Assembly: GCA_947470805.1 (NCBI GenBank)
Contig: CANIVU010000028.1
Span: 1-64,000 of the forward strand
Direction: 5' to 3'
Source of the DNA: Acidobacteriota bacterium
GTDB lineage: Bacteria; Acidobacteriota; Terriglobia; Bryobacterales; Bryobacteraceae
DNA length: 64,000 nucleotides
In this document: one piece after another, positions 1-64,000 of the stretch
How positions within the stretch are numbered: the stretch's first letter is position 1
Layout of the letters: each line of letters begins with the position of its first letter
Position numbers and translations under genes: made by a program
Notes under the pieces: generated by a model
What the model saw: the letters and a program-made list of their open reading frames with translations, nothing else
What the model was told of the DNA's origin: nothing
Database searches by the model: none

Positions 1-894
1 GGTGGCGCTGTAGGGGCTGGCGTGGTCGAAGTTTTCGAGGATATTCAACATCGACAGGGCGGCCAAGCCCTGGCCGTTGGGGGGCAGTTCGTGGACGCGC
101 CAGCCGCGGTAGGTGGTGGAGATGGGGGTTACCCATTCGGGCTGGTAGTTGGCCAGGTCGGCCGCGGCCATGAGGCCGCCCTGGCGGGTGGACTTGGCGA
201 GGATGGCTTTGGCGATGTCGCCTTTGTAGAACGCGTCGGCGCCCTGGTCGGCGATGAGGCGCATGGCGCGGGCGAGGTCGGGGTTCTTGTAGAGCTCGCC
301 GACGGCGGGGACGTGGTTGTTGGGGTAGAAGACGCGGACGCCTTCGGGGTCCTTACGAACGAGTTCGGCGTCCCAGACGCGGCCCACCATTTCCTGGATG
401 GGGAAGCCGTCGGCGGCGAGGCGGATGGCGGTTTGGAAGAGCTTGTTCCAGGGGAGTTTGCCGTACTTTTTGTGCATGGCCTCCCAGCCGCGGACGCAAC
501 CGGGGACGGTGGCCGAATGGATGCCGGTGCCGTCCATTTTCTTCAGGCCTTTGGATTGGAGAGCTTCGATGGTCATGGCCTGCGGGGCGGGACCGCTTGC
601 ATTTAGTCCCGTTATCTGGCCGGTTTTTGCGTCGCGGTACATGACGAAGAGGTCGCCGCCGATGCCGCACATCATGGGTTCGACTACCCCTAGGACAGCG
701 TTGGCGGCGATGGCGGCGTCGACCGCGCTACCGCCTTGGGCGAGGATCTGGGCGCCGGCTTGGGAGGCGAGGACCTGGCTGGTGGAGACGATGCCGCCAG
801 TGGCGATGACCATTGAGCGTCCGTGGGCGCGGTCCGTTTTCTGGGCGGGGAGGAGGGTGGCGGCGATTAAGAGGAGGAGGGCTGATTTGGTCAT
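1..894 (-). CDS. ggt: Gamma-glutamyltransferase, N-terminal part (cut by window edge)
   Basis: Reads from an ATG at 894 without a stop to base 1, giving 298 codons. The start has a short hydrophobic signal peptide (MTKSALLLLIAATLLPAQ). Family motifs follow: GGIVSTSQVLASQAGAQIL, GGSAVDAAIAANAVLGVVEP, MCGIGGDLFVMYRD, and near the edge VHELPPNGQGLAALSMLNIL. These match the large subunit of secreted gamma-glutamyltranspeptidase, which cleaves the gamma-glutamyl bond of glutathione and related peptides in the periplasm. The autoprocessing threonine and the small subunit lie outside the window, so catalytic competence cannot be judged. The product call is very safe; the physiological role is inferred from the family. 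Confidence 0.93.
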   Translation of the reverse strand, partial: MTKSALLLLIAATLLPAQKTDRAHGRSMVIATGGIVSTSQVLASQAGAQILAQGGSAVDAAIAANAVLGVVEPMMCGIGGDLFVMYRDAKTGQITGLNASGPAPQAMTIEALQSKGLKKMDGTGIHSATVPGCVRGWEAMHKKYGKLPWNKLFQTAIRLAADGFPIQEMVGRVWDAELVRKDPEGVRVFYPNNHVPAVGELYKNPDLARAMRLIADQGADAFYKGDIAKAILAKSTRQGGLMAAADLANYQPEWVTPISTTYRGWRVHELPPNGQGLAALSMLNILENFDHASPYSAT

Positions 895-895
895 G

Positions 896-919
896 GTGTC
901 TGAGGCCGGTTTCAGACAC
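896..919 (-). promoter_or_regulatory. 8-bp hairpin abutting the ggt start codon
   Basis: An inverted repeat (gtgtctga, 8-base loop, tcagacac) lies one base upstream of the ggt ATG on the minus strand. No clear Shine-Dalgarno sequence is seen in this leader. The hairpin could end transcription from the upstream minus-strand gene (953-1564) or limit ribosome access to ggt. The inverted repeat is seen directly; function is inference. Confidence 0.35.
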
Positions 920-952
920 GATACCAAGGTTTGGAATTTACCGGGTGATTGG

Positions 953-1564
953 TTAGGGGCGGGAGATGACGGTGACGACTCCGGCGAGGAGGCGGATGGC
1001 AACGGTCTTCTCAGGGGTGAGGTGATAGGTGAGGAGTTCGCGGTCGCCGTCTTCGAGGCCGCAGACGGCGGCGGTGGTGCTTGGATTGCCGAGGGCGGCG
1101 AGAACGCTGGCTCGGGGTTGGCCGGGGGTGATCTGGTTCAGAGCCTCCTCATTGATGAGGGTGAAGCGGGGCTTTGGGGTGGGGCTTTGGATTGCCAGCA
1201 GGACGAGGGGCGTGACGGCGGGGAGCGTGGACGAGGCGGGTTTGGGGGCGGCGGCGCGGCGGGGGCCGGATTTGGCGAGTTGCTCTGCGCGTTCGCGGAC
1301 CTTCTGGCGGCGGTCCAGTTCCTCCTGCTGCTCCTTTGGCAGCTCCACGTTGACCGGCGCTTTGCCGTAGGAACGGCGGGAGCCGAGGCTCTTGATGACC
1401 TTCGTGACGCCATCGCCGGTGCCGGCGGCCAGGAGCGGGTTGGCCTTGCGGGCTTCGTCAGCGGCGCCTTTGAAATGCTCGATCGCATCTCCGAGGACTT
1501 TATCCTGGGCGAGAAGGGCGGCGGAGAGTAACAACGAGGCGATAACCAACCGTGTGGGGACCAT
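953..1564 (-). CDS. Exported protein of unknown function with BamE/SmpA-like C-terminus
   Basis: 203 residues. The N-terminus is a signal peptide (about residues 1-19, LLLSAALLAQ). Residues ~70-115 are charged and Lys/Arg/Glu/Pro-rich. The last ~65 residues contain INEEALNQITPGQPRASVL, then LGNPS and a predicted beta-strand tail. The G-x-(P/S)-x-x-x-V-x-x-x-LG-x-P pattern is typical of the small BamE/SmpA-like fold found in many exported proteins; it does not by itself imply a Bam role. A single gene on the minus strand upstream of ggt, separated from it by 58 bases that include a hairpin. The function is not recognised. Confidence 0.7.
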   Translation of the reverse strand: MVPTRLVIASLLLSAALLAQDKVLGDAIEHFKGAADEARKANPLLAAGTGDGVTKVIKSLGSRRSYGKAPVNVELPKEQQEELDRRQKVRERAEQLAKSGPRRAAAPKPASSTLPAVTPLVLLAIQSPTPKPRFTLINEEALNQITPGQPRASVLAALGNPSTTAAVCGLEDGDRELLTYHLTPEKTVAIRLLAGVVTVISRP

Positions 1565-1669
1565 AACTCCCCCAATTGTAGGGGCGTCCCGACTGCTTAG
1601 TTGCAGTACTAAGATTCTTTCCTTTTCGGTCTTCCGGATTTACTGAGGCGAAGCGGCCGTTTCGCGCTA

Positions 1670-2113
1670 ATGCTGAGTGAGGGTTCCGCCGATTTGGTTT
1701 GCATGCCGCCACCCCAAGTTGCGAAAACGCTAGCCCGAGTCCTGGGCGCCCTCCTGATTGTTCTTTCCCTGGTTGGGTTCATTCCGAACCCACTCATTGG
1801 CGCGGAAGGATATTTCCGCACCGACACGATCCTTAATGCGGTCCTTGCCGGGATCGGGATTCTACTTCTGACTTTTACAACCAAGGGCGAAGGAACGGCG
1901 GCTTCTGGCCTGTTTTTCGGAGCGATGGTGGCGTTTGCACTGGCCGCCGTTGGCTACGTCCAGATCTCCGAGTATCCGGCGGGGATGGTGGTGAAGCTGT
2001 TTGACCTTGTCGCGTGTAACATGCAGTCCATCTACCTCTTCGGCGGGATGGCTGTGGTGATGGGAATCTGCGGGATGATGAACACCTCGTCTCGGCAGGT
2101 AATCCGCGACTAA
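1670..2113 (+). CDS. Small integral membrane protein, possibly DUF4383-like
   Basis: 147 residues with about four hydrophobic segments (residues ~18-40, 54-70, 80-98, 118-136), so predicted to sit in the inner membrane. The pattern of a first helix, a GFIPNPL turn and a second helix beginning LNAVLAGIGILLL recalls DUF4383 membrane proteins, but the resemblance is loose. The start could instead be the ATG at 1703, which places the first helix close to the N-terminus. It is transcribed away from the minus-strand gene at 953-1564 across a ~105-base gap that should hold both promoters. Its last four bases overlap the end of the convergent DUF1501 gene. Confidence 0.65.
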   Translation: MLSEGSADLVCMPPPQVAKTLARVLGALLIVLSLVGFIPNPLIGAEGYFRTDTILNAVLAGIGILLLTFTTKGEGTAASGLFFGAMVAFALAAVGYVQISEYPAGMVVKLFDLVACNMQSIYLFGGMAVVMGICGMMNTSSRQVIRD

Positions 2114-3471
2114 CTGAGAATGGGTTTGATGAGCCGGCCGCCAAGATCGGTGAGCCGGCGGTTGCGCCCGGCGAAGTAGTAGGTGAGGCGCATGTCATTC
2201 AGGCCCATGAGATGAAGAATGGTCGCGTGGACATCGTGCATGTGATAGATGTCCTCGACCGCTTTGTGGCCGATTTCATCCGTTGTTCCGATGATGGAGC
2301 CACCGCGCGCGCCGCCGCCGGCGAACCACATGGACTGGCAGCGGGTGTTGTGATCACGGCCGGGGGTCTCCTGGTCGGCCGGTGTGTCAGGGGTACGGCC
2401 GAATTCGCCCATGTAGACGACTAACGTCCGGGAGAGCATGCCGCGCTGCTTGAGATCCTTGAGCAGGGCGGCGATGGGTTTGTCGGTTTCGCGGGCGTTC
2501 TTTTCGTGGTTCTTTTTGATGTCGCCGTGGGCGTCCCAGCTTTGGGAGGGCGTGAAGATTTCGACGAAGCGGACGCCGGCTTCGACCAGCTTGCGGGCCA
2601 TGAGGCAGCGGCGGCCGAAGGAGGCGGTGATGGGATCGTTGAGGCCGTAGGCTTCCTTGACAGATTCTGGTTCGGCGTCGATGGAGAGGACGCGGGGGAC
2701 CTCCATCTGCATACGGTAGGCGAGTTCGTAGGAGTCGATGCGGGCTTGGAGGTCGGCGTTGTCGGGGCGAGCTTCGCGGTAGGCGGCGTTGAGCTGGCGG
2801 AGGGCTTCGCGTTCGGCATCGATTGTTTGGGCGGGGAGGCCTTTGGGATTGTCGAGATCGCGAATGGGCTCACTGGCGGCGCGGAGAACGGTGCCCTGGA
2901 ATTCGGCGGGGAGATAGCCGCTGCCCCATTGTTGGGCTCCAGAAAACGGGATGGACCGGAAGTCCGGCATAGCGACGAAGGCGGGGAGATTCTTGTTGGC
3001 CGTTCCGAGGCCGTAGGTGACCCAGGCGCCCATGGAGGGGTTGCCGGGGATGATGAAGCCGGTGTTCATCTGGAAGACGGCGGCGGGGTGGTTGCCGTTG
3101 TCGGACTGGACGCTGCGGACGATGGCTAGATCGTCGACGCATTGGGCGGTGTGGGGGAGGAGTTCGCTGACGTCGCGGCCGCACTTGCCGTACTTTGCAA
3201 ACTTGAAGGGGCTGGCGACGAACTTGCGGGGCTTGGCGAATAAATTGGGCTGGTCGGTCTTCTTCTCCTTCGACCAATCCATGATTTTGCCGTTGAGTTC
3301 GACTAACTTGGGTTTGGGGTCGAAGGTGTCAATTTGACTAACTCCGCCGAGCATGCCTAAGAAGATACAGGCGTCGGCTTTGGCTGGGTGGTGCGTTCCG
3401 GCGAGTAACTGGTTCAGTGCGGCGCTACCGAGGCCGAAGGCTGATTGGGTAATCCATTGGCGGCGGTTCAT
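2110..3471 (-). CDS. DUF1501 family exported protein
   Basis: 453 residues from the ATG at 3471. The first residues MNRRQWITQSAFGLGSAALN form a twin-arginine-like signal. Family landmarks are SQIDTFDPKPKL near residue 55, the HPAAVFQMNTGF stretch, FVEIFTPSQSWDAHGDI, VVYMGEFGRTPDT and a C-terminal YYFAGRNRRLTDL. DUF1501 proteins are sulfatase/phosphatase-fold relatives almost always paired with DUF1549/DUF1553 proteins in Planctomycetota, Verrucomicrobiota and Acidobacteriota; the biochemical role is not settled. The partner gene ends 5 bases upstream, so the two are one transcription unit. Longer upstream extension in frame exists but only overlaps the partner and was not used. Confidence 0.9.
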   Translation of the reverse strand: MNRRQWITQSAFGLGSAALNQLLAGTHHPAKADACIFLGMLGGVSQIDTFDPKPKLVELNGKIMDWSKEKKTDQPNLFAKPRKFVASPFKFAKYGKCGRDVSELLPHTAQCVDDLAIVRSVQSDNGNHPAAVFQMNTGFIIPGNPSMGAWVTYGLGTANKNLPAFVAMPDFRSIPFSGAQQWGSGYLPAEFQGTVLRAASEPIRDLDNPKGLPAQTIDAEREALRQLNAAYREARPDNADLQARIDSYELAYRMQMEVPRVLSIDAEPESVKEAYGLNDPITASFGRRCLMARKLVEAGVRFVEIFTPSQSWDAHGDIKKNHEKNARETDKPIAALLKDLKQRGMLSRTLVVYMGEFGRTPDTPADQETPGRDHNTRCQSMWFAGGGARGGSIIGTTDEIGHKAVEDIYHMHDVHATILHLMGLNDMRLTYYFAGRNRRLTDLGGRLIKPILS

Positions 3472-3476
3472 GTTCG

Positions 3477-5819
3477 TTACTCCACGTAGAGGAATTCGTT
3501 CAGATTGAAGAGAACGGCGGCGAGGGAGGGCAGATTGGATTTGAGGGGCTCGGCGGCTCGGCGCTCCGTTTCGGTTGGCGGGCGGGAGAGGGCGAGCCAG
3601 AAGGCTTCGGTGATGGGGTCCGGGTTCCCTTCGATCCGCTTGGCGAAGTGCTCGGCTTCGGTTCGAGTAAGGGCGCCATTGAGGAGCGTGAGGGCTTGGG
3701 GGGCGACGATGGTGGATTGGCGGCGGGCGCAGGAGCTGCTGAGATTGGGCGCGTCGAAGGTTTCGGCCATGGGGAGGATGACGCTGCGGCGCTGGATCTG
3801 GTAGACACTTCGGCGGCGTTGCTCGTCTTCGGGCGATGGGTACCACTTGAAGAACTCAAAGCCTTGGGCGACGTCGTCGGGGACGTTGAAGAGGACGGGC
3901 GGGCCGGCGGGTTGGGGGTTGAGGCGACCGCTGGTGAAGAGGATGGAATCGCGGAGAACTTCGGCGTCGAGCCGTTGCCAGTTCATGCGCCAGAGGAGGC
4001 GATTGGTGGGGTCGATGGCGGCGTATTTTTGTTGCTCCGGGTGGACGCTGGATTGGCGGTAGGCGGCCGAGGTGAGGATGAACTTATGGAGAGATTTGAG
4101 GCTCCACTTGTTTTCGACTAAGTGGGTGGCGAGTAAGTCGAGTAACTCAGGGTGGGTGGGTTGTTCGCCGTTGCGGCCGAAGTCGGACGGCGTGCGGACG
4201 ATGCCTTCGCCGAAGTGGCGCTGCCAGAGGCGGTTGGCGATGACGCGGGCGGTGAAGGGATTCTTGTCGGCGGCGATCCATTCGGCGAGGGCGAGGCGGC
4301 GGCCATTGGAGCCGCCGGCGAAGGGGATTTCGGCGGGTTTGTTTTCGAACGGGAACCCGGGTTCGACTTTTTCGGTTTTGGCGGCGAGGTCACCGCCGGA
4401 GAGGATGTAGGTATCGGGGACTTCGGGAGCGGCCGGCGGGGCTACGTCCTTCACCGTGTAGGCGAGGGCCTGGTAGCGGCGGGCGAGTTCCTGTTCGCGC
4501 TGCATTTTGTCGCGGGTGTCGAAGTAGGCTTTGAGCGGCTGGCGCCATTCGGGCTCCTTGACGAGGGGGAGATCCTGGTCGAGAAAGAAGAGATTTTTGG
4601 TATTCAGTTTGCCGAGGAATTGTTTGACTTTGGGATCGTCGGGTTTGAGTTTGAAGAGGCTCAGGTATTGGTTTTTGAGGGCTTCGCGTTGGGCGTCGAG
4701 TTCCTGTTGGGCGGCTTCGGCGGCATCTTCGTGGAGGCGCTGTTGGCGCTTCATTTCCTTGGGGTTTTCGACGGCGTCGAAAGGGAGGGGCGCGTCGGCA
4801 ATAGCGGTGCCGGCGAAGAAGGCCTGGAGGCGGTAGTAATCCTTGTGCTTGATGGGGTCGTACTTGTGGTCGTGGCACTGGGCGCAACCGGTGGTGAGGC
4901 CGAGGAAGACGCTGCCGACGGTGCCGGTGATGTCGTTGAGGAAGTCCTGGCGAAGCTGCTTTTTGCTGTTGGCGTCGGCTTCCCAAGGGGCGAAGCGGAG
5001 GAAGCCCTGGGCGATGATTTTGTCGGCCTGGCTGGTGGGCTTTTTGCCGCGGTATTCGTCGCCGGCGATTTGTTCCTGGACGAAGAGGTCATAGGGCTTG
5101 TCGGAGTTGAAGGCGCGGATGACGTAATCGCGGTAGCGCCAGGCGGTGGGGCGTTCGCCGTCGATGGCGAAGCCGTCGGATTCGGCGTAGCGGACGAGAT
5201 CAAGCCAGTGGCGGCCCCAGCGCTCGCCGTAGCGGGTGTCGGCGAGGAGTTTGTCGATTTGCTTTTCGTAGGCGGCGGGGCTGGGGTCGTTTAAGAATTC
5301 GCGGGTTTGTTCGGGGGTGGGCGGGAGGCCGATGAGATCGAAGTAGAGGCGGCGGAGGAGGGTGCGTTTGGGGGCTTCTGGGGCGGGGGTAAGGTTCTGG
5401 CTTTCCAGTTTCGCCAGGATGTGACTGTCGATGGGGTTGCGGGGCCAGGATTGGTTTTTGATTGTCGGGTTCTGCGGTTTGGCGGGGGATTGGCGGAGCC
5501 AGGTCCAGTGGGCGTCGGTGGGGTTTGCGTTGACGGGGAGCTTGGCGATTTCGGCTTTGATTTCGGCGATGGTTTCGGCGGGGAGCTTGGCGCCGAGGGG
5601 CATTTGCGGGGTCTTTTCGCCGGTCATGTGGGCGACGATCAAGTCCCGGGCGGGGCCGTGTTTGCCGCCTTTTTGGAGGGATTCGACGGAGTTAAAACTG
5701 AGGCCGCCTTGAGCCTGGGAACCCGTGTGGCAGGCGCCGCAGTGCTGGGTGAGCAGGGGGAGCAGTTTGCCATCGGCGGCGGCGAGGAGGCCGGCGCTCA
5801 AGATGAGGCAGAGACGCAT
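3477..5819 (-). CDS. Cytochrome-like DUF1549/DUF1553 protein with N-terminal PSCyt1 haem site
   Basis: 780 residues with a signal peptide (residues ~1-15). A CxxCH haem motif, CGACHTG, sits near residue 31 in a PSCyt1 (planctomycete cytochrome C) segment that also has MPLGAKLP. DUF1549 follows at ~110-320 (RRLYFDLIGLPPTPEQ, RYGERWGRHWLDLVRYAESD), with a second CxxCH, CAQCHDHKYDPI. DUF1553 occupies ~500-750 (TARVIANRLWQRHFGEGIV, TPSDFGRNGEQPTHPELLD). Such proteins are predicted periplasmic c-type haem proteins of unknown substrate, often near polysaccharide-degradation genes. It is directly upstream of the DUF1501 gene. It diverges from the gene at 5863 with only 43 bases between start codons. 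Confidence 0.93.
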   Translation of the reverse strand: MRLCLILSAGLLAAADGKLLPLLTQHCGACHTGSQAQGGLSFNSVESLQKGGKHGPARDLIVAHMTGEKTPQMPLGAKLPAETIAEIKAEIAKLPVNANPTDAHWTWLRQSPAKPQNPTIKNQSWPRNPIDSHILAKLESQNLTPAPEAPKRTLLRRLYFDLIGLPPTPEQTREFLNDPSPAAYEKQIDKLLADTRYGERWGRHWLDLVRYAESDGFAIDGERPTAWRYRDYVIRAFNSDKPYDLFVQEQIAGDEYRGKKPTSQADKIIAQGFLRFAPWEADANSKKQLRQDFLNDITGTVGSVFLGLTTGCAQCHDHKYDPIKHKDYYRLQAFFAGTAIADAPLPFDAVENPKEMKRQQRLHEDAAEAAQQELDAQREALKNQYLSLFKLKPDDPKVKQFLGKLNTKNLFFLDQDLPLVKEPEWRQPLKAYFDTRDKMQREQELARRYQALAYTVKDVAPPAAPEVPDTYILSGGDLAAKTEKVEPGFPFENKPAEIPFAGGSNGRRLALAEWIAADKNPFTARVIANRLWQRHFGEGIVRTPSDFGRNGEQPTHPELLDLLATHLVENKWSLKSLHKFILTSAAYRQSSVHPEQQKYAAIDPTNRLLWRMNWQRLDAEVLRDSILFTSGRLNPQPAGPPVLFNVPDDVAQGFEFFKWYPSPEDEQRRRSVYQIQRRSVILPMAETFDAPNLSSSCARRQSTIVAPQALTLLNGALTRTEAEHFAKRIEGNPDPITEAFWLALSRPPTETERRAAEPLKSNLPSLAAVLFNLNEFLYVE

Positions 5820-5862
5820 GGGGGGATCGTATCAAACTTTGATAGGCTGTAGACCGGTTCAC

Positions 5863-7755
5863 GTGCGATTTATTGGGCTGTTTTTGATAATTCCGCTGGC
5901 GGCGCAGGTCCCGGATTTTGTGGGGAAGGTGTACCCGTTTCTGGACCGGGCGGGGTGCAAGGGGTGTCATAACGAGAATGGGGTAGCGTCGGCGAGCCGG
6001 TTGATTTTTCCGGGTGAAGGGGCGGGGGCGGACGAGATTTTGCGGGCGGGGATGGGCATGCGGCGATTGGTGCGGCGGGAACGGCCGGAGGAGTCGTTGT
6101 TGGTGTTGAAGCCGACGAATCGTGTGGCGCATGCGGGAGGCGTGCGGTTGGTGAAGGGGTCGGAGGGCGAGGCGGCGCTGCGGGGGTGGGCGGCGTATCT
6201 GGCTTCCCTGCCCGAGGGGGTTGGGGAGCGGCCGGCGGCGGCGCGGGCGCTGACGGTGGTGATGCGGCGGCTGACGCACGCACAGTACAACAACACTGTG
6301 GCCGATTTGCTGGGGGACCGGACGCGGCCGGCGAATCAGTTTCCGCCTGAGGACGTGGTTAACGGGTTTACGAATCAGGCGGCGGGCCAGAGTATTTCGC
6401 CGTTGATGGCGGAGGATTATGCGCGGGCGGCGGGGAGATTGGCGCGGAATGCGGCGCGGGCTGGGGCGCTGGCGCGGTTGATTCCTTGTGATAAGGCGCG
6501 GCCGGGGTGTAGCGCGGAGTTTGTCCGTTCGTTTGGAGAGCGAGCGTTCCGGCGACCGTTGACGGAGCGGGAGGTGGCGAGTTTTGTCCGGTTGCTGGGG
6601 GCGGATTTTGACGCGGTGACGGTTGTGGAGGCGATGTTGCAGTCGCCTGCATTTTTGTTTCATACGGGGACGGGGCAGTGGGCGACGGCTTCGCGGTTGT
6701 CCTATTTACTGTGGGATACGGCTCCGGATGCGACGTTGCGGGAGGCGGCGGCAAAGGGGCAACTGGGGACGCGGGCGCAGATTGAGGCGCAGGCGCGGCG
6801 GCTGATGGCCGATGGGCGGGCGCGGCTGGCAATGAATCAGTTTCTGGCGGAATGGCTGCGGTTTGACCGGGTGAAGGGGGCGCTGCGGGAGCGGAAGTTA
6901 TATCCGGAGTTCGGGGCAGAGTTGATTGGGGCCATGTTAGAGGAGACCAGCCGGTTATTTGGGCACTTAGTGTGGGAAGATAAGTCGATTCTTGAGTTTT
7001 TTACGGCGGAGTATAGTTTCTTGAGTTACTCGCTGGCGGGGCTGTATGAGGTTCCGGCGCCGGCTAGTGAGTTTGGGATGGTGCGGTTTCCGGCGGGCGG
7101 GAAGCGGGCGGGGGTGTTGGGACATGCCTCCTTTTTGACAGTTACTTCGAAGCCGGCGGAGACGGCACCGACGGAGCGCGGGTTGTTTGTGCGGGAACAC
7201 TTTTTGTGTCAGATGGTGCCGCCGCCACCGCCGGGCGTGAGCACGACGCTGCCGGTGATTTCCGATGAGAAGCCGATCACGAACCGGGAGCGGTTGGCGG
7301 GACATTTGTCGTCGCCGACGTGCGCGTCGTGTCACCGATTGGTGGACCCGATTGGCTTTGGATTTGAGCAGTTTGACGCGATTGGGCGGTACCGGGAAAA
7401 GCAGATTGCGCTGGTATATCCACCGGTGGATACGACGAAGAAGAACATCCGGCGGGACGGGGTGCCGGTGGCGGTTCCGGTGGACACGCGGGCAACCATC
7501 TTGGGGCTACCGAATTCAGATTTTTCGAACCCGGCCGAGGCGGGGCGGATATTGGCGGCAACGCCAGCGTGCCAGCGGTGCGTGGTAAAACAGTTTTTCC
7601 GTTATGCTACAGGCAGAGCCGAAACGGAGGCCGACCGGCCTCATTTGGACGAGGCATTTGACCGTTTTGTGAAATCGGGTTTCCGGTTCCGGGAACTGAT
7701 GTTAGCCGTAGTTACTTCGCGCCCGTTTTTAGAGGAGTCGTTGCATGGGAATTGA
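5863..7755 (+). CDS. DUF1592/DUF1588/DUF1587-type cytochrome-like exported protein
   Basis: 630 residues from a GTG at 5863, chosen because it begins a clean signal peptide ([15 protein letters not shown]). An N-terminal haem-like motif CKGCHNE lies near residue 26. Then in order: DUF1587 ([19 protein letters not shown]), DUF1595 ([19 protein letters not shown]), DUF1592 ([19 protein letters not shown]), DUF1588 ([20 protein letters not shown] and [19 protein letters not shown], giving another CxxCH) and DUF1585 ([19 protein letters not shown]). This is the standard order of the family. It is the first gene of a long plus-strand run and overlaps the DUF1552 gene by 11 bases, the usual pairing. 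Substrate unknown. Confidence 0.92.
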
Positions 7756-9046
7756 CACTAAGTTGAACCGGCGGAGCTTTCTGCGCGGGGTGGGCGTGGC
7801 GGGATCGGCCATTCGCGTTGGGCTGCCGCCGTTGGAGGCGATGTTCAATACGAGCGGGACGGCGTATGCGGCGGGCGTGGCGAAGGCGGTACCGAAGCGG
7901 TTTGTGTTCTGGTTCAACGGGAATGGGATTCCGGAAAAGTATTGGGTGCCACGGGAGACTGGGGCCGATTACGCGATGCCGTCGTGTTTGCAGCCGCTGG
8001 CGGCGTATCGCGACGATATGCATGTGGTGACCGGTTTGGACAGCGCGGCGGCGCGACTGCCGGGGCCGGGGAACAGCCATTACCCTTCGATGAGCGCGGT
8101 GGTTTCGTGCAAGACCTACACGGGGCGCGGGGCGGGCGGACCGTCGATTGACCAGGTAATTGCGCAGAAGATTGGCGGGGAGACGCGGTTCAGATCGTTG
8201 CAGGTGGGTGTGTGCCAGGAGTCATTTGGCGAGAGTATTCAACGTAACTTAAGCTGGGCGGACCGGGACCGGCCGTTGCCGCCGGAGATGATTCCGCACC
8301 GTTTGTTTGATCGCTTATTTGGGGTGAAGGACGCGGCATGGGTGACGCGGCAGAAGAGTATTTTGGACGCGGTGAAGGAGCAGACGGCGGCGTTGCAGGG
8401 GCGACTGGGGGCTTCCGACAAACGCAAGATGGACGAGTATCTGCAGTCGGTGCGGGAGTTGGAGACGTCGATTGCGACGCTGCCGCCGGAGTATCAGAAG
8501 GCGGTGGAGCGGCCGGCGGAAGCTGTCGATTTGCGGGACTATCCGCGAATTGCGAAGCTACAGAGCGACTTACTGGTTCACGCGCTGGCTTCGCAGCAGA
8601 CGCATGTGGCTTCCTATATGTTGACTAAGTGCCAGGGGTTGACGCGGTTTCCGTGGCTGGGACATACGGCGCAGCGTCATCATGAATACACACACGGAGA
8701 TGTGGAGACGCCGCGAGGGATGCGGACGTTGCGCGATATTTGCCGGTGGCATGTGGAGGAATTTGCGTATTTACTCGGGAAATTAAAGGCGACGGCGGAG
8801 GGGGAGAAGACGCTGTTGGATAACACGGCACTGGTGTTTGTGCATGAGCACGCAGAAGCGAATGCGCATAAGAACAACAATTTGGCGTTGATTTTGGCGG
8901 GTCATGCGGGCGGGTGGAAGACGGGACTGCACACACGGACGACGGGGACGTTGGGCGATTTGTATTTGACGGTGGCCAATGAGGTGATGGGCGCGCAGGT
9001 GAAGACGTTCCCGACAGCGGAGCGGAAGCTGAGCGAGATTGTGTGA
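7745..9046 (+). CDS. DUF1552 family exported protein (Tat signal)
   Basis: 433 residues. The N-terminus carries a Tat motif, [12 protein letters not shown], followed by family landmarks [64 protein letters not shown] and an H-rich C-terminal region ([14 protein letters not shown]). DUF1552 proteins accompany DUF1592-type cytochrome-like proteins and, like DUF1501, are periplasmic proteins of unknown catalytic role. The start codon lies inside the end of the preceding gene, indicating translational coupling. The stop TGA overlaps the start of the LRR gene. Confidence 0.92.
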
Positions 9047-10977
9047 TGCGGGTTTTGGCGTGGCTGGTTTTCGGATTGGCGGCGCTAGGTGGGCCGGCGG
9101 ACCAGGCGGTGGCGCGTTGGACGCTGCTGGAGGGCGGACGCGTGGGGATCGGCGGCCGGGTGATCTCCGACGTGACTGAGTTGCCGGTGGGCGATTTCGA
9201 GTTACAGATGGTGGACTGGGTGGCGGTGAACGCGGTGCCGGAGGACCTGGAACGGATGACCGGGTTGCGCGGGTTGCGGGAGTTACGGTTGCCGGGTCCG
9301 CTGTGGAACCGGAATGCGGATGGGGGGAAGGATCTTAGTAAGTTGTTGAAGTTTCTCGCGCCGGTGGCGGGGTTGGAGAAATTGACATTTAGCGATCATT
9401 TTCTGGACCGGATCCGGTTTCGTGATGCGGGGTTGGAGGAGATTCAAGCGCTGACGGGCTTGCGAGAGTTGGCGATGCGGCAGGCGGAGGTGAAGGGGCC
9501 GGGGTTGCGGCATTTTGTTCATTTGGAGTCGCTCGATGTGACACTGTGTCCGGTAGCGGATTTTGAGGGATTGCGGGGGATGAAGGGATTGCGGCGACTG
9601 TGGGCAGGAGACACGTTTGTTACTGATTTGGCGCCGCTGGCGGGGTTGACGGCGTTGGAAGATCTGGATCTGCACGGGACGGGGGTGCGGGATGAGGGGA
9701 TCGTTTATTTGGCTGGATTGCGGGGGCTTCGGCGGTTGGATTTGCAGGGGACTTCGATCACGGACGCGGCGATTGAGACACTTGAGAAGCTAGTTGGGTT
9801 GGAGTCATTGAATTTGTATCGGACTAAGATTTCAAACGCTGGTTTGGCGCGGCTTAGTAAGTTGAGCAAGTTACAGGATATTGACGTACGGTACACGCGC
9901 GTGACGGCTTCCGGTTATGACGCGTTGCGGGCGGCGTTGCCGGGAGCGCGGGTGCAGTTTGCCGGGGGCGGCGGGCGGGCGATTTCGAAATCTGTGCCGC
10001 CGAAGGGGAGTGACGCGGGGGCGTTGGCGGGGTGGGTGCGCTCGATTGGCGGGACGACGCGGATGGCGGATGGGTTTGTTTCGTTGCGCGGGGTGCCATT
10101 GAACGAGTCGGCCGTGGCGACTGTGGCGCGGATTCCGGGGTTGCGGGTGTTGGATTTGGAGGCGACGGAGTTGGGGGATGGGGCGATGGGGGTGTTGGGC
10201 GGGGTGGGGACGTTGGAGGAATTGACGTTGAATGGGACGCAGGTTTCCGATACCGGGTTGGTGGCGCTGGGGGAGTTGCGGGGGTTGAAGCGACTGCGAC
10301 TGGATAACACGTATGTGGAGGGGATGGCGTTTGCGCGGTGGCCGACGGGAGCGGGACTGGAGGAGTTGCACTTACTGGGAGCTCCGGTGGGGGATGGGGC
10401 GATGGAGGGGGTGGCGCGCCTTAGTAAGTTACGGCGGTTAGTGTTGGCGGAAAGTGATGTTACTGGGGTGGGGCTGGGGAAGCTAGTTGGGTTGGGGCTG
10501 GAGGAGTTGGATTTGTCGGCGGCGGATGTGGGGGATGATGCGCCATTGGAGAAGTTTACGAGACTGCGGCGGCTGGGGTTGCGGGATGCGCGGATCAGTG
10601 ATTTGATGCTGGCGCGGAAGCTGGCGGGAATGAAGAGCTTGCGGCATTTGGACTTGGCACGGACGCGGATTTCGAATGCGGGGATTGCTTATTTGGCGGG
10701 GTTGACAGGGTTGGAAAGTTTGGATCTGTCGTATGCCGAGTTAGATGACGAGGGGCTGGGGAAGCTGGTTGGTTTGGGAGAGCTGCTTTCGTTGAATCTG
10801 GACAGTACGCATGTGACGGATGGGGCGGTGGAGTTATTGGGAAAGATGAGTAAGTTGGAAAACGTGAACTTATATCATTCGCTGGTTACGGGGGCGGGTG
10901 AGGCGAAGTTGCGGGGGCGAGGGTTGCGGGTGATTTGGGATAAGAAGGCAGGTATGCCGCATCGGAGGCGGGCGTGA
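9046..10977 (+). CDS. Exported leucine-rich-repeat protein with two LRR modules
   Basis: 643 residues from ATG 9046, which overlaps the preceding stop by one base; a GTG at 9043 would add one residue. A signal peptide ([20 protein letters not shown]) is followed by two similar modules. Each begins with a short non-LRR cap (WTLLEGGRVGIGGRVISDV; WVRSIGGTTRMADGFVSL, the second near residue 330). Each is then followed by ~23-24-residue repeats of the L-x-x-L-x-L-x-x-T-x-(I/V)-x-(D/N)-x-(G/A) type, such as LRRLDLQGTSITDAAIETL and LRHLDLARTRISNAGIAYL. Such caps-plus-LRR proteins often accompany planctomycete-type cytochromes. Probably periplasmic and protein-binding; no catalytic residues are apparent. 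The 3' end lies inside the first unit of a tandem repeat (see 10964-11232). Confidence 0.85.
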   Translation: MRVLAWLVFGLAALGGPADQAVARWTLLEGGRVGIGGRVISDVTELPVGDFELQMVDWVAVNAVPEDLERMTGLRGLRELRLPGPLWNRNADGGKDLSKLLKFLAPVAGLEKLTFSDHFLDRIRFRDAGLEEIQALTGLRELAMRQAEVKGPGLRHFVHLESLDVTLCPVADFEGLRGMKGLRRLWAGDTFVTDLAPLAGLTALEDLDLHGTGVRDEGIVYLAGLRGLRRLDLQGTSITDAAIETLEKLVGLESLNLYRTKISNAGLARLSKLSKLQDIDVRYTRVTASGYDALRAALPGARVQFAGGGGRAISKSVPPKGSDAGALAGWVRSIGGTTRMADGFVSLRGVPLNESAVATVARIPGLRVLDLEATELGDGAMGVLGGVGTLEELTLNGTQVSDTGLVALGELRGLKRLRLDNTYVEGMAFARWPTGAGLEELHLLGAPVGDGAMEGVARLSKLRRLVLAESDVTGVGLGKLVGLGLEELDLSAADVGDDAPLEKFTRLRRLGLRDARISDLMLARKLAGMKSLRHLDLARTRISNAGIAYLAGLTGLESLDLSYAELDDEGLGKLVGLGELLSLNLDSTHVTDGAVELLGKMSKLENVNLYHSLVTGAGEAKLRGRGLRVIWDKKAGMPHRRRA

Positions 10978-11232
10978 GTGGAATGGGTCGGGGAATCCCG
11001 GAATTGCGGGGTTTTCCGGTAGCACGGCTCCAGGGGAAATCTGGGATGGATTGGGGGACGGGCAGGAGTGGATGGGTCACGGTATTCCCAAATTACGGAG
11101 TTTGCTGGTGTCACGGTACCAAGGGAAATCCGGGGCGGTTTGGGAGGCGGGCGTGAGGAGGACAGATCGGGTGATTCCTAAATTACGGAAGTTCCCGGTT
11201 ACCCGATACCCAGGGAAAGCTGGGGTGGTTTT
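10964..11232 (+). repeat. Three tandem ~90-bp repeats spanning the junction of the two LRR genes
   Basis: Three degenerate units begin at about 10964, 11054 and 11143 (spacing 90 then 89). Each has a ggaggcgggc-like start, then an attccc/aaattacgg core, a cacggtacc-like block, and agggaaatc(c/t)gggg. Unit 1 contains the stop codon of the upstream LRR gene. Unit 3 contains the AGGAGG ribosome site and the first codons of the downstream LRR gene. Translated in the downstream frame, units 2 and 3 read GIPKLRSLLVSRYQGKSG and VIPKLRKFPVTRYPGKAG. The repeats are seen directly; an origin by tandem duplication of the gene-junction segment is inference. Confidence 0.8.
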
Positions 11233-12160
11233 GATGTTTTTGGGGGTGGCTTGGGGGCAGGCGGCCCTGGATTTGTCGGCGTCTTGGACTACTGATGGAG
11301 AGTTGCATCGGGTGGCTGGGATGGCTCGGTTGGAACGGCTCAGTTTGGGTCAGACGCGGGTCACGGACGCAGGGCTGGAACGGCTTAGGGAACTGCGGAA
11401 TTTGCGGGAACTCGATTTGTATTTTGCGGAGTTTTTTACTGACGATGGGGTGGCATCGCTGACCGGGATGCAGAAGCTGGAACGGCTGAATTTGCGGGGA
11501 ACCAAGGTCACCAGCAGGGTATTTGAGGCGGTTTCAAAGCTGTCGGCATTAAGGAGTTTGGACGTGGGTTACTCGCAGATCGATGACAGCGGGGTGGAGA
11601 TGCTGGCGGAGTTGCCGGTGCTGGAACGTCTGGCGATGGGTGGGACGAGGATTGGGGTGGTCGCGTTGTCCGCGTTGAAGGCGTTGCCGGCGTTGCGGCA
11701 TTTGGATTTGAGCGGGATGCAAAGGGTGGATTCCGGGCATTGGGGGTTGACGCTGAGCGCGGCGGTGCTGGCGGAGTTGGGAACATTAGAGGGGTTGGAA
11801 TCGCTGAATTTGAGCGGGGCGGTATTGAATGATATTGGGGCGGATAAGCCGGGGTTGAAGGAGGAGCAGCGGCAGTCACTGGATGGGTTGGAGAAGTTGG
11901 GAGGGCTGCGGAAGCTGGAGAAGCTGGACTTGAGCCGGACACCGGTGAACGCGGCGGGGGTGCGGGCGCTGGCGGGACTGGGGCAATTGCGGGAGTTGCG
12001 ATTGGCGTTGGCGAAGAACATCGATGACGCGGTGGTGCCGGTGTTGATTGGAATGAAATCGCTGCGGGTGGTTGCGCTGGAGGGCACACGCGTTACACTG
12101 GACGGCGTGGCGCAGCTACGCGCGGCGCGGCCGGATATACAACTTTTGGGACCGTCATAA
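11171..12160 (+). CDS. Second exported leucine-rich-repeat protein
   Basis: 329 residues from GTG 11171, chosen because AGGAGG (11156-11161) sits 9 bases upstream and the start then gives a normal signal peptide: basic MIPKLRKFPVTRYPGKAG, hydrophobic VVLMFLGVAWG, then QA. Without this start (next candidates GTG 11225, ATG 11234) the basic region would be lost. The mature protein is LRRs throughout, e.g. LERLSLGQTRVTDAGLERL, LERLNLRGTKVTSRVFEAV, LEKLDLSRTPVNAAGVRAL. There is no cap module like that of its neighbour. Only 20 bases separate it from the hydrolase gene downstream, suggesting continuation of the operon. The role is unknown; protein binding is inferred. Confidence 0.8.
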   Translation: MIPKLRKFPVTRYPGKAGVVLMFLGVAWGQAALDLSASWTTDGELHRVAGMARLERLSLGQTRVTDAGLERLRELRNLRELDLYFAEFFTDDGVASLTGMQKLERLNLRGTKVTSRVFEAVSKLSALRSLDVGYSQIDDSGVEMLAELPVLERLAMGGTRIGVVALSALKALPALRHLDLSGMQRVDSGHWGLTLSAAVLAELGTLEGLESLNLSGAVLNDIGADKPGLKEEQRQSLDGLEKLGGLRKLEKLDLSRTPVNAAGVRALAGLGQLRELRLALAKNIDDAVVPVLIGMKSLRVVALEGTRVTLDGVAQLRAARPDIQLLGPS

Positions 12161-12180
12161 ACGAGAAGGAGCCTCAACTT

Positions 12181-12990
12181 ATGTACGTCGTTAGTTGCCG
12201 TAAGGACTTTGAATCGAACATTGTGGTTGCGAAAACGAACCAGTATCGCAACTATACGCAGCCCGGGGACCACACGAAGTTCCAGGACATTGACCTCGCC
12301 GCGCTGCAAGCGGCGGCCACCAACAAACATATTTGTGTGTTGGTGCATGGGTTCAACAACCCGATTGAGAACGTCGCCAAATCGTATTGGGAGCTGGTGA
12401 CGGGAGTACAGACGAAGGCGGCGTATGGGCTGGTGGTTGGGTTTACGTGGCCAGGGTCGCGGACGCCTGCGGGGTATTTTGGGGCGGTGCCGAAGGCGAA
12501 CCGGGCGGCGCCGTTTTTGCGGGATTTGATCAATGCGTTGCGGCCAGTGGCGTTGAGCGTGGATGTGCAGACGCACAGCCTGGGGGCGCGGGTGGCGCTG
12601 AAGGCGTTGGCGGATCCGGACAAGGTATTTGTGGACAACCTGATGCTGACGGCGCCGGCGGTGGACAACAATATCCTGGAGCCGGGGATGGCGTTTGGGG
12701 GCGCGGTGGCGTCATGCAACCGTTGTTTTGTGTACTTTTCGAAGAACGATCCGGTGTTGAAAACGGGCTTCTGGATTGGCGATGTGGTGAACGGGGTTCA
12801 CGCGGCACTGGGACTGAAGGGACCTCGGAGCAAGGCGGTAACGCTGGAGAAGACGCCGAATGTGTATGTGGTGGATTGTTCGGCGCGAGTGAAGACGCAC
12901 GGTGGCTACCGGCAGGCGCCACAGTATTTCGAGCACTGGAACGAGATATTGGGAGGCGGACCGGTGGACCGGTACGGGGAGCTGAGCTAA
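12181..12990 (+). CDS. Alpha/beta hydrolase of DUF900 type, candidate effector
   Basis: 269 residues, no signal peptide, preceded by a strong ribosome site (AGAAGGAG about 9 bases upstream). Alpha/beta-hydrolase features: a beta strand ending ICVLVHGFNN (oxyanion loop, ~50-60), GLVVGFTWPGS (83-93), a nucleophile elbow VQTHSLGARVAL with Ser133 and Thr in place of the first Gly of GxSxG, Asp190 in YFSKNDPVL and His240 in RVKTHGGY as likely triad members. This matches the DUF900 group of serine hydrolases (esterase/lipase-like). It precedes by 40 bases the genes for a PFCEECQ protein and a DUF4123 protein. DUF4123 proteins typically accompany type VI effectors, so this enzyme could be the cargo; that is inference. 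The substrate is unknown. Confidence 0.8.
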   Translation: MYVVSCRKDFESNIVVAKTNQYRNYTQPGDHTKFQDIDLAALQAAATNKHICVLVHGFNNPIENVAKSYWELVTGVQTKAAYGLVVGFTWPGSRTPAGYFGAVPKANRAAPFLRDLINALRPVALSVDVQTHSLGARVALKALADPDKVFVDNLMLTAPAVDNNILEPGMAFGGAVASCNRCFVYFSKNDPVLKTGFWIGDVVNGVHAALGLKGPRSKAVTLEKTPNVYVVDCSARVKTHGGYRQAPQYFEHWNEILGGGPVDRYGELS

Positions 12991-13030
12991 GGGCGGTGTA
13001 TACTGAGGGGACCTTTTTCCTGGTGCCTAG

Positions 13031-13765
13031 ATGAGCTTGATACGATTCGGTCGCGGACGGGAATATCAGTTCTTCCGGCGGGAAGACGTTCGGATGCGTT
13101 GGGACCTGAAGGCGGCCACGCAGTTTCTGAACGGCTTCCGGAGCGACGCAGTTGCGATGGCGCAGTTCCGGCGACAGGCGCTGGCGGCGGGGGCCGGAGC
13201 GGGCCCGGGAGCGCTGTCGGAAGAACAGCTGATCCAGGTGATTGCGCGGCAGATGGTTTCCGGGGAACTGCTGGTTGTTTTGCCGCAGCGGGAACGGCAG
13301 GTATCGACACCGCGGCCGGCGGCGGTACAGCAAGAGGCACCGCCACCGCGCGAGCGAAAAGCCGCTGAGCCCGAAGAAGAAGTAGACACCTTCGACAGTG
13401 ACCACGACGGCGTGACGCAGGCGGCGGTGCTGATCGCCGCCGCGAAGGCCGCCTTTCCGTTCTGCCAGGAGTGCCAGAAGCACATGGTGGAGCAGATGAT
13501 GGCAGCACCGCCACCGCGGGCGCGACAGGCTCCGCCACCGCCTGCACCGGAACCGCCTCCGCCGCCCGCTCCTGAACCGGTACCCGAACCCGCGCCGGTG
13601 GCGATCAAGGAGAAAGAGCCGGACGATGCTCCGCCACTGTTCGATAGAAATCACGACGGGGAAGCGCAGGCAGCGGTGCTGATTGAGGCCGCCAAGGAAG
13701 CCTATCCGTTCTGTGAGGAGTGCCAAAAGCACATGGTTGAAGAAAAAATGGCAGGGAGAGCATGA
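13031..13765 (+). CDS. Two-copy PFC(Q/E)ECQKHMVE adaptor-like protein with Pro-rich linker
   Basis: 244 residues. Residues 1-85 form a charged head with EEQLIQVIARQMVSGELLVV. Then come two copies of a ~38-residue unit, 121-158 and 204-241: FD(S/R)(D/N)HDG, then QAAVLI(A/E)AAK(A/E)A, then (F/Y)PFC(Q/E)ECQKHMVE. A Pro/Ala/Glu linker (~160-203) separates them. Each copy has one C-x-x-C pair (145/148; 228/231) that could bind metal or form disulphides. I recall short QAA-x-L-x-x-AA-x-x-x-PFCE-x-C segments near the ends of type VI spike or effector proteins, but cannot verify that here. The gene overlaps the DUF4123 gene by 4 bases (ATGA), so the two products are probably made together. No enzymatic motif is seen. 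Confidence 0.7.
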   Translation: MSLIRFGRGREYQFFRREDVRMRWDLKAATQFLNGFRSDAVAMAQFRRQALAAGAGAGPGALSEEQLIQVIARQMVSGELLVVLPQRERQVSTPRPAAVQQEAPPPRERKAAEPEEEVDTFDSDHDGVTQAAVLIAAAKAAFPFCQECQKHMVEQMMAAPPPRARQAPPPPAPEPPPPPAPEPVPEPAPVAIKEKEPDDAPPLFDRNHDGEAQAAVLIEAAKEAYPFCEECQKHMVEEKMAGRA

Positions 13766-16023
13766 AGGAAGAACTGCGCAGGGCATTGTGGCCGAATGGA
13801 CCGCGTCCGGACATATGGGCGATTGTGGACGCGGCGCAGGATCAGAAGGTCTATTGGACGCTGACGAATTCGTTTCTGAATCATTGTTGTCTGTTTGCCG
13901 GGAAGCTGCCGCAGGCGCTGGAGATGGCGGCGCCGTATTTGGTGCAACTGGATCCGGAAGATAAGTTGACGACGTACCTGGCCGAGAACATGGGCCGGAA
14001 TCTGTGTATTTTCCTGCGGTGCGATGTGGGCCTCAAGGATGTGCGGAAGCACTTGCGGTCGTTTCTGACTGTGAAGGACACGCGGGGACAGAAGATGCTG
14101 TTCCGCTACTACGATCCACGGATCATGCGGGTGTACCTGCCAACGTGCAACTCAACGGAACTGCAGACGATTTTTGGGCCTGTGAAGACGTATTGGACGG
14201 AGAGTGACCGGCCCGGGACGCTGACGCAGTTTGAAGTGAAGGGGAAGGTGCTGCAGGCGACGCCGGTAGTGCTTTCTGGCGGGACCAATGGGGGCGACGA
14301 ACTGGCGCCCGAGGTGGTGCCGGCACAGAGCGTGTTGGTATTGCAGCGGGGAACGCGAAGCCGGGTGCCGGTACTGCTGCAGGGAGCGGGAGCGGGGGCG
14401 AAGTTGCGGCGGTCGAGCGGCGCGATCCGGATTTACCGGACGCCGACAGCAGCCGAGGAGTTGGCTGCGCCCGAGGGGGCGTACGTGATCCCGTCGTCCG
14501 GATTGGATCCGGACGTGACGGTGTACGCCGAGGCGGCGGCACCGGGCGAGGTGACGCTGACGTTGGAGCTGCATAGCGGCGGCAAGGCGCGGACGACGCT
14601 GACGGCGGTAGAACTTTCGATGGAGACCGGCGGCACGGTGTGCTGTGGGGTGCGAAGCGGACGGCGGCGGATTGACGTATTTCCAGCGGCACCGCGGGTG
14701 TTCAAAGGCCGGCTGCAGTTGCGGACAGCGGCTGGCGGACCGGCATTGACGCTGTATAGTTCGGAGGCGTCGACGACTGGATTTCCGTTGGCGGATGGGT
14801 TCAGTTTCGACGTGCCAGGTGAGAGCGTGAGCTTCTGGGTGGAGGGCGAGACGGCGAGTGCGCGGGCGGGCGATGCGACGACTCTATTGAGCGTGGAGGG
14901 CAGCACGGCGGTGGGTGTGCAGTGCCCGGTGACGGTGGCATCGGTCACAGCGATTTCGGCGACGGTGCCGGTGACGGCGAGCCGCACGGGGCGGTTGCCA
15001 TTGGAGCGAGAAGAAGAGACGGTGAGCGGCCGGAGTTTGGTACTGCTGACGGGGGCGGTGGAAGCGGCGCGGCCGGTGCGACTGGCGGCGGCGACGGCAC
15101 CGGAGGGCGTGGGAATCGACTGGTCCGTGGAGCGGGCCGAGGATGACGGGGAGGCGGTATTGGCGGTATCGGCGAAAGCTGTGCCGACGTTGACCGATGG
15201 GGCGTTGTTGAGCGACGCGACGGGGACGTTCCGCGTGCGAGCGGCGGCGGGCGGCGCGGGCGAATGGGGCGGCCCGGTGGCGGAGATGGAAGTGGTTTTT
15301 GTTCATGCGGCGGTGACCGAACATGCGAGCGCGGTGAACGGCCGGCTGTGCGGCTGCGCGCGGGTGGCGGGGACGGACCGGTTTGCGTTGCATGCGGGCG
15401 ATCGGCCGGCGGTGCAACTGGACGCGACGGTACGGCTGACGGGCGGTGGGCCGGAGGGACGGCGGGGCGTGGAGGCGGTTCGCGGCGGCTGGGTTGGGAA
15501 TATTGTCAGCGATAATTCGGGGGCGAGATACAAGGGCGGGTCGACCACGCAGACGGTGTACAAGTACAAGGCCGGGGCCGAGAAGTTGGTCGCGGATCTG
15601 GATGCCGGACCGCTGTTGCACGCGCGGGCCGGAGAGCGGACCCTGCCGGGGAGCACGATGGAGACCGGCGACGACGGGACGGCGACGTTCCGGGCGGGCG
15701 TGGCGCCGGGGGTTACGGCGACCGTGATCGACGGCGCGGCACTGGACAAGACGATTGAACAGATTTGGAGCTACTCCGATGGCCAGGCGTATCTGACGTT
15801 GTGGACGGAGGAGGCGCCGGAGCAGTTGGGCGTGTTGGCGCAAATTGGATGGTCGTTTACGGGCGACTATACGTGCAATCCGGCGAAGACGGTGCGGACT
15901 GTGATTCCGGTGCGGCTGGCTGGGACGCGGCCGGTAGTGTTCCCGCAGCTGACGCCGGCAGGACAGACAGAGATGGAAGCGCAGCCGCCGGTGAGCGGCC
16001 GGAGTACTGTAGAAGAGTCATGA
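13762..16023 (+). CDS. DUF4123 (type VI effector chaperone/adaptor) domain fused to a long beta-rich region
   Basis: 753 residues. Residues ~15-135 fit DUF4123: WAIVDAAQDQKVYWTL, PYLVQLDPEDKL, a HLRSFLTVKDTRGQKMLF stretch, then RYYDPRIMRVYLPTC and IFGPVKTYW. Known DUF4123 proteins are chaperones that load effectors on VgrG in type VI secretion. The remaining ~610 residues have no recognised domain. They are Gly/Ala/Val/Thr-rich with alternating hydrophobic pattern, suggesting several Ig-like beta-sandwiches; Cys pairs occur in TVCCGVRSG and RLCGCARVAG. Ordinary DUF4123 chaperones are much shorter, so the fusion is unusual. It is coupled by ATGA overlaps to the genes on both sides. The DUF4123 call is strong; the role of the tail is unknown. 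Confidence 0.82.
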   Translation: MKEELRRALWPNGPRPDIWAIVDAAQDQKVYWTLTNSFLNHCCLFAGKLPQALEMAAPYLVQLDPEDKLTTYLAENMGRNLCIFLRCDVGLKDVRKHLRSFLTVKDTRGQKMLFRYYDPRIMRVYLPTCNSTELQTIFGPVKTYWTESDRPGTLTQFEVKGKVLQATPVVLSGGTNGGDELAPEVVPAQSVLVLQRGTRSRVPVLLQGAGAGAKLRRSSGAIRIYRTPTAAEELAAPEGAYVIPSSGLDPDVTVYAEAAAPGEVTLTLELHSGGKARTTLTAVELSMETGGTVCCGVRSGRRRIDVFPAAPRVFKGRLQLRTAAGGPALTLYSSEASTTGFPLADGFSFDVPGESVSFWVEGETASARAGDATTLLSVEGSTAVGVQCPVTVASVTAISATVPVTASRTGRLPLEREEETVSGRSLVLLTGAVEAARPVRLAAATAPEGVGIDWSVERAEDDGEAVLAVSAKAVPTLTDGALLSDATGTFRVRAAAGGAGEWGGPVAEMEVVFVHAAVTEHASAVNGRLCGCARVAGTDRFALHAGDRPAVQLDATVRLTGGGPEGRRGVEAVRGGWVGNIVSDNSGARYKGGSTTQTVYKYKAGAEKLVADLDAGPLLHARAGERTLPGSTMETGDDGTATFRAGVAPGVTATVIDGAALDKTIEQIWSYSDGQAYLTLWTEEAPEQLGVLAQIGWSFTGDYTCNPAKTVRTVIPVRLAGTRPVVFPQLTPAGQTEMEAQPPVSGRSTVEES

Positions 16024-18098
16024 TCGGCAAAACAATCGACCACTACCTGATCCTGGAGAAGCTGGGAAATTCGGAGACCACGACGGTCTACAAGGCACAG
16101 GACCTGCGGCTGGACCGCGTGGTGGTGCTGAAGGCCATTGACGTGCCGGATAACGACAGCGACGCGCTGGCGGCATTCCAAAAAGAAGCGCGGGCCGGGG
16201 TGTCGTTAAGCCATCCGAACATCGCTTCGATTTTCGACATTATCGACCAGCCGGGCGGGCGGTATCTGATCTATGAGTATCAGCCGGGCGGGTCGTTGCG
16301 GGAGCGGATGCAGCGGGCGGTGACGTCGGGCGAATTGATTCCGATTGACCGGGCGGTGGACTACGTTTTGTGTGTGGCGCAGGGGTTGGCGGAGGCGCAC
16401 CGGCACGGGGTTGTGCACCGGGATGTGTGCGCGGAGAACGTCGTTGTGACACCGACGCACGCGGTGAAGGTGACCAACTTCGGAAAGGCGCGGTTCGGCG
16501 ACGGGCCGACGTTTGCGGGGAATGGGTCGATTACCGGGGCGTTTGGCGTGTTTGTGCCGGAGCGGTTGCAGGGCCACGCGGTGGACCACCGGGGCGACGT
16601 GTATTCGTTGTGCGCGTTGCTGTATGAGCTTTTGACGGGGGAGAAGCCGTTCCGATCGAAGAACGCGGCGGCGCACCTGCAAGAGGTGATGTACCAGCCG
16701 GTGCCGCAGATGGCCGAGGTGCGGCCAGGGGTGTCGGAGGGGCTGCAGAAGATTGTTGAAAAGGGCATGGCGAAGAAGCCCGAGGACCGTTACGCGACGA
16801 TGGATCTGCTGGTGGAAGACCTGCGGAAGGAGTTGCGCGACGGGCTGCAGGCGAACGATCCGCTGCCGGAGGAGCCGGCGGTGGCGGTGCTGCCGTTTAC
16901 GGCGGTGGGCGGGGACGCGGCGTTGGCTGCGTTCTGCGATGGATTGACGGAAGAGGTGGCGTATCAACTGTCGAGCGTGATTGGCCTGCAGGTGGCGGCG
17001 ACGACGTCGGCGGCGCGATTCAAGGGGCGCGCGGACGACTTGCGGAAGGTGGGCGCGCAGCTGAACGTGAACCTGATTCTGGAGGGGAACGCGCGGACGG
17101 CGGGGAACCTGGTGCGGGTGATTTTGAAGCTGACCGATGTGGCGACGGGGTACCAGATCTGGACCGAGCGGCTGGACCGGGACATGGCGCACGCGCTGCA
17201 GGTGCAGGACGAGGTGGGGCAGCGGGTGACGCAGGTGCTGCAGGCGCGGGTGGGCGGCGAGGCGATTGTGGCGGCGCCGATGGTGTCCAGCGGGATGACG
17301 GGGCAGTTCGCGATCACGATGCGGACGGAGCCGCCAGTGCGGCCGCTGGTGATGGAAGAGATTCTGCAGGCATCGCGGGGATTGGCGGCACCGATTGAGA
17401 TTTTGACGGAGGCGATCCGGACGGCGCTGCGCAACCCGGACACGGTGGATTCGCAGGTGGCGCTTGGGTATGCCAACGCGGTGCTGGGTAAGGCGCCGGG
17501 CATGGCGGAGCAAGCGTTTTTGCGAGCGTTGGAGTTGGACCCGACGAACCTGTTGGCTCTAACCGGGCTGGCGACGCATGTGATGGTGCCGCAGCGGAGG
17601 ATGGAGGAGGCCGAGGCGTTGCTGCGCCGGGCCGATACGGGCGCGATTGAGACGATCATGGCGATGGCGTGGGTGCAGTTCTGGAAAGGCGACTACGCGG
17701 CGGCCGTTGGACTGTGCCGTCATGCGTTCAAGATCGATTCGAACGAGCCGACGGTGTACCTGTTGCTGGGGCGCGCCTATGCGGCGCTGGGGCAGTACCG
17801 GGAGGCGATTATTGCTTGCGGACGCGGGCGGGTATTAGCGCCGGATGATCCACGGATGGCAGGGGCGTTGAGCTACAGCTATGGGCGGAGCGGGCAGGCC
17901 GATGAGGCCAACCGGCTGGCCGATGAGTTGGGCAGCATGGCCAAGCAACGGTATGTATCGGTGCTGGATGTGGCGATGCCGTACGCGGGGCTGGGGCTGG
18001 GCGAATGGGTATCGTGTTGTGTGGAGCGGGCGCAGGAGGAGAAGCCGGTGGCGATGTTGTGGTGGGAGCTGTCGCCGGAGTGGAAAGAGTACCGGTAG
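16020..18098 (+). CDS. Serine/threonine kinase-like protein (probable pseudokinase) with FlgO-like and TPR regions
   Basis: 692 residues, overlapping the DUF4123 gene by 4 bases. Residues ~8-270 are a protein-kinase fold: Lys38 (VVVLKAID), Glu56 (FQKEA), HRD at 133-135, Asn140, PE at 180-181 and Asp193. However, the Gly-rich loop is LGNSETTTVYKA, the catalytic-loop Lys is replaced (HRDVCAEN), and DFG is NFG (Asn153), losing the Mg-binding Asp. Phosphotransfer is therefore doubtful. Residues ~275-400 resemble the FlgO/TolB-like N-terminal domain (AVLPFTAVGG, FCDGLTEEVAYQL, WTERLDRD). The rest holds TPR-like helices (ALELDPTNLLALTGLA, TVYLLLGRAYAALGQYREAI). No transmembrane segment is seen, so it is probably cytosolic. 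Likely a regulator or scaffold for the upstream module. Confidence 0.85.
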   Translation: MIGKTIDHYLILEKLGNSETTTVYKAQDLRLDRVVVLKAIDVPDNDSDALAAFQKEARAGVSLSHPNIASIFDIIDQPGGRYLIYEYQPGGSLRERMQRAVTSGELIPIDRAVDYVLCVAQGLAEAHRHGVVHRDVCAENVVVTPTHAVKVTNFGKARFGDGPTFAGNGSITGAFGVFVPERLQGHAVDHRGDVYSLCALLYELLTGEKPFRSKNAAAHLQEVMYQPVPQMAEVRPGVSEGLQKIVEKGMAKKPEDRYATMDLLVEDLRKELRDGLQANDPLPEEPAVAVLPFTAVGGDAALAAFCDGLTEEVAYQLSSVIGLQVAATTSAARFKGRADDLRKVGAQLNVNLILEGNARTAGNLVRVILKLTDVATGYQIWTERLDRDMAHALQVQDEVGQRVTQVLQARVGGEAIVAAPMVSSGMTGQFAITMRTEPPVRPLVMEEILQASRGLAAPIEILTEAIRTALRNPDTVDSQVALGYANAVLGKAPGMAEQAFLRALELDPTNLLALTGLATHVMVPQRRMEEAEALLRRADTGAIETIMAMAWVQFWKGDYAAAVGLCRHAFKIDSNEPTVYLLLGRAYAALGQYREAIIACGRGRVLAPDDPRMAGALSYSYGRSGQADEANRLADELGSMAKQRYVSVLDVAMPYAGLGLGEWVSCCVERAQEEKPVAMLWWELSPEWKEYR

Positions 18099-18143
18099 CG
18101 GTTTGGTGATCCCGCGCTTGCCGCCTGTGGATTGGCCGCAGAA

Positions 18144-18293
18144 ATGACCGGAACATGGACGGGGCAGGTTCCGGAGCGTCAAGGGCGGGCGCGGGAGAAG
18201 ATGTTGCCGTTAGAAGTGGACGGCCAGGCGCTGGCGGGGACGCGGGCAAGCCTAATCGGGCCCCGGAGTGCTATTTCGGTTCGACTTTGGTGA
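18144..18293 (+). pseudogene. Short possible remnant of a WTG-type exported protein
   Basis: A 49-codon reading frame begins MTGTWTGQVPERQGRAREKM and continues LPLEVDGQALAGT. This resembles the start of the mature part of the convergent gene at 18271-18657 (LTGRWTG, then ENGKLTG), in the opposite orientation. It lacks a signal peptide, a ribosome site and the rest of the domain. It may be a paralogue fragment after the kinase gene. The 18099-18270 interval otherwise holds nothing I can identify. Confidence 0.3.
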
Positions 18294-18657
18294 GCGTAAT
18301 GGGGCCGATGCGGTCGTAAATCCACTTCTTCGGGCTGTGGTGTTGGGCGGAGAAGGTGCCGACCCATTTGCCTTCCTTCCATTCCAGTTTCCAGCGGAGG
18401 GGCTCGCCGCCTTCGAAGGCGAGGAAGCTGTAGAAATTGACCGTGGGGCCTTCCTGCTGGATTTCGATGGGGGTGCCGCCGGTGCCGGATTTGCTGACGC
18501 GGACGCCGGTGAGTTTGCCGTTTTCGGATTTGATTTCGAAGGTTTGGGACTCCTGGCGTTTGGTGCCGGCTTCGTCGATGGTGTCGGCGGTGCCGGTCCA
18601 GCGGCCGGTGAGGTCCTGGGCTTGGAGAACGAGGGATGCAAGGAGGAGGAGTTTCAT
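18271..18657 (-). CDS. Small exported protein of unknown function (WTG motif)
   Basis: 128 residues. Residues 1-14 are a compact signal peptide (MKLLLLASLVLQAQ). The mature part starts DLTGRWTGTADTI and is predicted all-beta (TFEIKSENGKLTGVRVS, PLRWKLEWKEGKWVGTF, IGPITLTKVEPK). This lipocalin-like small beta-barrel pattern with a starting G-x-W-x-G is common in acidobacterial exported proteins, but no function is assigned. It overlaps gldA, which lies upstream on the minus strand, by four bases (ATGA), so it is co-translated with it. No functional link with glycerol metabolism is evident. Confidence 0.7.
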   Translation of the reverse strand: MKLLLLASLVLQAQDLTGRWTGTADTIDEAGTKRQESQTFEIKSENGKLTGVRVSKSGTGGTPIEIQQEGPTVNFYSFLAFEGGEPLRWKLEWKEGKWVGTFSAQHHSPKKWIYDRIGPITLTKVEPK

Positions 18658-19748
18658 AGAGATTGTCCGGCGTCGTCGGCTGCGCGCATGGCTTCGACGA
18701 CCATGGCGGGGGTGACGGGCAGGGGTTCATTATGGATGGTTTCGCCGGGCAGTGTGGCGCGGGTGGCGATGGTGTGGAGGAGTTCGTTGGATGGGTTGGG
18801 GATGCCGATTTCGGCGAAGGTGGTGGGGAGGCCGACACTTTTGGAGAAGGCGATGACTTCGTTGATGGTGACTTGCAGCTGGGATTCGAGCATTAACTGG
18901 GTTAGCAGGCCGAAGGCGACCTTTTCGCCGTGCATGTAGGAGTGGGTGCCGTGGGCGGTGGTGAGGCCGTTGTGAATGGCGTGGGCGGCGGCGAGGCCGG
19001 AGGATTCGAAGCCTAGGCCGGAGAGGAGGGTGTTGGCTTCGACGAGGCGTTCGAGGGCGGCGTTGGGGGTTTTGGTTTGCAGGGCTTCGATGGCGGCGAC
19101 GCCGTCGGCGAGGAGGGTTTTGTAGCAGAGCTCGGCGAGGGCGAGGGCGCTTTGGGTGGAGGCGCCACCGCGCATGTTTTTGACGCCGCCGGCGACGCAG
19201 ACTTTGGCTTCGAACCAGGTGGCGAGGGCGTCGCCCATGCCGGCGACGAGGAGGCGGGCGGGGCTTTGGGCGATGACGGTGGTGTCGACGAGAACGAGAT
19301 CGGGATTGCGGCGGTAGATGCGGTAGGTTTCGACGGTGCCGGCTTCGTTGTAGATGACGGACAGGGCGCTGCAGGGAGCGTCGCTGGAGGCGATTGTGGG
19401 GCAGTTGACGATGGGGAGGTTTAGATCGGCGGCGATGGCGCGGGCGGCATCGAGGACCTTGCCGCCGCCGGCGCCGATGATGATTTTGGCGTTGATTTGC
19501 CGGGCGGCTGTGACGCCGCGTTGGACTTCGGCGGCGGTGCATTCGCCGGCGAAGGGGAAGATTTCGTAGGTGGTATTGGTTTCGGCGAAAGTGGTTTTCC
19601 AGGCGGGTTCGAGGAGGCGGATGGCGGAGCGGCCGGCGACGATGAGGGCGGGGCCTTGCAGGCCGAGGTTATGGATTTCGGGACCGAGGTGGAGGGTGGC
19701 GTTGGGGCCTTGGGTGTAGCGGGCGGGGGCGCAGAAGACTTTGAGCAT
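18654..19748 (-). CDS. gldA: Glycerol dehydrogenase (iron-containing alcohol dehydrogenase family)
   Basis: 364 residues, the normal length for GldA. It matches across its length: YTQGPNATLHLGPEI near the N-terminus, the NAD-binding IIIGAGGGKVLDAARAIA (~88-105), NCPTIASSDAPCSALSVIY (~117-135), LLVAGMGDALATWFEA with the metal-ligand Asp, and the histidines of AAAHAIHNGLT and HGTHSYMHGEKVAFGLL. It oxidises glycerol to dihydroxyacetone with NAD+ in the cytoplasm, using a divalent metal. It is the first gene of a two-gene minus-strand unit with the small exported protein. The call is firm; actual substrate range could be broader. Confidence 0.92.
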   Translation of the reverse strand: MLKVFCAPARYTQGPNATLHLGPEIHNLGLQGPALIVAGRSAIRLLEPAWKTTFAETNTTYEIFPFAGECTAAEVQRGVTAARQINAKIIIGAGGGKVLDAARAIAADLNLPIVNCPTIASSDAPCSALSVIYNEAGTVETYRIYRRNPDLVLVDTTVIAQSPARLLVAGMGDALATWFEAKVCVAGGVKNMRGGASTQSALALAELCYKTLLADGVAAIEALQTKTPNAALERLVEANTLLSGLGFESSGLAAAHAIHNGLTTAHGTHSYMHGEKVAFGLLTQLMLESQLQVTINEVIAFSKSVGLPTTFAEIGIPNPSNELLHTIATRATLPGETIHNEPLPVTPAMVVEAMRAADDAGQSL

Positions 19749-19850
19749 TGGGGACAGTGTACAGGAGTGGGGTGGAGCGGTTGCGGGCGTTGACTTCGCG
19801 TTCGTTCGCGGCTGGCGTCGGGTACAGTTGATGGCTCCTGAACCAACGGA

Positions 19851-20305
19851 TCAAACGTCGGGCAAGTGTTCCAGATCCGCGAGGTCCTGGCTCCGGCCGG
19901 ATGCCGCCTTGTTTCGCCGAAAGTCGGCCAATCCGATGACCGGGATTTGAAAACCATCGCCCGTCCAGGCGACACGGTTCTGCCACGCCTGTTCGAACTC
20001 GAGCCCGGTAATTCGGCGAATGATCTCGACACGATGGGGAGGCACGCCGAAGCGCACGATAACCGATTCTTCTCGGAGAAGATCTTCCTGGATATCAGGG
20101 AAGTCGAATTCCCGGAGCGCCTTAATGGCCCGTGCCTGATTTCCGCATCCCCCACGATCCAAAAATCGATATCCTTGGTGTTTCACGGCCAACCGTGGAA
20201 GCCCACGGCATATCCGCCGATCAGGAGGTAGCGAACCTCATGTGCGGAAAGACACTTCGAGAACTCCTGGAAATGCGGGTTCAGATTCGGCGTCCCCACG
20301 GCCAT
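19851..20305 (-). pseudogene. Nucleotidyltransferase family protein, broken by a stop and a frameshift
   Basis: Starting at ATG 20305 the translation is MAVGTPNLNPHFQEFSKCLS, then VRYLLIGGYAVGFHGWP followed by TGA (20183-20185). Beyond the stop the same frame continues NTKDIDFWIVGDAE, the typical GGYAV...TKD-x-D nucleotidyltransferase core. A one-base loss in an A-run at about 20135 then shifts the frame to NQARAIKALREFDFPDIQ..., ending DLADLEHLPDV. Two independent lesions indicate real decay. Intact relatives pair with small upstream proteins and resemble nucleotidyltransferase toxins of type IV toxin-antitoxin systems. The family resemblance is clear; the toxin role is inference. Confidence 0.75.
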
Positions 20306-20435
20306 ACCAACTCCTCCGCAGTTCTTCTTGGATGAGCGCCATTCGCTCGTCCGGTGACATGGCCCACATCTCCTCGAGGTCCCTTTGTTCCGCTTCCTGG
20401 AACGAATGCAGAACTTCAAGCTGTTGATCGGGCAT
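20238..20435 (-). CDS. Small partner protein upstream of the broken nucleotidyltransferase
   Basis: 65 residues from ATG 20435: MPDQQLEVLHSFQEAEQRDL, then SPDERMALIQEELRRSWYG. It is charged, predicted helical, with no signal peptide. Genes of this kind (short, with an S-P-x-E-R-(L/M)-x-L-x-x-x-L-R-x-x-x-Y-G ending) typically sit just before and overlap a nucleotidyltransferase gene, as here, where the partner ATG is inside this frame. The last ~18 residues overlap the partner and may not belong to the ancestral protein. Possibly a relic antitoxin. It starts 15 bases from the displaced comM fragment. Confidence 0.5.
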   Translation of the reverse strand: MPDQQLEVLHSFQEAEQRDLEEMWAMSPDERMALIQEELRRSWYGRGDAESEPAFPGVLEVSFRT

Positions 20436-20450
20436 ACCTGGTTTTATCAC

Positions 20451-20718
20451 TCAGCCCCAGTAGCTGCGGGCGAGGCTGCGGTATGGCATGGCTTCGGCGA
20501 GGTGCTTGGCGAGGACGCGATCGGATTGATCGAGATCGGCAATAGTGGGGGCGACTTTGAGGAACCGGTCGTGGGCGCGGGCGCGGGCGCTTAGGCCATC
20601 TGCTTCATGGCCAGTTCAAGTGTGCGCTCACCGGCTTCGTCGAGAGCGCAGAGGGGGCGTACCTGGCTGGGCGGGAGACTGGCGGTATAGAATTCGCGGG
20701 CTTGCTGGCGGTTGCGGC
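20451..20718 (-). pseudogene. Displaced copy of the 3' end of comM
   Basis: On the minus strand this segment reads RQQAREFYTASLPPSQVRPL, CALDEAGERTLELAMKQMA, a TAA stop, then APAHDRFLKVAPTIADLDQS and AEAMPYRSLARSYWG followed by TGA. It aligns over nearly its whole length with the last ~85 codons of the intact comM gene (23169 to ~23430). Differences are scattered and include a small insertion in a gcgggc run. There is no upstream part of the gene. It is therefore a truncated, diverged duplicate ~2.7 kb downstream of the real comM end. Confidence 0.9.
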
Positions 20719-20797
20719 CAGGGCCCTACAATGCGCGCGGAGTTTTTCGCAGTGGGCAGCAACGTTGAACGCTGTGTTACCGCATGCTACCGAGGCT

Positions 20798-22436
20798 TCA
20801 GTAGACTGGCGCGGTGGTGACCGTCAGAGGGACGGTCTGCTTTTCGCCGGGCCGAACCTCGGCGCGGGTTCCCAGTTTTAGCAAGGACTCGTCAAAGACG
20901 GGGACGGGGCTATTGCCGGCCAGCGCTAACGCCACATAGTCTCCGGGCGGCACGCCGGAGATTTCGTATTCTCCGGACGCTTCACAGGGGGCGCTTCGCG
21001 ACCAGCCGCGGCCACGAAGCGCCGGATCCCGGGGAATTAATACTACGGTGCCGGAGGCACAGTGCTCCACGTTCCCGCGAACAATACCCGAGTCGGTGCC
21101 GAATAGCAAGGTCAGTGGCGTTCCGGGCGTGATCGCGCCATCGACGCGCAACAGATCCTGCTCACCGGCTAAGATCGCAGCAAGGTAAAACGGTGGGGCG
21201 GGAGGCCGAAGTGTCCCCGCGAAACGATAGGACCCCGGATACGCATCCAAGGCCTTGTAGCGTCCGGCGGCGTCACTGGTCAGGAAGATCGTATGGCGCG
21301 TCCGCTCCTCCAGCGGGCGTTCCGGCGAACCCGCCATCGCCAGCAGCAGGGCTCCGACGGAGGGGGGGGACGGCTTGCCCTGTTCCTTTGCCCGCACATC
21401 TTCCCGCGTCCGCACGTCCACGGATACCTGCAGCGCATTGATCAGGTTGAAGCGTACGCCGGGGACATCTTGCGAACCCACGCCGATGCATTCCAGGGCC
21501 CTAGCCGCTCCCACTTCCGCCGCCAAGCACCATCGTCCGCGCGCCACGCCAGGAAGTTCGAAGCTGCCATCGCTGCGCGATTCGGTCTTTCTCGTGCCGA
21601 AGCCGTCCTCCAACGTCACAGTCGCCTGCGAAGCCGGGGTGCCGTCGGGGAGATATACCGCGCCCCGCACGGCGAATGCGGGCGCGGCCTCCACGCGCAG
21701 TTCCACGTCCGAGATTTCGGACTGGGAGGCCACTGCCAGACGAAACGGAGCGGTGCGCCGCCACGCCTGTTCACGCCATCGGCAAGAGGAGCGGGGGGGG
21801 GGGCGCGTCCGGTGCGGCCAGGGCAGTGAGAGCATAGGCGCCGGGAAACAGCCGGACGGTAAACTCCCCGCGCGCATCCGCCAGCCCTTGAAAGAACATC
21901 GGTGTTGGGGCGTCGGTTAGCAACGCGCCGCCGCCGGCACCCCAGGAGGTGCGGTGGTACAGCCGGCCATTGGCCGTGATCCCGGAGCTTCGGAGTTCCA
22001 GCCGGGCGTTCGGCATAGGCTTGCCCGCGGGATCGACAACCCGGCCACGCACCGTTGACCAGGCGACCAGTTGCGCTTCCAAGTGCAGATCGCGCCCGGC
22101 GGCAAGGCGAACCAGAGTTCTTTCTTCGGCGGAGTGGAACTGGGGGGCATCGTAGTGGATGCGGTACTCACCGGAGGCCAACCCGTCAAACCGGAAGGCA
22201 CCGGCTCCATCGGTGAGGGTCTGCCTTGGATTGGTGGACCAGCTCAGCAGATCGACGCGGACGGCGGCGAGCCCGGCACCACTGCCGGCGTCCAAAACGC
22301 GCCCCGTGATGGACTGGCCGCCGAGCGCCATTCTGGCTAGGAGGAGGAGGCCGACAGGCCCAAGGCGTATTACCCAGCGCGCGGAGGATAACATGCGACC
22401 AGCAACGGATACAAGGAGTTTTATTGCAGAAAACAC
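20798..22436 (-). CDS. Exported carboxypeptidase-regulatory-domain protein, frameshifted in a C11 run
   Basis: Two adjoining frames form one protein of about 545 residues. The first (start GTG 22436, or ATG 22394 giving a neat signal peptide ending ARMALGGQS) contains SITGRVLDAGSGAGLAAVRV and AWSTVRGRVVDPAGKPMPNA, each a carboxypeptidase-regulatory-like beta-sandwich. After RLFPGAYALTALAAPDAPPP it reaches a run of 11 C (plus strand G, about 21792-21802) and ends in stop shortly after. Removing one C continues in the second frame (RLAVASQSEISDVELRVEAA, AVRGAVYLPDGTPASQATV, YEISGVPPGDYVALALAG) to the stop at 20798. Likely periplasmic or surface; function unknown. The lesion could be a consensus error, a real mutation or slippage control. 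Confidence 0.7.
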
Positions 22437-22511
22437 AGTTTTGCTATAGTATAGTCACTCAACCCCATCTTTTGTGGCTAGACTTGTTTTCAGCCTGACC
22501 GAGGAGCTGCT

Positions 22512-23161
22512 ATGAAACACGTAGTACTGTTTGCCTTTTTTCCGGCCTTCTGTTTGGACAGAATCCGCAGAGCTGCGACCCGACCCTGACGGGCGGGACA
22601 GTGGACGGATTTTGCCTTCCTACCATTAAGGCAAAGTGTTTCAACCAATGCGCACTCGGGTGCAAGAACAATGGCTCGTGTATCTTCGGATGTATGGTGG
22701 GTCAGGACTACAACGTGGACCGATGTTCCGGGGACTGCAATGGGTTCCTTCCCATATGCCTGACTTCCTGCTTGCAGACGATTACGTGCATCAGCCTCGA
22801 CTGCGCGGAGACGAAGCGATTTGCGATTGTCCCTGGCGTGGTGGCTTTTAACCGGAGTACGCGCGTGTGGCAGCAGACCGTTCAGATTGCAAATCGAAGT
22901 TGCGATAGGGTGGAGAATCTTGCTCTCGGTCTGGACTCACTTGCGAGCGGGTGGACATTAACAAACGGAAATACGGGGGCCTTTCCCAACAAGGGTTTCG
23001 GGGCGCTGGATTCACTGGGCAAAGTGACTGTCACGCTGCAGTTCGACCGCGTTGGCACACCGGCGTTGACGTACAATCCGTTCGTCACGGGAACGGTGAT
23101 CGCCGCCACGGCGAAGACGGCCAGCGCGGCGTGCCAGGCGCCGCAGCTCGCAACGAAGTAA
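22512..23161 (+). CDS. Cysteine-rich exported protein, frameshifted in the signal peptide
   Basis: ATG 22512 follows GAGGAG by 5 bases. The frame as written (MKHVVLFAFF...) ends after 25 codons. Adding one T to the T6 run (~22534-22539) gives MKHVVLFAFFSGLLFGQNPQ, a perfect signal peptide, leading into SCDPTLTGGTVDGFCLPTIK and on to the stop at 23161 (~216 residues). The mature N-terminal ~80 residues hold about 14 cysteines (CFNQCALGC, CIFGCMVGQ, CSGDCNGFLPICLTSC), which suggests a disulphide-rich head. The C-terminal half is beta-rich with few Cys (VWQQTVQIANRSC, VTVTLQFDRVG). I do not recognise the family. It lies in the accessory patch next to comM and diverges from the regulatory-domain gene. 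Confidence 0.7.
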
Positions 23162-23168
23162 GCGGATC

Positions 23169-24683
23169 TCAGCCCCAGTAGCTGCGGTCGAGGCTGCGGT
23201 ATTGGATGGCTTCGGCGAGGTGCTTGGCGAGGACGCGGTCGGCGTTATCGAGGTCGGCGATGGTGCGGGCGACTTTGAGGAGACGGTCGTGGGCGCGGGC
23301 GCTCAAGCCCATCTTTTTCATGGCTAGTTCGAGGGTGCGTTCGCCGGCTTCGTCGAGGGCGCAGAGCGGGCGGACCTGACTGGGAGGGAGGTTGGCGTTG
23401 TAGAAACCGCGGGCTTGCTGGCGGGCACGGGCGTTCAGGACGCGATCGCGCATGCGCTCGGAGGTGGTGCCGGTGTCGCTGGCGCGGAGCTCTTTGTAGG
23501 GTACGGCGGGGACTTCGACGTGGAGGTCGATGCGGTCCAATAGGGGCCCGCTGATTTTGCCGAGGTAGCGCTGGATGATGCCGCCGGTGCAGCGGCATTC
23601 GCGGCTGGCGTCGCCGTAGTAGCCGCAGGGACAGGGGTTCATGGCGGCGATTAGCATGAAGCGCGCGGGGAAGCGCATGGTGCCGGAGGTGCGGGCAATT
23701 GTCACGGCGCCTTCTTCGAGGGGCTGGCGGAGTTGCTCCAAGACGTTGCGGGCGAATTCGGGGAGTTCGTCCAGGAAGAGGACGCCGTTGTGGGCGAGGC
23801 TGGCTTCGCCGGGACGGGGCATACCGCTGCCGCCGCCGATGAGGCCGGCGTCGGACACGGTGTGGTGGGGCGAACGGAAGGGGCGGCGGCGGAGGAGGCC
23901 GGCGCCGGGTTTGAGCTGGCCGGCGACCGAGTGGATCTGGGTGGTTTCGAGGGCTTCGTCGAAGTCGAGCGGCGGGAGGATGCCGGCGAGGCGGCGGGCG
24001 AGCATGGTCTTTCCCGAGCCGGGAGGGCCGACGAGCAGGACGTTGTGGCCACCGGCGGCGGCGACTTCGCAGGCGCGTTTGGCGGTGGTCTGGCCGCGGA
24101 CGTCGGCGAAATCGGGAATGGTGTTGGCCCCGTCGGCATCGGCGGCGGGGTATTCGGCGGCAAACTCCTCCGGGGCGCGGAGGGCGGCGACGGCTTCGGC
24201 CAGATGGCGGACGCCGAGGACGCGGATGCCTTCGACGACGGCGGCTTCCGGGGCATTTTCCTTTGGCACGACGAGATAGCGCAGACCGCTGCGGCGGGCG
24301 CAGACGGCCATGGAGAGGGTGCCGCGAACGGGGCGGAGCGAGCCATCGAGCGACAGTTCGCCGGCAAAGGCGTGATGGTCACTGGGCTGGAGAGCGCCGG
24401 TGGCGCCCAGGATGCCGAGTGCCATGGGCAGGTCGAACCCGGCGCCCTCCTTACGGACGTTGGCGGGGGCGAGGTTGATGGTGACGGCTTTGGCGGGATA
24501 GCCGAAGCCCGAGTTCATGAGCGCCGATTTGATGCGTTCGCGGCTTTCGCGGACGGCGAGATCGGGCATGCCGACGGTGATGAAGTCACGGGCGGATCCG
24601 GACGGGTAGAGGTCCACCTCCACGTCGATGAGGTGAGCGTCGATGCCGAAGACCGCCGCGGTTCGCGTCCGGAAGAGTCCCAT
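23169..24683 (-). CDS. comM: YifB/ComM family Mg-chelatase-like AAA+ ATPase
   Basis: 504 residues from ATG 24683 (MGLFRTRTAAVFGI, the conserved family start; a GTG 36 bases upstream is less likely). The N-terminal Lon-protease-S5-like domain (~1-165) includes FITVGMPDLAVRESRERIK and INLAPANVRKEGAGFDLPMAL. The AAA+ domain has Walker A GPPGSGKTMLARRLAG (~215) and Walker B GVLFLDELPEF. A zinc-like cluster CPCGYYGDASRECRC and the C-terminal Mg-chelatase-C helical domain ending SLDRSYWG complete it. ComM is a hexameric helicase that promotes branch migration during natural transformation. A diverged copy of its 3' end lies at 20451-20718, which makes this an insertion hot-spot candidate. Confidence 0.95.
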   Translation of the reverse strand: MGLFRTRTAAVFGIDAHLIDVEVDLYPSGSARDFITVGMPDLAVRESRERIKSALMNSGFGYPAKAVTINLAPANVRKEGAGFDLPMALGILGATGALQPSDHHAFAGELSLDGSLRPVRGTLSMAVCARRSGLRYLVVPKENAPEAAVVEGIRVLGVRHLAEAVAALRAPEEFAAEYPAADADGANTIPDFADVRGQTTAKRACEVAAAGGHNVLLVGPPGSGKTMLARRLAGILPPLDFDEALETTQIHSVAGQLKPGAGLLRRRPFRSPHHTVSDAGLIGGGSGMPRPGEASLAHNGVLFLDELPEFARNVLEQLRQPLEEGAVTIARTSGTMRFPARFMLIAAMNPCPCGYYGDASRECRCTGGIIQRYLGKISGPLLDRIDLHVEVPAVPYKELRASDTGTTSERMRDRVLNARARQQARGFYNANLPPSQVRPLCALDEAGERTLELAMKKMGLSARAHDRLLKVARTIADLDNADRVLAKHLAEAIQYRSLDRSYWG

Positions 24684-24749
24684 ATTAGTGGAGTGGGCGA
24701 CGGAGGCGAAAGTTCTCAACTATCGCGCAGACAATCGTACTTACGGGAG

Positions 24750-25589
24750 TTACTCGACGCGGAAGGTGTGTTTCGTCTCCGATTGCTGGGAGCCGACGGC
24801 GTCGCGGATACGGAGGGCGATGGTATATTCGCCGGGGTCGAGATCCTTGGTGAGTTGGAGGCTGAGGGCGCCGAGGAGGTAGCGGCGCGGGTAGAACGAT
24901 TTGCCGGTTTCGTTGGCGGCCTCCTCCTGTTTGAAAAGGCTTTCGCCGTTGGCGCGGAAGACCTCGATGCCGTAGCCGACCTGGAAGGCGTTCCCTTCCC
25001 CGAGCTTGTAGCCGGCAAATTCAAAACGGGCCCAGACCATATCGCCCTGCTTGTAGGCAGGCACGGTTAGGGCTTCGGGGGCGTCTTCAGAACGCAGGAA
25101 ACGAAAGCGGAGCGGCTGGAGGGTAGTGACGGTGGCGAGGTTGAGACCGCGGGTTTGGAAGGGGACGGTGAGGGCGGCTTTCGTCGAGCCAACGTGATCG
25201 ACGGCGGTGAGACGGATTTCGGCGGCGGCGGTGGCGAGGGCTTGCGGGAGGGGCAGTTCCAGGCGGATGCGAGGACGCCATTTTTTGTCTTCGGGCGCGA
25301 GGTCGACTTTGACATCGCCTTTTTGGGGCGCGGTCATGGCGAGGCCGGCAGCGTCGAAGGCCTGGCACTCCCAGGAGAGATTGAGCTTCAGATCCTCGTC
25401 GCCGGAGGGTTTGAAGCCGGCGATGTCGAAGCTGAGGAAAATGGACTCGGCGCTGGCGAAGGCGAACGATTTGGCAACGGCGGGGCCGCCGTCAAACTGG
25501 GCGAGTTGCGGCTGGACGATCGCCAACTCGGCCACCAGTTCGGCGTGGGAGGCGAGCGCGAGGATCAGGAGGGCGCCGGGCAGACGCAC
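24750..25589 (-). CDS. Exported protein of unknown function
   Basis: 279 residues from a GTG start, with signal peptide MRLPGALLILALASHAELVA. The mature part looks like two beta-sandwich repeats: residues ~45-145 (IFLSFDIAGFKPSGDEDLKL, RIRLELPLPQALA) and ~175-275 (VWARFEFAGYKLGEGNAFQV, DLDPGEYTIALRIRDAVG). Both have an (F/Y)-x-(I/F)-A-G-(F/Y)-K motif, so an internal duplication is likely. The start is five bases after the stop of the lipoprotein gene upstream on the minus strand, so they form one unit. No catalytic motifs are visible; the family is not recognised. Confidence 0.7.
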   Translation of the reverse strand: MRLPGALLILALASHAELVAELAIVQPQLAQFDGGPAVAKSFAFASAESIFLSFDIAGFKPSGDEDLKLNLSWECQAFDAAGLAMTAPQKGDVKVDLAPEDKKWRPRIRLELPLPQALATAAAEIRLTAVDHVGSTKAALTVPFQTRGLNLATVTTLQPLRFRFLRSEDAPEALTVPAYKQGDMVWARFEFAGYKLGEGNAFQVGYGIEVFRANGESLFKQEEAANETGKSFYPRRYLLGALSLQLTKDLDPGEYTIALRIRDAVGSQQSETKHTFRVE

Positions 25590-25594
25590 GGTGG

Positions 25595-26113
25595 CTAGAT
25601 TCCTTTTTTGTCGGCAGGCAGGGAGGGCGGCGGCGCCAGTGTGGCCGGGATTTCGATGAAGGCGATCTGTTCATTGTCGGCCATCGAGTTATCGACCACT
25701 TCCAGTTTATACGTGCCGACCGGAACGTCGAAGTAGATCATGCCTTCTTCGGTGAGTGCGGGCTGCATGCGACGGATCATCCCCATCCAACGCGTGTTGC
25801 CTTCCATTTCCATGATTTCGGAGATCTCGTTCCCAGCCGCATCGTGGAGGCGCAGCATCGGGATGGAGATCTCCTCAGCACCCGAGTTGGTGACCGTGAT
25901 GTGGATCTGCAGTACGCGATTCTTCGGGGGCTGCTTCAATCCTGCCACCTCTGCCTGCCAGTTGGCATCAATGACCTGGTAGGAGAGCTTTCCTACCTGC
26001 ACTTTCTCTCCAATCGGCAACGTGAGCGCTTTGGTTTTCGAGGAACAACCTGCGGAAGTGAGCAAAAAAGCACTGATGGAGATCAGCATGAACGCGCGAA
26101 GTGACATCGGCAT
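25595..26113 (-). CDS. Lipoprotein of unknown function
   Basis: 172 residues. The signal peptide ends in a lipobox, FLLTSAGC, around residue 22, so the mature protein should be anchored by lipidated Cys. The rest is a single beta-sandwich-like domain (KVQVGKLSYQVIDANWQA, RVLQIHITVTNSGAEEISIP, MIYFDVPVGTYKLEVVDNS) resembling DUF4352-type Ig-like domains. The position of the phrase LQIHITVTNSG and the following hydrophobic strand fits that family, but assignment is tentative. First gene of a two-gene unit; divergent from the methyltransferase with 38 bases between starts. Confidence 0.75.
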   Translation of the reverse strand: MPMSLRAFMLISISAFLLTSAGCSSKTKALTLPIGEKVQVGKLSYQVIDANWQAEVAGLKQPPKNRVLQIHITVTNSGAEEISIPMLRLHDAAGNEISEIMEMEGNTRWMGMIRRMQPALTEEGMIYFDVPVGTYKLEVVDNSMADNEQIAFIEIPATLAPPPSLPADKKGI

Positions 26114-26151
26114 GGAAGTACGATCCTAGAATGGCGGGATTTGAAGTTATT

Positions 26152-26838
26152 ATGATTAGCTTGCGATATCAAATGCAAATATATCTTCTGGCGCTAACTC
26201 TCCTGAGTACTATGGCCTACGGGCAACGGGTGCAAGCCAGACACCCGGTAAGCGGGCGAGTGTTCGCGCCAGTGATGTCGGCCGCAGGTGCCGATTGGCT
26301 GGAGAGAAGCGAGCGGGAGAGCGAGGAAAACCCGACAAAAGCGGTGGCGCAACTGGGGTTGAAGCCGGGCATGACGGTGTGCGATCTGGGGGCCGGTACG
26401 GGGTACTACGCGGTACGGATGGCGCGGCTGGTGGGTGCGACGGGGAAGGTATACGCCGTCGATATTCAGCCGAAGATGCTGGAGTTGCTGGGTAAGCGGC
26501 TGGCGTCGGCGGGGATCAAGAATATCGAACCGGTGCTGGGGGCGGAGGCGGAGACGAACCTGCCGGTGGATTCGCAGGACCTGATCATTCTGGTGGATGT
26601 GTACCACGAGTTTTCGAAGCCGCAGGAGATGTTGCGGTCGATCCGGAGGTCGTTGAAGGCCGATGGGAGGCTGGTGCTGCTGGAGTTCCGGAAGGAAGAC
26701 ACGAGCGTACCGATCCGGCTGGAGCACAAGATGACGCTGGCCGAGGTGAAGGCCGAGACCGAGCCGGAAGGGTTCGTGATCGAAAAGGTTTTGGATACGC
26801 TGCCGTGGCAACACATGATCTTTTTGCGAAAGAAGTAA
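26152..26838 (+). CDS. Exported SAM-dependent methyltransferase
   Basis: 228 residues from ATG 26152, which gives a signal peptide (MISLRYQMQIYLLALTLLST, ending YGQ). The class I methyltransferase core is clear: motif I VCDLGAGTGYYAVRMARLVG (~76-95), acidic motif II VYAVDIQPKML, motif III-like DLIILVDVYHEF and motif IV-like LKADGRLVLLEFRKED. The substrate is unknown. A signal peptide on a SAM-dependent enzyme is odd, as SAM is cytosolic, but such predicted exported relatives recur in Acidobacteriota and Planctomycetota. The next gene starts three bases after its stop, so it is co-transcribed with oligogalacturonate lyase. Confidence 0.85.
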   Translation: MISLRYQMQIYLLALTLLSTMAYGQRVQARHPVSGRVFAPVMSAAGADWLERSERESEENPTKAVAQLGLKPGMTVCDLGAGTGYYAVRMARLVGATGKVYAVDIQPKMLELLGKRLASAGIKNIEPVLGAEAETNLPVDSQDLIILVDVYHEFSKPQEMLRSIRRSLKADGRLVLLEFRKEDTSVPIRLEHKMTLAEVKAETEPEGFVIEKVLDTLPWQHMIFLRKK

Positions 26839-26841
26839 AAG

Positions 26842-27960
26842 ATGGCCAAAGGCGAGTTTTTCCCTTCGGAACTGCGGCGGCAGCGCGACCGGATGACGGG
26901 CGTGGAGGTGCTGCAGATGACGGCGGGCGCGGCGATCAACCACGCGACATATTTCCTGCAGCCGTCGTTCACGCCCGATGGGCGGACGATGCTGTTCATC
27001 TCCAACCGGACGGGCGGCTGGCAGCTGTTCGCGGTGACGGAGTTTCCGGGCGGAACCATTCGGCAGTTGACCGAAGGGGCGCCGATTCATCCGTTTTCGC
27101 CGGCGATTTCGCGGGATGGGGCCGGCGTGTTCTTTGTGCGGGGCGCGGGGATTTGGCGGCTGGAATTGGACACGCTGGCGGAGAGTTGCGTGGTGGATTT
27201 CGGGGCCGGGTCAATGGGCGAGCCGTCGCTTGACGCAGTGGGCGAATGGCTGGTGGCGGCGATCAAGAAGGATGGGCAATCGGGGCTGGCGGTAGGGCGC
27301 GTGGATGGGACGGGTTGGCACATCATTCCGTACCCGCGCACGGTGATCCATCCGCAGTTTCATCCGTTGGAGCCGGAGTGGATTGAGTTCGCCGGGGACC
27401 CGGCGCCGCGCATGCACCGCGTGCGGCGCGACGGCACGGCGATGGAGTGTTTGTTCACGCACGACAACGACTATTTCGTGGTGCACGAGACGTTTTTGGG
27501 GCAGACCGGGAACGTGGTGTATACGGTGTGGCCGCGGGCGCTCCGGGTGATGGATTGGAAGACGCGGGAGCACCGGACGATTTGCGAGTTCCATGCGTGG
27601 CACATTACCCCGAACCACGACGGGAGTAAGGTGCTGTGCGATACGAATCATCCCGATGAGGGGATCTTTGAGATTGATGTGGCGACTGGGGAGCGGAAGC
27701 AGATCTGCGTGTCGGAGGCGTCGAGCGGGGGATCGCAGTGGAAAACGGGCCGGTATGCGTTGGCGGCGGATTTCGCGGCGGCGCGGAGCGGGGCGGCTGG
27801 GGGCGGGACGTTAAGTTGGATGGAGGCGGGGACGGACACGGTGTACGGGCCACAGTGGACCCACCCGCACCCGTCCTATTCGCCGGACGAGAGACTGGTG
27901 GTCTTCGCCAGCGATAGGACGGGGTCCACGCAGGTGTACGTCGCCGGGGTGCCGGATTAG
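26842..27960 (+). CDS. ogl: Oligogalacturonate lyase (PL22, beta-propeller)
   Basis: 372 residues, no signal peptide, consistent with the cytoplasmic family. Propeller blades recur as W/F-rich repeats: SFTPDGRTMLFISNRTGGWQ, PAISRDGAGVFFVRG, HITPNHDGSKVLCDTNHPDE and SYSPDERLVVFASDRTGS. The metal/catalytic cluster of PL22, Q-x-x-H-x-H, is present as QWTHPH near residue 336, and a further His sits in HITPNHDG. The enzyme degrades unsaturated oligogalacturonides, the intracellular end of pectin breakdown, to 5-keto-4-deoxyuronate. Transcribed with the exported methyltransferase. No other pectin gene is in the window, so pathway context is limited. The end overlaps the convergent HDOD gene by 4 bases. 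Confidence 0.9.
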   Translation: MAKGEFFPSELRRQRDRMTGVEVLQMTAGAAINHATYFLQPSFTPDGRTMLFISNRTGGWQLFAVTEFPGGTIRQLTEGAPIHPFSPAISRDGAGVFFVRGAGIWRLELDTLAESCVVDFGAGSMGEPSLDAVGEWLVAAIKKDGQSGLAVGRVDGTGWHIIPYPRTVIHPQFHPLEPEWIEFAGDPAPRMHRVRRDGTAMECLFTHDNDYFVVHETFLGQTGNVVYTVWPRALRVMDWKTREHRTICEFHAWHITPNHDGSKVLCDTNHPDEGIFEIDVATGERKQICVSEASSGGSQWKTGRYALAADFAAARSGAAGGGTLSWMEAGTDTVYGPQWTHPHPSYSPDERLVVFASDRTGSTQVYVAGVPD

Positions 27961-28823
27961 AGAATGCCGCGGATGGCTTCCATTTCCTGATCGAAGGATT
28001 TGAGGATTTTTTCGCATTTATCGCCGAGGCCGAAGGCCTGGAGATAGGGCGCGGGATCGGTGACATCGCGGTCATCGGCGACGGCGGTGATGCCGAGGGC
28101 GTTGACCGTGAAATCGGCCAGTTGCAGGGCGCGGCTGAGAGCGGTGAGGCCGGGGGCGGTGGCATCGGCATCGGGGTTGTGATGGAACCGGGCGGCGACC
28201 TGGACGGGGATGGGGAGCTTCCAGTTTTCCAGTACTTTCTGGGAAAGTTCGGCGTGGGAGAAGCCGAGCTGGATGATTTCGACGTCGTAGAGTTCGCGGC
28301 TTTCGCGCTTGGATTCGGCGATGACGTTGGCGTATTCTTCCGGGCAGGTAACGGCGAGGAGGAGCTTGCCGACGTCGTGGAGCAGGCCGGCGACGAAGGC
28401 GCCTTCGGCGTATTCGACGGTCATGTTTTGTACGATGAGATCGCTCATGTTGGCGACGGCGACGGCGTGGAGATTGAACTGTTTGGTGGACCAGCCGGCG
28501 GGGAGCTTCAGTTGCGCCATCATGTTGCAGACGGAGAGGCCGAGGACGATATTGCGGAGACGATTGGTGCCGAGAATGGTAATGGCGTGGCGCACGCTGG
28601 AGACGGTGCCCATGCGGCCATAGGCAGCCGAATTCACCATCCGCATCACGTTGCCCGTGAGGACGGTGTCCTTCTCGATCCAATCGGCCAGCTCAGTGAC
28701 CATGATGTCGTCTTTGGCCAGGCTGGCCAGTAGTTTGGTGAGGACCGGGCTGAACGGGGGAAGTTTGCCGATCCCTTCGAGGGCTTTGTCGCGTAGGTGG
28801 GTGGGTGCAAGGATGGAGGACAT
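27957..28823 (-). CDS. HDOD domain signalling protein
   Basis: 288 residues, no signal peptide. The HDOD fold spans ~15-215: LPPFSPVLTKLLASLAKDD at the start, ELADWIEKDTVLTGNVMRMV, SSVRHAITILGTNRLRNIVL, then EGAFVAGLLHDVGKLLLAV and LGFSHAELSQKVLENWKLP. The HD-like HDVGK motif is retained, although HDOD proteins generally lack the full catalytic HD set. Such proteins act in bacterial signalling networks. No GGDEF, EAL or receiver domain is fused. Single gene, divergent from the ABC transporter gene (48 bases between start codons). Confidence 0.9.
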   Translation of the reverse strand: MSSILAPTHLRDKALEGIGKLPPFSPVLTKLLASLAKDDIMVTELADWIEKDTVLTGNVMRMVNSAAYGRMGTVSSVRHAITILGTNRLRNIVLGLSVCNMMAQLKLPAGWSTKQFNLHAVAVANMSDLIVQNMTVEYAEGAFVAGLLHDVGKLLLAVTCPEEYANVIAESKRESRELYDVEIIQLGFSHAELSQKVLENWKLPIPVQVAARFHHNPDADATAPGLTALSRALQLADFTVNALGITAVADDRDVTDPAPYLQAFGLGDKCEKILKSFDQEMEAIRGIL

Positions 28824-28871
28824 ACTCCCTTCTCTCTTCGGCGAAGGAGGAGAAAGTCTTACACTGGGAAA

Positions 28872-29687
28872 GTGAACCCAGAGTTTATTCCCGAGGGCGG
28901 ACGGGAAGTGGACCTACCACCACCGCCGCCGGTGGTGACGACGTCCGCGATCGCCGTGCGCGACTTACGGAAATACTATGGGAGTAAGGCGGCGGTGGAC
29001 GGCCTTACCCTACAGGTTCCGCGCGGCTGTTTCTTCGGGTTTCTGGGCCCGAACGGGGCAGGCAAAACCACTACCATCCGGATGCTGATGGGAGTAAATA
29101 CGCCGACTTCCGGGGAGATTGAAGTGTTGGGATTGCGCATGCCGGAGCAGGGCGTGGCGATCAAGCGGCAGATCGGACTAGTGCCGGAAGATACGTTGCT
29201 TTTCGACCATTTGACGGCGCAGGAATATATGGAATTCACGGGGCGCATCTACGGGTTGCCGGCGGCGATGACGCGGGAGCGGATGCGGGAGTTGTTGGCG
29301 CTATTTGAAATGGACGGGCAGGGGCGGAAGCTGATTGGCGAGTATTCCAAGGGGATGCGGAAGCGAGTGGCGATGGCGGCGGCGTTGCTGCACCGGCCGC
29401 AGTTGTTTCTGATGGACGAGCCGTTTGAGGGCGTGGACGCGGTGGGCGCGCGGTTAATGAAGGACATTTTGTTGGACCTGGTAGGCAAGGGGGCGACGAT
29501 TTTCCTAACCTCGCACGTGCTGGAGGTGGTGGAGCGGTTGTGCGACCGGGTGGCGATTATCAGTCAGGGGCGACTGGTGGTGGACGATACGATGGCCAAT
29601 TTGCGGGGCGGGACCGAGTCGTTGGAAGAGATTTTTGTGCGGGTAGTGGGCGGAGCGCGGAGTACCGAAAATCTGGAGTGGCTGTAG
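28872..29687 (+). CDS. ABC transporter ATP-binding protein
   Basis: 271 residues from GTG 28872, chosen because it starts MNPEFIPEGG ahead of the ATPase core; earlier codons overlap the promoter region. Walker A GPNGAGKTTTIRMLMG (~58-73), Q-loop region RQIGLVPEDTLLFDH, signature EYSKGMRKRVAMAAALL (YSKGM for LSGGQ, common in ABC-2 exporters), Walker B LFLMDEPFEGVD and H-loop LTSHVLEV are all present. It energises an ABC-2 type exporter in the inner membrane; the permease follows with a one-base overlap (tagtg). The substrate is unknown. First gene of a five-gene overlapping operon. Confidence 0.93.
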   Translation: MNPEFIPEGGREVDLPPPPPVVTTSAIAVRDLRKYYGSKAAVDGLTLQVPRGCFFGFLGPNGAGKTTTIRMLMGVNTPTSGEIEVLGLRMPEQGVAIKRQIGLVPEDTLLFDHLTAQEYMEFTGRIYGLPAAMTRERMRELLALFEMDGQGRKLIGEYSKGMRKRVAMAAALLHRPQLFLMDEPFEGVDAVGARLMKDILLDLVGKGATIFLTSHVLEVVERLCDRVAIISQGRLVVDDTMANLRGGTESLEEIFVRVVGGARSTENLEWL

Positions 29688-31306
29688 TGGAGCAACTGGG
29701 GCCGCTGCGCGCGATTGTGTGGGCGCAGTGGGCGACCTCGCGGAATTTCTATATGCGCGCCAACAAGGGCGGGCTGGTGTTGAAGTGGCTGATGGGGCTG
29801 GTGTGGTACGGCGTTTGGGCGCTGGGGGCGGTGGGCGCGGGGTACGTCGTGAGCGGGCGGGTGCCGATGGCGATTGTGGAACGGGCGCTGCCAGGGGCGC
29901 TGTTTCTGGTGTTCTTTTTCTGGCAGTTGTTTCCGATTATTCTGGCCTCGCAGGGTGCGTTTCTAGACATGCGGCGGCTGCTGGTGTATCCGATTCCGGA
30001 GAGCCAGATGTTTGCGTTGGAAGTGGCTCTGCGGGTGACGACGGCGGTTGAGATGTTGCTGGTTTGCCTGGGCCTGATGGTGGGGCTGTGGTGCAACCCG
30101 GAGGTGCGGGTGTGGGCGCCGCTGGTGATTGTGGTGTTCATCGTATTCAACCTGTTTCTGGCCACGGGCGTGAAGGCGCTGATGGAGCGGTGGTTCAAGA
30201 AGAAGGGCGTGCGCGAGTTGATGATGGTGTTTTTCCTGGGGCTGATTCTGGTGCCGCAACTGTTCGCGGCGGGGCTGCAGGAGGGCGTGCCGAACCAGTT
30301 CGCGTTTTTGGAGAAGTTCGCGGTGGTGATGCGGGTGACGCCGTGGATTGCGGTGGGGGCGCTGGCGTTGGGGAAGGGCGGCGGGTTGGCGGTGGCGTCG
30401 TTGACGGCATCGACGGGGTTGGCGTATCTGTTTGCGCGAATTCAGTTTGCCAGGTCGTTGCGGTTGGAGGAGGGGGAGGGGGACGGGCAGCGCAAGGCGG
30501 AGAAGGCCGAATCGACGTGGTTCGACGCGGTGGTGCGGTGGCCGGGTGTCGTGCTGATGGACCCGGTGGCCGCAGTGGTGGAGAAGGATCTGCGGACGCT
30601 GACGCGTTCGCCACGGTTCCGGTTGATCTTCATGATGGCGAGCACGTTCGGAGCGGTGCTGTGGCTGCCACAGGCGCTGCGCAGCAAGGGCGGGTGGATG
30701 GCGAACAACTACATCACCATGGCCGCGCTGTATGGAATTCTGGTGCTGGGCGAGGTGCTGTATTGGAACGTGTTCGGGTTTGAGCGGGCCGGGGCGCAGC
30801 AGTGGTTTGCGACCCCGATTGGGTTCCGCGATGTGCTGCGGGCGAAGAACATGGTGGCAATTTTCTTCACAGTGCTGACGATCTCAATTTTGTCGGCGAT
30901 TGCGATGGTGTTGCCGATTGGGGCGGGGGTGGCGCAGGTGGCCGATGCGTTGGCGGCGGCGGCGGTGTTTTTGGTTTCGGTGATGAGCGGGGGGAATTTG
31001 ACGAGTGTCTATATGCCGCGGCCGATTGACGCCGACCAGGCATGGCGGAACAACGCGAGCAAGACACAGTTTATGCTGCTGGCGGCCTATCCGGTGCTGA
31101 CGATTCCGGTGGCGTTGGCGCATTTGGCGCGGTGGGCAACGGATAACTATTGGGCCTACCACGGGGTGCTGGCGGTGGCCTTTGTGGTGGCGCTTTGTTT
31201 TTATCATGTGGCGACGGAGACGGCGGTGGAGGTGGCGGAGGCGCGGAAAGAAAATATTGTAGCGGCGCTGTCGCGGACCGATGGTCCGGTGTCTATCAGT
31301 ACATGA
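29687..31306 (+). CDS. ABC-2 type transporter permease
   Basis: 539 residues from GTG 29687, which shares a base with the stop of the ATPase gene. Roughly 10-12 hydrophobic segments occur in two blocks (~35-330 and ~380-530), e.g. LVWYGVWALGAVGAGYVV, ALFLVFFFWQLFPIILAS, ISILSAIAMVLPIGAGV. A charged cytoplasmic loop lies between (~265-300, GEGDGQRKAEKAESTWFD). No ATPase motif. It is the membrane partner of the preceding ATPase. Length and topology fit exporter permeases of the ABC-2 group rather than importers. Its end overlaps the next gene by four bases (ATGA). Confidence 0.85.
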   Translation: MEQLGPLRAIVWAQWATSRNFYMRANKGGLVLKWLMGLVWYGVWALGAVGAGYVVSGRVPMAIVERALPGALFLVFFFWQLFPIILASQGAFLDMRRLLVYPIPESQMFALEVALRVTTAVEMLLVCLGLMVGLWCNPEVRVWAPLVIVVFIVFNLFLATGVKALMERWFKKKGVRELMMVFFLGLILVPQLFAAGLQEGVPNQFAFLEKFAVVMRVTPWIAVGALALGKGGGLAVASLTASTGLAYLFARIQFARSLRLEEGEGDGQRKAEKAESTWFDAVVRWPGVVLMDPVAAVVEKDLRTLTRSPRFRLIFMMASTFGAVLWLPQALRSKGGWMANNYITMAALYGILVLGEVLYWNVFGFERAGAQQWFATPIGFRDVLRAKNMVAIFFTVLTISILSAIAMVLPIGAGVAQVADALAAAAVFLVSVMSGGNLTSVYMPRPIDADQAWRNNASKTQFMLLAAYPVLTIPVALAHLARWATDNYWAYHGVLAVAFVVALCFYHVATETAVEVAEARKENIVAALSRTDGPVSIST

Positions 31307-32301
31307 GCGAGTTGCGGTGGTTGGTGGCGCTGGAGGCGGGGCTGTTTTTTTCGGTAGTGTGTTGGGAGACAACGGCGAGTTGGGCGGCGCCAACGTATGA
31401 GCCGGTACCGTTTGCGTTGGCGCTGGTGGGGGCGGCGACGGTCGGGATGTTGACGTGCCATGTGGGGCCGGCGTTTTACGCGTCGCGGTTTGCGGTGCCG
31501 GGATGGGCGATGGCGTGGTTGGCGTTTGGGTATTTGGAGTGGTTGTGGGGGCTCGCAGGCGCGGGTTGGGATGTGCTGGGCTGGCTTGTTCTTGGGGCAA
31601 CGGTGGTTTGTTGGCGGCCGGCGTGGCGTTGGGTGCCAGGGGCTTCGTTGGCGGTCGGCGTGGGGGTTCTGGGGTGGGCGTTGCAGGCGCAGTGGCGGGG
31701 CGTTGGCGCGACGAATCCTTACTACAGCTCGGGGCGGGAAACGATGTTCGGGTATTTCACGCCGGGGGTTTTGCTGGCGGCGGCACCGGCCATAGTGATT
31801 GCGTGGCGTATTGGGAAGGCGCGGCCGCAGGCGAAGGCGATTTGGTGGAGTGGGATTTTGGGCGTTTTGCTGCCGGCGGTGGTGGCGGTGGCGGTGGCGT
31901 CTGTGGCTACCGATGCGGGCGCTACTTTGCACTGGCGGCCTAGCTTATTCCGGGGATTCTATTGGGCGCTTCAGGGAATAGAGCAACTGAACGAGACAGC
32001 ACTGGCACTTGGCACAGGCACGCTGCTCGCGCCGTTAATTCTGAGCCTGTACGCACTGCGGGAATTGAATTCCGCCTGGACCGGGCGGCGCGCGATGCTG
32101 CTTGTTCCCGTTGGGCTGTGGGCGGCGGCGTGGCCGATCTCGCAGCTGATCGAACCGGGCGCGGGCTTCCGGTACTTCTTCAGCACCATTCACGTCTGGT
32201 GGGCGTGGGGCGTCATCGCGCTCGGCGCGGTGGCCGGGTTGCGGGTGCTGTTCTTGCCTGATTCCGGAAAGATGGAGTACCATCGTCGAGACAGCGCATG
32301 A
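31303..32301 (+). CDS. Polytopic membrane protein of unknown function
   Basis: 332 residues from ATG 31303, overlapping the permease stop (ATGA). About nine hydrophobic segments cover almost the whole chain, with Trp-rich stretches (WLAFGYLEWLWGLAGAGW; HVWWAWGVIALGAVAGL). No known motif is evident. Sandwiched between an ABC exporter and a 2Fe-2S ferredoxin with four-base overlaps on both sides, so it must be translated with them. It may be an accessory of the exporter. No haem-ligand His pattern is clear enough to claim a membrane redox role. Confidence 0.75.
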   Translation: MSELRWLVALEAGLFFSVVCWETTASWAAPTYEPVPFALALVGAATVGMLTCHVGPAFYASRFAVPGWAMAWLAFGYLEWLWGLAGAGWDVLGWLVLGATVVCWRPAWRWVPGASLAVGVGVLGWALQAQWRGVGATNPYYSSGRETMFGYFTPGVLLAAAPAIVIAWRIGKARPQAKAIWWSGILGVLLPAVVAVAVASVATDAGATLHWRPSLFRGFYWALQGIEQLNETALALGTGTLLAPLILSLYALRELNSAWTGRRAMLLVPVGLWAAAWPISQLIEPGAGFRYFFSTIHVWWAWGVIALGAVAGLRVLFLPDSGKMEYHRRDSA

Positions 32302-32651
32302 GCCTATTTAGCCGAAAACCCAAAGAAACCGCCAGCATCACCTACGTTTCGCACGCTGGTGTGAGCCAGACCTTCGAAGTCCCGGTGGGCACGTCCCTGA
32401 TGGAAGGCGGCGTGCGCAATGGCGTGGAGGAGATCGTCGCCGAGTGCGGCGGCGCCTGCATCTGCGCCACCTGCCATGTGTTCGTCGATGAGGCATATCT
32501 GCCGTTACTGGACAAGATGGAAGCGGGCGAGAACGAGATGCTGGGCAACACGCTGGTGAAGCGGCAGCCGAATAGCCGGTTGAGCTGCCAGATTCAAGTC
32601 ACAAAATCGCTGGACGGGATGGTGGTGCATACGCCTGAGGCGCAGGTCTAG
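32298..32651 (+). CDS. 2Fe-2S ferredoxin (adrenodoxin/ISC-Fdx type)
   Basis: 117 residues. The cluster ligands fit C-x5-C-x2-C-xn-C: Cys50, Cys56, Cys59 in AECGGACICATCHVFVD and Cys98 in RLSCQIQV, with one extra Cys54. The N-terminal beta-grasp region ITYVSHAGVSQTFEVPVGTS is typical. It transfers single electrons between a reductase and an acceptor in the cytosol. The adjacent gene, overlapping by one base, encodes a matching reductase, so the pair is probably functional together; the terminal acceptor (often a cytochrome P450 or Rieske oxygenase) is not in the window. Confidence 0.92.
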   Translation: MSLFSRKPKETASITYVSHAGVSQTFEVPVGTSLMEGGVRNGVEEIVAECGGACICATCHVFVDEAYLPLLDKMEAGENEMLGNTLVKRQPNSRLSCQIQVTKSLDGMVVHTPEAQV

Positions 32652-33856
32652 TGGCGGCTGGCGTCGTGATCGCCGGCGCGGGGCAGGCCGGTTTTCAGGC
32701 CGCTTGTTCGCTTCGCACGGAAGGGTACACGGGCCCGATCACGCTGGTGGGCGAGGAAGCGGGACTGCCGTATCAGCGGCCGCCGCTTTCCAAGGGCTGT
32801 TTGCGCGGCAAGCAGGAGTTGGACGAGATCGATCTGCGGCCGGTGGCCTTCTACGAAAAGCAGGACATCACGCTGCGGATGGGGGAGCGGATTCTGGCGA
32901 TTGACCGGGACGCGCGGCGCGTTTATTTGGCGGATGGGGAGGGGTTGGAATACGACTATCTGCTGCTGGCGACGGGGGCGAGTAATCGCCGGTTAGCCGG
33001 GCCGGGGGCGCTGTATTTGCGGACTCGCGAAGAGGCCGCGATGCTGCTGACGGAGTTGGAGGCGGCGGAGCGACTGGTGGTTGTGGGCGGCGGTTTTATT
33101 GGGCTGGAAGTGGCGGCGGCGGCGACGGCGCTGGAGCGGAAGGTGACGGTTGTGGAGCCGCAGGAGCGGCTGATGCAGCGCGCGGTGGGGCCGATTATTT
33201 CCGAGTATTTCCGGGCCATGCATGTGGGGCACGGGGTGGAGTTTGTGTTTGGCGAAGGGTGCACGGGGATTGACGACGACGGCGCTGTGCGGCTGACGAA
33301 TGGGGCCGTGCTGCCGGCGGATATGGTGGTGGCGGGGATTGGCGTGACGCCGCGGGCGGAGTTGGCAGTGGCGGCGGGGTTGTCTGTGGCCAATGGGATT
33401 GTCGTCGACGATTATTTGCGGACGGCGGATGAGCGAATCTATGCGATTGGGGATTGCGCCTCGTTTCCATCTCGGTTCGCGGGCGGGATGGCGCGGTTGG
33501 AATCGGTACAGAACGCGGTCGACCAGGCACGGTGTTTCGCGGAGGCGGTGTGCGGGCGGCCGCGGCCGTACGATGCGGTGCCGTGGTTCTGGACCGACCA
33601 GTTTGAAGCAAAGCTGCAAATGGTGGGCATTTCGCAGGGGTTTGACTGTGAAGTGACGCGCGGGGATCTGGCCAGCGGCAAGTTTTCGGTTTGCTATTTT
33701 CGGGACGGGCGGTTGATTGCGATCGACTCGGTGAACCGGCCGGCAGACCATTTGGCGGGGCGGAAGCTGATCGCGTATGGCGGGGGTATCACGCCGGAGC
33801 AGGCGGGGGATACGGAGTTTGACTTGAAGGTGGCGGCTCAGACAATTCCTGGGTGA
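32651..33856 (+). CDS. NAD(P)H-dependent ferredoxin reductase (FAD)
   Basis: 401 residues from a GTG that shares a base with the ferredoxin stop (tagtg). N-terminal FAD Rossmann motif GAGQAGFQAACSLR, then YQRPPLSKGCLRG, a second nucleotide-binding motif VVGGGFIGLEVAAAATAL (~140-157), IYAIGDCASFPSRF and a reductase C-terminal domain (PWFWTDQFEAKLQMVGIS, ~298-316). This is the rhodocoxin/putidaredoxin-reductase family, which reduces the partner ferredoxin. Last gene of the operon; its stop codon lies inside a long hairpin that follows. Confidence 0.92.
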   Translation: MAAGVVIAGAGQAGFQAACSLRTEGYTGPITLVGEEAGLPYQRPPLSKGCLRGKQELDEIDLRPVAFYEKQDITLRMGERILAIDRDARRVYLADGEGLEYDYLLLATGASNRRLAGPGALYLRTREEAAMLLTELEAAERLVVVGGGFIGLEVAAAATALERKVTVVEPQERLMQRAVGPIISEYFRAMHVGHGVEFVFGEGCTGIDDDGAVRLTNGAVLPADMVVAGIGVTPRAELAVAAGLSVANGIVVDDYLRTADERIYAIGDCASFPSRFAGGMARLESVQNAVDQARCFAEAVCGRPRPYDAVPWFWTDQFEAKLQMVGISQGFDCEVTRGDLASGKFSVCYFRDGRLIAIDSVNRPADHLAGRKLIAYGGGITPEQAGDTEFDLKVAAQTIPG

Positions 33857-33877
33857 CTGTCACCCAGGAATTGTCTG
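33839..33877. terminator. Perfect 18-bp hairpin between convergent genes, likely bidirectional terminator
   Basis: Arms cagacaattcctgggtga (33839-33856) and tcacccaggaattgtctg (33860-33877) are exact complements, with a 3-base loop. The stop codon of the ferredoxin reductase is the end of the left arm. The convergent SDR gene ends one base beyond the right arm, at 33879. There is no clear T-run on either side, so termination may rely on the stem or on Rho. Confidence 0.75.
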
Positions 33878-33878
33878 G

Positions 33879-34601
33879 TTAGTATTTGGTTTGGAAGAGG
33901 GCGTCCATGCGGCGCCCTTTGGGGCGGGGCGGTTCGGCGCCGGATAGCAGGGCTTCGCGGTGCGGCAGGACTGTGTCGAGCGAATTGGGGTGCGTGGCGA
34001 TGAGGAATTTGCCTTCGCGCGCTCCGTCGATCATCGATTGCGCGACCTCCGTGGTGGGCGCGCCGCGTTCGATGAACCCTCGGAACTGTTCGGCGAATTC
34101 GCCGGTGAGTTCGTTGGCCAGATTTGATTGGGTGAACGAGGGCGTGGCGACCGAGATGCCAATCTCCGAGCCCAGAGCGCGGAGCTCGTGGAGGCAGCTT
34201 TCGGCCAGGGCTAGCAGGGCGGTTTTGGACGCGCAGTAGTCCGTCGAATACGGCATGGGCAGCAGCGCGGCCATGGAGGCCGTGAAGACGATGCGGCCCT
34301 TGTGCCCGGCGGCGAGCCAGCCGGGGATCAGGATCTGCAACGCGCGGCGCGGGGCATGGAAGTTGACACGCCATACCTCATCGCTGGCCGGGGCCCAGGC
34401 GGGGCCGGGCTGGCCGATGATGCCGGCGTTGAGGAAGACCAGGTCGTAGAGATCGTAGGGGATTTCGGCAGCATCGGCGACGGTGATGCCGGGGGCCTCG
34501 CGCACGTCAATCGCGATGACTTCGTAGCCATCGGCGCGCAACAGATCCACTAGCGCGGCGCCGATGCCGCTGGCTCCGCCGGTAACTAGCGCGCGCTTCA
34601 A
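33879..34601 (-). CDS. Short-chain dehydrogenase/reductase (SDR)
   Basis: 240 residues from a TTG start with AAGGAG 5 bases upstream. The cofactor motif TGGASGIGA is at residues ~7-15, and the NAG motif is in LVFLNAGIIGQ. The catalytic Ser is in FTASMAALL, followed by Tyr-x-x-x-Lys as YCASK. A DVR sequence after beta-2 suggests NAD preference, as an acidic residue there usually disfavours NADP. Substrate unknown. The TTG start overlaps the stop of the upstream DUF1501 gene by four bases (TTGA), so it is the third gene of the DUF1553-DUF1501-SDR unit. Confidence 0.9.
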   Translation of the reverse strand: MKRALVTGGASGIGAALVDLLRADGYEVIAIDVREAPGITVADAAEIPYDLYDLVFLNAGIIGQPGPAWAPASDEVWRVNFHAPRRALQILIPGWLAAGHKGRIVFTASMAALLPMPYSTDYCASKTALLALAESCLHELRALGSEIGISVATPSFTQSNLANELTGEFAEQFRGFIERGAPTTEVAQSMIDGAREGKFLIATHPNSLDTVLPHREALLSGAEPPRPKGRRMDALFQTKY

Positions 34602-36004
34602 ACGATCTCCTTGATCACTTCGCCGTGGACTTCTGTGAGCCGTTCGCGGCGGCCTAAATGCAGATAGCTAAGCGCATCTTGCGTGAGGCCGAGCTGGTTC
34701 AGAACCGTCGTGTGGATGTCGCGGAAGTGCATGGGGCGTTCGATGGCGCGGAGGCCGATGGCGTCGGTGTTGCCCACCACTTGTCCGCCTTTGATGCCGC
34801 CGCCGGCCATCCACATGGTGAAGCCCAAGTTGTGGTGGTCGCGCCCCTTGTTGCCTTGCGATTCGGGGGAGCGGCCGAATTCCCCGCCCCAGAGGACGAG
34901 GGTCGTATCAAGCAGGCCGCGGCGTTTCAAGTCCTTCAACAGCGCGGTTACCGGCTGATCGGTATGCATGGCCATGCGGAGGTGGTTTTCTTCGATGTCG
35001 CCATGGGCGTCCCACTGCATGTTGCCGGGGCCGCCCCCGCTGACAACGCAGGTGAAGCGGACGCCGCGTTCGACCAGGCGGCGGGCCAGCAGGCAGCGGC
35101 GGCCGTAGTCGTCGGTCTCCTTTTTGCCGATGCCATAGAGGGCCTTGGTTTCTTCGGTTTCCTTGGAGATATCGAAGGCTTCCGGGGCTTCGGTCTGCAT
35201 GCGGAAGGCGAGATCGTAGGACGCGATGCGGGCTTCCATTTCCGAGTCGCCGGGCTTCATGCCGGCTTCGTTCAGGCCGCGGAGGAAGTCGAGCGTTTCT
35301 TTGCGCTGGCTGGAGGTGATGCCTTGCGGGAGATCCAGGTTCAGGACGGGCTTGGCGCCGCTGCGGAGCATGGTGGGCTGATAGACGGCAGGCAGGAACC
35401 CTTGCATGTACATGGGCTGGCCGGCTTCGAGCGCGCCCTTGGGATCGGGCAGGACGCAGTAGGCGGGGAGCGAGTTGCTCTCCGAACCGAGGCCGTAGGT
35501 GACCCAGCTACCCATGTTCGGGAAGCCGGGGAGAATGCGGCCGGTCATGAGCTGATACTGGGCGGCGGAGTGGACCACCATGTCGCCATGGCAGCCGCGG
35601 AGCACGGCGAGATCGTCGACCACGGTCGACAGGTGGGGGAAGAGATCGGAGACTTCGATGCCGCTTTTTCCGTATTTTTTGAACGTTCTCTTAGTGCCGA
35701 GGAGCGTGGCGTTGGGGGCGACGAACTGGTACTTGGCTTCGCCGAATTCGGCGGGCCGTTTCTGGCCGTCGAGCTTGTTGAGCAGCGGCTTGGGATCGAA
35801 GGTTTCCACCTGGCTGGGGCCGCCGGCCATGAAGAGGAAGATGACTGATTTGGCTTTGGCGGGAATGTGGGGGGGCTTGGGCGCGAGCGGGTTTTTGACG
35901 GCGGCCTGGGCGTCGAGCGAGGCCAGCGCCAGGGCTCCGAAGCCACAGAAGGCGTCGGCCACGAATTCGCGCCGGTTGCGGGTGGGGCGGCTGTGTTCTT
36001 TCAT
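34598..36004 (-). CDS. DUF1501 family exported protein (second copy)
   Basis: 468 residues. The N-terminus has a Tat-like twin arginine and hydrophobic stretch (NRREFVADAFCGFGALALA). Family landmarks are SVIFLFMAGGPSQVETFDPK (~53-72), HSAAQYQLMTGRILPG, NMGSWVTYGLGSES, QWDAHGDIEENH, LVLWGGEFGRSPES and YLHLGRRERLTEV. It is paired with a DUF1549/DUF1553 gene that ends 6 bases upstream, mirroring the 2110-5819 pair. Role as for the first copy: periplasmic and of unknown activity. The two copies are clearly diverged, so not a recent duplication. Confidence 0.92.
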   Translation of the reverse strand: MKEHSRPTRNRREFVADAFCGFGALALASLDAQAAVKNPLAPKPPHIPAKAKSVIFLFMAGGPSQVETFDPKPLLNKLDGQKRPAEFGEAKYQFVAPNATLLGTKRTFKKYGKSGIEVSDLFPHLSTVVDDLAVLRGCHGDMVVHSAAQYQLMTGRILPGFPNMGSWVTYGLGSESNSLPAYCVLPDPKGALEAGQPMYMQGFLPAVYQPTMLRSGAKPVLNLDLPQGITSSQRKETLDFLRGLNEAGMKPGDSEMEARIASYDLAFRMQTEAPEAFDISKETEETKALYGIGKKETDDYGRRCLLARRLVERGVRFTCVVSGGGPGNMQWDAHGDIEENHLRMAMHTDQPVTALLKDLKRRGLLDTTLVLWGGEFGRSPESQGNKGRDHHNLGFTMWMAGGGIKGGQVVGNTDAIGLRAIERPMHFRDIHTTVLNQLGLTQDALSYLHLGRRERLTEVHGEVIKEIV

Positions 36005-36010
36005 GACGGG

Positions 36011-38011
36011 TTACTCCACGTAGGCGAACGAATTCAGGTTGAGAACGGCGAGGGCGAACTCGCGGAGCGGACGATTGCCGCTGAGGTATTGGGCGGCCAG
36101 GGCGAGTTCCTTGGCGTTCGGGGAGCGGCCGGTGGCCAGTTGCCAGGCGCGTTCGGTGATGCGTTTCGGGTCGGCGCCGGCTTCTTTGGTGAGGCGGGCG
36201 GCAAAGGCGTCGGCCATCGCGGAGGCGAACTCGCCGTTGGTCAATTCCAGGGCTTGCGGGGCATGGGTGCTGGATTCGCGGCGGGCGCATGAGATCTGCA
36301 TGTCGGGCGCGTCGAAGGCGTCCATCATGGGCAGGCGCAGGTTGCGCTTGGCGATGAGGTAGACGCTGCGGCGATCGTGTTCCGACTTGTCGGCGGCGAT
36401 GGCCCACTGGCTGGGCTTGTAGAGCAAATTGGTAAGTTCCTTGTCGACCGGCACCATGATGCTGGGGCCACCCATTTTCAAGTTCAGCCGGCCGGCGACG
36501 GCGAGCATGGAGTCCCGCATCTCTTCAGCTTCCAGGCGGCGGCGGGAGGCGTGCCAGAGGTATTTGTTTTCGGGGTCCTTGGCCATGTTGGCTTCGAAGG
36601 CCGGTGAGTTGTAGGACTGTTTCCATGTACTGGAGTTCAGCAGCAGGCGGTGCATTGGCTTCAGCTTCCAGCCGCCGGCGATGAACTGATTGGCCATCCA
36701 ATCGAGCAGTTCCGGGTTGGTGGGGCGCAGGCCCATTTTGCCGAAATCGTTGGTCGTGGCGACGATACCGCGGCCTAAATACCAGTGCCAGATGCGATTG
36801 GCCATGACGCGGGCGGTGAGCGGATTTTCCGGCGCGACGACCCATTCGGCCAGTTTTGTGCGCGGATTTTCGGGGAGCGTTTCGCGTTCAGGGGCGCCGT
36901 CGGGGAGCAGCACGCCGAGGGGCCGGGCACCCACTTTATCCTTCGGCCGGGTATATTCGCCGCGCTCCAGGAGGTGGATGGGGGTGGCGCGTTTGAAATC
37001 GTTTTCCACGCTGTAGAGAGCGGGGAGAGGCGCGGGGAGACTGTCGGTGGCGTCTTCCAACTGCTTTTCGATGGCCGCGAGCTCGTCGCCTTCCTTGCCC
37101 TTCATGGAGGCTTTTATCTTCTTGATCTCGTCTTCAGTGGCCTTGGCCTTGGCTTTCCAGGCGGCTTGTTCGGCTTCGGAGGCCAGGGCGATATCCTTGT
37201 CGTGAGTGGCGGCGAAGTAGGCCTGGATGCGATAGTAGTCCGACTGGCGGAAGGCGTCGAACTTGTGATCGTGGCAGCGGGCGCAACCGATCGTCACGCC
37301 GAGGAAAGCGGCGCCAACGATGTTGGTCATCTCGGTGAGCACTTCCGAACGGCTGCTGGCGACCTCCTGATTGCCGGCGTTTTTGCGAAGCGGGCCCATT
37401 CGTTGGAGGCCGCTGGCGACGCGAAGCCATTCGGCCTTGGCATCCATTTCGTCGCCCGCCAACTGCTCCATGACGAAGCGGTCGTAGGGCTTGTCTTCGT
37501 TCAGAGAGCGAACGACGTAATCGCGGAAACGCCAGGCGCCATTGCGGTGGGTATCGTATTCAAAACCATCGGTCTCCGAGTAGCGAACGACATCGAGCCA
37601 GTGCTGGGCCCAACGTTCACCGTATTGCGGGGAGGCCAGATAGCGTTCGACGACCTTCTCCCAGGCGTTGGGGGATTTGTCGGTTTCAAAAGCGCGAATC
37701 TCTTCGGGGGTGGGCGGCAGGCCGAGCAGGGCGAAGGAGGCGCGGCGGATGAGCGTGCGACGATCGGCTTCCGGCGCGGGCGCCATTTCTTCCTGTTTGA
37801 GGCGGGCGAGGACGAAGGCGTCGATGGGGTTCTTGACCCAGGCTTTATCGGCGGGTGCGGTGAAGGTGGGGACTGCGGGAGTTTGGCGCGGTTGGAAAGA
37901 CCAATGGCGGCGTTCGACGGCAGTGTAGGTTCCGAGGGGGGCGGTCGTCTCGGCGATCAACTGCGTGGTGACTACAAACGAAAGGAGAATCGCAATCGAC
38001 GAAGACTTCAT
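36011..38011 (-). CDS. DUF1549/DUF1553 protein without the N-terminal PSCyt1 haem domain
   Basis: 666 residues from ATG 38011, which gives the signal peptide MKSSSIAILLSFVVTTQLIA. Longer readings upstream lack a signal peptide. DUF1549 begins almost at once (WVKNPIDAFVLARLKQEEMA, LIRRASFALLGLPPTPEEIR, RWAQHWLDVVRYSETDGFEY), with CARCHDHKFDAF as the only CxxCH. A helical Lys/Glu-rich insert follows (~300-335). DUF1553 is at ~400-640 (TARVMANRIWHWYLGRGIV, TNDFGKMGLRPTNPELLDW). Compared with the copy at 3477-5819 it lacks the PSCyt1 CGACH site, so probably binds one haem fewer. Co-transcribed with DUF1501 and the SDR. Confidence 0.92.
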   Translation of the reverse strand: MKSSSIAILLSFVVTTQLIAETTAPLGTYTAVERRHWSFQPRQTPAVPTFTAPADKAWVKNPIDAFVLARLKQEEMAPAPEADRRTLIRRASFALLGLPPTPEEIRAFETDKSPNAWEKVVERYLASPQYGERWAQHWLDVVRYSETDGFEYDTHRNGAWRFRDYVVRSLNEDKPYDRFVMEQLAGDEMDAKAEWLRVASGLQRMGPLRKNAGNQEVASSRSEVLTEMTNIVGAAFLGVTIGCARCHDHKFDAFRQSDYYRIQAYFAATHDKDIALASEAEQAAWKAKAKATEDEIKKIKASMKGKEGDELAAIEKQLEDATDSLPAPLPALYSVENDFKRATPIHLLERGEYTRPKDKVGARPLGVLLPDGAPERETLPENPRTKLAEWVVAPENPLTARVMANRIWHWYLGRGIVATTNDFGKMGLRPTNPELLDWMANQFIAGGWKLKPMHRLLLNSSTWKQSYNSPAFEANMAKDPENKYLWHASRRRLEAEEMRDSMLAVAGRLNLKMGGPSIMVPVDKELTNLLYKPSQWAIAADKSEHDRRSVYLIAKRNLRLPMMDAFDAPDMQISCARRESSTHAPQALELTNGEFASAMADAFAARLTKEAGADPKRITERAWQLATGRSPNAKELALAAQYLSGNRPLREFALAVLNLNSFAYVE

Positions 38012-38036
38012 GGGTTGTCCGTGATTATATAAGAGG

Positions 38037-39245
38037 ATGGCTCTTGTTTCTATGGTGAATAAACGGTTATGCATGGCCCTGTTGGCCGTGTCGATGTGGG
38101 GTGCGCCGGGGATGGATCCGGCGGTATTGCAGCGCATTCCCAAACGGATGCAGGAGTTGGTGGACGCTGGCGTGTTATCCGGTACGGTGACGCTGGTGCA
38201 GCGGCATGGGGCCGTTGCCAGTTTGGAGGCCGTGGGCTGGGCCGATATCGAGGCGAAGAAGCCGATGAAGGCCGATACGATTTTCCAGGTGATGTCGATG
38301 ACCAAGCCATTCGTGGGCACGGCGATCATGATGCTGGCCGATGAAGGGAAACTGGCCATTGGCGATGCGGTAGAGAAGCATTTGCCGGAGTTTCGTGGGC
38401 AGTTGGTGATGGCGCAGAAGAACGACGATGGGTCGCTTTTGTTGAAGAAGCCGGCGCGGGTGATTACGATTCACGACCTGATGACGCATTCTTCCGGCAT
38501 GTCGTATCTGCCACCGGCGGGGATCAAAGAGTTGAACACGACGATGGAGCGGACGCTGGCCGACGCGGTGCTGCTGTATTCGCAGATGCCGCTCGAGTTC
38601 GAGCCGGGCAGCAAGTGGCAGTATTCGAATTTGGGCATCGCGATTCTGGGGCGGATCATTGAGGTGCGCTCCGGAATGCCTTTTGAGAAGTTTTTAGAGA
38701 CGCGAATTTTCCAGCCATTGGGGATGAAAGACAGCCACTTTTTCCTGCCGGCGGAGAAGCATTCGCGGCTGGCGGCGATCTATAAGAAAGGCCCGGATGG
38801 GAAGTTGGTGAAGGCCGGGGACGAGACGCTGGGCGGATACGCGCTGAACTTCCGCAAGGGCGCGAAGTATCCGGCGCCGGAGTGGGGGCTGTACACGACC
38901 GCGCAGGATTTGGCGGCGTTCTACCAGATGCTGTTGAGCGGCGGGAAGAAGCTGATTTCGCGGTCGGCGATTGAGGTGATGACACGGAAGCAGACCGGGC
39001 AACTGCGGGCCGGGCATATGCCGAACACGGCGTTCGGGTTGACGTGGGAGGTGATCGATGACCCGCGCGGCGAGCTGGCGTATCTGTCGACGGGGACCTT
39101 TGGGCACGGCGGGGCGTTTGGGACGCATGGCTGGGTGGACCCGAAAAAGGACATGGTTGGCGTGTTCCTGATCCAGATGACGGGCATTGATCCGGGCGCC
39201 AAGTATGGGTTTATGCAGATGGCCAACGCCGCGGTGATTGATTGA
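38037..39245 (+). CDS. Serine hydrolase, class C beta-lactamase/esterase-like
   Basis: 402 residues with signal-peptide character (residues ~6-25; ATG 38052 may be the true start). The penicillin-binding fold motifs are SMTK (S-x-x-K, in FQVMSMTKPFVGT, ~residue 86) and YSN (KWQYSNLGIAILG, ~200). A late HGGAFGTHG stands in place of KTG. The FKMxH-like dimer region and conserved IHDLMTHSSGMSY are also present. Such proteins are periplasmic esterases, D-aminopeptidases or carboxypeptidases more often than beta-lactamases. Transcribed away from the DUF1553 gene across 25 bases, so the promoters must overlap. Substrate unknown. Confidence 0.9.
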   Translation: MALVSMVNKRLCMALLAVSMWGAPGMDPAVLQRIPKRMQELVDAGVLSGTVTLVQRHGAVASLEAVGWADIEAKKPMKADTIFQVMSMTKPFVGTAIMMLADEGKLAIGDAVEKHLPEFRGQLVMAQKNDDGSLLLKKPARVITIHDLMTHSSGMSYLPPAGIKELNTTMERTLADAVLLYSQMPLEFEPGSKWQYSNLGIAILGRIIEVRSGMPFEKFLETRIFQPLGMKDSHFFLPAEKHSRLAAIYKKGPDGKLVKAGDETLGGYALNFRKGAKYPAPEWGLYTTAQDLAAFYQMLLSGGKKLISRSAIEVMTRKQTGQLRAGHMPNTAFGLTWEVIDDPRGELAYLSTGTFGHGGAFGTHGWVDPKKDMVGVFLIQMTGIDPGAKYGFMQMANAAVID

Positions 39246-39302
39246 CGGAATCCTGATCTTTCGCTTACAACTTTTCCAGAGGGCGGGCGCAGACTGTGAG
39301 GC

Positions 39303-40058
39303 ATGAGACTCATTTGTTTGGTATCCGCCCTTTTCCTTTCTTGCACTTACGCGCAGCCGGCGATTTTTGGGGCAGCCGGCGGTGACGCCGCGGCGATCCG
39401 GCCGGCGGTGATTGCGTTTCAGAACGCGCTGGGGCCATTGAATGCGCCGGGGCCGGTGGGCGACGCGAACGGGCGGAGGGAGATCAATTGGGACGCGGTT
39501 CCGGCCGGTTTTTCGGCACCGAATGCGCTGCCGGCGGACTTTTTCAACAAGAATTCGGTGCGCGGTGTGGTGTTGACGATTGATGGATCGGGGGCGAATG
39601 GGCTGCAGGTGAGCGCGAATGAGGGCGACGGACCGGTGCGTTTTGACACGATTCTGCCCGGTTATTCGTCACTTTTCACCACTTTTAGTGCGCAAAAACT
39701 GTTCACTTCGACGGGTAAGAACGACTACAACGTGGATTTTTATGTCCCGGGGACGCAGGTGAAGGGGAAAGTTTCGGGGTTTGGGATCGTTTTCGCGAAC
39801 GTCGCGCTGCCGTTTACGACGGCGGTGGAACTCTATAACGCGGATGGTTTTTTGTTGGGAAGGTACTTTGCGCCGGTGGCGGCGAAGGGATTGTCGTTTG
39901 TGGGGATCCAGTTTCAGAACCGGATGATTACGCGGGCGCGGATTGTACCGGGGAACGCGGTGATTGGGACGGCCGACGATCCGGCGAACGGGCGGAACGT
40001 GGTGGTGGTGGACGATTTGATTTATGGGGAGCCGGTGAGCGACTGCGTGGCGAATTAG
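39303..40058 (+). CDS. Exported protein of unknown function
   Basis: 251 residues. Signal peptide at residues 1-17 (LVSALFLSCTYAQ). Mature chain starts PAIFGAAGGDAAAIRPAVIA and is predicted beta-rich, with NDYNVDFYVPGTQVKGKVSG, VELYNADGFLLGRYFAP and VVVVDDLIYGEPVSDC near the end. The pattern of a predicted jelly-roll with a final acidic VVDDLIYG is seen in exported proteins of soil Acidobacteriota that carry sorting tails, but no C-terminal sorting signal is visible here. The family is not recognised with certainty. Its stop overlaps the convergent membrane-protein gene by four bases. Confidence 0.7.
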   Translation: MRLICLVSALFLSCTYAQPAIFGAAGGDAAAIRPAVIAFQNALGPLNAPGPVGDANGRREINWDAVPAGFSAPNALPADFFNKNSVRGVVLTIDGSGANGLQVSANEGDGPVRFDTILPGYSSLFTTFSAQKLFTSTGKNDYNVDFYVPGTQVKGKVSGFGIVFANVALPFTTAVELYNADGFLLGRYFAPVAAKGLSFVGIQFQNRMITRARIVPGNAVIGTADDPANGRNVVVVDDLIYGEPVSDCVAN

Positions 40059-40654
40059 GCGGCGGGCCAGGGGGTGTTGTTGTAGCCGTTCTCTTCGATG
40101 GAGTGGCCGCAGAGGGTGCAGCGGATGACGTTGATATCCGGGGCGTGGTTGTCGACGCCGGGGCCGAGTCCGAAGACGACGCAGGGGTCGGGATGGAAGT
40201 GGGCCTCGATCGGTTTTTTGCGGAGGAGGGCGCCGACTTCTACCTGGCCCGGGCGGGGGTTGTCCATCGGGAGACGGGCGGCGCGCATGGCGGCTTCTAT
40301 GGGGCGGAGATGTTCGCAGAGAACGAGGCGATCGGGGAATTCGAGGTAGTCGATACGTTCGTTGGAGTAGGGGATGCCGCGGCTGACGCTGTCGATGTAC
40401 TGGGTTTTATTGCGGTGGGGAGGTCCGGATTTCAGTTCTTCGATGCGGACGTTGATGTAGGTTCGATCGATGGGCTGGGGCGGAAGGTAGGGACCGGAGG
40501 GGACGGAGATGTTGGGGAGGGTGAAAATAAAGTAAATGGCTGGTGCCAGGACGGGCGCCAGCCAGAAGAAAGAGAGTTCGTTGTAGGCAACGGTACCGAT
40601 GGCGGCGACGATGTAGAGGGTCGCCGCAATGATCTGCAGGACCCTCACGAACAT
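40055..40654 (-). CDS. Membrane-anchored protein of unknown function
   Basis: 199 residues. Two closely spaced hydrophobic segments (~5-23 and ~27-45, FFWLAPVLAPAIYFIFTLP) anchor the N-terminus; the remaining ~150 residues are soluble. The end has a CTLCGHS sequence and a FHPDPCVVFGLGPGVD segment, but only one C-x-x-C is present, so a zinc site is doubtful. It begins 4 bases before the stop of etfA on the minus strand side and may be a late member of the acpP-fabF-etfBA unit. Function not recognised. Confidence 0.65.
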   Translation of the reverse strand: MFVRVLQIIAATLYIVAAIGTVAYNELSFFWLAPVLAPAIYFIFTLPNISVPSGPYLPPQPIDRTYINVRIEELKSGPPHRNKTQYIDSVSRGIPYSNERIDYLEFPDRLVLCEHLRPIEAAMRAARLPMDNPRPGQVEVGALLRKKPIEAHFHPDPCVVFGLGPGVDNHAPDINVIRCTLCGHSIEENGYNNTPWPAA

Positions 40655-40658
40655 GCGA

Positions 40659-41591
40659 TTAGCCCTTCAGCTTCTTCACGGCTTCGGTGAGGGCAGGGAC
40701 GACGTCGAAGAGATCCCCGACGATGCCGTAATCGGCCACTTCGAAGATGGGAGCGTCAGGGTCCTTGTTGATGGCGACGATGCACTTGGAACCCTTCATG
40801 CCGACCTGGTGCTGGATGGCGCCGGAGATGCCGACGGCAATGTACACCTTGGGGGCGACCGTCTGGCCGGAGCTGCCGACCTGGCGTTCCATGGGGAGCC
40901 AGCCGTTATCGCAGATGGGGCGGGAGGCGGCGATTTCGCCACCGAGGGCGGCGGCGAGCTCTTCGACCATCGCGATGTTTTCCTGCTCCTTGATGCCGCG
41001 GCCGACGCTGACGATGATGTCGGCGGCGGTGAGGTCGACGGCGCGGGAGGATTCGCGGAAGGGGGCTTCGGCTTTCACGCGGATGCCGGAGATTTGCACG
41101 GCGAAGGGTTCGACGGCTGGCGTACCGCCGCCGAGCTGGTCACCGCGGAAGGCGCCGGCCTGTATGGACAGGAACCGGGGGCCGGAGGCGGGGAGAGCGT
41201 AATCGGCGTTCAGCTTGCCCTGGAAGAGCTGGCGGACGGCGGTTGTTTTGGTCAGCTTTACGACGTCGCTGATGAACACTTTGCCGAAGCGGGTGGCCAA
41301 TTTGGGCGCGAAGTCACGCACTTGGTAGGTGTGCGGGAAGACGACGTATTCCGGGTTGGTGGCGCGGATCAGTTGCTCCAAAGTAGACGTGTAGCCGTCG
41401 GCGCTGTAGGCGGCCAGATCGGCATGTTCGATGGTGTAGACCTTGGCGACGTCTTTCGCGGCCGCGTCACCGGCGGGGCCGATGGTAGCGACGGAGACGG
41501 GCAGACCGAATTGCTTAGCGGCGACGATGGCTTCCCATCCCATACGGTGGAACTGGCCGTTGGACTGTTCGAGAACGACGAGGACGCTCAT
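40659..41591 (-). CDS. etfA: Electron transfer flavoprotein alpha subunit
   Basis: 310 residues, the usual length. N-terminal half [18 protein letters not shown] and [18 protein letters not shown] matches the ETF alpha domain I. The C-terminal FAD-binding domain has [55 protein letters not shown] and [20 protein letters not shown]. With EtfB it accepts electrons from acyl-CoA or similar dehydrogenases and passes them to the quinone pool via ETF-QO, which is not in this window. It overlaps etfB by four bases (ATGA), so production is coupled. Confidence 0.96.
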
Positions 41592-42358
41592 ATGACACGG
41601 ACCTCAAACTTCAACTTGTCGGCCAGCGCGGTGGCGGCGGTTTTGGCATCGCCTTCGAGCAACTGCGTCTGTTTGCCGCGGCCCGGGAGGTAGACCTTTT
41701 CGCAGACAACCTGCGCGGCGGGAACGCCACCGAGATCATCGGCGGAGACGGCGCGGAGTTCTTTCGTCTTGGCCTTTTTGATGCCCATGAGGGTGGCGTA
41801 GCGCAGCTTGTTGATGCCGCTCTGAATCGTCAGCACCGCGGGGAGCGGAAGCGTGACGTGCTGGAACCAGCCGTCTTCCAGTTCGCGCTTGACGCGGATG
41901 GCGCCGTCGAGCACCTCGACCGCCATGATAATGGTGGCGCTGGGGAGACCCAGGAGTTCGGCGACCACTACGCCGGTTTGACCACTGCCGAGATCGTCCG
42001 ACTGGAGACCGGTCAGAACGAGATCCGGCGCTTCGGCGCGAATGGCGGCGGCGAGCAGCGTGCCGAGGCCAAGCGAATCGGCCTGGTGGAGGCTGTCGTC
42101 TTCGATATGAACGGCGCGATCGGCCCCTTTGGCGAGCGCTTCGCGGATGGAAGACGCGGCGCCATCGGGCCCGGCGCAGACGACCACGACCTCACCGCCG
42201 TGCTGCTCTTTGAGTTGCAGCCCGGCTTCGAGGGCATAGGCGTCCGGTTCATTGATCTCGTAGGTGAGATCGGACTCATCGATCCAGGAATCACCGGGCG
42301 GCACACGAAGGGCCGAATCCCGGGACGGGACCTGCTTGAGAGCGACTACAATTTTCAT
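41588..42358 (-). CDS. etfB: Electron transfer flavoprotein beta subunit
   Basis: 256 residues. Starts MKIVVALKQVPSRDSALR; contains NEPDAYALEAGLQLKEQHGG, VVVCAGPDGAASSIREALAK, the AMP-binding region LVLTGLQSDDLGSGQTGVVV (~115-134), and the family signature VKRELEDGWFQHVTLPLPAV plus LRYATLMGIKKAK. Sits between fabF (3 bases away) and etfA (overlap). The gene pair is a normal ETF; the placement with acpP and fabF rather than with an acyl-CoA dehydrogenase is what is notable. Confidence 0.96.
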   Translation of the reverse strand: MKIVVALKQVPSRDSALRVPPGDSWIDESDLTYEINEPDAYALEAGLQLKEQHGGEVVVVCAGPDGAASSIREALAKGADRAVHIEDDSLHQADSLGLGTLLAAAIRAEAPDLVLTGLQSDDLGSGQTGVVVAELLGLPSATIIMAVEVLDGAIRVKRELEDGWFQHVTLPLPAVLTIQSGINKLRYATLMGIKKAKTKELRAVSADDLGGVPAAQVVCEKVYLPGRGKQTQLLEGDAKTAATALADKLKFEVRVI

Positions 42359-42361
42359 CGA

Positions 42362-43618
<1,257 letters not shown>

Positions 43619-43675
43619 TGCTATCTCCCCTCCGCTTGAGAGTGGTCGAGTGGCAGCGGACGGGCCTTCGTAAGC

Positions 43676-43918
43676 CTAAGCCTTTTTAGCGGCCTTGGCG
43701 TCAATATAATCAATCGCGTCTTTGACGGTCTTGATCTTCTCGGAGTCTTCGTCGGGAATGTTGAGGTCGAAGGCTTCTTCGAAGGCCATCACCAATTCCA
43801 CCAGATCGAGCGAGTCTGCGCCCAAGTCATCGACGAAAGCAGCCGTGCCGTCAACCTGGGCTTCATCGACGCCGAGTTGTTCGACGATAATCTGCTTTAC
43901 TTTAGCTTCAACGGACAT
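43676..43918 (-). CDS. acpP: Acyl carrier protein
   Basis: 80 residues. The phosphopantetheine attachment site is Ser in [20 protein letters not shown] (DSL motif, residue ~36). The acidic helix II and the [11 protein letters not shown] ending are typical of AcpP. It carries growing acyl chains for fatty acid synthesis and is the first gene of the acpP-fabF-etfB-etfA unit. AAGGAG lies 14 bases upstream of its ATG, a longer spacing than usual. A candidate promoter sits ~32 bases upstream (43950-43979). Confidence 0.97.
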
Positions 43919-43949
43919 ACCTGTTCAGTTGTCTCCTTCAAACTTCCCT

Positions 43950-43979
43950 ATCCTAGCCATACCTATGCTGCCACCGCAA
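43950..43979 (-). promoter_or_regulatory. Candidate sigma-70-type promoter for acpP
   Basis: Reading the minus strand, TTGCGG is followed 18 bases later by TAGGAT, placed about 30-60 bases upstream of the acpP start. Hexamers match the consensus at most positions. The same short interval (93 bases) must also serve the divergent esterase gene. Confidence 0.4.
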
Positions 43980-44011
43980 CTCTGCACAATAGTAGATGAG
44001 GAAAATCTTTC

Positions 44012-44644
44012 GTGAGAATCATCTATTTGCATGGGTTCGCATCGGGACCGGAATCGCGCAAAGCCCAAGTTTTTCGGGCTCGTTTTGAAGAAGCGGGGGT
44101 TCGGGTGACCGTTCCACACCTGGATGGAGGAAATTTTTTCGGATTGACGATTTCCGGGCAGTATTCGCTGCTGGAGCGGGAGGCGGCGGGTGAACCGGTG
44201 GTGCTGGTGGGGTCGAGCATGGGGGGATATTTGGCGGCTCTGTACGCTTCCCGGCACCCGGAAGTGGAGAAGTTGGTGCTGTTGGCGCCGGCGTTTGGAT
44301 TTCAGGATCGGTGGCCGCACATGCTGGGGCCGGAGAAGTTTCGGGCCTGGGAAGAGACGGGGGAATTGGAGGTATTCCACTACGCTTCGAAGGGGCTGGC
44401 GAAGGTGGGATGGCAGTTGGCTGAGGACGCAAAGAATTGGGACGCGGTGCCGGAGTTTACGCAGCCGGCGTTGATTTTCCATGGTTCGAACGACCCGGTG
44501 GTGCCGGTGGCGAGTTCGGAGGCGTATGCGGCGGGGCATGGGAATGTGGCGTTGGGGGTTTTTGACGCCGGGCATGAGTTGACGGAGGTGATTGACGAAA
44601 TGTGGGAGCGGACTGCCGTTTTCCTTGGGATCGGGAGAGAATAG
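44012..44644 (+). CDS. YqiA/YcfP-like alpha/beta-hydrolase esterase
   Basis: 210 residues from a GTG start. Alpha/beta hydrolase with a short N-terminus: IIYLHGFASGPESRKAQVF (oxyanion His-Gly), nucleophile elbow VLVGSSMGGYLAALYA (GxSxG at residue ~68-72), acidic residue in IFHGSNDPVVPVASS (~165) and His in FDAGHELTEV (~190). This layout matches the small UPF0227/YqiA esterases rather than lipases. Cytoplasmic; substrate unknown. Five bases separate its stop from the heptose-phosphate adenylyltransferase start, so they share a transcript. Confidence 0.85.
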   Translation: MRIIYLHGFASGPESRKAQVFRARFEEAGVRVTVPHLDGGNFFGLTISGQYSLLEREAAGEPVVLVGSSMGGYLAALYASRHPEVEKLVLLAPAFGFQDRWPHMLGPEKFRAWEETGELEVFHYASKGLAKVGWQLAEDAKNWDAVPEFTQPALIFHGSNDPVVPVASSEAYAAGHGNVALGVFDAGHELTEVIDEMWERTAVFLGIGRE

Positions 44645-44649
44645 AGAGA

Positions 44650-45120
44650 ATGCCTGCCGTATATACCCGGCCCGAGTTGGCCGCCGCGCGCGAAGGGTGG
44701 AAGCGCGAAGAAAAAACTGTCGTGTTTACGAACGGTTGTTATGACTTGCTGCATCCAGGACATGTGCGGTTGCTGGAACAGTGCAAGTCGATGGGCGACG
44801 TGCTCATCCTGGCGTTGAATACCGATTCGAGCGTGGCGCGCTACAAGGGGCCGCACCGGCCGCTGTTGTCGCAGGACGAGCGGGCGGCGGCGGCGCTGGC
44901 ATTGGACGCGGTGGACGCGGTGACGTTCTTCGACGAAGATACGCCGACGGAGCTGATTTCCGTGGTTTTGCCGGACATTCTGGTGAAAGGCGCCGATTGG
45001 TCGCACTACGTGGCCGGGCGGGAAGAGGTGGAAGCGGCGGGCGGGAAAGTTGTGCTGATTCCGCTGGAGCCGGGCCATTCGACGACCAACATCGAGAAAG
45101 AGATTCTGGCGCGGAACTAG
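44650..45120 (+). CDS. rfaE2: D-glycero-beta-D-manno-heptose 1-phosphate adenylyltransferase (HldE C-terminal type)
   Basis: 156 residues from ATG 44650, just after the esterase stop. The nucleotidyltransferase signature is VFTNGCYDLLHPGHVRLLEQ (~24-43, with the H-x-x-H of the family), followed by ILALNTDSSVARYKG and DILVKGADWSHYVAG. It matches the single-domain form of HldE that activates heptose 1-phosphate with ATP to ADP-heptose for lipopolysaccharide inner core. The kinase domain is absent and must be encoded elsewhere. Its stop is immediately followed by mfd, so the gene may be translated with it. Confidence 0.9.
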   Translation: MPAVYTRPELAAAREGWKREEKTVVFTNGCYDLLHPGHVRLLEQCKSMGDVLILALNTDSSVARYKGPHRPLLSQDERAAAALALDAVDAVTFFDEDTPTELISVVLPDILVKGADWSHYVAGREEVEAAGGKVVLIPLEPGHSTTNIEKEILARN

Positions 45121-45121
45121 T

Positions 45122-48100
45122 ATGGCGATGACGCACCCGGCCGTTCGCGACCTGTTCCAATCCTTCGCTTCCGGCGATGGGTTGCAGCAGATTGTGCGCG
45201 GGCTGGCGCACAACAAGCACCAGTCGCTATCGGGCCTGACGCTGACGGCGAAGGCGCTCTATTCGGTGCTGTTGTGGAAGGCGACCGGGCGGCCGATCAT
45301 CGTTGTGACCGATGGGGCGAAGGAAGCCGAGTTGCTGTTGGAAGCGGTGCTGACGTTCTTCGACATTCTGACGGGCGGGCAGCATTTGGAGCCGCCGCAG
45401 ATGATTCCGGCGTTGGACGTGCTGCCGTCGCAGGGGCTGTCGCCGCATAGCGAAATCAGCGCGCAGCGGGCGGTGGGGCTGTGGCGGTTGGCGACGCGAC
45501 GGGCCACCATTACGATTACTCCGATCGGCAGCGCGCTGGCGCGGACGTATGCGCCGGCGCAGTATAAGCATCTGGCGCTGGAGTTGCGCGCCACCGAAGA
45601 CATCGCCATGGAGGACCTGGCGGAGCACCTGCGGCGCATCGGTTACGAACAGCGCGAGCCGGTGGAGATGGTGGGCGAGTTTTCGGTGCGCGGGGGGATC
45701 ATCGACATCTTCCCGGCGGAGAGCGCGCAGCCGCTGCGCATTGAGCTTTTCGGCGACACGATTGAGGAGATGCGGCGGTTTGACGTGCAGACGCAGCGGT
45801 CGGTGTTGAAGGTGACGAGTGCGATGGTGCTGCCGCTGGCCGAGCACGCGGTGCCGGCGAATGCGATCACCGGTTGGGAGTTCGTGCGGGTGCTGCAGGA
45901 GCCGCGGGAGAGCACGCTGTTCGACCTGCAGATGGACGCGCTGGTGGTGATGGACGAGCCGGAGCAGATCCGTAGCGCGGCCGAACGGTTTTGGAAACGG
46001 CTGAACGAAAACGTGCGTGAGGAGACGGTGCCGAACGCGGCGGTGTATGCGTCGATGGGGGAGTGGGCGCGGTGGATGGAGACCCGCACGACGCTGAGTT
46101 TGCGGCAGTTGGAGATGATCGGCGAATCGGGCGCGGCGCCGGCGGCGTATATTTCCACCAGGCCTTCGGTGGCCTTCCACGGGGACCTGCAGGCGGCGGT
46201 GGGCGAGACGCGGAACCTGATTGAAAGCGGGCACCGGGTGGTGTACTTTGCCCCGGCGGTGGGCGAGGTGGAGCGGCTGGCCGATATTCTGCACGAGTAT
46301 CAGATTCCGTTCCAGTTGGCGCTCGATCCGGGGGATCATCCGTCGCAGTATTTGGCGGAGCGGGCGCGGGTGTTCGGGGCTTCGGCGAGCACGATGCTTG
46401 CGCGGGGACTGATCCGGCGCGGGACGACGTTCCTCGATGCGAAGGTCACCGTGATCGGCAGCGAGGATCTGTTTGATCCTTCGGATTTGGCGGTATCGCC
46501 GGCGATTAATCACGGCGCGGCGGCGGCGTTCGCGGCCGACATTTCGGACCTGAAACCGGGCGACTACATTGTGCACGTGACGCACGGCGTGGGCAAGTTC
46601 CTGGGGATCAAAGAGCTGGCGCAGGGGGACGACCAGAAGGGCGATTTCCTGTTGCTGGAGTACGCTGGCGAGTCGCGGCTCTACGTGCCGATGACGCGGC
46701 TGGACCTGGTGCAGAAGTACCGCGGGGCGGGCGAGCAGAAGCCATCGGTGGACCGACTGGGCGGGGTGACTTGGAGCAAGACCAAGTCCCGCGTGAAGGC
46801 CAAGATGCGCGACATGGCCGAGGAGCTTTTGAAGCTCTACGCGGCGCGGAAGATGTCGGAAGGCTTTGCCTATTCGCCCGATTCCAACTGGCAACGCGAG
46901 TTCGAAGACGCCTTTGAATACGGAGCGACGAAGGACCAGTTGCAGGCGGTTTCAGAGATTAAGCGCGACATGGAACGGGCGCAGCCGATGGACCGGCTGC
47001 TGTGTGGCGACGTAGGTTTTGGGAAGACCGAAGTGGCGATGCGGGCGGCATTTAAAGCACTCGGGGACGGCAAACAGGTGGCCGTCTTGACGCCGACTAC
47101 GGTGCTTTGCTTCCAGCATTTCGAGTCTTTCAAACGGCGGTTCGCGAGCTTCCCTGTGCGAATTGAAATGCTGAGCCGGTTCCGTTCAGCGGCCGAAACG
47201 AAGCAGGTTTTGGAGGACTTGAAGTTCGGCAAAGTGGACATCGTCATTGGCACACATCGCATTTTGTCGAAGGACATTGAGTACTCCGATTTGGGGCTGC
47301 TGATCGTCGATGAAGAGCAGCGGTTTGGCGTGCGGCACAAGGAGCGGCTGAAGGACGTCCGGAAGAATATCGACGTGTTGACGATGTCGGCCACACCGAT
47401 TCCGCGCACCATGCACATGTCGATGCTGGGGCTGCGGGACCTCTCCGTAATTGAGACGCCGCCGAAGGACCGGCTGGCGGTGCAGACGACGGTGGCGCAC
47501 TTCAACGAAGACATGGTGCGGGCGGCGATTGAGACCGAGGTGCTCCGCGGCGGGCAGGTGTACTTTGTACACAATCGCGTGGAGACAATTTACAACCGGG
47601 CGATGTGGCTGCAGAATGCGATGCCGAATGTGCGCGTGGGCGTAGGGCACGGGCAGTTGCCGGAGGCCGAGTTGGAACGCGTGCTACTGGGCTTCATGAA
47701 GCGCGAGTACGACGTGTTTGTTTGCACGACGATCGTGGAGAACGGGTTGGACATTCCGCTGGCGAACACGATCATCATCGAGAACGCCGAGCGGCACGGA
47801 TTGTCGGAGTTGTACCAACTGCGCGGGCGTGTGGGGCGTTCGAACCGGCGGGCATATGCGTATCTGCTGGTACCGCCGAATGCGGATTTGTCCGACGTGG
47901 CGCGGAAGCGACTGGCGGCGTTGCGCGAGTTCAGCGACTTGGGCGCGGGGTTCAAAATTGCGGCGCTGGATTTAGAGTTGCGCGGGTGCGGGAACCTGTT
48001 GGGCGGGGAGCAGCACGGGCACATTGAGAGCGTCGGGTTCGACACATATTTGAAGCTGCTCGACGATATGGTGCGAGAGTTGAAGGGCGAAGACGTGCCA

Positions 48101-48616
48101 CCGGAGATTCATTCGACGATCACGCTGGGCGTGGATATTCGCATTCCGAATACGTATATTGGCGAGGAGCATCAGCGGCTGCGCGCGTATAAAAAACTGG
48201 CGGGCGTGGAGAACGTGAGCGAGCAGCAGAGGGTGATCGATGAACTGACCGATCGCTACGGGCCGGTGCCGGAGATGGTGCGGCATCTGGCGGAATTTTC
48301 GCTGTTGCGAGCGATTGCGCAGCGGTTGGGGATTGAGTCGATCGACCGGCGGCAAGGATTTTTCAACATTAAAATTCACCCGGAAGCGCGCATCAGTCCG
48401 GAGAACCTGATGGCGCTGGTGGCGGGCACGCAGGGGTGCCAATTTACGCCGGCGGGCGTGCTGCGATTGCCTGCCGACCCGTGGCCAGTCACCAATCCGA
48501 ACGCCATGTTGCGGCACTTGCAGGAGTGTCTGCGGCAACTGGATCCGGGCCCGATTGCGCCATCCGGGATACAGCGTCTTCCGGGGGCCACACCGGCAAC
48601 ACGCGTAACCCTTTGA
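45122..48616 (+). CDS. mfd: Transcription-repair coupling factor
   Basis: 1164 residues, full length for Mfd. The UvrB-homologous N-terminal module is followed by the RNA-polymerase-interacting domain (PGDYIVHVTHGVGKFLGIKE, ~478-497). The helicase core has Walker A GDVGFGKTEVAMRAA (~635), DEEQRFG, the TRG-like TMSATPIPRTMHMSML and IVENGLDIPLANTIIIENAE, LRGRVGRSNRRAYAYLL. A TRCF C-terminal domain follows. Mfd removes stalled RNA polymerase and recruits UvrA. It begins one base after the preceding gene. No sign of truncation. Confidence 0.97.
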   Translation: MAMTHPAVRDLFQSFASGDGLQQIVRGLAHNKHQSLSGLTLTAKALYSVLLWKATGRPIIVVTDGAKEAELLLEAVLTFFDILTGGQHLEPPQMIPALDVLPSQGLSPHSEISAQRAVGLWRLATRRATITITPIGSALARTYAPAQYKHLALELRATEDIAMEDLAEHLRRIGYEQREPVEMVGEFSVRGGIIDIFPAESAQPLRIELFGDTIEEMRRFDVQTQRSVLKVTSAMVLPLAEHAVPANAITGWEFVRVLQEPRESTLFDLQMDALVVMDEPEQIRSAAERFWKRLNENVREETVPNAAVYASMGEWARWMETRTTLSLRQLEMIGESGAAPAAYISTRPSVAFHGDLQAAVGETRNLIESGHRVVYFAPAVGEVERLADILHEYQIPFQLALDPGDHPSQYLAERARVFGASASTMLARGLIRRGTTFLDAKVTVIGSEDLFDPSDLAVSPAINHGAAAAFAADISDLKPGDYIVHVTHGVGKFLGIKELAQGDDQKGDFLLLEYAGESRLYVPMTRLDLVQKYRGAGEQKPSVDRLGGVTWSKTKSRVKAKMRDMAEELLKLYAARKMSEGFAYSPDSNWQREFEDAFEYGATKDQLQAVSEIKRDMERAQPMDRLLCGDVGFGKTEVAMRAAFKALGDGKQVAVLTPTTVLCFQHFESFKRRFASFPVRIEMLSRFRSAAETKQVLEDLKFGKVDIVIGTHRILSKDIEYSDLGLLIVDEEQRFGVRHKERLKDVRKNIDVLTMSATPIPRTMHMSMLGLRDLSVIETPPKDRLAVQTTVAHFNEDMVRAAIETEVLRGGQVYFVHNRVETIYNRAMWLQNAMPNVRVGVGHGQLPEAELERVLLGFMKREYDVFVCTTIVENGLDIPLANTIIIENAERHGLSELYQLRGRVGRSNRRAYAYLLVPPNADLSDVARKRLAALREFSDLGAGFKIAALDLELRGCGNLLGGEQHGHIESVGFDTYLKLLDDMVRELKGEDVPPEIHSTITLGVDIRIPNTYIGEEHQRLRAYKKLAGVENVSEQQRVIDELTDRYGPVPEMVRHLAEFSLLRAIAQRLGIESIDRRQGFFNIKIHPEARISPENLMALVAGTQGCQFTPAGVLRLPADPWPVTNPNAMLRHLQECLRQLDPGPIAPSGIQRLPGATPATRVTL

Positions 48617-48663
48617 TTCCCGGTTTTGGCCAGGGGCTTGCAAAGGGTAATATAGGAGAAGAT

Positions 48664-49803
48664 ATGTCGCATCGCGTCCTTTTGCTCTGTGTTGCCGCCG
48701 GCACCCTGTTGACCGCCGCCGATCCCATCGTCATTGAACAGATCGTGGCGAAGGTGAATGGCGAGATTATCACTCGTTCGGAACTTCTGCGATTGAAGAA
48801 GAACATGATGGACGAGATGAAACAGCGGGGGGCGAACCCGGCGGAGATCGAAGCCGCGTTGAAGGAACGGGAGAAAGATTTTCTGCGCGAGAAGATCGAC
48901 TCGATGTTGCTGGCACAGAAGGGCCGCGACCTGAGCATCAATCTGGACTCGGAAGTCACCAAGTACATCGCCAATTTGCAGCGGCAATCGAAGCTTGTCG
49001 ACGCCGACAAGTTCCAGGCCTACATCAAAGAAAACACCGGCATGACGTACGAGGATTACCGGGCCGAAATCAAGAACAGCATGTTGACGCGGCGGGTGAT
49101 CGGGCAGGAAGTGAGCTCGAAGATCGTCATTCCGAAAACGGAAGTCCGCAAGTATTACGACGAGCACAAGGAAGAGTTTCAGCGCGAAGAACGTATTTTC
49201 CTGCGCGAGATCTTCCTGTCCATCGACGGCAAGTCAGACGCCGAGAAAGCGGCTGTGGAGAAGAAGGCGAAAGACCTGGTGGCACGGGCGCGCAAGGGTG
49301 AGAAGTTTAACGACCTGGCCCGCGACAACTCTGACGCCGATTCGGCCAAGAACGAAGGCGAACTGCCGCCGTCGAAGAAGGGCGAGTTGCGCAAAGAGTT
49401 GGAAGACAAGGTGTGGGCGGCGAAGCGGAACGACGTATTGGACCCGGTGCAGTTCCCGAACGGTTGGCTGATTTTGAAGGTGGAAGAACAGCATCAGGCT
49501 GGTTTGGCGGCGTTTGAAGAAGTGGAAGGCGAAGTGATGAACAAGCTGTTCGAACCTCGCATGCAGCCGGCGGTGCGCGAATACTTGACCAAATTGCGCG
49601 GTGACGCGTTCCTGGAAATCCGCGAGGGATATGTGGACAGCGCGGCGGCGGCGGGGAAATCGACAAAGTGGAGCGACCCGGCGCAGTTGAAGCCGGAGAC
49701 CGTGACGCGCGCCGAAGTGGCCAGCCAGAAACGCCGGAAGCGGTTGCTGTTCGTTCCGGTGCCTGGCACCTCCACGGGCAACATCTCCACTTCGAAGTCC
49801 TAG
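48664..49803 (+). CDS. SurA-like periplasmic chaperone / PpiC-type peptidyl-prolyl isomerase
   Basis: 379 residues from ATG 48664, with a strong TAGGAGAAG ribosome site. Signal peptide MSHRVLLLCVAAGTLLTA, then IVIEQIVAKVNGEIITRSEL, the SurA N-terminal start. Helical N-domain ~20-175; a parvulin domain at ~180-275 (RIFLREIFLSIDGKSDAEKA, KGEKFNDLARDNSDADSAKN, PVQFPNGWLILKVEEQ). It assists folding of outer-membrane proteins in the periplasm. Longer in-frame upstream codons overlap mfd's 3' end and were ignored. The next gene starts 29 bases later. Confidence 0.9.
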   Translation: MSHRVLLLCVAAGTLLTAADPIVIEQIVAKVNGEIITRSELLRLKKNMMDEMKQRGANPAEIEAALKEREKDFLREKIDSMLLAQKGRDLSINLDSEVTKYIANLQRQSKLVDADKFQAYIKENTGMTYEDYRAEIKNSMLTRRVIGQEVSSKIVIPKTEVRKYYDEHKEEFQREERIFLREIFLSIDGKSDAEKAAVEKKAKDLVARARKGEKFNDLARDNSDADSAKNEGELPPSKKGELRKELEDKVWAAKRNDVLDPVQFPNGWLILKVEEQHQAGLAAFEEVEGEVMNKLFEPRMQPAVREYLTKLRGDAFLEIREGYVDSAAAAGKSTKWSDPAQLKPETVTRAEVASQKRRKRLLFVPVPGTSTGNISTSKS

Positions 49804-49832
49804 CCTGCTAACCTGAAATCCGATCCCATCGG

Positions 49833-50909
49833 ATGAAAATATTCGCGAACGCACTCGAACCCAACCAGCAGGTCCAGACCACCTTCCTGGTTTTGAACAA
49901 AGATGTCCGTCAGAAAAAGACGGGCGAACCGTATCTGTCGCTGGTCCTTGGCGACAAGACCGGCGACATCGACGCCAAGATGTGGGATGGGGTGGCCGAC
50001 ATTGTCGACACCTTTGAACGCAACGACTACGTCAAGATCCGCGGTCAGGCGACGGTCTACCAGAACAAGCTGCAGTTGCGCGTAGACCGGCTGCAGCGCG
50101 CCGATGAACGGGAGATTGAACCGGCGGACTACTTCCCCGCTTCCAAGCGCGATCGCGACGAGATGTATGCCGAATTGATGGGCTACATCGAGACGATGCG
50201 GAATCCGCATTTGAAGGCGCTGCTCGAGTCATTTTTCGCCGATCCGGAGATTGCGCGCCGGTACAAGACGGCCCCGGCGGCGAAGTCGATCCACCATGCG
50301 TGGATTGGCGGGTTGATTGAACATGTGCTTTCGTTGATGACGCTGGCGCGGTTCACGGCGCGGCATTATCCGGAGGTGGATGAGGACTTGTTGTTGACCG
50401 GCGTGGTGCTGCACGATATCGGCAAGATTTATGAACTGACCTATGACCGGGGCTTTGGCTATTCGGACGAAGGGCAGTTGATCGGGCATATCGTGATTGC
50501 GCTGCGGATGATTGACGAGAAGGCGCGGCAGATTCCCGGGTTCCCGCCGAAGATGAAGCTGCTGGTTGAGCACCTGGTGGCGAGCCATCACGGGGAGTTG
50601 GAATACGGGTCGCCGAAGGTGCCGTGTTTCCTGGAGGCGATGCTGTTGCACCATCTGGACAATCTGGATTCGAAGATGGAGACGGTGCGAACGATTGTGG
50701 CGCGCGATGCGATGTTGGAGGGGAACTTCACGGGATACGCGCCGTCGCTCGAGCGGAGCCTGTTGAAGAAAGACCGGTTCCTGGCGGAGGAGCAAGTTGT
50801 CCCGCCGGCACCGAAGCCGGCGCCGGCGAAGACGGGCAAGTCCGGGGTGCCGACGACCGGTTCGCTTTTCGGGGATAAACTGATCTCCGCCTTGGGCGAC
50901 GAGAAGTAG
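49833..50909 (+). CDS. YhaM-like 3'-5' exonuclease (OB-fold + HD domain)
   Basis: 358 residues. An OB-fold nucleic-acid-binding domain (~15-95: QVQTTFLVLNKDVRQKKTGE, DYVKIRGQATVYQNKLQLRV) precedes an HD domain (~150-290) with HHAWIGGLIEHVLSLMTL, the HD pair in GVVLHDIGKIYEL and LVASHHGELEYG. This is the Bacillus YhaM exoribonuclease/DNase family. It removes nucleotides from the 3' end with a metal. The last ~40 residues are a Pro/Ala/Lys-rich tail. Five bases separate it from the BlaI-type regulator. Confidence 0.88.
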   Translation: MKIFANALEPNQQVQTTFLVLNKDVRQKKTGEPYLSLVLGDKTGDIDAKMWDGVADIVDTFERNDYVKIRGQATVYQNKLQLRVDRLQRADEREIEPADYFPASKRDRDEMYAELMGYIETMRNPHLKALLESFFADPEIARRYKTAPAAKSIHHAWIGGLIEHVLSLMTLARFTARHYPEVDEDLLLTGVVLHDIGKIYELTYDRGFGYSDEGQLIGHIVIALRMIDEKARQIPGFPPKMKLLVEHLVASHHGELEYGSPKVPCFLEAMLLHHLDNLDSKMETVRTIVARDAMLEGNFTGYAPSLERSLLKKDRFLAEEQVVPPAPKPAPAKTGKSGVPTTGSLFGDKLISALGDEK

Positions 50910-50913
50910 AACC

Positions 50914-51300
50914 ATGGCACGACGCGCAGGTTCATCTCCGCTTCCCCCGCCGCTGGAGATGGCCTGCCTGGGCGTGCTTTGGACACACGGAGAGGGCACC
51001 GTGCGGGACGTGGCGGCGGCGCTGGCCCCGCGGCATTCGTTTGCGTACACGACCGTAATGACGCTGCTGGAACGGCTAGTACGCCGGGGGCATCTGAGAC
51101 GACGGAAGACGGGGCGTAGCTTTGTTTACACGCCGGCACAGGACCCGGAGGAGTTGCGGGCGGTGGCCATGGAGGAGTTCGTGCGGAGTTACTTTGGCGG
51201 ATCACGGGATGATTTAAGGCGGTGGTTGGATGGGTCAACAAGAAAAGAAGCCTTAGAGCCGACTGGGTCAAATGACCCAATTGACACGGCACTCCTTTAA
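50914..51300 (+). CDS. BlaI/MecI-type winged-helix repressor
   Basis: 128 residues. The winged helix spans ~10-80: PPLEMACLGVLWTHGEGTVR, the recognition helix region FAYTTVMTLLERLVRRGHLR and RSFVYTPAQDPEE. It matches the BlaI/MecI/CopY family that represses genes until an M56 sensor protease (BlaR) cleaves it. No BlaR-like gene is adjacent, unlike typical acidobacterial pairs, so its regulator and target are unknown. Cotranscribed after the YhaM-like gene. The tail past residue 105 is Ser/Thr/Asn-rich and poorly conserved-looking. Confidence 0.85.
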   Translation: MARRAGSSPLPPPLEMACLGVLWTHGEGTVRDVAAALAPRHSFAYTTVMTLLERLVRRGHLRRRKTGRSFVYTPAQDPEELRAVAMEEFVRSYFGGSRDDLRRWLDGSTRKEALEPTGSNDPIDTALL

Positions 51301-51403
51301 ACCGGACCCGCGCATCTCCTTTTGTTTGTTACAGATCCGTTTTTTCATAGATCGAACTTCCAAAACCTATATATTAACTCCATTAAAATCAAGCAGATAG
51401 CGC

Positions 51404-51432
51404 TTGCAGTGCATACCCCCCGTGCATAGAAT
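51404..51432 (+). promoter_or_regulatory. Sigma-70-type promoter upstream of the first TonB-receptor-like gene
   Basis: TTGCAG (51404-51409) and TAGAAT (51427-51432) are separated by 17 bases, the ideal spacing, 27 bases before the ATG at 51459. A gtgcata sequence occurs twice (51409-51415, 51422-51428) and gtgcac once more at 51437-51442, overlapping the promoter, so a repressor or activator site is possible. The surrounding 51301-51458 gap is AT-rich compared with the rest of the window. Confidence 0.55.
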
Positions 51433-51458
51433 AAAGGTGCACAGGTGTCTCTTACCCT

Positions 51459-54400
51459 ATGAGAAAACTGAATCTACTTACTATCCTTACCGCGATGCTG
51501 GCCGTTACGGCCGCTGCGCAAACCATTACCGGTGCGTTCACTGGAACGCTCTCCGACCAATCCGGCGCTGTAGTTCCGAACGCCAAAGTGACGGCAACCA
51601 ATACCGGCACGAACGTGACGTACTCCGCGCAGAGCAATGACTCGGGCGTCTACAACTTGCTTTTCCTGCCTGTCGGCAACTACAGCATGACGGCGGAAGT
51701 GAAGGGCTTCAAGAAGTCCAACACGGGCCCGTTCGGGCTGCAAGTGAATCAGACCGCGCGCGTCGACTTCAAGTTGGAAGTCGGCGAAACCAGCCAGTCG
51801 GTCGAAGTGACGACGGCGGCGCCGGTGCTACAGACCGAGTCGACACAGACCGGTGAATCGCTGCAATCCAAGCAGTTGACCGAATTGCCGCTCAAGGGCC
51901 GCAATTTTGTGTCGCTCACGCTGCTCATCCCGGGCGCTGTTTCGCCCCAGCCCGACGCGATGGCGAGCCGCTTCGGCGCGCGTCCGTACGTCAACGGCAA
52001 CCGCGAACAGACCAACAACTTCATGCTTGACGGCGTGGACGTGAACGACTCGATCGACAACCGCGTGGGCTATTCGCCGAACGTGGACGCGCTCGAGGAA
52101 GTGAAAGTCCTGACCGGCAACGCTGCGGCCGACTACGGCAACTCCGGCGGCGCGACGGTCATGATGTCCATCAAGAGCGGCACCAACCAGTTCCACGGGA
52201 ACGTGTTTGAGTTCCTGCAGAACAAGGTGCTCAACGCCAATGGATACTTCCGGAACCGCACCGTTTCCACCGCCACCCGCGCTGGTTTCAAGCGCAATAT
52301 TTTCGGCGGCACGCTGGGCGGCCCCATCGTCAAGAACAAGCTGTTCTTCTTCGTTGACTATGAAGGCACCCTGCAGCGCAACGATGGTCCGGCGACGGCC
52401 AGCGTTGCCCCGCAGTCCTGGCGCAATGGCGACCTGAGCCAGTTCCCGAACGCCTCGATCGTCGATCCGACCAACGGCCAGCCGTTCGCCGGCAAGCAGA
52501 TCCCGGTTTCGCGGTTCAGCCCGGTGGCCCGCTACCTGTTCTCGAACCCCTCGCTCTATCCGCTGCCGACGCAGGCTGGCACCGGTCCGCTCGGCATCGC
52601 CGGCAACTACGCCTCTTCCACCGCTTCGCAGACCAACAACCACCAGGCTGACGCCAAGGTCGACTTCCGTCCGACCGACAAAGACGCCTTTATGGCTCGC
52701 TGGTCCATCGGCCGGTATGAGTCGCTCGGTTCGCGCGCTGCCCTGCCGGTCTTCATGACCAGCGGTCAGTCCGGCCCGACGACCTCGTGGGTTGGCAACT
52801 GGAACCGCACGGTTTCCAACGCCATCGTCAACGAAGCCCGCTTCTCGTTCTCCCGCATCCAGATCGACGATCTCGTCCTCGACTGGTCCGGTCAGCTCGG
52901 CGCCGATGGTAACTCCAAGTTCGGCATCCCCGGTGGCCAGCCCATCGCTGGGTTGAGCAGCGTTGGCCTCGGTTCCGGCCTCTCCGGTATCGGCTCCGGC
53001 GCCTCGATCTCGAACACGGTCGACAAAAAGTACATCATCTACGACAACCTCACCTGGCAGAAGGGAAAGCACCTCCTGAAGATGGGGACCCAGTTGATGA
53101 AGTACAACCAGGACCGCTACTATGCTGGCAACAACGGCGCGCTCGGCTTGTTCCGCTACACCGGCACCTACACCGGTCTCGACTTCGCCGACTTCCTCAC
53201 CGACTCGCTCAACGGCAAAGGCCGTGGCGCGGTCGCCGATCCCTGGGGCCACCGCTTCTGGCGCTCCGCCCTCTTCATTCAGGACGACTTCAAAGTTGCC
53301 CGCAACTTCACGCTCAACATCGGCATGCGCTGGGAATACATGCAGCCGATCTATGAGAAGGACAACCGCCAGATCAACCTGAACACCTTTACCGGTGCCC
53401 TCATCAAGACCGGCGGCGCTTACGGGAACGCACTCTACAATCCCTACAAGAAGCAGTTCATGCCGCGCATCGGCTTCGCCTGGACGCCCGAACAGTTCAA
53501 AAACAAGCTGGTCGTCCGTGGCGGTTACGCCTATCAGAGCTTCATGGAAGGCACCGGCGCCAACCTTCGTCTGCCTCTGAACCCGCCCTTCTTCGTCGAA
53601 ACCGACTTCACGTATGATCCCCGCACACCGGGCTCCATCCGCACCGGCTTCTCCGACGTCGTTACTTCGAACATCTCGTTCGACATGGCCCGCCCCGCCG
53701 TTGCCGGCACCACGCCGCAGTTGCAGGGTCGCGCTTGGGACCTGAACCTCCGGCCCCAGACCACCGGCCAGATCAACTTCACAACCGAATATCAGTTCGA
53801 CAACTCCACCTCCATCCAGGCTGGCTACGTCGGACAGAAGGGCACCCACCTGGTCGCCCCGGTTGAAGCGAATCAGCCCCTCCCCGGCGTTGGTCCGTTC
53901 GCCTCCTGGACGAACATCAATCTCCGCCGCCCGCTCATCAATGTCCTGCCGAACGTTGGCAACATCGCCCGCACCGAATCGTCCGCCACCATGGACTACC
54001 ACTCGCTGCAGGTTGTTGGCCGCCGCAAGTTCGCTGCCGGCTTTGACTTCCTGGCCGCATACACCCTTGGCAAGACGATCACCGACAACCTGGGCTACTA
54101 CGGCTCCGGTCTGACCTCCGGTGAAGGCGCCTACTGGCAGAACGCTTACGACCGCAAGGCCAACCGTGGCCCGGCGTTCTTCGACGTTCGCTCCAACTTC
54201 ACCATCGCCGGTTCCTGGTTCGTCCCGGTCGGCAAGGGCAAGAAGTTCGGCTCCGGCATGAGCAAGGCTGCTGACCTCATCGCCGGTGGCTGGAACGTCA
54301 ACTACTCCGTGGCTGCCCGCACTGGCTTGCCGATCACCGTTCGCGCCAATGACCTCACCGGTCAGGCCGTTCGCGGTAACGTCCGTGCGAACCGCTACCG

Positions 54401-54791
54401 CACGCTCACCGTCAATCAGAGCGGTGTCAATGTCGACAACTGGTTCGGTCTCCCGACCGATTCGGCCGCTCGTGGCGCCGTCTTCTGCGCCGCGGGCGTC
54501 GACAACGGCTCCTGCGCCTACGGTCAGCCCGGCAACGGCACTTTCGGCAACTCTGGCATCGGCACCGAACGTGGCCCCGGCTACTTCAGCTCCGACATGT
54601 CCATCGGCAAGCGCTTCAGCGTTTCCGAGAGGAACTACCTGGACTTCCGCATGGAACTCTTCAACGCGTTCAACAACGTGTCGTGGGCTCCTCCGGGCGC
54701 CAACGTTGGTTCGCCGGCCACCTTCGGTGTCATCGGCAGCCAGGTCCAGGCTCCGCGCAACATCCAGTTCGGTCTGAAGTACTTCTTCTAG
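51459..54791 (+). CDS. TonB-dependent-receptor-like outer membrane protein with carboxypeptidase-regulatory plug extension
   Basis: 1110 residues. Signal peptide at 1-20. Carboxypeptidase-regulatory-like domain at ~21-110 (GAFTGTLSDQSGAVVPNAKV, YSMTAEVKGFKKSNTGPFGL). Plug-like region ~120-260 (VEVTTAAPVLQTESTQTGES, NFMLDGVDVNDSI, GGATVMMSIKSGTNQFHGNV). The rest is long barrel-like strands ending NIQFGLKYFF with the terminal aromatic typical of outer-membrane beta-barrels. Acidobacteriota carry many such OmpA/TonB-like proteins, presumed to take up or bind large substrates. Strikingly C-ending codon use suggests high expression. A strong hairpin terminator follows directly. Confidence 0.93.
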   Translation: MRKLNLLTILTAMLAVTAAAQTITGAFTGTLSDQSGAVVPNAKVTATNTGTNVTYSAQSNDSGVYNLLFLPVGNYSMTAEVKGFKKSNTGPFGLQVNQTARVDFKLEVGETSQSVEVTTAAPVLQTESTQTGESLQSKQLTELPLKGRNFVSLTLLIPGAVSPQPDAMASRFGARPYVNGNREQTNNFMLDGVDVNDSIDNRVGYSPNVDALEEVKVLTGNAAADYGNSGGATVMMSIKSGTNQFHGNVFEFLQNKVLNANGYFRNRTVSTATRAGFKRNIFGGTLGGPIVKNKLFFFVDYEGTLQRNDGPATASVAPQSWRNGDLSQFPNASIVDPTNGQPFAGKQIPVSRFSPVARYLFSNPSLYPLPTQAGTGPLGIAGNYASSTASQTNNHQADAKVDFRPTDKDAFMARWSIGRYESLGSRAALPVFMTSGQSGPTTSWVGNWNRTVSNAIVNEARFSFSRIQIDDLVLDWSGQLGADGNSKFGIPGGQPIAGLSSVGLGSGLSGIGSGASISNTVDKKYIIYDNLTWQKGKHLLKMGTQLMKYNQDRYYAGNNGALGLFRYTGTYTGLDFADFLTDSLNGKGRGAVADPWGHRFWRSALFIQDDFKVARNFTLNIGMRWEYMQPIYEKDNRQINLNTFTGALIKTGGAYGNALYNPYKKQFMPRIGFAWTPEQFKNKLVVRGGYAYQSFMEGTGANLRLPLNPPFFVETDFTYDPRTPGSIRTGFSDVVTSNISFDMARPAVAGTTPQLQGRAWDLNLRPQTTGQINFTTEYQFDNSTSIQAGYVGQKGTHLVAPVEANQPLPGVGPFASWTNINLRRPLINVLPNVGNIARTESSATMDYHSLQVVGRRKFAAGFDFLAAYTLGKTITDNLGYYGSGLTSGEGAYWQNAYDRKANRGPAFFDVRSNFTIAGSWFVPVGKGKKFGSGMSKAADLIAGGWNVNYSVAARTGLPITVRANDLTGQAVRGNVRANRYRTLTVNQSGVNVDNWFGLPTDSAARGAVFCAAGVDNGSCAYGQPGNGTFGNSGIGTERGPGYFSSDMSIGKRFSVSERNYLDFRMELFNAFNNVSWAPPGANVGSPATFGVIGSQVQAPRNIQFGLKYFF

Positions 54792-54813
54792 ACTGCACGG
54801 GAACGTACAATGG

Positions 54814-54841
54814 AAAGGGCAGGCCAACCGGCCTGCCCTTT
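54814..54841 (+). terminator. Rho-independent terminator after the first TonB-receptor-like gene
   Basis: Arms aaagggcaggcc (54814-54825) and ggcctgcccttt (54830-54841) pair perfectly over 12 bases with an aacc loop, followed by tccttttgg. The stop codon is 22 bases upstream. The next start codon (54856) is only 14 bases beyond the stem, so this hairpin also forms the leader of the haem-binding gene. Confidence 0.85.
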
Positions 54842-54855
54842 TCCTTTTGGTGCCC

Positions 54856-55314
54856 ATGAAAAAGAAACTTCTCCTCGCGATTCCGGTTGTCGCCGTCGCC
54901 ATTCAGCTCATCCCCGCCCCCGCCAAAACAAATCCCCCGATTGACCCGGCACGTACCTTCGCCACGGTCATGAAGCCGCCGCCCGATGTCCAGGCGGTCT
55001 TGCAACGCGCCTGCGCCGATTGCCACTCCAACGAAACCAAGTGGCCCTGGTACGCCGATATCGCCCCCATCTCATGGCCGGTCCGGAAACACGTCGTCGA
55101 TGGCCGCAAGCATCTGAATCTTTCGGAGTGGCTGAAGCCGGGCGAGACGAAATTTTCCGACTGGAGCCAGTTGGAAGATATTGGCAAGGCGGTGCTGGAT
55201 AAGTCGATGCCGCTCTACGGGTACGACTGGATGCATGCCGAGGCCAAGCTCACCGCAGTCGAACGGGAGGCGATCGCCAAGTGGGCAGATTCGGCGATTG
55301 GCGGACCGAAGTAG
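54856..55314 (+). CDS. Exported haem-binding domain protein (CxxCH)
   Basis: 152 residues from ATG 54856. Signal peptide MKKKLLLAIPVVAVAIQLIP. A CxxCH motif is in RACADCHSNETKWPWYADIA (~53-72), followed by ISWPVRKHVVDGRKHLNLSE. This is the haem-binding domain family (PF14376 type): one c-type haem and conserved WPWY. Such proteins are periplasmic or membrane-anchored and of unknown role. It lies just past the terminator of the previous gene, so it may depend on read-through or on an unseen promoter. Stands alone: 55315-55479 holds no gene I can support. Confidence 0.85.
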   Translation: MKKKLLLAIPVVAVAIQLIPAPAKTNPPIDPARTFATVMKPPPDVQAVLQRACADCHSNETKWPWYADIAPISWPVRKHVVDGRKHLNLSEWLKPGETKFSDWSQLEDIGKAVLDKSMPLYGYDWMHAEAKLTAVEREAIAKWADSAIGGPK

Positions 55315-55479
55315 GCAGGCGGTGCCGCACGAGTTCGAATTCGGAGCGCATTTGCGGCCGGACCCAATACTGCGGAGATGGTCCGAAGTAGCGGGAATGC
55401 CGTATCCGGGGTGATCGCTCGCCAGCCCCGGACAATCTGGCTTAGCCGATTGACCGGCACCACCACGCCGCGCGCCCGT

Positions 55480-56322
55480 TCACCCGCAGTGCATCACATA
55501 CTCACTCACCCGGAACTGGGTCACCTTCCCAGCCGGCGTCAGGGTCAACAACGATAGCCCCTCATTCTCAAACGTGCTCGAATCCAGCAGTAGAACCGGA
55601 TAGGCGAACCCCGGCAAAGCAAACATCTGAACCACCCGGTATAGGCCGGAATCGGCCAGACCGAAACCTGGAATCGCACACCCATCACAATGCTCGCCGG
55701 TGTCGATTCCGCGGTGCACTTCATGGGTCACAATCTCGCCGTCGGCTCGATGCAAAACAATCGCTTCTTCGCGCAGCAGCTTCGTCTTCGCGTCATAGAG
55801 CCGGTGCCGCGAGTAGAAGAGCGAATCCGCCCGGACGCCGAACGCGTTGTCGCGCCGCAATTCCCCCTTCTCCGGCCACCCCAGCAGCCGGTTGACCTTT
55901 GCCAACTGGGCGTTATCCATTCCAATCATCACCAGCCCACGCCGTACCTCGCCGGCCATCCTTCGGGAAAGGTAGAGCGCCCGCCGGGGCCGTGTTTCCC
56001 CATCCACGCGATAGACGCCCAGCGAATCGGAATCCGTCAACTGGCATGCAATTCCATACTCCGCACGTCGCCCCCAGGCGCGACCCTTCACGCTGCCCGA
56101 GCGGCGAGCCACCGCCCCCGTCCCCAATGGGCCCAAAACCATAAGCTCCGAGGCCCCGCTCTCACGCGCAAGAAACCCATACTCCGGCGCAAACCACCCC
56201 ATCCGCGGCAGTTCCCCCAACTGCCTTTCAAAAATGGATTCGACATACCCATCCGTGGATCGCTCCGGCATCTGGCCGAAACAGCCCGCCGCCGCAACAG
56301 CCACTATCCATCCAAATCTCAC
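55480..56322 (-). CDS. Exported protein of unknown function
   Basis: 280 residues from GTG 56322. Signal peptide MRFGWIVAVAAAGCFGQ, with AAGC possibly a lipobox. The mature part has MPERSTDGYVESIFERQLGE, GYRVDGE-like turns around GVYRVDGETRPRRALY, and a cysteine pair in GEHCDGCAIPGFG. Several predicted beta strands are visible (VTHEVHRGID, YPVLLLDSSTFENEGL). No known family recognised. The start overlaps the HAD gene stop by four bases (GTGA), so both belong to one unit, with HAD first. Confidence 0.7.
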   Translation of the reverse strand: MRFGWIVAVAAAGCFGQMPERSTDGYVESIFERQLGELPRMGWFAPEYGFLARESGASELMVLGPLGTGAVARRSGSVKGRAWGRRAEYGIACQLTDSDSLGVYRVDGETRPRRALYLSRRMAGEVRRGLVMIGMDNAQLAKVNRLLGWPEKGELRRDNAFGVRADSLFYSRHRLYDAKTKLLREEAIVLHRADGEIVTHEVHRGIDTGEHCDGCAIPGFGLADSGLYRVVQMFALPGFAYPVLLLDSSTFENEGLSLLTLTPAGKVTQFRVSEYVMHCG

Positions 56323-56930
56323 ACCGACACACCCCGCGCTCGCAGATCACCTAGCAACTTCTCGTACCCCAGAAACTGCTCCGCCTGGATACCCGCTTGT
56401 CGCGCGCCTTCGACATAGGCCAGGATGTCATCGGTGAAGAAGCACTCCTCGGGCCGGGCCTGCGCGTGAGCGAGCGCCGCTGCGTAGATGGCCGGCTCCG
56501 GCTTCATCGCCTTCACATCGTGGGAGAGGACGAGGTGATCGAACTCATGCAGAATCGGATAGGTCTCGCTCACCATGTCGATGTGGATGGCGTTGGTATT
56601 GGAGAGAACCAGCATTCGGTGACTCTTTTTCAACTCGCGGACAAGGTCGATGGGAATCAGCGTATCGGGCAGGAAAATGGAACTCCAGACCTCACGGAAC
56701 CCTTCATAGCTCAACGACGCGCCCAGTAACCCGTTGATCCGCTCTACGAAATCGCGCGGCTCAATCCGGCCGCTCTCCAATTCCGGCACCCACCCGGTCT
56801 CGCGAATTCGCTCAGGAATCTCGGCTGCGGGCACGGCGGTATGCTGCGCCATCGCCGCGTAGCCGCGCCGGAAATCGAACGGGATGATGACGTTTCCCAG
56901 ATCGAAAATGATCGTCTTCAGTTCACTCAT
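56319..56930 (-). CDS. HAD superfamily hydrolase
   Basis: 203 residues from ATG 56930. Motif I is FDLGNVIIPFDF (residues ~9-20), with Asn in place of the usual second Asp (D-x-D becomes DLGN), as in the HAD-IA YihX/phosphatase-like group. Motif II is LVLSNTNAIH (~112), motif III Lys is in HDVKAMKPEP and motif IV is FFTDDILAYVEGA. This is a small soluble phosphatase-like enzyme, probably a sugar-phosphate phosphatase. Longer upstream reading (to 57173) lacks the motif-I-at-start layout and was ignored. Co-transcribed with the exported protein at 55480-56322. Confidence 0.88.
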   Translation of the reverse strand: MSELKTIIFDLGNVIIPFDFRRGYAAMAQHTAVPAAEIPERIRETGWVPELESGRIEPRDFVERINGLLGASLSYEGFREVWSSIFLPDTLIPIDLVRELKKSHRMLVLSNTNAIHIDMVSETYPILHEFDHLVLSHDVKAMKPEPAIYAAALAHAQARPEECFFTDDILAYVEGARQAGIQAEQFLGYEKLLGDLRARGVSV

Positions 56931-57024
56931 GGCAGACTCCCATCCTACCAGCGCGTGCGGCTTCTCCACCCACCGCAGGGCCGTGTAAAATAGCAGACAA
57001 CTCAGTAGGGAAGATGTGTCGTAA

Positions 57025-60000
57025 ATGGGTATTCGATTGCAGCATGGCGCAGCCATGCTTTTTCTCGTCGCGTCCGTGTCGTCATTGGCACAGGAAACGC
57101 GCTCTATGTTATTCGGCCGGGTCCTGGACCCGCAGGGGGCCGCGATTGTCGGCGCCGATGTCACCATCCCCAATGCCGAAACGGGCGTTGCGCTCCGCTA
57201 TAAGACGAACCCCACCGGCTACTACGAAGGCAACCTCCTGATGCCTGGAAGCTACGAGGTCATGGCAGAGGTCAAGGGCTTCAAGCAGTTAGTACGGAAA
57301 GGCATCACGCTGCCGGTATCATCCCGCATTCAAATCGACATGCCGTTGGAAGTCGGCAGCGTAACGGAAACGATTTCAGTCAAGGCTGAAGCGCCGCTTC
57401 TGGAAACGAACGCCGTCAGTTCCGGCCGCGTCATTGACAACAAGTCGCTGATGGAGCTACCCGTCATGGGCAACATCGCCATCCTGCTGGTCAAACTGGC
57501 GCCTGGCATTCAGACCGGTGGAGTGAATAACTATCTCGCGCTGCACTCAAACGCCGGCGGCTCCGATTACAACGTCGGCGGTAACATCGGCGGTAACTCG
57601 TGGACTCTCGATGGCTCGCCTAATCAGGGCCCTGGCCGCCGCACCGCCTATCTGCCATACACATACGCCGTCGCCGAGTTCAAGGTCGAAACAAATAACT
57701 TCGATGCCGGCCTCGGCCAGGCTTCCGGCGCGGGGATTTCGATGATCTCCAAATCCGGCTCCAACGAGTTCCACGGCACGGCCACCTGGCAGCACTGGCA
57801 GCAGCGCTGGCAGGGGACGCCGTTCTTCGTCAAGCAGAGCTATTTCCGTCGTATCGCCGCCGCCGATGCCGCCGGCAACACCGCGCTCGCCAATCAAATT
57901 CGCAACACCGATAAACAGGCCACCGGGCGCTCGAATAACTGGGGGCCTCTGGCGGCGGCCCGGTTGTCATTCCGAAAATCTACGACGGCCGAAACCGGCT
58001 CTTCTGGTTCTTCACATACAATGCGTTTAAAGATGTAAAGACGGAAGATGCCTCCACATTCAACCGCACCGTGCCCACGCTGAAGGCGCGACAGGGCGAC
58101 TTCAGCGACATGCTGTCGATCGCCAATAACGGCCCGCGCTACGCGATCTACGACCCCACGACGATCATTCGAGATCCGGCTCGGCCGATCCCCGGCAACA
58201 TCATTCCGCGCAGCCGTTTTGCCAACCCGGCCTACGACGCCATCACGAAGCTCTACCCCAACCCCAACAACCCGATTGCACCAAACGCCGACCCGGTGAA
58301 CAACTACCTGGCCTCCCAGACGCCCTATAACTGGGACTACAAAGCTTATTCCAACCGGGTCGACTATCAGATCTCCGACAAGTGGCGCATGTTCGGCCGA
58401 TGGTCGTTCAACGATTTCGGGCCCGAGGATCGCGGCGATTGGACCTATGAATCCGCGCGTGGCCTGAATCTCGGTGGCCTTGTCCGGAACAATAAGGGTG
58501 GCAATATCGACGTGGTCTATACGCAGAACGCCACAACTCTGTGGAACTTCAACGTCGCCATGAATCAGTTCCGTGAAGGCAACATTCAACCCAAGGCGCT
58601 GGAGTATAAACCGAGCGACATCGGTCTACCTTCGTACATGGACCAGAAGGCCAGTGCGCTTTCTCTTTTGCCGCAAATGGCCGTGGCCGGGTACACCACA
58701 ATCAGCCCCGGTGGCTACTCCACCTGGACCCGCACCCGCAGCCTGACTGCGAAACTCGAAGGCACGTTTATTCGCGGCAACCACTCCATCCGCGCCGCCT
58801 TCGACATTCGCAACCAGTTCCGTACCGGCGGCGGCGGCGGCAACACCAGCGGCAACTTCTCTTTCAACCAGAACTATATGCGCCGGAACGACGATGGCTT
58901 CACGCCGGCCAGTGACCTCGGCCTTGGCTGGGCCGCGTTCATTCTGGGTCTGCCCTCCGGCGCCAGCGTTGCCACGAACGATACCTACGCCATTCACAAT
59001 CCCTACTACGCGACCTTCGTGCAGGACTCCTGGCGCGTCACCAGCAAGCTGACGCTGAACCTGGGACTTCGCCAGGAATATGAGCGCGGCGCCACGGAAC
59101 GTTACAACCGCATGATGGGCAACTTCGACGCCAACGCCAGCATTCCCCTCGCCCCCAGCGCACAGGCCGCCTACGCGAAGAACCCGATCCCCGAACTGCC
59201 TGCCAGCCAGTTCGTGGTGAAGGGCGGCAACACCTACACGGGCGTCGGCGGCAATCCCCGTCAGCTCTATAAGAACGAGCTGATGTGGCTGCCTCGTATT
59301 GGCGCCGCGTATCAGGGCAATTCGAAGACCGTCATTCGCGGCGGCTACGGCATCTTCTACGACACGATCAACGTGCTGAACTTCGGCCCGGACCAGACGG
59401 GCTTCTCCCGCTCCACCAGCTCCGTTATCTCCAACGATTTCGGTCAGACGTGGAACTTCCCGGCCAACGCCAGCCCGGCCAACTTCAAGAGCCCGCTGGT
59501 GGATCCGTTCCCGGTCCGCGCCGATGGCAGCCGCTTTGACATACCCACCGGCAGCGCTTTGGGCGCCATGAACCGCGTCGGCCGCGGCTTCGGCTACACG
59601 GCGTTCGATCAACCACATGCGCGCCAGCAGCGCTGGCAAGTGGGGCTGCAGCGCCAGTTCGGCTCGTCGATGGTGGTCAGCGCCGCTTACGCCGGTGCCT
59701 ATTCGGATCGCATCTCTCTCGGCCGGAATATGAGCGCGCTTCCCGAACAGTACTGGGCCAACGGCACGGTGCGCAACGACGCCGTTGCGAACAACCTGAA
59801 TGCCAACGTGGCGAACCCCTTCTTCATCGGTAATCTGAACCGTGCCGACTTCCCCGCCCTCGTCTGGGCCGACATGAATACGAACGGCTTCTTCACCTCG
59901 CCCACCATTCGCCGCTCGCAGCTGCTCCGCCCCTTCTCCCACATGAACGGGCTGACCAACAATACCGAGTACAGTTCCTACACCAAGTCCCACGAGTTCC

Positions 60001-60668
60001 AAACTTCGTTTGAAAAGCGCTTCGCCAAGGGCTGGAACCTGAACCTGGGCTACACCCGTATGAACCTCCGCGAAGCCGATTTCTACTTTAACGAGTTCGA
60101 CACCACGCGCACCGAAAGGGCCTCCAACGATGGCCGGCCGCACCGGTTCACGGCCACCGGCGTCTTCGAAATGCCCTTCGGCAAAGGCAAGAAATTCCTC
60201 TCTGGCGCCAACCGAGCGGTGGACCTGATCGCCGGTGGCTGGCAGGTCGCGGCCACCTACGAATTCCAGCCCGGCCCGCTGGTCGACTGGGGCAATCTCT
60301 TCTACTACGGCAACGATGTGAACAGCGTTGCCAACGTCAGCCGCAGCTGGGATAGCTGGTTCAATACCGCCAACTTCGAGCGTACCGCCGCCCGCGGCCC
60401 GAACTCCTTCCACCGCCGCGTCTTCCCCACCCGCATCGACGGCATTCGCGCCGACTCCACCAACCAGTGGAACGCCAACATGTCCAAAAACATCCCCTTC
60501 ACCGAACGGGTGAAGATGCAACTGCGCATCAACGCGCTCAACCTGCAGAACCGATCGCAGATGGCCGCCCCGGTGACCGATCCCTTCAATACCAACTTCG
60601 GACGCATCACCAGCCAAACGGCGGCCACCAACCGGTGGATCGAGGCGCAGGCCCGCATCACCTTCTAG
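57025..60668 (+). CDS. Second TonB-receptor-like outer membrane protein, frameshifted in a G run
   Basis: As written the chain from 57025 ends at 58038, with signal peptide, regulatory domain (SMLFGRVLDPQGAAIVGADV) and plug region (GGNSWTLDGSPNQGPG, GAGISMISKSGSNEFHGTAT). The rest is in another frame from about 57945 to 60668. Adding one G to the GGGGG at 57941-57945 restores NNWGASGGGPVVIPKIYDGR and NRLFWFFTYNAFKDVKTEDA into the barrel, for about 1,213 residues. The C-terminus ends EAQARITF with a final aromatic. Same family and architecture as the gene at 51459, with diverged sequence. A single homopolymer indel in an otherwise intact gene suggests a consensus error, though a real mutation is possible. 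Confidence 0.85.
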
Positions 60669-60676
60669 CCGTGAGT

Positions 60677-60708
60677 GTGGAAGTAGGCCCCACCGGGCCT
60701 ACTTCCAC
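60677..60708. terminator. 14-bp hairpin between convergent genes
   Basis: Arms gtggaagtaggccc (60677-60690) and gggcctacttccac (60695-60708) pair perfectly with a cacc loop. It follows the TonB-receptor-like stop by 8 bases. Its right arm includes the stop codon of the convergent VOC gene (60699-60701), so it can serve both directions. Confidence 0.75.
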
Positions 60709-61028
60709 AAACCCACGACATTGCCTTCTGGATCGCGCACCCACGCGAACGTTCCCGTGGGAATCGTCACCGGCCCCACCAGTTTTTTCCCGCCCAGCCC
60801 CACTGCCTTCGCGATTGCCGCGGCCACATCTTCCACCTGGACGTAGAAGATCGTGTAGTTAAATGGCTCGTGGCCCAGACTCGTTAAATGACCGCTGATT
60901 CCCGCGGTTTTCTCAGCAACCTGAAACAGGTCGTTAAACTCCCACTCAAATAGTTCTTTGTAGAATGCCTGCGTCTTTGCCAGTTCGCGGCAGCCGATTT
61001 CAAAATGAACAACCGGGTGTTTTGCCAT
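60699..61028 (-). CDS. VOC family protein (glyoxalase/bleomycin-resistance fold)
   Basis: 109 residues from ATG 61028. The paired beta-alpha-beta-beta-beta modules are visible: VVHFEIGCRELAKTQAFYKE (~5-24) and a second half starting FNYTIFYVQVEDVAAAIAKA, ending TFAWVRDPEGNVVGLWK. The terminal V-R-D-P-E-G-N-x-V-G-L-W is a hallmark of the family. Substrate unknown; these include dioxygenases, lyases and drug-binding proteins. An alternative GTG-like extension to 61046 adds six residues and is less likely. Last gene of a minus-strand pair with the BON protein (22 bases apart). Confidence 0.88.
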   Translation of the reverse strand: MAKHPVVHFEIGCRELAKTQAFYKELFEWEFNDLFQVAEKTAGISGHLTSLGHEPFNYTIFYVQVEDVAAAIAKAVGLGGKKLVGPVTIPTGTFAWVRDPEGNVVGLWK

Positions 61029-61050
61029 TCCGGCAAAATAGCACAAACAG

Positions 61051-61668
61051 CTACTTCTTCGGTTTCTTGAACTTCATCGTCTCCTGCACCTCGATGTTGT
61101 TGGTGACGGAAAACGCTCCAAACACGCCATTTGCCTGTAACTCCGCGATCGTGCGATCCCCTGTGTTGGGCAGCATTCCCTCCAACGTCACCTGGCCATT
61201 CTTGACGATGATGTGGACGGGATGGTTCCCCATCGGCGGATCGTTCGTGATTCCGCTCATCGCACTCATCCGGGACATAAAAAGCGGCGTGCCTCGGTTT
61301 GGATTGAAGCGAGAGAGGGCCGGGTGACCGTAAATGGCAACGTAGGTCTGCAAACGGATTCGATCGTCATTGGGCGAAAGGGGTAGCACTTCAATCTGGT
61401 TCTCCACCTTCGCCACGCCTTCCACTCGCCTCGTTACGTTCTCCGCTGACTGTTTGAGAATCGGCCGCGAAGCCTGTCCCCGCAGAACGACGGCGTCGCC
61501 CTTAAAACTGAATCGGAGACTATCAAAAACGCCGTACTCAGGTAGCGTGAGAATCTCCCGCTGTATGCTGCGGGCCATACGGATCACGGCCTGTTCGTTC
61601 GTTGCTGGCGTCTGCGCCACGGCCGCCGTGCTGAGCGCAAGAGCGAGAATGCCAATTTGGATTCGCAT
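61051..61668 (-). CDS. Exported protein with two BON domains
   Basis: 205 residues from ATG 61668, with AGGAGG 5 bases upstream. Signal peptide MRIQIGILALALSTAAVA. Two BON-type domains: ~residues 25-95 (TLPEYGVFDSLRFSFKGDAV, VVLRGQASRPILKQSAENVT, IEVLP) and ~100-190 (MGNHPVHIIVKNGQVTLEGM, AELQANGVFGAFSVTNNIEV). BON domains bind phospholipids and often occur in periplasmic osmotic-stress proteins such as OsmY. Likely periplasmic envelope protein. It is the first gene of a unit with the VOC gene and follows a decayed gene. Confidence 0.85.
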   Translation of the reverse strand: MRIQIGILALALSTAAVAQTPATNEQAVIRMARSIQREILTLPEYGVFDSLRFSFKGDAVVLRGQASRPILKQSAENVTRRVEGVAKVENQIEVLPLSPNDDRIRLQTYVAIYGHPALSRFNPNRGTPLFMSRMSAMSGITNDPPMGNHPVHIIVKNGQVTLEGMLPNTGDRTIAELQANGVFGAFSVTNNIEVQETMKFKKPKK

Positions 61669-61693
61669 AGCGCCTCCTGCTACCTCAGATGCG

Positions 61694-63120
61694 TCACCGG
61701 CCTTCGACGATGCGTATTGTGTGGCGCCCCGTGGCCACGTCCACGCCGCGCACCAACTCGAACCCCGCCAGAACCCGCGCCGTCCCATCGGCCGCCATCA
61801 ACGAATACAACCGATTCTCCTCCACCGTGAACCACACCGGGAATTCGTTCAGCCGAACGTAATTTCGCCCCCAATTGCAACCCCGGCCCCCACGGCTCAG
61901 CGCGCAGACCCTGCGATTTCATCAACAACCACAGCAACGCCGTACGGTTGAAGTTCCCTTCTCCGTACCAGTCCTCAATATGCCCATCGGCGCGTTGCAT
62001 CGACAGCATCACCTCCATCTCCGAGTCATTCCACGCCAGTGCCTCGGGCATCGGCTCCCGGTTCACCAGATAGATGGCGCTCTCAATGGCGTCCGCATAC
62101 CCACCGAACGAACCCAACTTCGGGTCGTGCCGGGCGTACTGCGGCAAACTCTTCAAAACGAGCACCACGGCGTCCCGGTATTGCACCTCGCCCGTTACCT
62201 GATAGAACGTGTACATCGCCCCGTATAGGTAGCCCCAGTTGTCGCTCAGCCTGTCGTCAATCGGCTTCAACGTCTCCGAGTCGATCGTGTTGAACAGCAT
62301 CCCGTCACCGTTCGCCGACTCCAACACCCGGTCGAACATCCGCGCCAGCACCGGCCGCATTTTTTGTTCCCGCGCTGTTCCCAACTGATGATCCAAGGCG
62401 AACTGCGTCACCAACCCCACGACCATCTCATTGCCGTGATCGCGCAGTTTCGACTTCCGGTCACCTGTGTGTTTGGCGAAATCCCACTCCATGCTTGGCA
62501 GCCCGAAGTTCCCGGGCAGAACTTCCTCGATATACGCATCGGCAATCCGGCGCCCCCACGCAAGATAGCGCACTTCGCCCGTTAGCAAAGAGAGCCGCGG
62601 CATCACCTGCAAATAATCCCCGTTCAACTCACTATCGGACGCCGGCAGCTTGCCAAACCGCGACGCCACGCTTCCCCGCTCCATCGCCGCCGCCACCATA
62701 TCGGCCATCCGGTCCGTTCCAAGGCGTACGGCCCAGATACTCGGTCACCGTCATGAGCCCGCCTTTGGCGTACTCCCCAGCGCCAAACACGCTCAGCGGG
62801 CCCAGCGTGCCGCCCTTCAATTCCAGATTCGCCGGCCCCCCATCGGCGGCCGACGTGTAGCGAATCTCGTTGCGCAGCATCTCGCGCAACTGCCCGACGT
62901 AGAGGCCCGGATCGGTCAGGCGCGCCGTCAGCATCAGCTACGGATAAAGGTCCGCGCCCGAGTTGTGAGGCGTGTAGAGCGCCTTGGGATCATCATGGCG
63001 CAGCCACGCTTTCATCGACTGTTGCGACACCGCCAACGCCCGTTCATGCTGCACGCCGAGCGACTCCACCTGCCCCGGTAGCGCCACACCAGCCAGCAAT
63101 ACCAACCCGAAAATGCGCAC
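61694..63120 (-). pseudogene. Decayed exported protein of alpha/alpha-toroid type, three lesions
   Basis: Start GTG 63120 follows GGAGGG and gives MRIFGLVLLAGVALPGQVES. It reads ...HNSGADLYP then TAG at 62938-62940, continues in frame as LMLTARLTDPGLYVGQLREM, then one extra base near 62711-62716 shifts into DRMADMVAAAMERGS and a long intact stretch (WGYLYGAMYTFYQVTGEVQY, HIEDWYGEGNFNRTALLWL). Near 61882-61886 one extra G shifts out of RNYVRLNEFPVWFTVEENRL and ARVLAGFELVRGVDVATGR, which ends with TGA at 61694. The repeated helical hairpins suggest a glycoside-hydrolase-like toroid, but no family was recognised. One nonsense plus two frameshifts favour true decay. Confidence 0.7.
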
Positions 63121-63125
63121 GAAAA

Positions 63126-63165
63126 AGCCCTCCAGCCATACGGTACACCCGCTGGCCGGAGGGCT
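63126..63165 (-). terminator. Terminator for tpiA that carries the next gene's ribosome site
   Basis: On the minus strand, AGCCCTCCGGCCA (63165-63153) pairs with TGGCTGGAGGGCT (63138-63126), with one mismatch and a ~14-base loop. It is followed by TTTTTC, a standard intrinsic terminator. The GGAGGG in the second arm is also the Shine-Dalgarno sequence of the GTG at 63120, so the ribosome site of the downstream gene lies inside the stem. Confidence 0.7.
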
Positions 63166-63181
63166 CAATCCCTAGCGAAAA

Positions 63182-63931
63182 CTAGAAGTTGACGATCGAA
63201 GCGAACGAGCCCGCTTCCAAACTCGCGCCACCCACAAGCGCGCCATCAATCTCCGGTTGCGCCATCAGGTTCTTCACGTTGTCCGGCTTCACACTGCCGC
63301 CGTACAGGATGCGCACCGCGGCGCCGGCTTCGGCCCCGAACTTCGCCGTCACCAACGCGCGAATGGCGCGGTGGGCATCGGCCGCCATGTCGGGCGTGGC
63401 CGTCTTGCCGGTGCCAATCGCCCACACGGGCTCATAAGCAATCACGATCTTGGCGAACGATTCGGCATCCAGGCCAGCAATGCCGCCGTTGAACTGCTCG
63501 GCAAGCACGGCTTCGGTCTGGCTGGCCTCACGCTCTTCCAGCCGCTCGCCGACGCAGACGATCGGGCGCAACCCGGCGGCCAGCGCGGCCTTCGTGCGGT
63601 CCAGCACCGTGGCGTCGGTCTCACCAAAGTACTGGCGCCGTTCGCTGTGGCCGATGATGACCCACTCGGCGCCCGTGGCCTTGATCATGGGCCCGGAGAT
63701 CTCACCGGTGAACGCGCCTTCGTTCTTCCAGTACAGGTTCTGCGCGCCCACGCCGACGCGCGTGCCGCGCGTGGCCTCCACCGCCGTGGGGATGTTCACG
63801 AACGGCGGGCAGATCGCCACTTCGCAGTGCTTCGATTCGGCCACCAGGGGCAGGAATCCATCAAAGAATGCTTTGGTTTCCGCCGGCGTCTTGTACATTT
63901 TCCAATTGCCGGCCATTAGCGGGGTTCTCAT
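63182..63931 (-). CDS. tpiA: Triosephosphate isomerase
   Basis: 249 residues. N-terminal MAGNWKMYKT with the substrate Asn-Lys, catalytic His in VIIGHSERRQYFGE (~residue 93), catalytic Glu in AYEPVWAIGTGKTATP (~165), and the phosphate loop ILYGGSVKPDN with GALVGGASLEAGSF. It interconverts dihydroxyacetone phosphate and glyceraldehyde 3-phosphate in the cytoplasm. The start has AAAGGAACGAG ~15 bases upstream. The 69 bases between the start and the window end include a short palindromic gccgaaa/tttcggc element but no complete gene. Confidence 0.97.
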   Translation of the reverse strand: MRTPLMAGNWKMYKTPAETKAFFDGFLPLVAESKHCEVAICPPFVNIPTAVEATRGTRVGVGAQNLYWKNEGAFTGEISGPMIKATGAEWVIIGHSERRQYFGETDATVLDRTKAALAAGLRPIVCVGERLEEREASQTEAVLAEQFNGGIAGLDAESFAKIVIAYEPVWAIGTGKTATPDMAADAHRAIRALVTAKFGAEAGAAVRILYGGSVKPDNVKNLMAQPEIDGALVGGASLEAGSFASIVNF

Positions 63932-64000
63932 AATTCGTGTAAGAAACTCGTTCCTTTCGTAATCACGGCGCCGAAATTTTCGGCTACCGTCTGTCCGATG

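Follow-up and report, generated by a model that had tools for sequence, protein, structure and literature searches.

In the 64,000-nucleotide stretch of Acidobacteriota DNA analysed here (the window), the junction of two LRR genes holds three related units, at 10964–11232. These probably represent a dispersed repeat that is lineage-specific, REP-like and RAYT-associated, arrayed head-to-tail in a short series directly behind the coupled stop/start overlap of the two genes. Direct backing comes from the repeat family and its palindrome, the narrow range of the family, the ATGA empty sites of related genomes, the duplicated host module and the number of units in a congener. The features of the junction are as follows.

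9043–10977, + strand: LRR gene 1, with its stop TGA at 10975–10977
10964–10978, + strand: original host module GGAGGCGGGCGTGAG, made of a Shine-Dalgarno sequence and the GTGA stop/start overlap with which LRR gene 1 ends; matches ..GGAGGCGGGCATGAgg.. of the empty sites
10974–11156, + strand: putative relay ORF, 60 codons of REP sequence, from a GTG over the gene 1 stop to a TGA over GTG 11153
10990–11048, + strand: unit 1, REP-like element of subtype A, core GGTAGCACGGCTCC (CM R1, 72 bits at 10982–11054)
11054–11068, + strand: decayed module copy GGGGACGGGCAGGAG, 11/15 identical, before unit B
11079–11137, + strand: unit 2, REP-like element of subtype B, core GGTGTCACGGTACC (CM R1, 64.6 bits at 11070–11143)
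11143–11157, + strand: exact duplicate of the module, before unit C; its GTG 11153 is in the frame of LRR gene 2
11153–12160, + strand: LRR gene 2, 335 aa from GTG 11153, its first ~27 codons falling within the copied module and REP unit C
11169–11227, + strand: unit 3, REP-like element of subtype C, core GGTTACCCGATACC (CM R1, 57.4 bits at 11161–11232)

Units at the LRR Gene Junction

An earlier note on this DNA had described three units with 90/89-base spacing, the first of them containing the gene 1 stop codon, and both descriptions hold. Unit-against-unit local scores are 34–38, far above the value of ~8 ± 3–4 for random window segments, and the unit bodies are 66–71% identical in pairwise comparison. 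Tandem Repeats Finder places an array of period 89 at 10964–11152. The repeat model described below matches the window exactly three times, always on the + strand and at the intervals listed above, and the units follow in the order A, B, C, the last doubling as coding sequence for the N terminus of LRR gene 2. LRR gene 1 overlaps the preceding gene by GTGA (9043–9046), neighbors further upstream overlap by 11 bp (7745–7755), and the array is the sole gap seen among the run of overlapping genes around LRR gene 1.

The same note had taken the units for decayed copies of the LRR gene start. This does not stand, as the unit body is a dispersed REP-like repeat of ~59 bp with a conserved imperfect palindrome, of which the genome holds over 100 copies. 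A BLAST search with 10964–11245 against the source genome (8.7 Mb) found 56 places on many contigs. Each unit has its nearest relatives either at other loci or at the orthologous site of the congener G010: unit 1 is 96% identical to its G010 orthologue and 85–89% to copies elsewhere, unit 2 is closest (91%) to a G010 copy at a different locus, and unit 3 is 98% identical to its G010 orthologue. Sibling units rank just 52nd–130th of 137 among each other's relatives. Thus, with their best relatives elsewhere, the units of the window are not simple duplicates of one another. The core of the penultimate unit is B in the window (11079–11137) and C in G010 (L110), although the flanks match, suggesting that conversion between dispersed copies may have switched the core.

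A Dispersed Repeat Family with a Conserved Palindrome

We built a 76-column model from an alignment of 31 copies, and it finds at least 102 matches of the main repeat in the source genome, a lower bound with 150 of 2797 candidates scored. Among 60 relatives, the repeat is present in two congeners, G010 (80 copies) and G004 (42 copies), and absent from the other 58, which include 16 congeners. Over 150 aligned copies, the dominant core subtypes are GGTAGC(A/C)CGGCTCC (A), GGTGTCACGGTACC (B) and GGTTACCCGGTACC (C). Around the core lies an imperfect palindrome of 14 pairs, in which 90.9% of cells are paired; when the partner strand is slid as a control, pairing drops to 21–67% of cells. Compensatory change between A and C is clear, and 32 sequences carry double compensatory changes at two core pairs. 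The register fits subtype B less well. Folded as single strands, the three units of the window are no different in energy from shuffles (z 0.1 to −1.4), so the palindrome is argued from conservation and not from stability.

By the approximate gene calls of a home-made codon-usage caller, 126/150 copies overlap predicted genes by at most 15 nt. Sorted by gene pair, 33 repeat clusters are convergent, 40 codirectional and 3 divergent; divergent pairs are avoided (3 versus 33 convergent clusters, p = 2e-7). Two or more units are present in 35/85 clusters, neighboring copies share their orientation in 64/65 cases, and start-to-start distances are mostly ~60–105 bp. Spacers within arrays are more alike than spacers between arrays (p ~1e-10). 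Of the expansions seen in this family, the one that looks most recent is a locus elsewhere in the genome (L002, G000:C98, 1327–1815), where six repeats alternate between A and B with a 165-bp period and 94% identity. A scan of viral contigs with a 16-mer core gave 24 single matches, none listed in tandem, which we take as chance. A search against Rfam gave nothing at gathering thresholds; the best match, WT1-AS_2 (E 0.67), is also attributed to chance.

Empty Sites and a Duplicated Host Module

Seven congeners have the junction free of repeats. In these, LRR gene 1 ends in ..GGAGGCGGGC-ATGA.. or a close variant, with its TGA overlapping the ATG of gene 2, which in the closest relatives lies 5 nt behind GGAGG. 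The module of the window is GGAGGCGGGC-GTGA, followed by unit A. The ATGA overlap of the two genes in these congeners argues that the repeat was inserted just behind the start codon. An ATGA junction of this kind is a usual setting for translational coupling; PMC6728339 deals with such overlaps and with termination-reinitiation. Where records of the nearest orthologues are named, they are metagenome-assembled genomes under the labels Candidatus Sulfopaludibacter sp. SbA3 or Acidobacteria bacterium. For a second empty-site comparison, the gene next to the copy at C21:76108 has orthologues in three congeners only, all repeat-free. In G004, an orthologue of LRR gene 1 was not found, and the contig begins inside gene 2.

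Within the window, the exact 15-mer GGAGGCGGGCGTGAG occurs in only two places (10964–10978 and 11143–11157), and upstream of repeat copies at other loci the module score reaches at most 12/15. The exact 15-mer before unit C, together with the decayed one before unit B, indicates that host junction sequence was duplicated with the repeats. At the orthologous junction of G010, there are ~5 units versus 3 in the window, in keeping with the copy-number change that the earlier note had foreseen.

These observations bear on the note's main proposal, in which the LRR gene junction underwent repeated tandem duplication or collapse and the units are decayed starts of gene 2. A part of it survives: the 15-bp module is indeed junction sequence, copied exactly before unit 3 and at 11/15 positions before unit 2, and the likeness of spacers within arrays also fits local duplication. 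The unit body, however, does not derive from the junction. It recurs over 100 times at sites away from LRR genes, the units are closer to copies elsewhere than to one another, and the comparison with relatives that the note had called for yields seven junctions without any repeat. As an account of the whole feature, we consider this proposal improbable and favor arrival of a dispersed repeat followed by duplication of host module and repeat together.

A Putative Relay and the Start of LRR Gene 2

The relay ORF passes through units A and B up to the TGA within the duplicated module. The corresponding path in G010 reads gene 1, GTGA, 82 codons, ATGA, 30 codons, GTGA, gene 2. For random inserts of the same composition, the chance that such an interval is open and in phase is 0.09 in the window and 0.05 and 0.08 in G010. 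A relay in two species is suggestive but no proof, since the pattern was found post hoc in genomes of shared ancestry and could be due to chance.

The likeliest start of LRR gene 2 is GTG 11153 rather than GTG 11171. The two share a frame, and GTG 11153 follows GGAGG at a distance of 5 nt, the context in which repeat-free relatives have their start. GTG 11153 is favored because the relay ORF ends exactly at a GTGA whose GTG is in frame with gene 2, and because G010 has the equivalent in three steps. The AGGAGG (11156–11161), GTG 11171 and peptides quoted in the earlier note are all present, and the start that it chose is plausible; GTG 11153 is the better candidate. In G010, the AGGAGG before GTG 11171 is AGGGGG, and ATG 11234 is GTG. 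In the repeat-free congeners, alignment with gene 2 orthologues begins only at about residue 21 of the GTG 11171 product. With either GTG, as the note had proposed, REP sequence would encode the basic region before the hydrophobic stretch of what appears from sequence to be a signal peptide. Synonymous and nonsynonymous differences in unit 3 number 2/0 in REP codons and 2/2 in module codons, too few to date the start.

One could also suppose that the array is a regulatory leader, kept by selection as an attenuator or leader peptide that controls LRR gene 2. Relay ORFs of like form in two species speak for this, as does one weak terminator-like stem at 11209–11224; this count of 1, however, compares with 0.9 expected from shuffles, unit number and relay length vary between the species, and Rfam gave no match at the gathering score of any family. 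Such a leader seems highly improbable, and a dispersed repeat inserted behind a coupled overlap accounts better for the array.

Y1/HUH Transposases and a Second Palindrome Family

The source genome has eight Y1_Tnp matches. One of these genes, P0002 (C20:45991–46554), has two copies of the main repeat upstream and one downstream, all within ~170 bp; none lies beside the other seven Y1 loci of the genome. P0002 has the features of a Y1 HUH transposase: a Y1_Tnp domain (Pfam PF01797, 41.5 bits against a cut-off of 23), the HUH motif NHYH, and the motif YVERNP with the catalytic Tyr. A search of the PDB returned TnpArep (4er8) as the sole match, a weak one (E 0.26). P0002 is probably a RAYT-like transposase, tied to the main repeat by its flanking position.

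A paralogue of P0002 at C13, the second RAYT-like gene, has a different palindrome on both sides, built around GGGTGACAGTCACCC, and its G004 homologue is flanked by the same type. This second family counts ~73 copies in the source genome, 40 in G004 and ~10 in G010, with 0–2 matches in four other congeners. That two RAYT-like genes are each flanked by an amplified palindrome of their own is the pattern expected of REP-RAYT pairs, and mobilization of each palindrome by its gene would be consistent with it. The RAYT homologue of G010 (L162, G010:C731, ~295–846) has weak REP-like flanks and an in-frame TAG in place of the YVERNP tyrosine; it looks inactivated, though G010 keeps ~80 copies of the main repeat. 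G004 holds 42 copies, yet its only close RAYT homologue is the one flanked by the other palindrome.

This last point could be turned toward a different source of mobility, namely a dispersed MITE-like repeat, or some other short one, that owes its movement to an unrelated transposase or to recombination, with the copies around the RAYT gene a secondary insertion. Persistence of the family in G004 in the absence of a repeat-flanked RAYT, the missing canonical unpaired GTAG foot, and arrays that are direct instead of alternating (64/65 neighbors on the same strand) would all suit such an element. But copies lie tight on both sides of one RAYT gene, and in two species another RAYT-like gene has a different amplified palindrome beside it. 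We therefore regard this source as unlikely and retain a RAYT-associated repeat.

Discussion

How might the junction have reached its present form? We propose the following. The repeat would have inserted directly behind the stop/start overlap, ancestrally ATGA, of two LRR genes in an apparent operon. Its spread would occur in trans through the Y1/HUH transposase that it flanks, as its position suggests. The array may have grown by local duplication of the host module together with the repeat. Conversion between dispersed copies could account for the subtype differences. Translational coupling may have been preserved along the path gene 1, GTGA, 60-codon REP ORF, GTGA, gene 2, because a stop/start overlap comes with each retained copy of the module and no stop interrupts the repeat in the frame required. 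A more tentative extension, which we put forward as possible but doubtful, is that units with a copied stop/start overlap serve as translational relay modules, so that the array can change size without uncoupling the genes and can donate the downstream N terminus.

As far as the literature covered here shows, the main repeat family, its pairing with P0002, and insertion in a stop/start overlap with duplicated modules are new. The genome appears to offer a new RAYT-associated REP-like family in Acidobacteriota, along with a second palindrome family and a second RAYT-like gene, and the junction offers a clean before/after view of how a coupled stop/start overlap was invaded by a repeat. Should the relay hold true, it shows how a tightly overlapping operon can tolerate mobile repeats, and how a secreted protein can come to begin with repeat sequence.

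The closest known system is the REP or REPtron with its RAYT (TnpA_REP) (PMC2817692, PMC3733652, PMC6006769). Alike are the small imperfect palindrome, ~100 copies and several subtypes; the extragenic location with convergent bias, and dimers or clusters with duplicated flanking DNA; and a RAYT-type gene flanked by copies, with REPs sometimes read into ORFs. In contrast, the element here is 59 bp long, has no unpaired GTAG foot, forms arrays that are almost always head-to-tail, and comes from Acidobacteriota. Measured against REPs of the GTAG type, the main repeat has a conserved short imperfect palindrome, a high extragenic copy number and a flanked RAYT gene. An unpaired GTAG or GTGG 5′ of the stem is absent: subtype A has its GTAG within the stem, and neither B nor C has one. 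The alternating orientation of BIMEs is likewise absent, with all but one of 65 neighboring copies oriented alike. By analogy, the main repeat would work like a REP/RAYT system that lacks two classical traits, the GTAG foot and BIME alternation.

Two other systems come from the same phylum. Solibacter and other Acidobacteria have a class 3 TnpA_Y1 with ~600 atypical hairpins (PMC6006769), where an amplified atypical palindrome flanks the Y1 gene, as it does here. Assignment of P0002 to class 3 was considered and rejected: its motif YVERNP is of the class 2 type and not Y----Q (as defined in PMC6006769). In the TIRtrons of Acidobacteria such as Koribacter versatilis (PMC3733652), the flanking repeats of the Y1 gene also form a repeat family; unlike these, the copies flanking P0002 (RAYT-1) are direct repeats and not terminal inverted repeats.

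REPs that supply stop codons or protein segments are on record (PMC3733652). Intragenic REPs and the Rickettsia palindromic elements (RPE; PMC3733652) resemble unit 3 in that a palindromic repeat gives codons to a host protein, whereas here the units are several, sit within a stop/start overlap and bring along a duplicate of that overlap. The second palindrome family also has a copy in the window, the near-perfect palindrome AGACAATTCCTGGGTGACTGTCACCCAGGAATTGTCT at 33840–33877, which appears to give the left-hand gene its TGA stop.

Follow-up and report, generated by a model that had tools for sequence, protein, structure and literature searches.

For locating the origin and terminus of a bacterial chromosome, GC-skew maps are the standard tool. 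Replication is generally assumed to begin at a single oriC, with G+T as the usual signature of the leading strand. Mammalian replication N-domains, to which our data bear a close likeness, lie on a megabase scale. Putative fixed origins stand at the flanks of each domain and random termination between them yields an N-shaped skew, with a higher density of evolutionary breakpoints close to these origins (PMC2722678). Among bacteria, one report describes multi-origin, DnaA-independent replication with irregular skew in cyanobacteria, including Synechocystis PCC 6803 and Nostoc PCC 7120 (PMC7198777). The excerpted text of the Solibacter genome paper cites cumulative GC skew just for the lack of large atypical regions (PMC3174227). 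In the titles and opening abstracts of the open-access papers searched we found nothing on alternating or sawtooth skew in Acidobacteria or other bacteria, nothing on 'Sulfopaludibacter' with GC skew and nothing on Acidobacteria with multiple origins.

The locus described here, and the genome around it, share with N-domains sharp C-to-G turning points of the cumulative skew, hereafter "ups", graded G-to-C turning points, hereafter "downs", and synteny breakpoints at four of the six putative origins tested. They differ in being bacterial and GC-rich, with domains of tens of kilobases, a fourfold-site GC skew of 0.6-0.68 and no gene co-orientation, and in being known from composition. With the multi-origin cyanobacteria of PMC7198777 they share a bacterial chromosome without a regular two-point skew, multiple origins having been reported there; here, in contrast, the alternation is strong, sharply bounded and near-regular, and dnaA adjoins a DnaA-box-bearing gap at an up.

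The window is the stretch of 64,000 bp G000:C28:1-64000, where G000 is the genome under study (8,706,545 bases, 220 contigs, 3.1% contamination) and C28 a contig of 79,377 bases. Its cumulative GC skew peaks at 51,267, where a one-change model gains 432 log-likelihood units and plus-strand skew passes from about +0.2 to -0.15, being positive from position 1 to about 51 kb and then negative to the end of the contig. The sequence-only reading had proposed that the plus strand is G-richer up to about 51 kb and C-richer beyond whatever the gene orientation, and both halves of this proposal were borne out by third-position skew in genes called with a purpose-written gene finder. Left of 51.3 kb, plus-strand third-position skew is mostly positive on both gene strands (+0.64 in the minus gene 3477-5819, +0.75 in the plus gene 9046-10977), and right of it mostly negative, again on both. 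Expressed on the gene's own coding strand, it runs over most of the left part from about +0.4 to +0.75 in plus genes and from about -0.4 to -0.85 in minus genes, a pattern reversed right of the switch, with some low-skew genes on either side. Since third-position skew tracks the strand and not the gene, the strand-composition switch is confirmed. The adjoining gap is also as unusually AT-rich as had been noticed, its AT content being matched by 0.23% of 3,961 158-bp windows of the contig. An Rfam search of the window gave 0 matches.

Table 1. Features of the window around the strand-composition switch (positions are those of the window).
Feature	Position	Strand	Basis
G-rich strand-composition domain, extending past the left contig end	1..51267	+	2-kb windows mostly at a skew of +0.1 to +0.47; third-position skew
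Graded transition zone	41000..57000	.	plus-strand third-position skew from about +0.5 through +0.3/+0.2 to values between 0 and -0.36; limits set by eye
Mfd (transcription-repair coupling factor), within the block, collinear in relatives, that extends across the turning point	45122..48616	+	Pfam TRCF, CarD_TRCF_RID, UvrB_inter
G-to-C turning point (down), best estimate 51,267	51228..51293	.	change-point model, 2-unit interval
C-rich strand-composition domain, continuing to the contig end at 79,377	51268..64000	+	2-kb windows at a skew of about -0.1 to -0.27
AT-rich gap flanked by the genes for a BlaI-type repressor and an Oar-like outer-membrane protein	51301..51458	.	56.3% AT; Pfam
Oar-like TonB-dependent outer-membrane protein, nearest gene on the right of the turning point	51459..54791	+	PF25183, PF13620, PF07715

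A plus-strand G-to-C change adjoining an AT-rich gap is what the locus has in common with an Xer/dif chromosome terminus, and a dif-like sequence had been suggested at about 51356-51383. As a dif candidate, 51356..51383 (+) was rejected: it has 10 of 28 identities to the B. subtilis dif, taken from PMC3025954, and the best match within the gap (15 of 28) is equalled in 41% of gap shuffles. We scanned 41 genomes for a degenerate dif core with at most three mismatches, using the reversed pattern as control. At least one site was present in 38 of them, and the sole site of G000, with one mismatch, lies at C63:25127-25145, on a contig other than the window's; the reversed control gave none in G000 and some in other genomes. 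Because the dif-like site is thus predicted elsewhere, the chromosome-terminus reading of the window is refuted. Nor does cumulative skew single out this position as one extremum, the window's being one of 18 downs in 1.57 Mb, with 17 others in the portion read, 18% of the genome. What stands of the terminus proposal is the G-to-C direction, as for converging forks, and its independence of gene orientation. A lone skew switch in a fragmentary genome cannot be taken as a terminus. In the congener G017, a dif-like site (C1:345385, locus L079) lies just left of a down bracketed at 349-372 kb.

The DNA of G000 read for cumulative skew comprised 1,569,633 bp on 14 contigs: mostly the longest, to which were added that of dnaA, that of the window and a few picked arbitrarily; C8, C50 and C2 were read short of their ends. 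It contains 36 turning points, 18 ups and 18 downs, that of the window included. The count stayed the same as the threshold was varied from 250 to 700 net bases, and became 22 and 22 at 150 and 16 and 16 at 1000. Several turning points were set by hand between two estimates, before the motif, width and gene-distance tests (for example C6 14500, C8 58000, C10 65400 and 121000, C36 26500, C2 84500 and C3 39000). The average domain is about 35 kb long (11-61 kb). For the 1,197 genes with a length of 300 bp or more, the correlation of plus-strand third-position skew is 0.90 with the flanking domain and -0.13 with gene strand. At fourfold sites of G-rich domains, G makes up 0.71-0.74 and C 0.14-0.16, with the mirror image in C-rich domains; the corresponding GC skew is +0.64 and +0.68 in the former and -0.60 and -0.67 in the latter, on either gene strand. 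T versus A at these sites tracks the gene and not the domain, the domain asymmetry being nearly pure G versus C. Judged from composition, such a G/C balance at near-equal A and T would require strand-asymmetric transversions, C to G or the complement. Intergenic skew has the same sign as the domain and is weaker (+0.165 and -0.153). Genes show no co-orientation with what would be the leading strand: 46.9% of 911 are on the G-rich strand. Of the seven scorable tRNAs, four are on that strand.

Ups and downs differ in shape. The median transition width is 4.75 kb at ups and 10.4 kb at downs (18 versus 18, Mann-Whitney P=2e-4), 3-kb smoothing having enlarged both. Of 171 genes lying 2-9 kb from an up, 137 are at plateau, compared with 83 of 175 at that distance from a down (P=2e-10). 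Genes with the sign of the opposite plateau are essentially absent near either kind of turning point, and those adjoining downs have intermediate skew values, not a mixture of opposite plateaus. The window's down has a mean skew of 0.28 at 2-9 kb away, the other downs ranging from 0.10 to 0.57. Sharp downs occur as exceptions at C36:58961 and on C8 near 71 kb. The seven complete up-up intervals measure 50.6, 54.4, 61.5, 69.0, 76.1, 79.3 and 87.6 kb (CV 0.20), and none of 5,000 random placements had a minimum interval as large or a CV as small. Lowering the threshold to 150, the smallest used, gives ten intervals, including two of about 21-22 kb, and a CV of 0.39.

One up coincides with dnaA-dnaN-gyrB (C36, 21.4-26.6 kb). 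DnaA boxes lie immediately upstream of dnaA, where there is a gap of 1,464 bp (G000:C36:26559-28022), and in the dnaA-dnaN gap; the former region is likely oriC. The G-rich domain to the right of this up ends about 32 kb away. The remaining ups lie within or between ordinary genes, and the cluster at oriC is the single DnaA-box cluster in the 1.57 Mb: with 18 ups checked, neither such a cluster nor an unusually AT-rich stretch was found at any other. When 5-kb pieces were compared all against all by blastn and k-mers were tested for enrichment, the ups shared nothing beyond scattered short matches and a borderline 8-mer, TGTGCAAA, which occurs at seven of 18 ups where about 0.5 are expected (P of roughly 0.01 once corrected by hand). 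Spaced dyads at the 14 better-localised ups were no better than in random sets. Ten proteins encoded at eight ups included no common family and no replication or transposition protein.

Synteny with congeners was compared at six of the 18 ups and two of the 18 downs, chosen as sharp or convenient. Four of these ups are breakpoints, one at a resolution of about 30 bp (C7:13100), one within about 100 bp (C3:12515) and two within about 0.4-0.55 kb (C2:50707 and C4:116683), and neither of the downs is. Collinear blocks shared with G014 end about every 5 kb, from which we estimate by hand a chance of roughly 1-2% that four of six would fall within 0.55 kb. The ups C5:52904 and C5:132347 lie in DNA that is collinear in relatives, as do the downs at C6:49311 (versus G014) and in the window, the latter within a gene order common to several other assemblies.

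Polarity is not fixed within such collinear DNA. Collinearity between C28 and the congener G003 holds from about 5 to 79 kb, yet at 20-51 kb G003 is C-rich and C28 G-rich. At 3,359 comparable fourfold sites of this interval (same amino acid and first two bases in both genomes), G in G000 faces C in G003 at 1,204 and the reverse holds at 85; the two counts for 51-79 kb, a stretch C-rich in both genomes, are 319 and 266. Opposite third-position G/C in collinear DNA implies that polarity has moved without inversion. Around the window's junction, the zero crossing is kept in G004 and shifted in one direction or the other in G010, G014, G007 and G002, with gene order unchanged. Similar alternation is present in G017, with six ups and six downs in 493,760 bases examined of a 713,760-bp contig, at lower amplitude. 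In G028, a one-contig genome from another family of the order, skew is near zero in 20 of 20 evenly spaced stretches and weak in three other stretches. Among named loci of at least 12 kb (60 of 80), some are strongly skewed and most are near zero, which suggests that strong skew is a patchy trait. A few family members, L172 (Bryobacterales bacterium F-183, AP025252.1, a closed genome of 6.18 Mb), L205, L225 and L219, are strongly and uniformly skewed where most are near zero at the same locus; in L172 the skew is -0.23 over 23 kb. L195 is also among the strongly skewed named loci.

Switches like that of the window thus recur in G000 and in at least one relative, as if copying began at many sites. 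We propose, with a probability of roughly 45% on the basis of composition, that the alternating domains record which way replication forks usually travel after leaving many recurrent initiation sites. Forks would leave narrowly placed sites, the ups, about 51-88 kb apart and including oriC by dnaA, and would meet in broader zones between them, the downs; the window would contain one of these zones, with its centre at 51.27 kb. Also in favour of this reading are the near-regular spacing of ups, the dnaA locus at an up, the G017 dif-like site beside a down and the change of polarity in collinear G003. Sharp outward polarity with graded zones between is what fixed initiation and scattered termination are expected to produce, and for this reason we rank fork direction first, ahead of genome rearrangement and, third, of a mutation process centred on breaks. 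The alternation, its independence of gene direction, the contrast of sharp ups with graded downs, the near-regular spacing and the differing polarity of congeners at unchanged gene order are read directly from sequence; that polarity is fork direction and that most ups are initiation sites is inferred. Their want of DnaA-box clusters, AT-rich stretches and a common motif, together with the breakpoints at four of six, favours DnaA-independent initiation over copies of oriC; recombination-dependent restart at recurrent break sites may be an example. The fork reading is weakened by the same absence of origin features and by the absent gene co-orientation. Against it, too, count the near-pure G versus C asymmetry, which departs from the usual G+T signature, the breakpoints at tested ups, which rearrangement would also produce, and the occurrence of some sharp downs. 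Extrapolated from 18 ups in 18% of the genome, about 100 initiation sites would be present if ups are initiation sites, and we know of no precedent for this in a bacterium. We advance only tentatively the broader proposition that a genus of Bryobacterales might initiate replication, independently of DnaA, at recurrent sites numbering of the order of 100 and spaced some 50-90 kb apart, as eukaryote-like replicons marked by a near-saturated G/C sawtooth that shifts between species at constant gene order. Alternating polarity on a scale of about 70 kb with fourfold skew above 0.6 would denote either a bacterium with many initiation sites or strong strand-asymmetric mutation decoupled from the replichore.

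The strongest competitor, which we consider unlikely yet well ahead of the others, is that one origin and a very strong replication skew have been overlaid by frequent inversions and translocations, so that switches are junctions of segments with different histories. The breakpoints at ups, two of them placed to within about 100 bp, are what this account predicts; sharp downs fit it, and so does the weak conservation of skew sign between homologous blocks of G000 and G017 (r=0.34, 50 blocks). An inversion should, however, create an up and a down of equal sharpness, whereas the ups are sharper and the downs are filled with intermediate genes instead of a patchwork of both plateaus. Random breakpoints would also not be spaced as regularly as the ups, and the account is at odds with the collinear ups on C5, with the collinear downs (that of the window in several congeners) and with the collinear change of polarity in G003.

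An improbable alternative is strand-asymmetric damage or repair at recurrent double-strand breaks, for example by long resection of one strand to either side of a hot spot, with no origin function: mutation of the exposed strand would leave opposite G/C bias on the two sides. It would bring the sharp switches of polarity, the graded decay and the rearrangement breakpoints under one cause, and it suits the almost pure C-G asymmetry at fourfold sites, but it demands recurrent resection over tens of kilobases on an evolutionary scale, and oriC is an up as well.

We give little credence to chimeric metagenome assembly, in which contigs of opposite orientation would have been joined. The fragmentation and contamination of G000 and the exact synteny breaks at some ups are compatible with it, but G017, a separate assembly, alternates within one contig, the gene order at the window's switch recurs in several other assemblies, and joins cannot yield the graded downs with which ups must alternate. 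Least credible of all is an origin of the switch in the codon usage of highly expressed genes, the fallback of the sequence-only reading, or in the direction of transcription: in the outer-membrane gene 51459-54791, fourfold codons end less often in G and more often in C than in leftward genes (compared in G000, G004, G007, G008, G010, G014 and G017), so that this gene steepens the local step, but genes of both strands follow the domain and, on the whole contig, the change point remains at 51,267 (interval 51,225-51,306) without the two Oar-like outer-membrane genes, which makes codon usage an insufficient cause. As a codon-usage step by itself, that gene was rejected on the same ground, the change point being unmoved by its removal.

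Several other features of the window were observed. Two low-skew islands lie within the G-rich domain, one with two CarboxypepD_reg proteins (20798-22436) and one with a ketoacyl synthase and a small gene (42362-43918); these are perhaps newer arrivals or codon-constrained genes. The strongest G skew among the called genes of the window (+0.45 overall) belongs to a leucine-rich-repeat protein (9043-10977). Paralogous gene pairs are found at 2110-5819 and 34598-38359, each with a PSCyt2/PSD1 protein.
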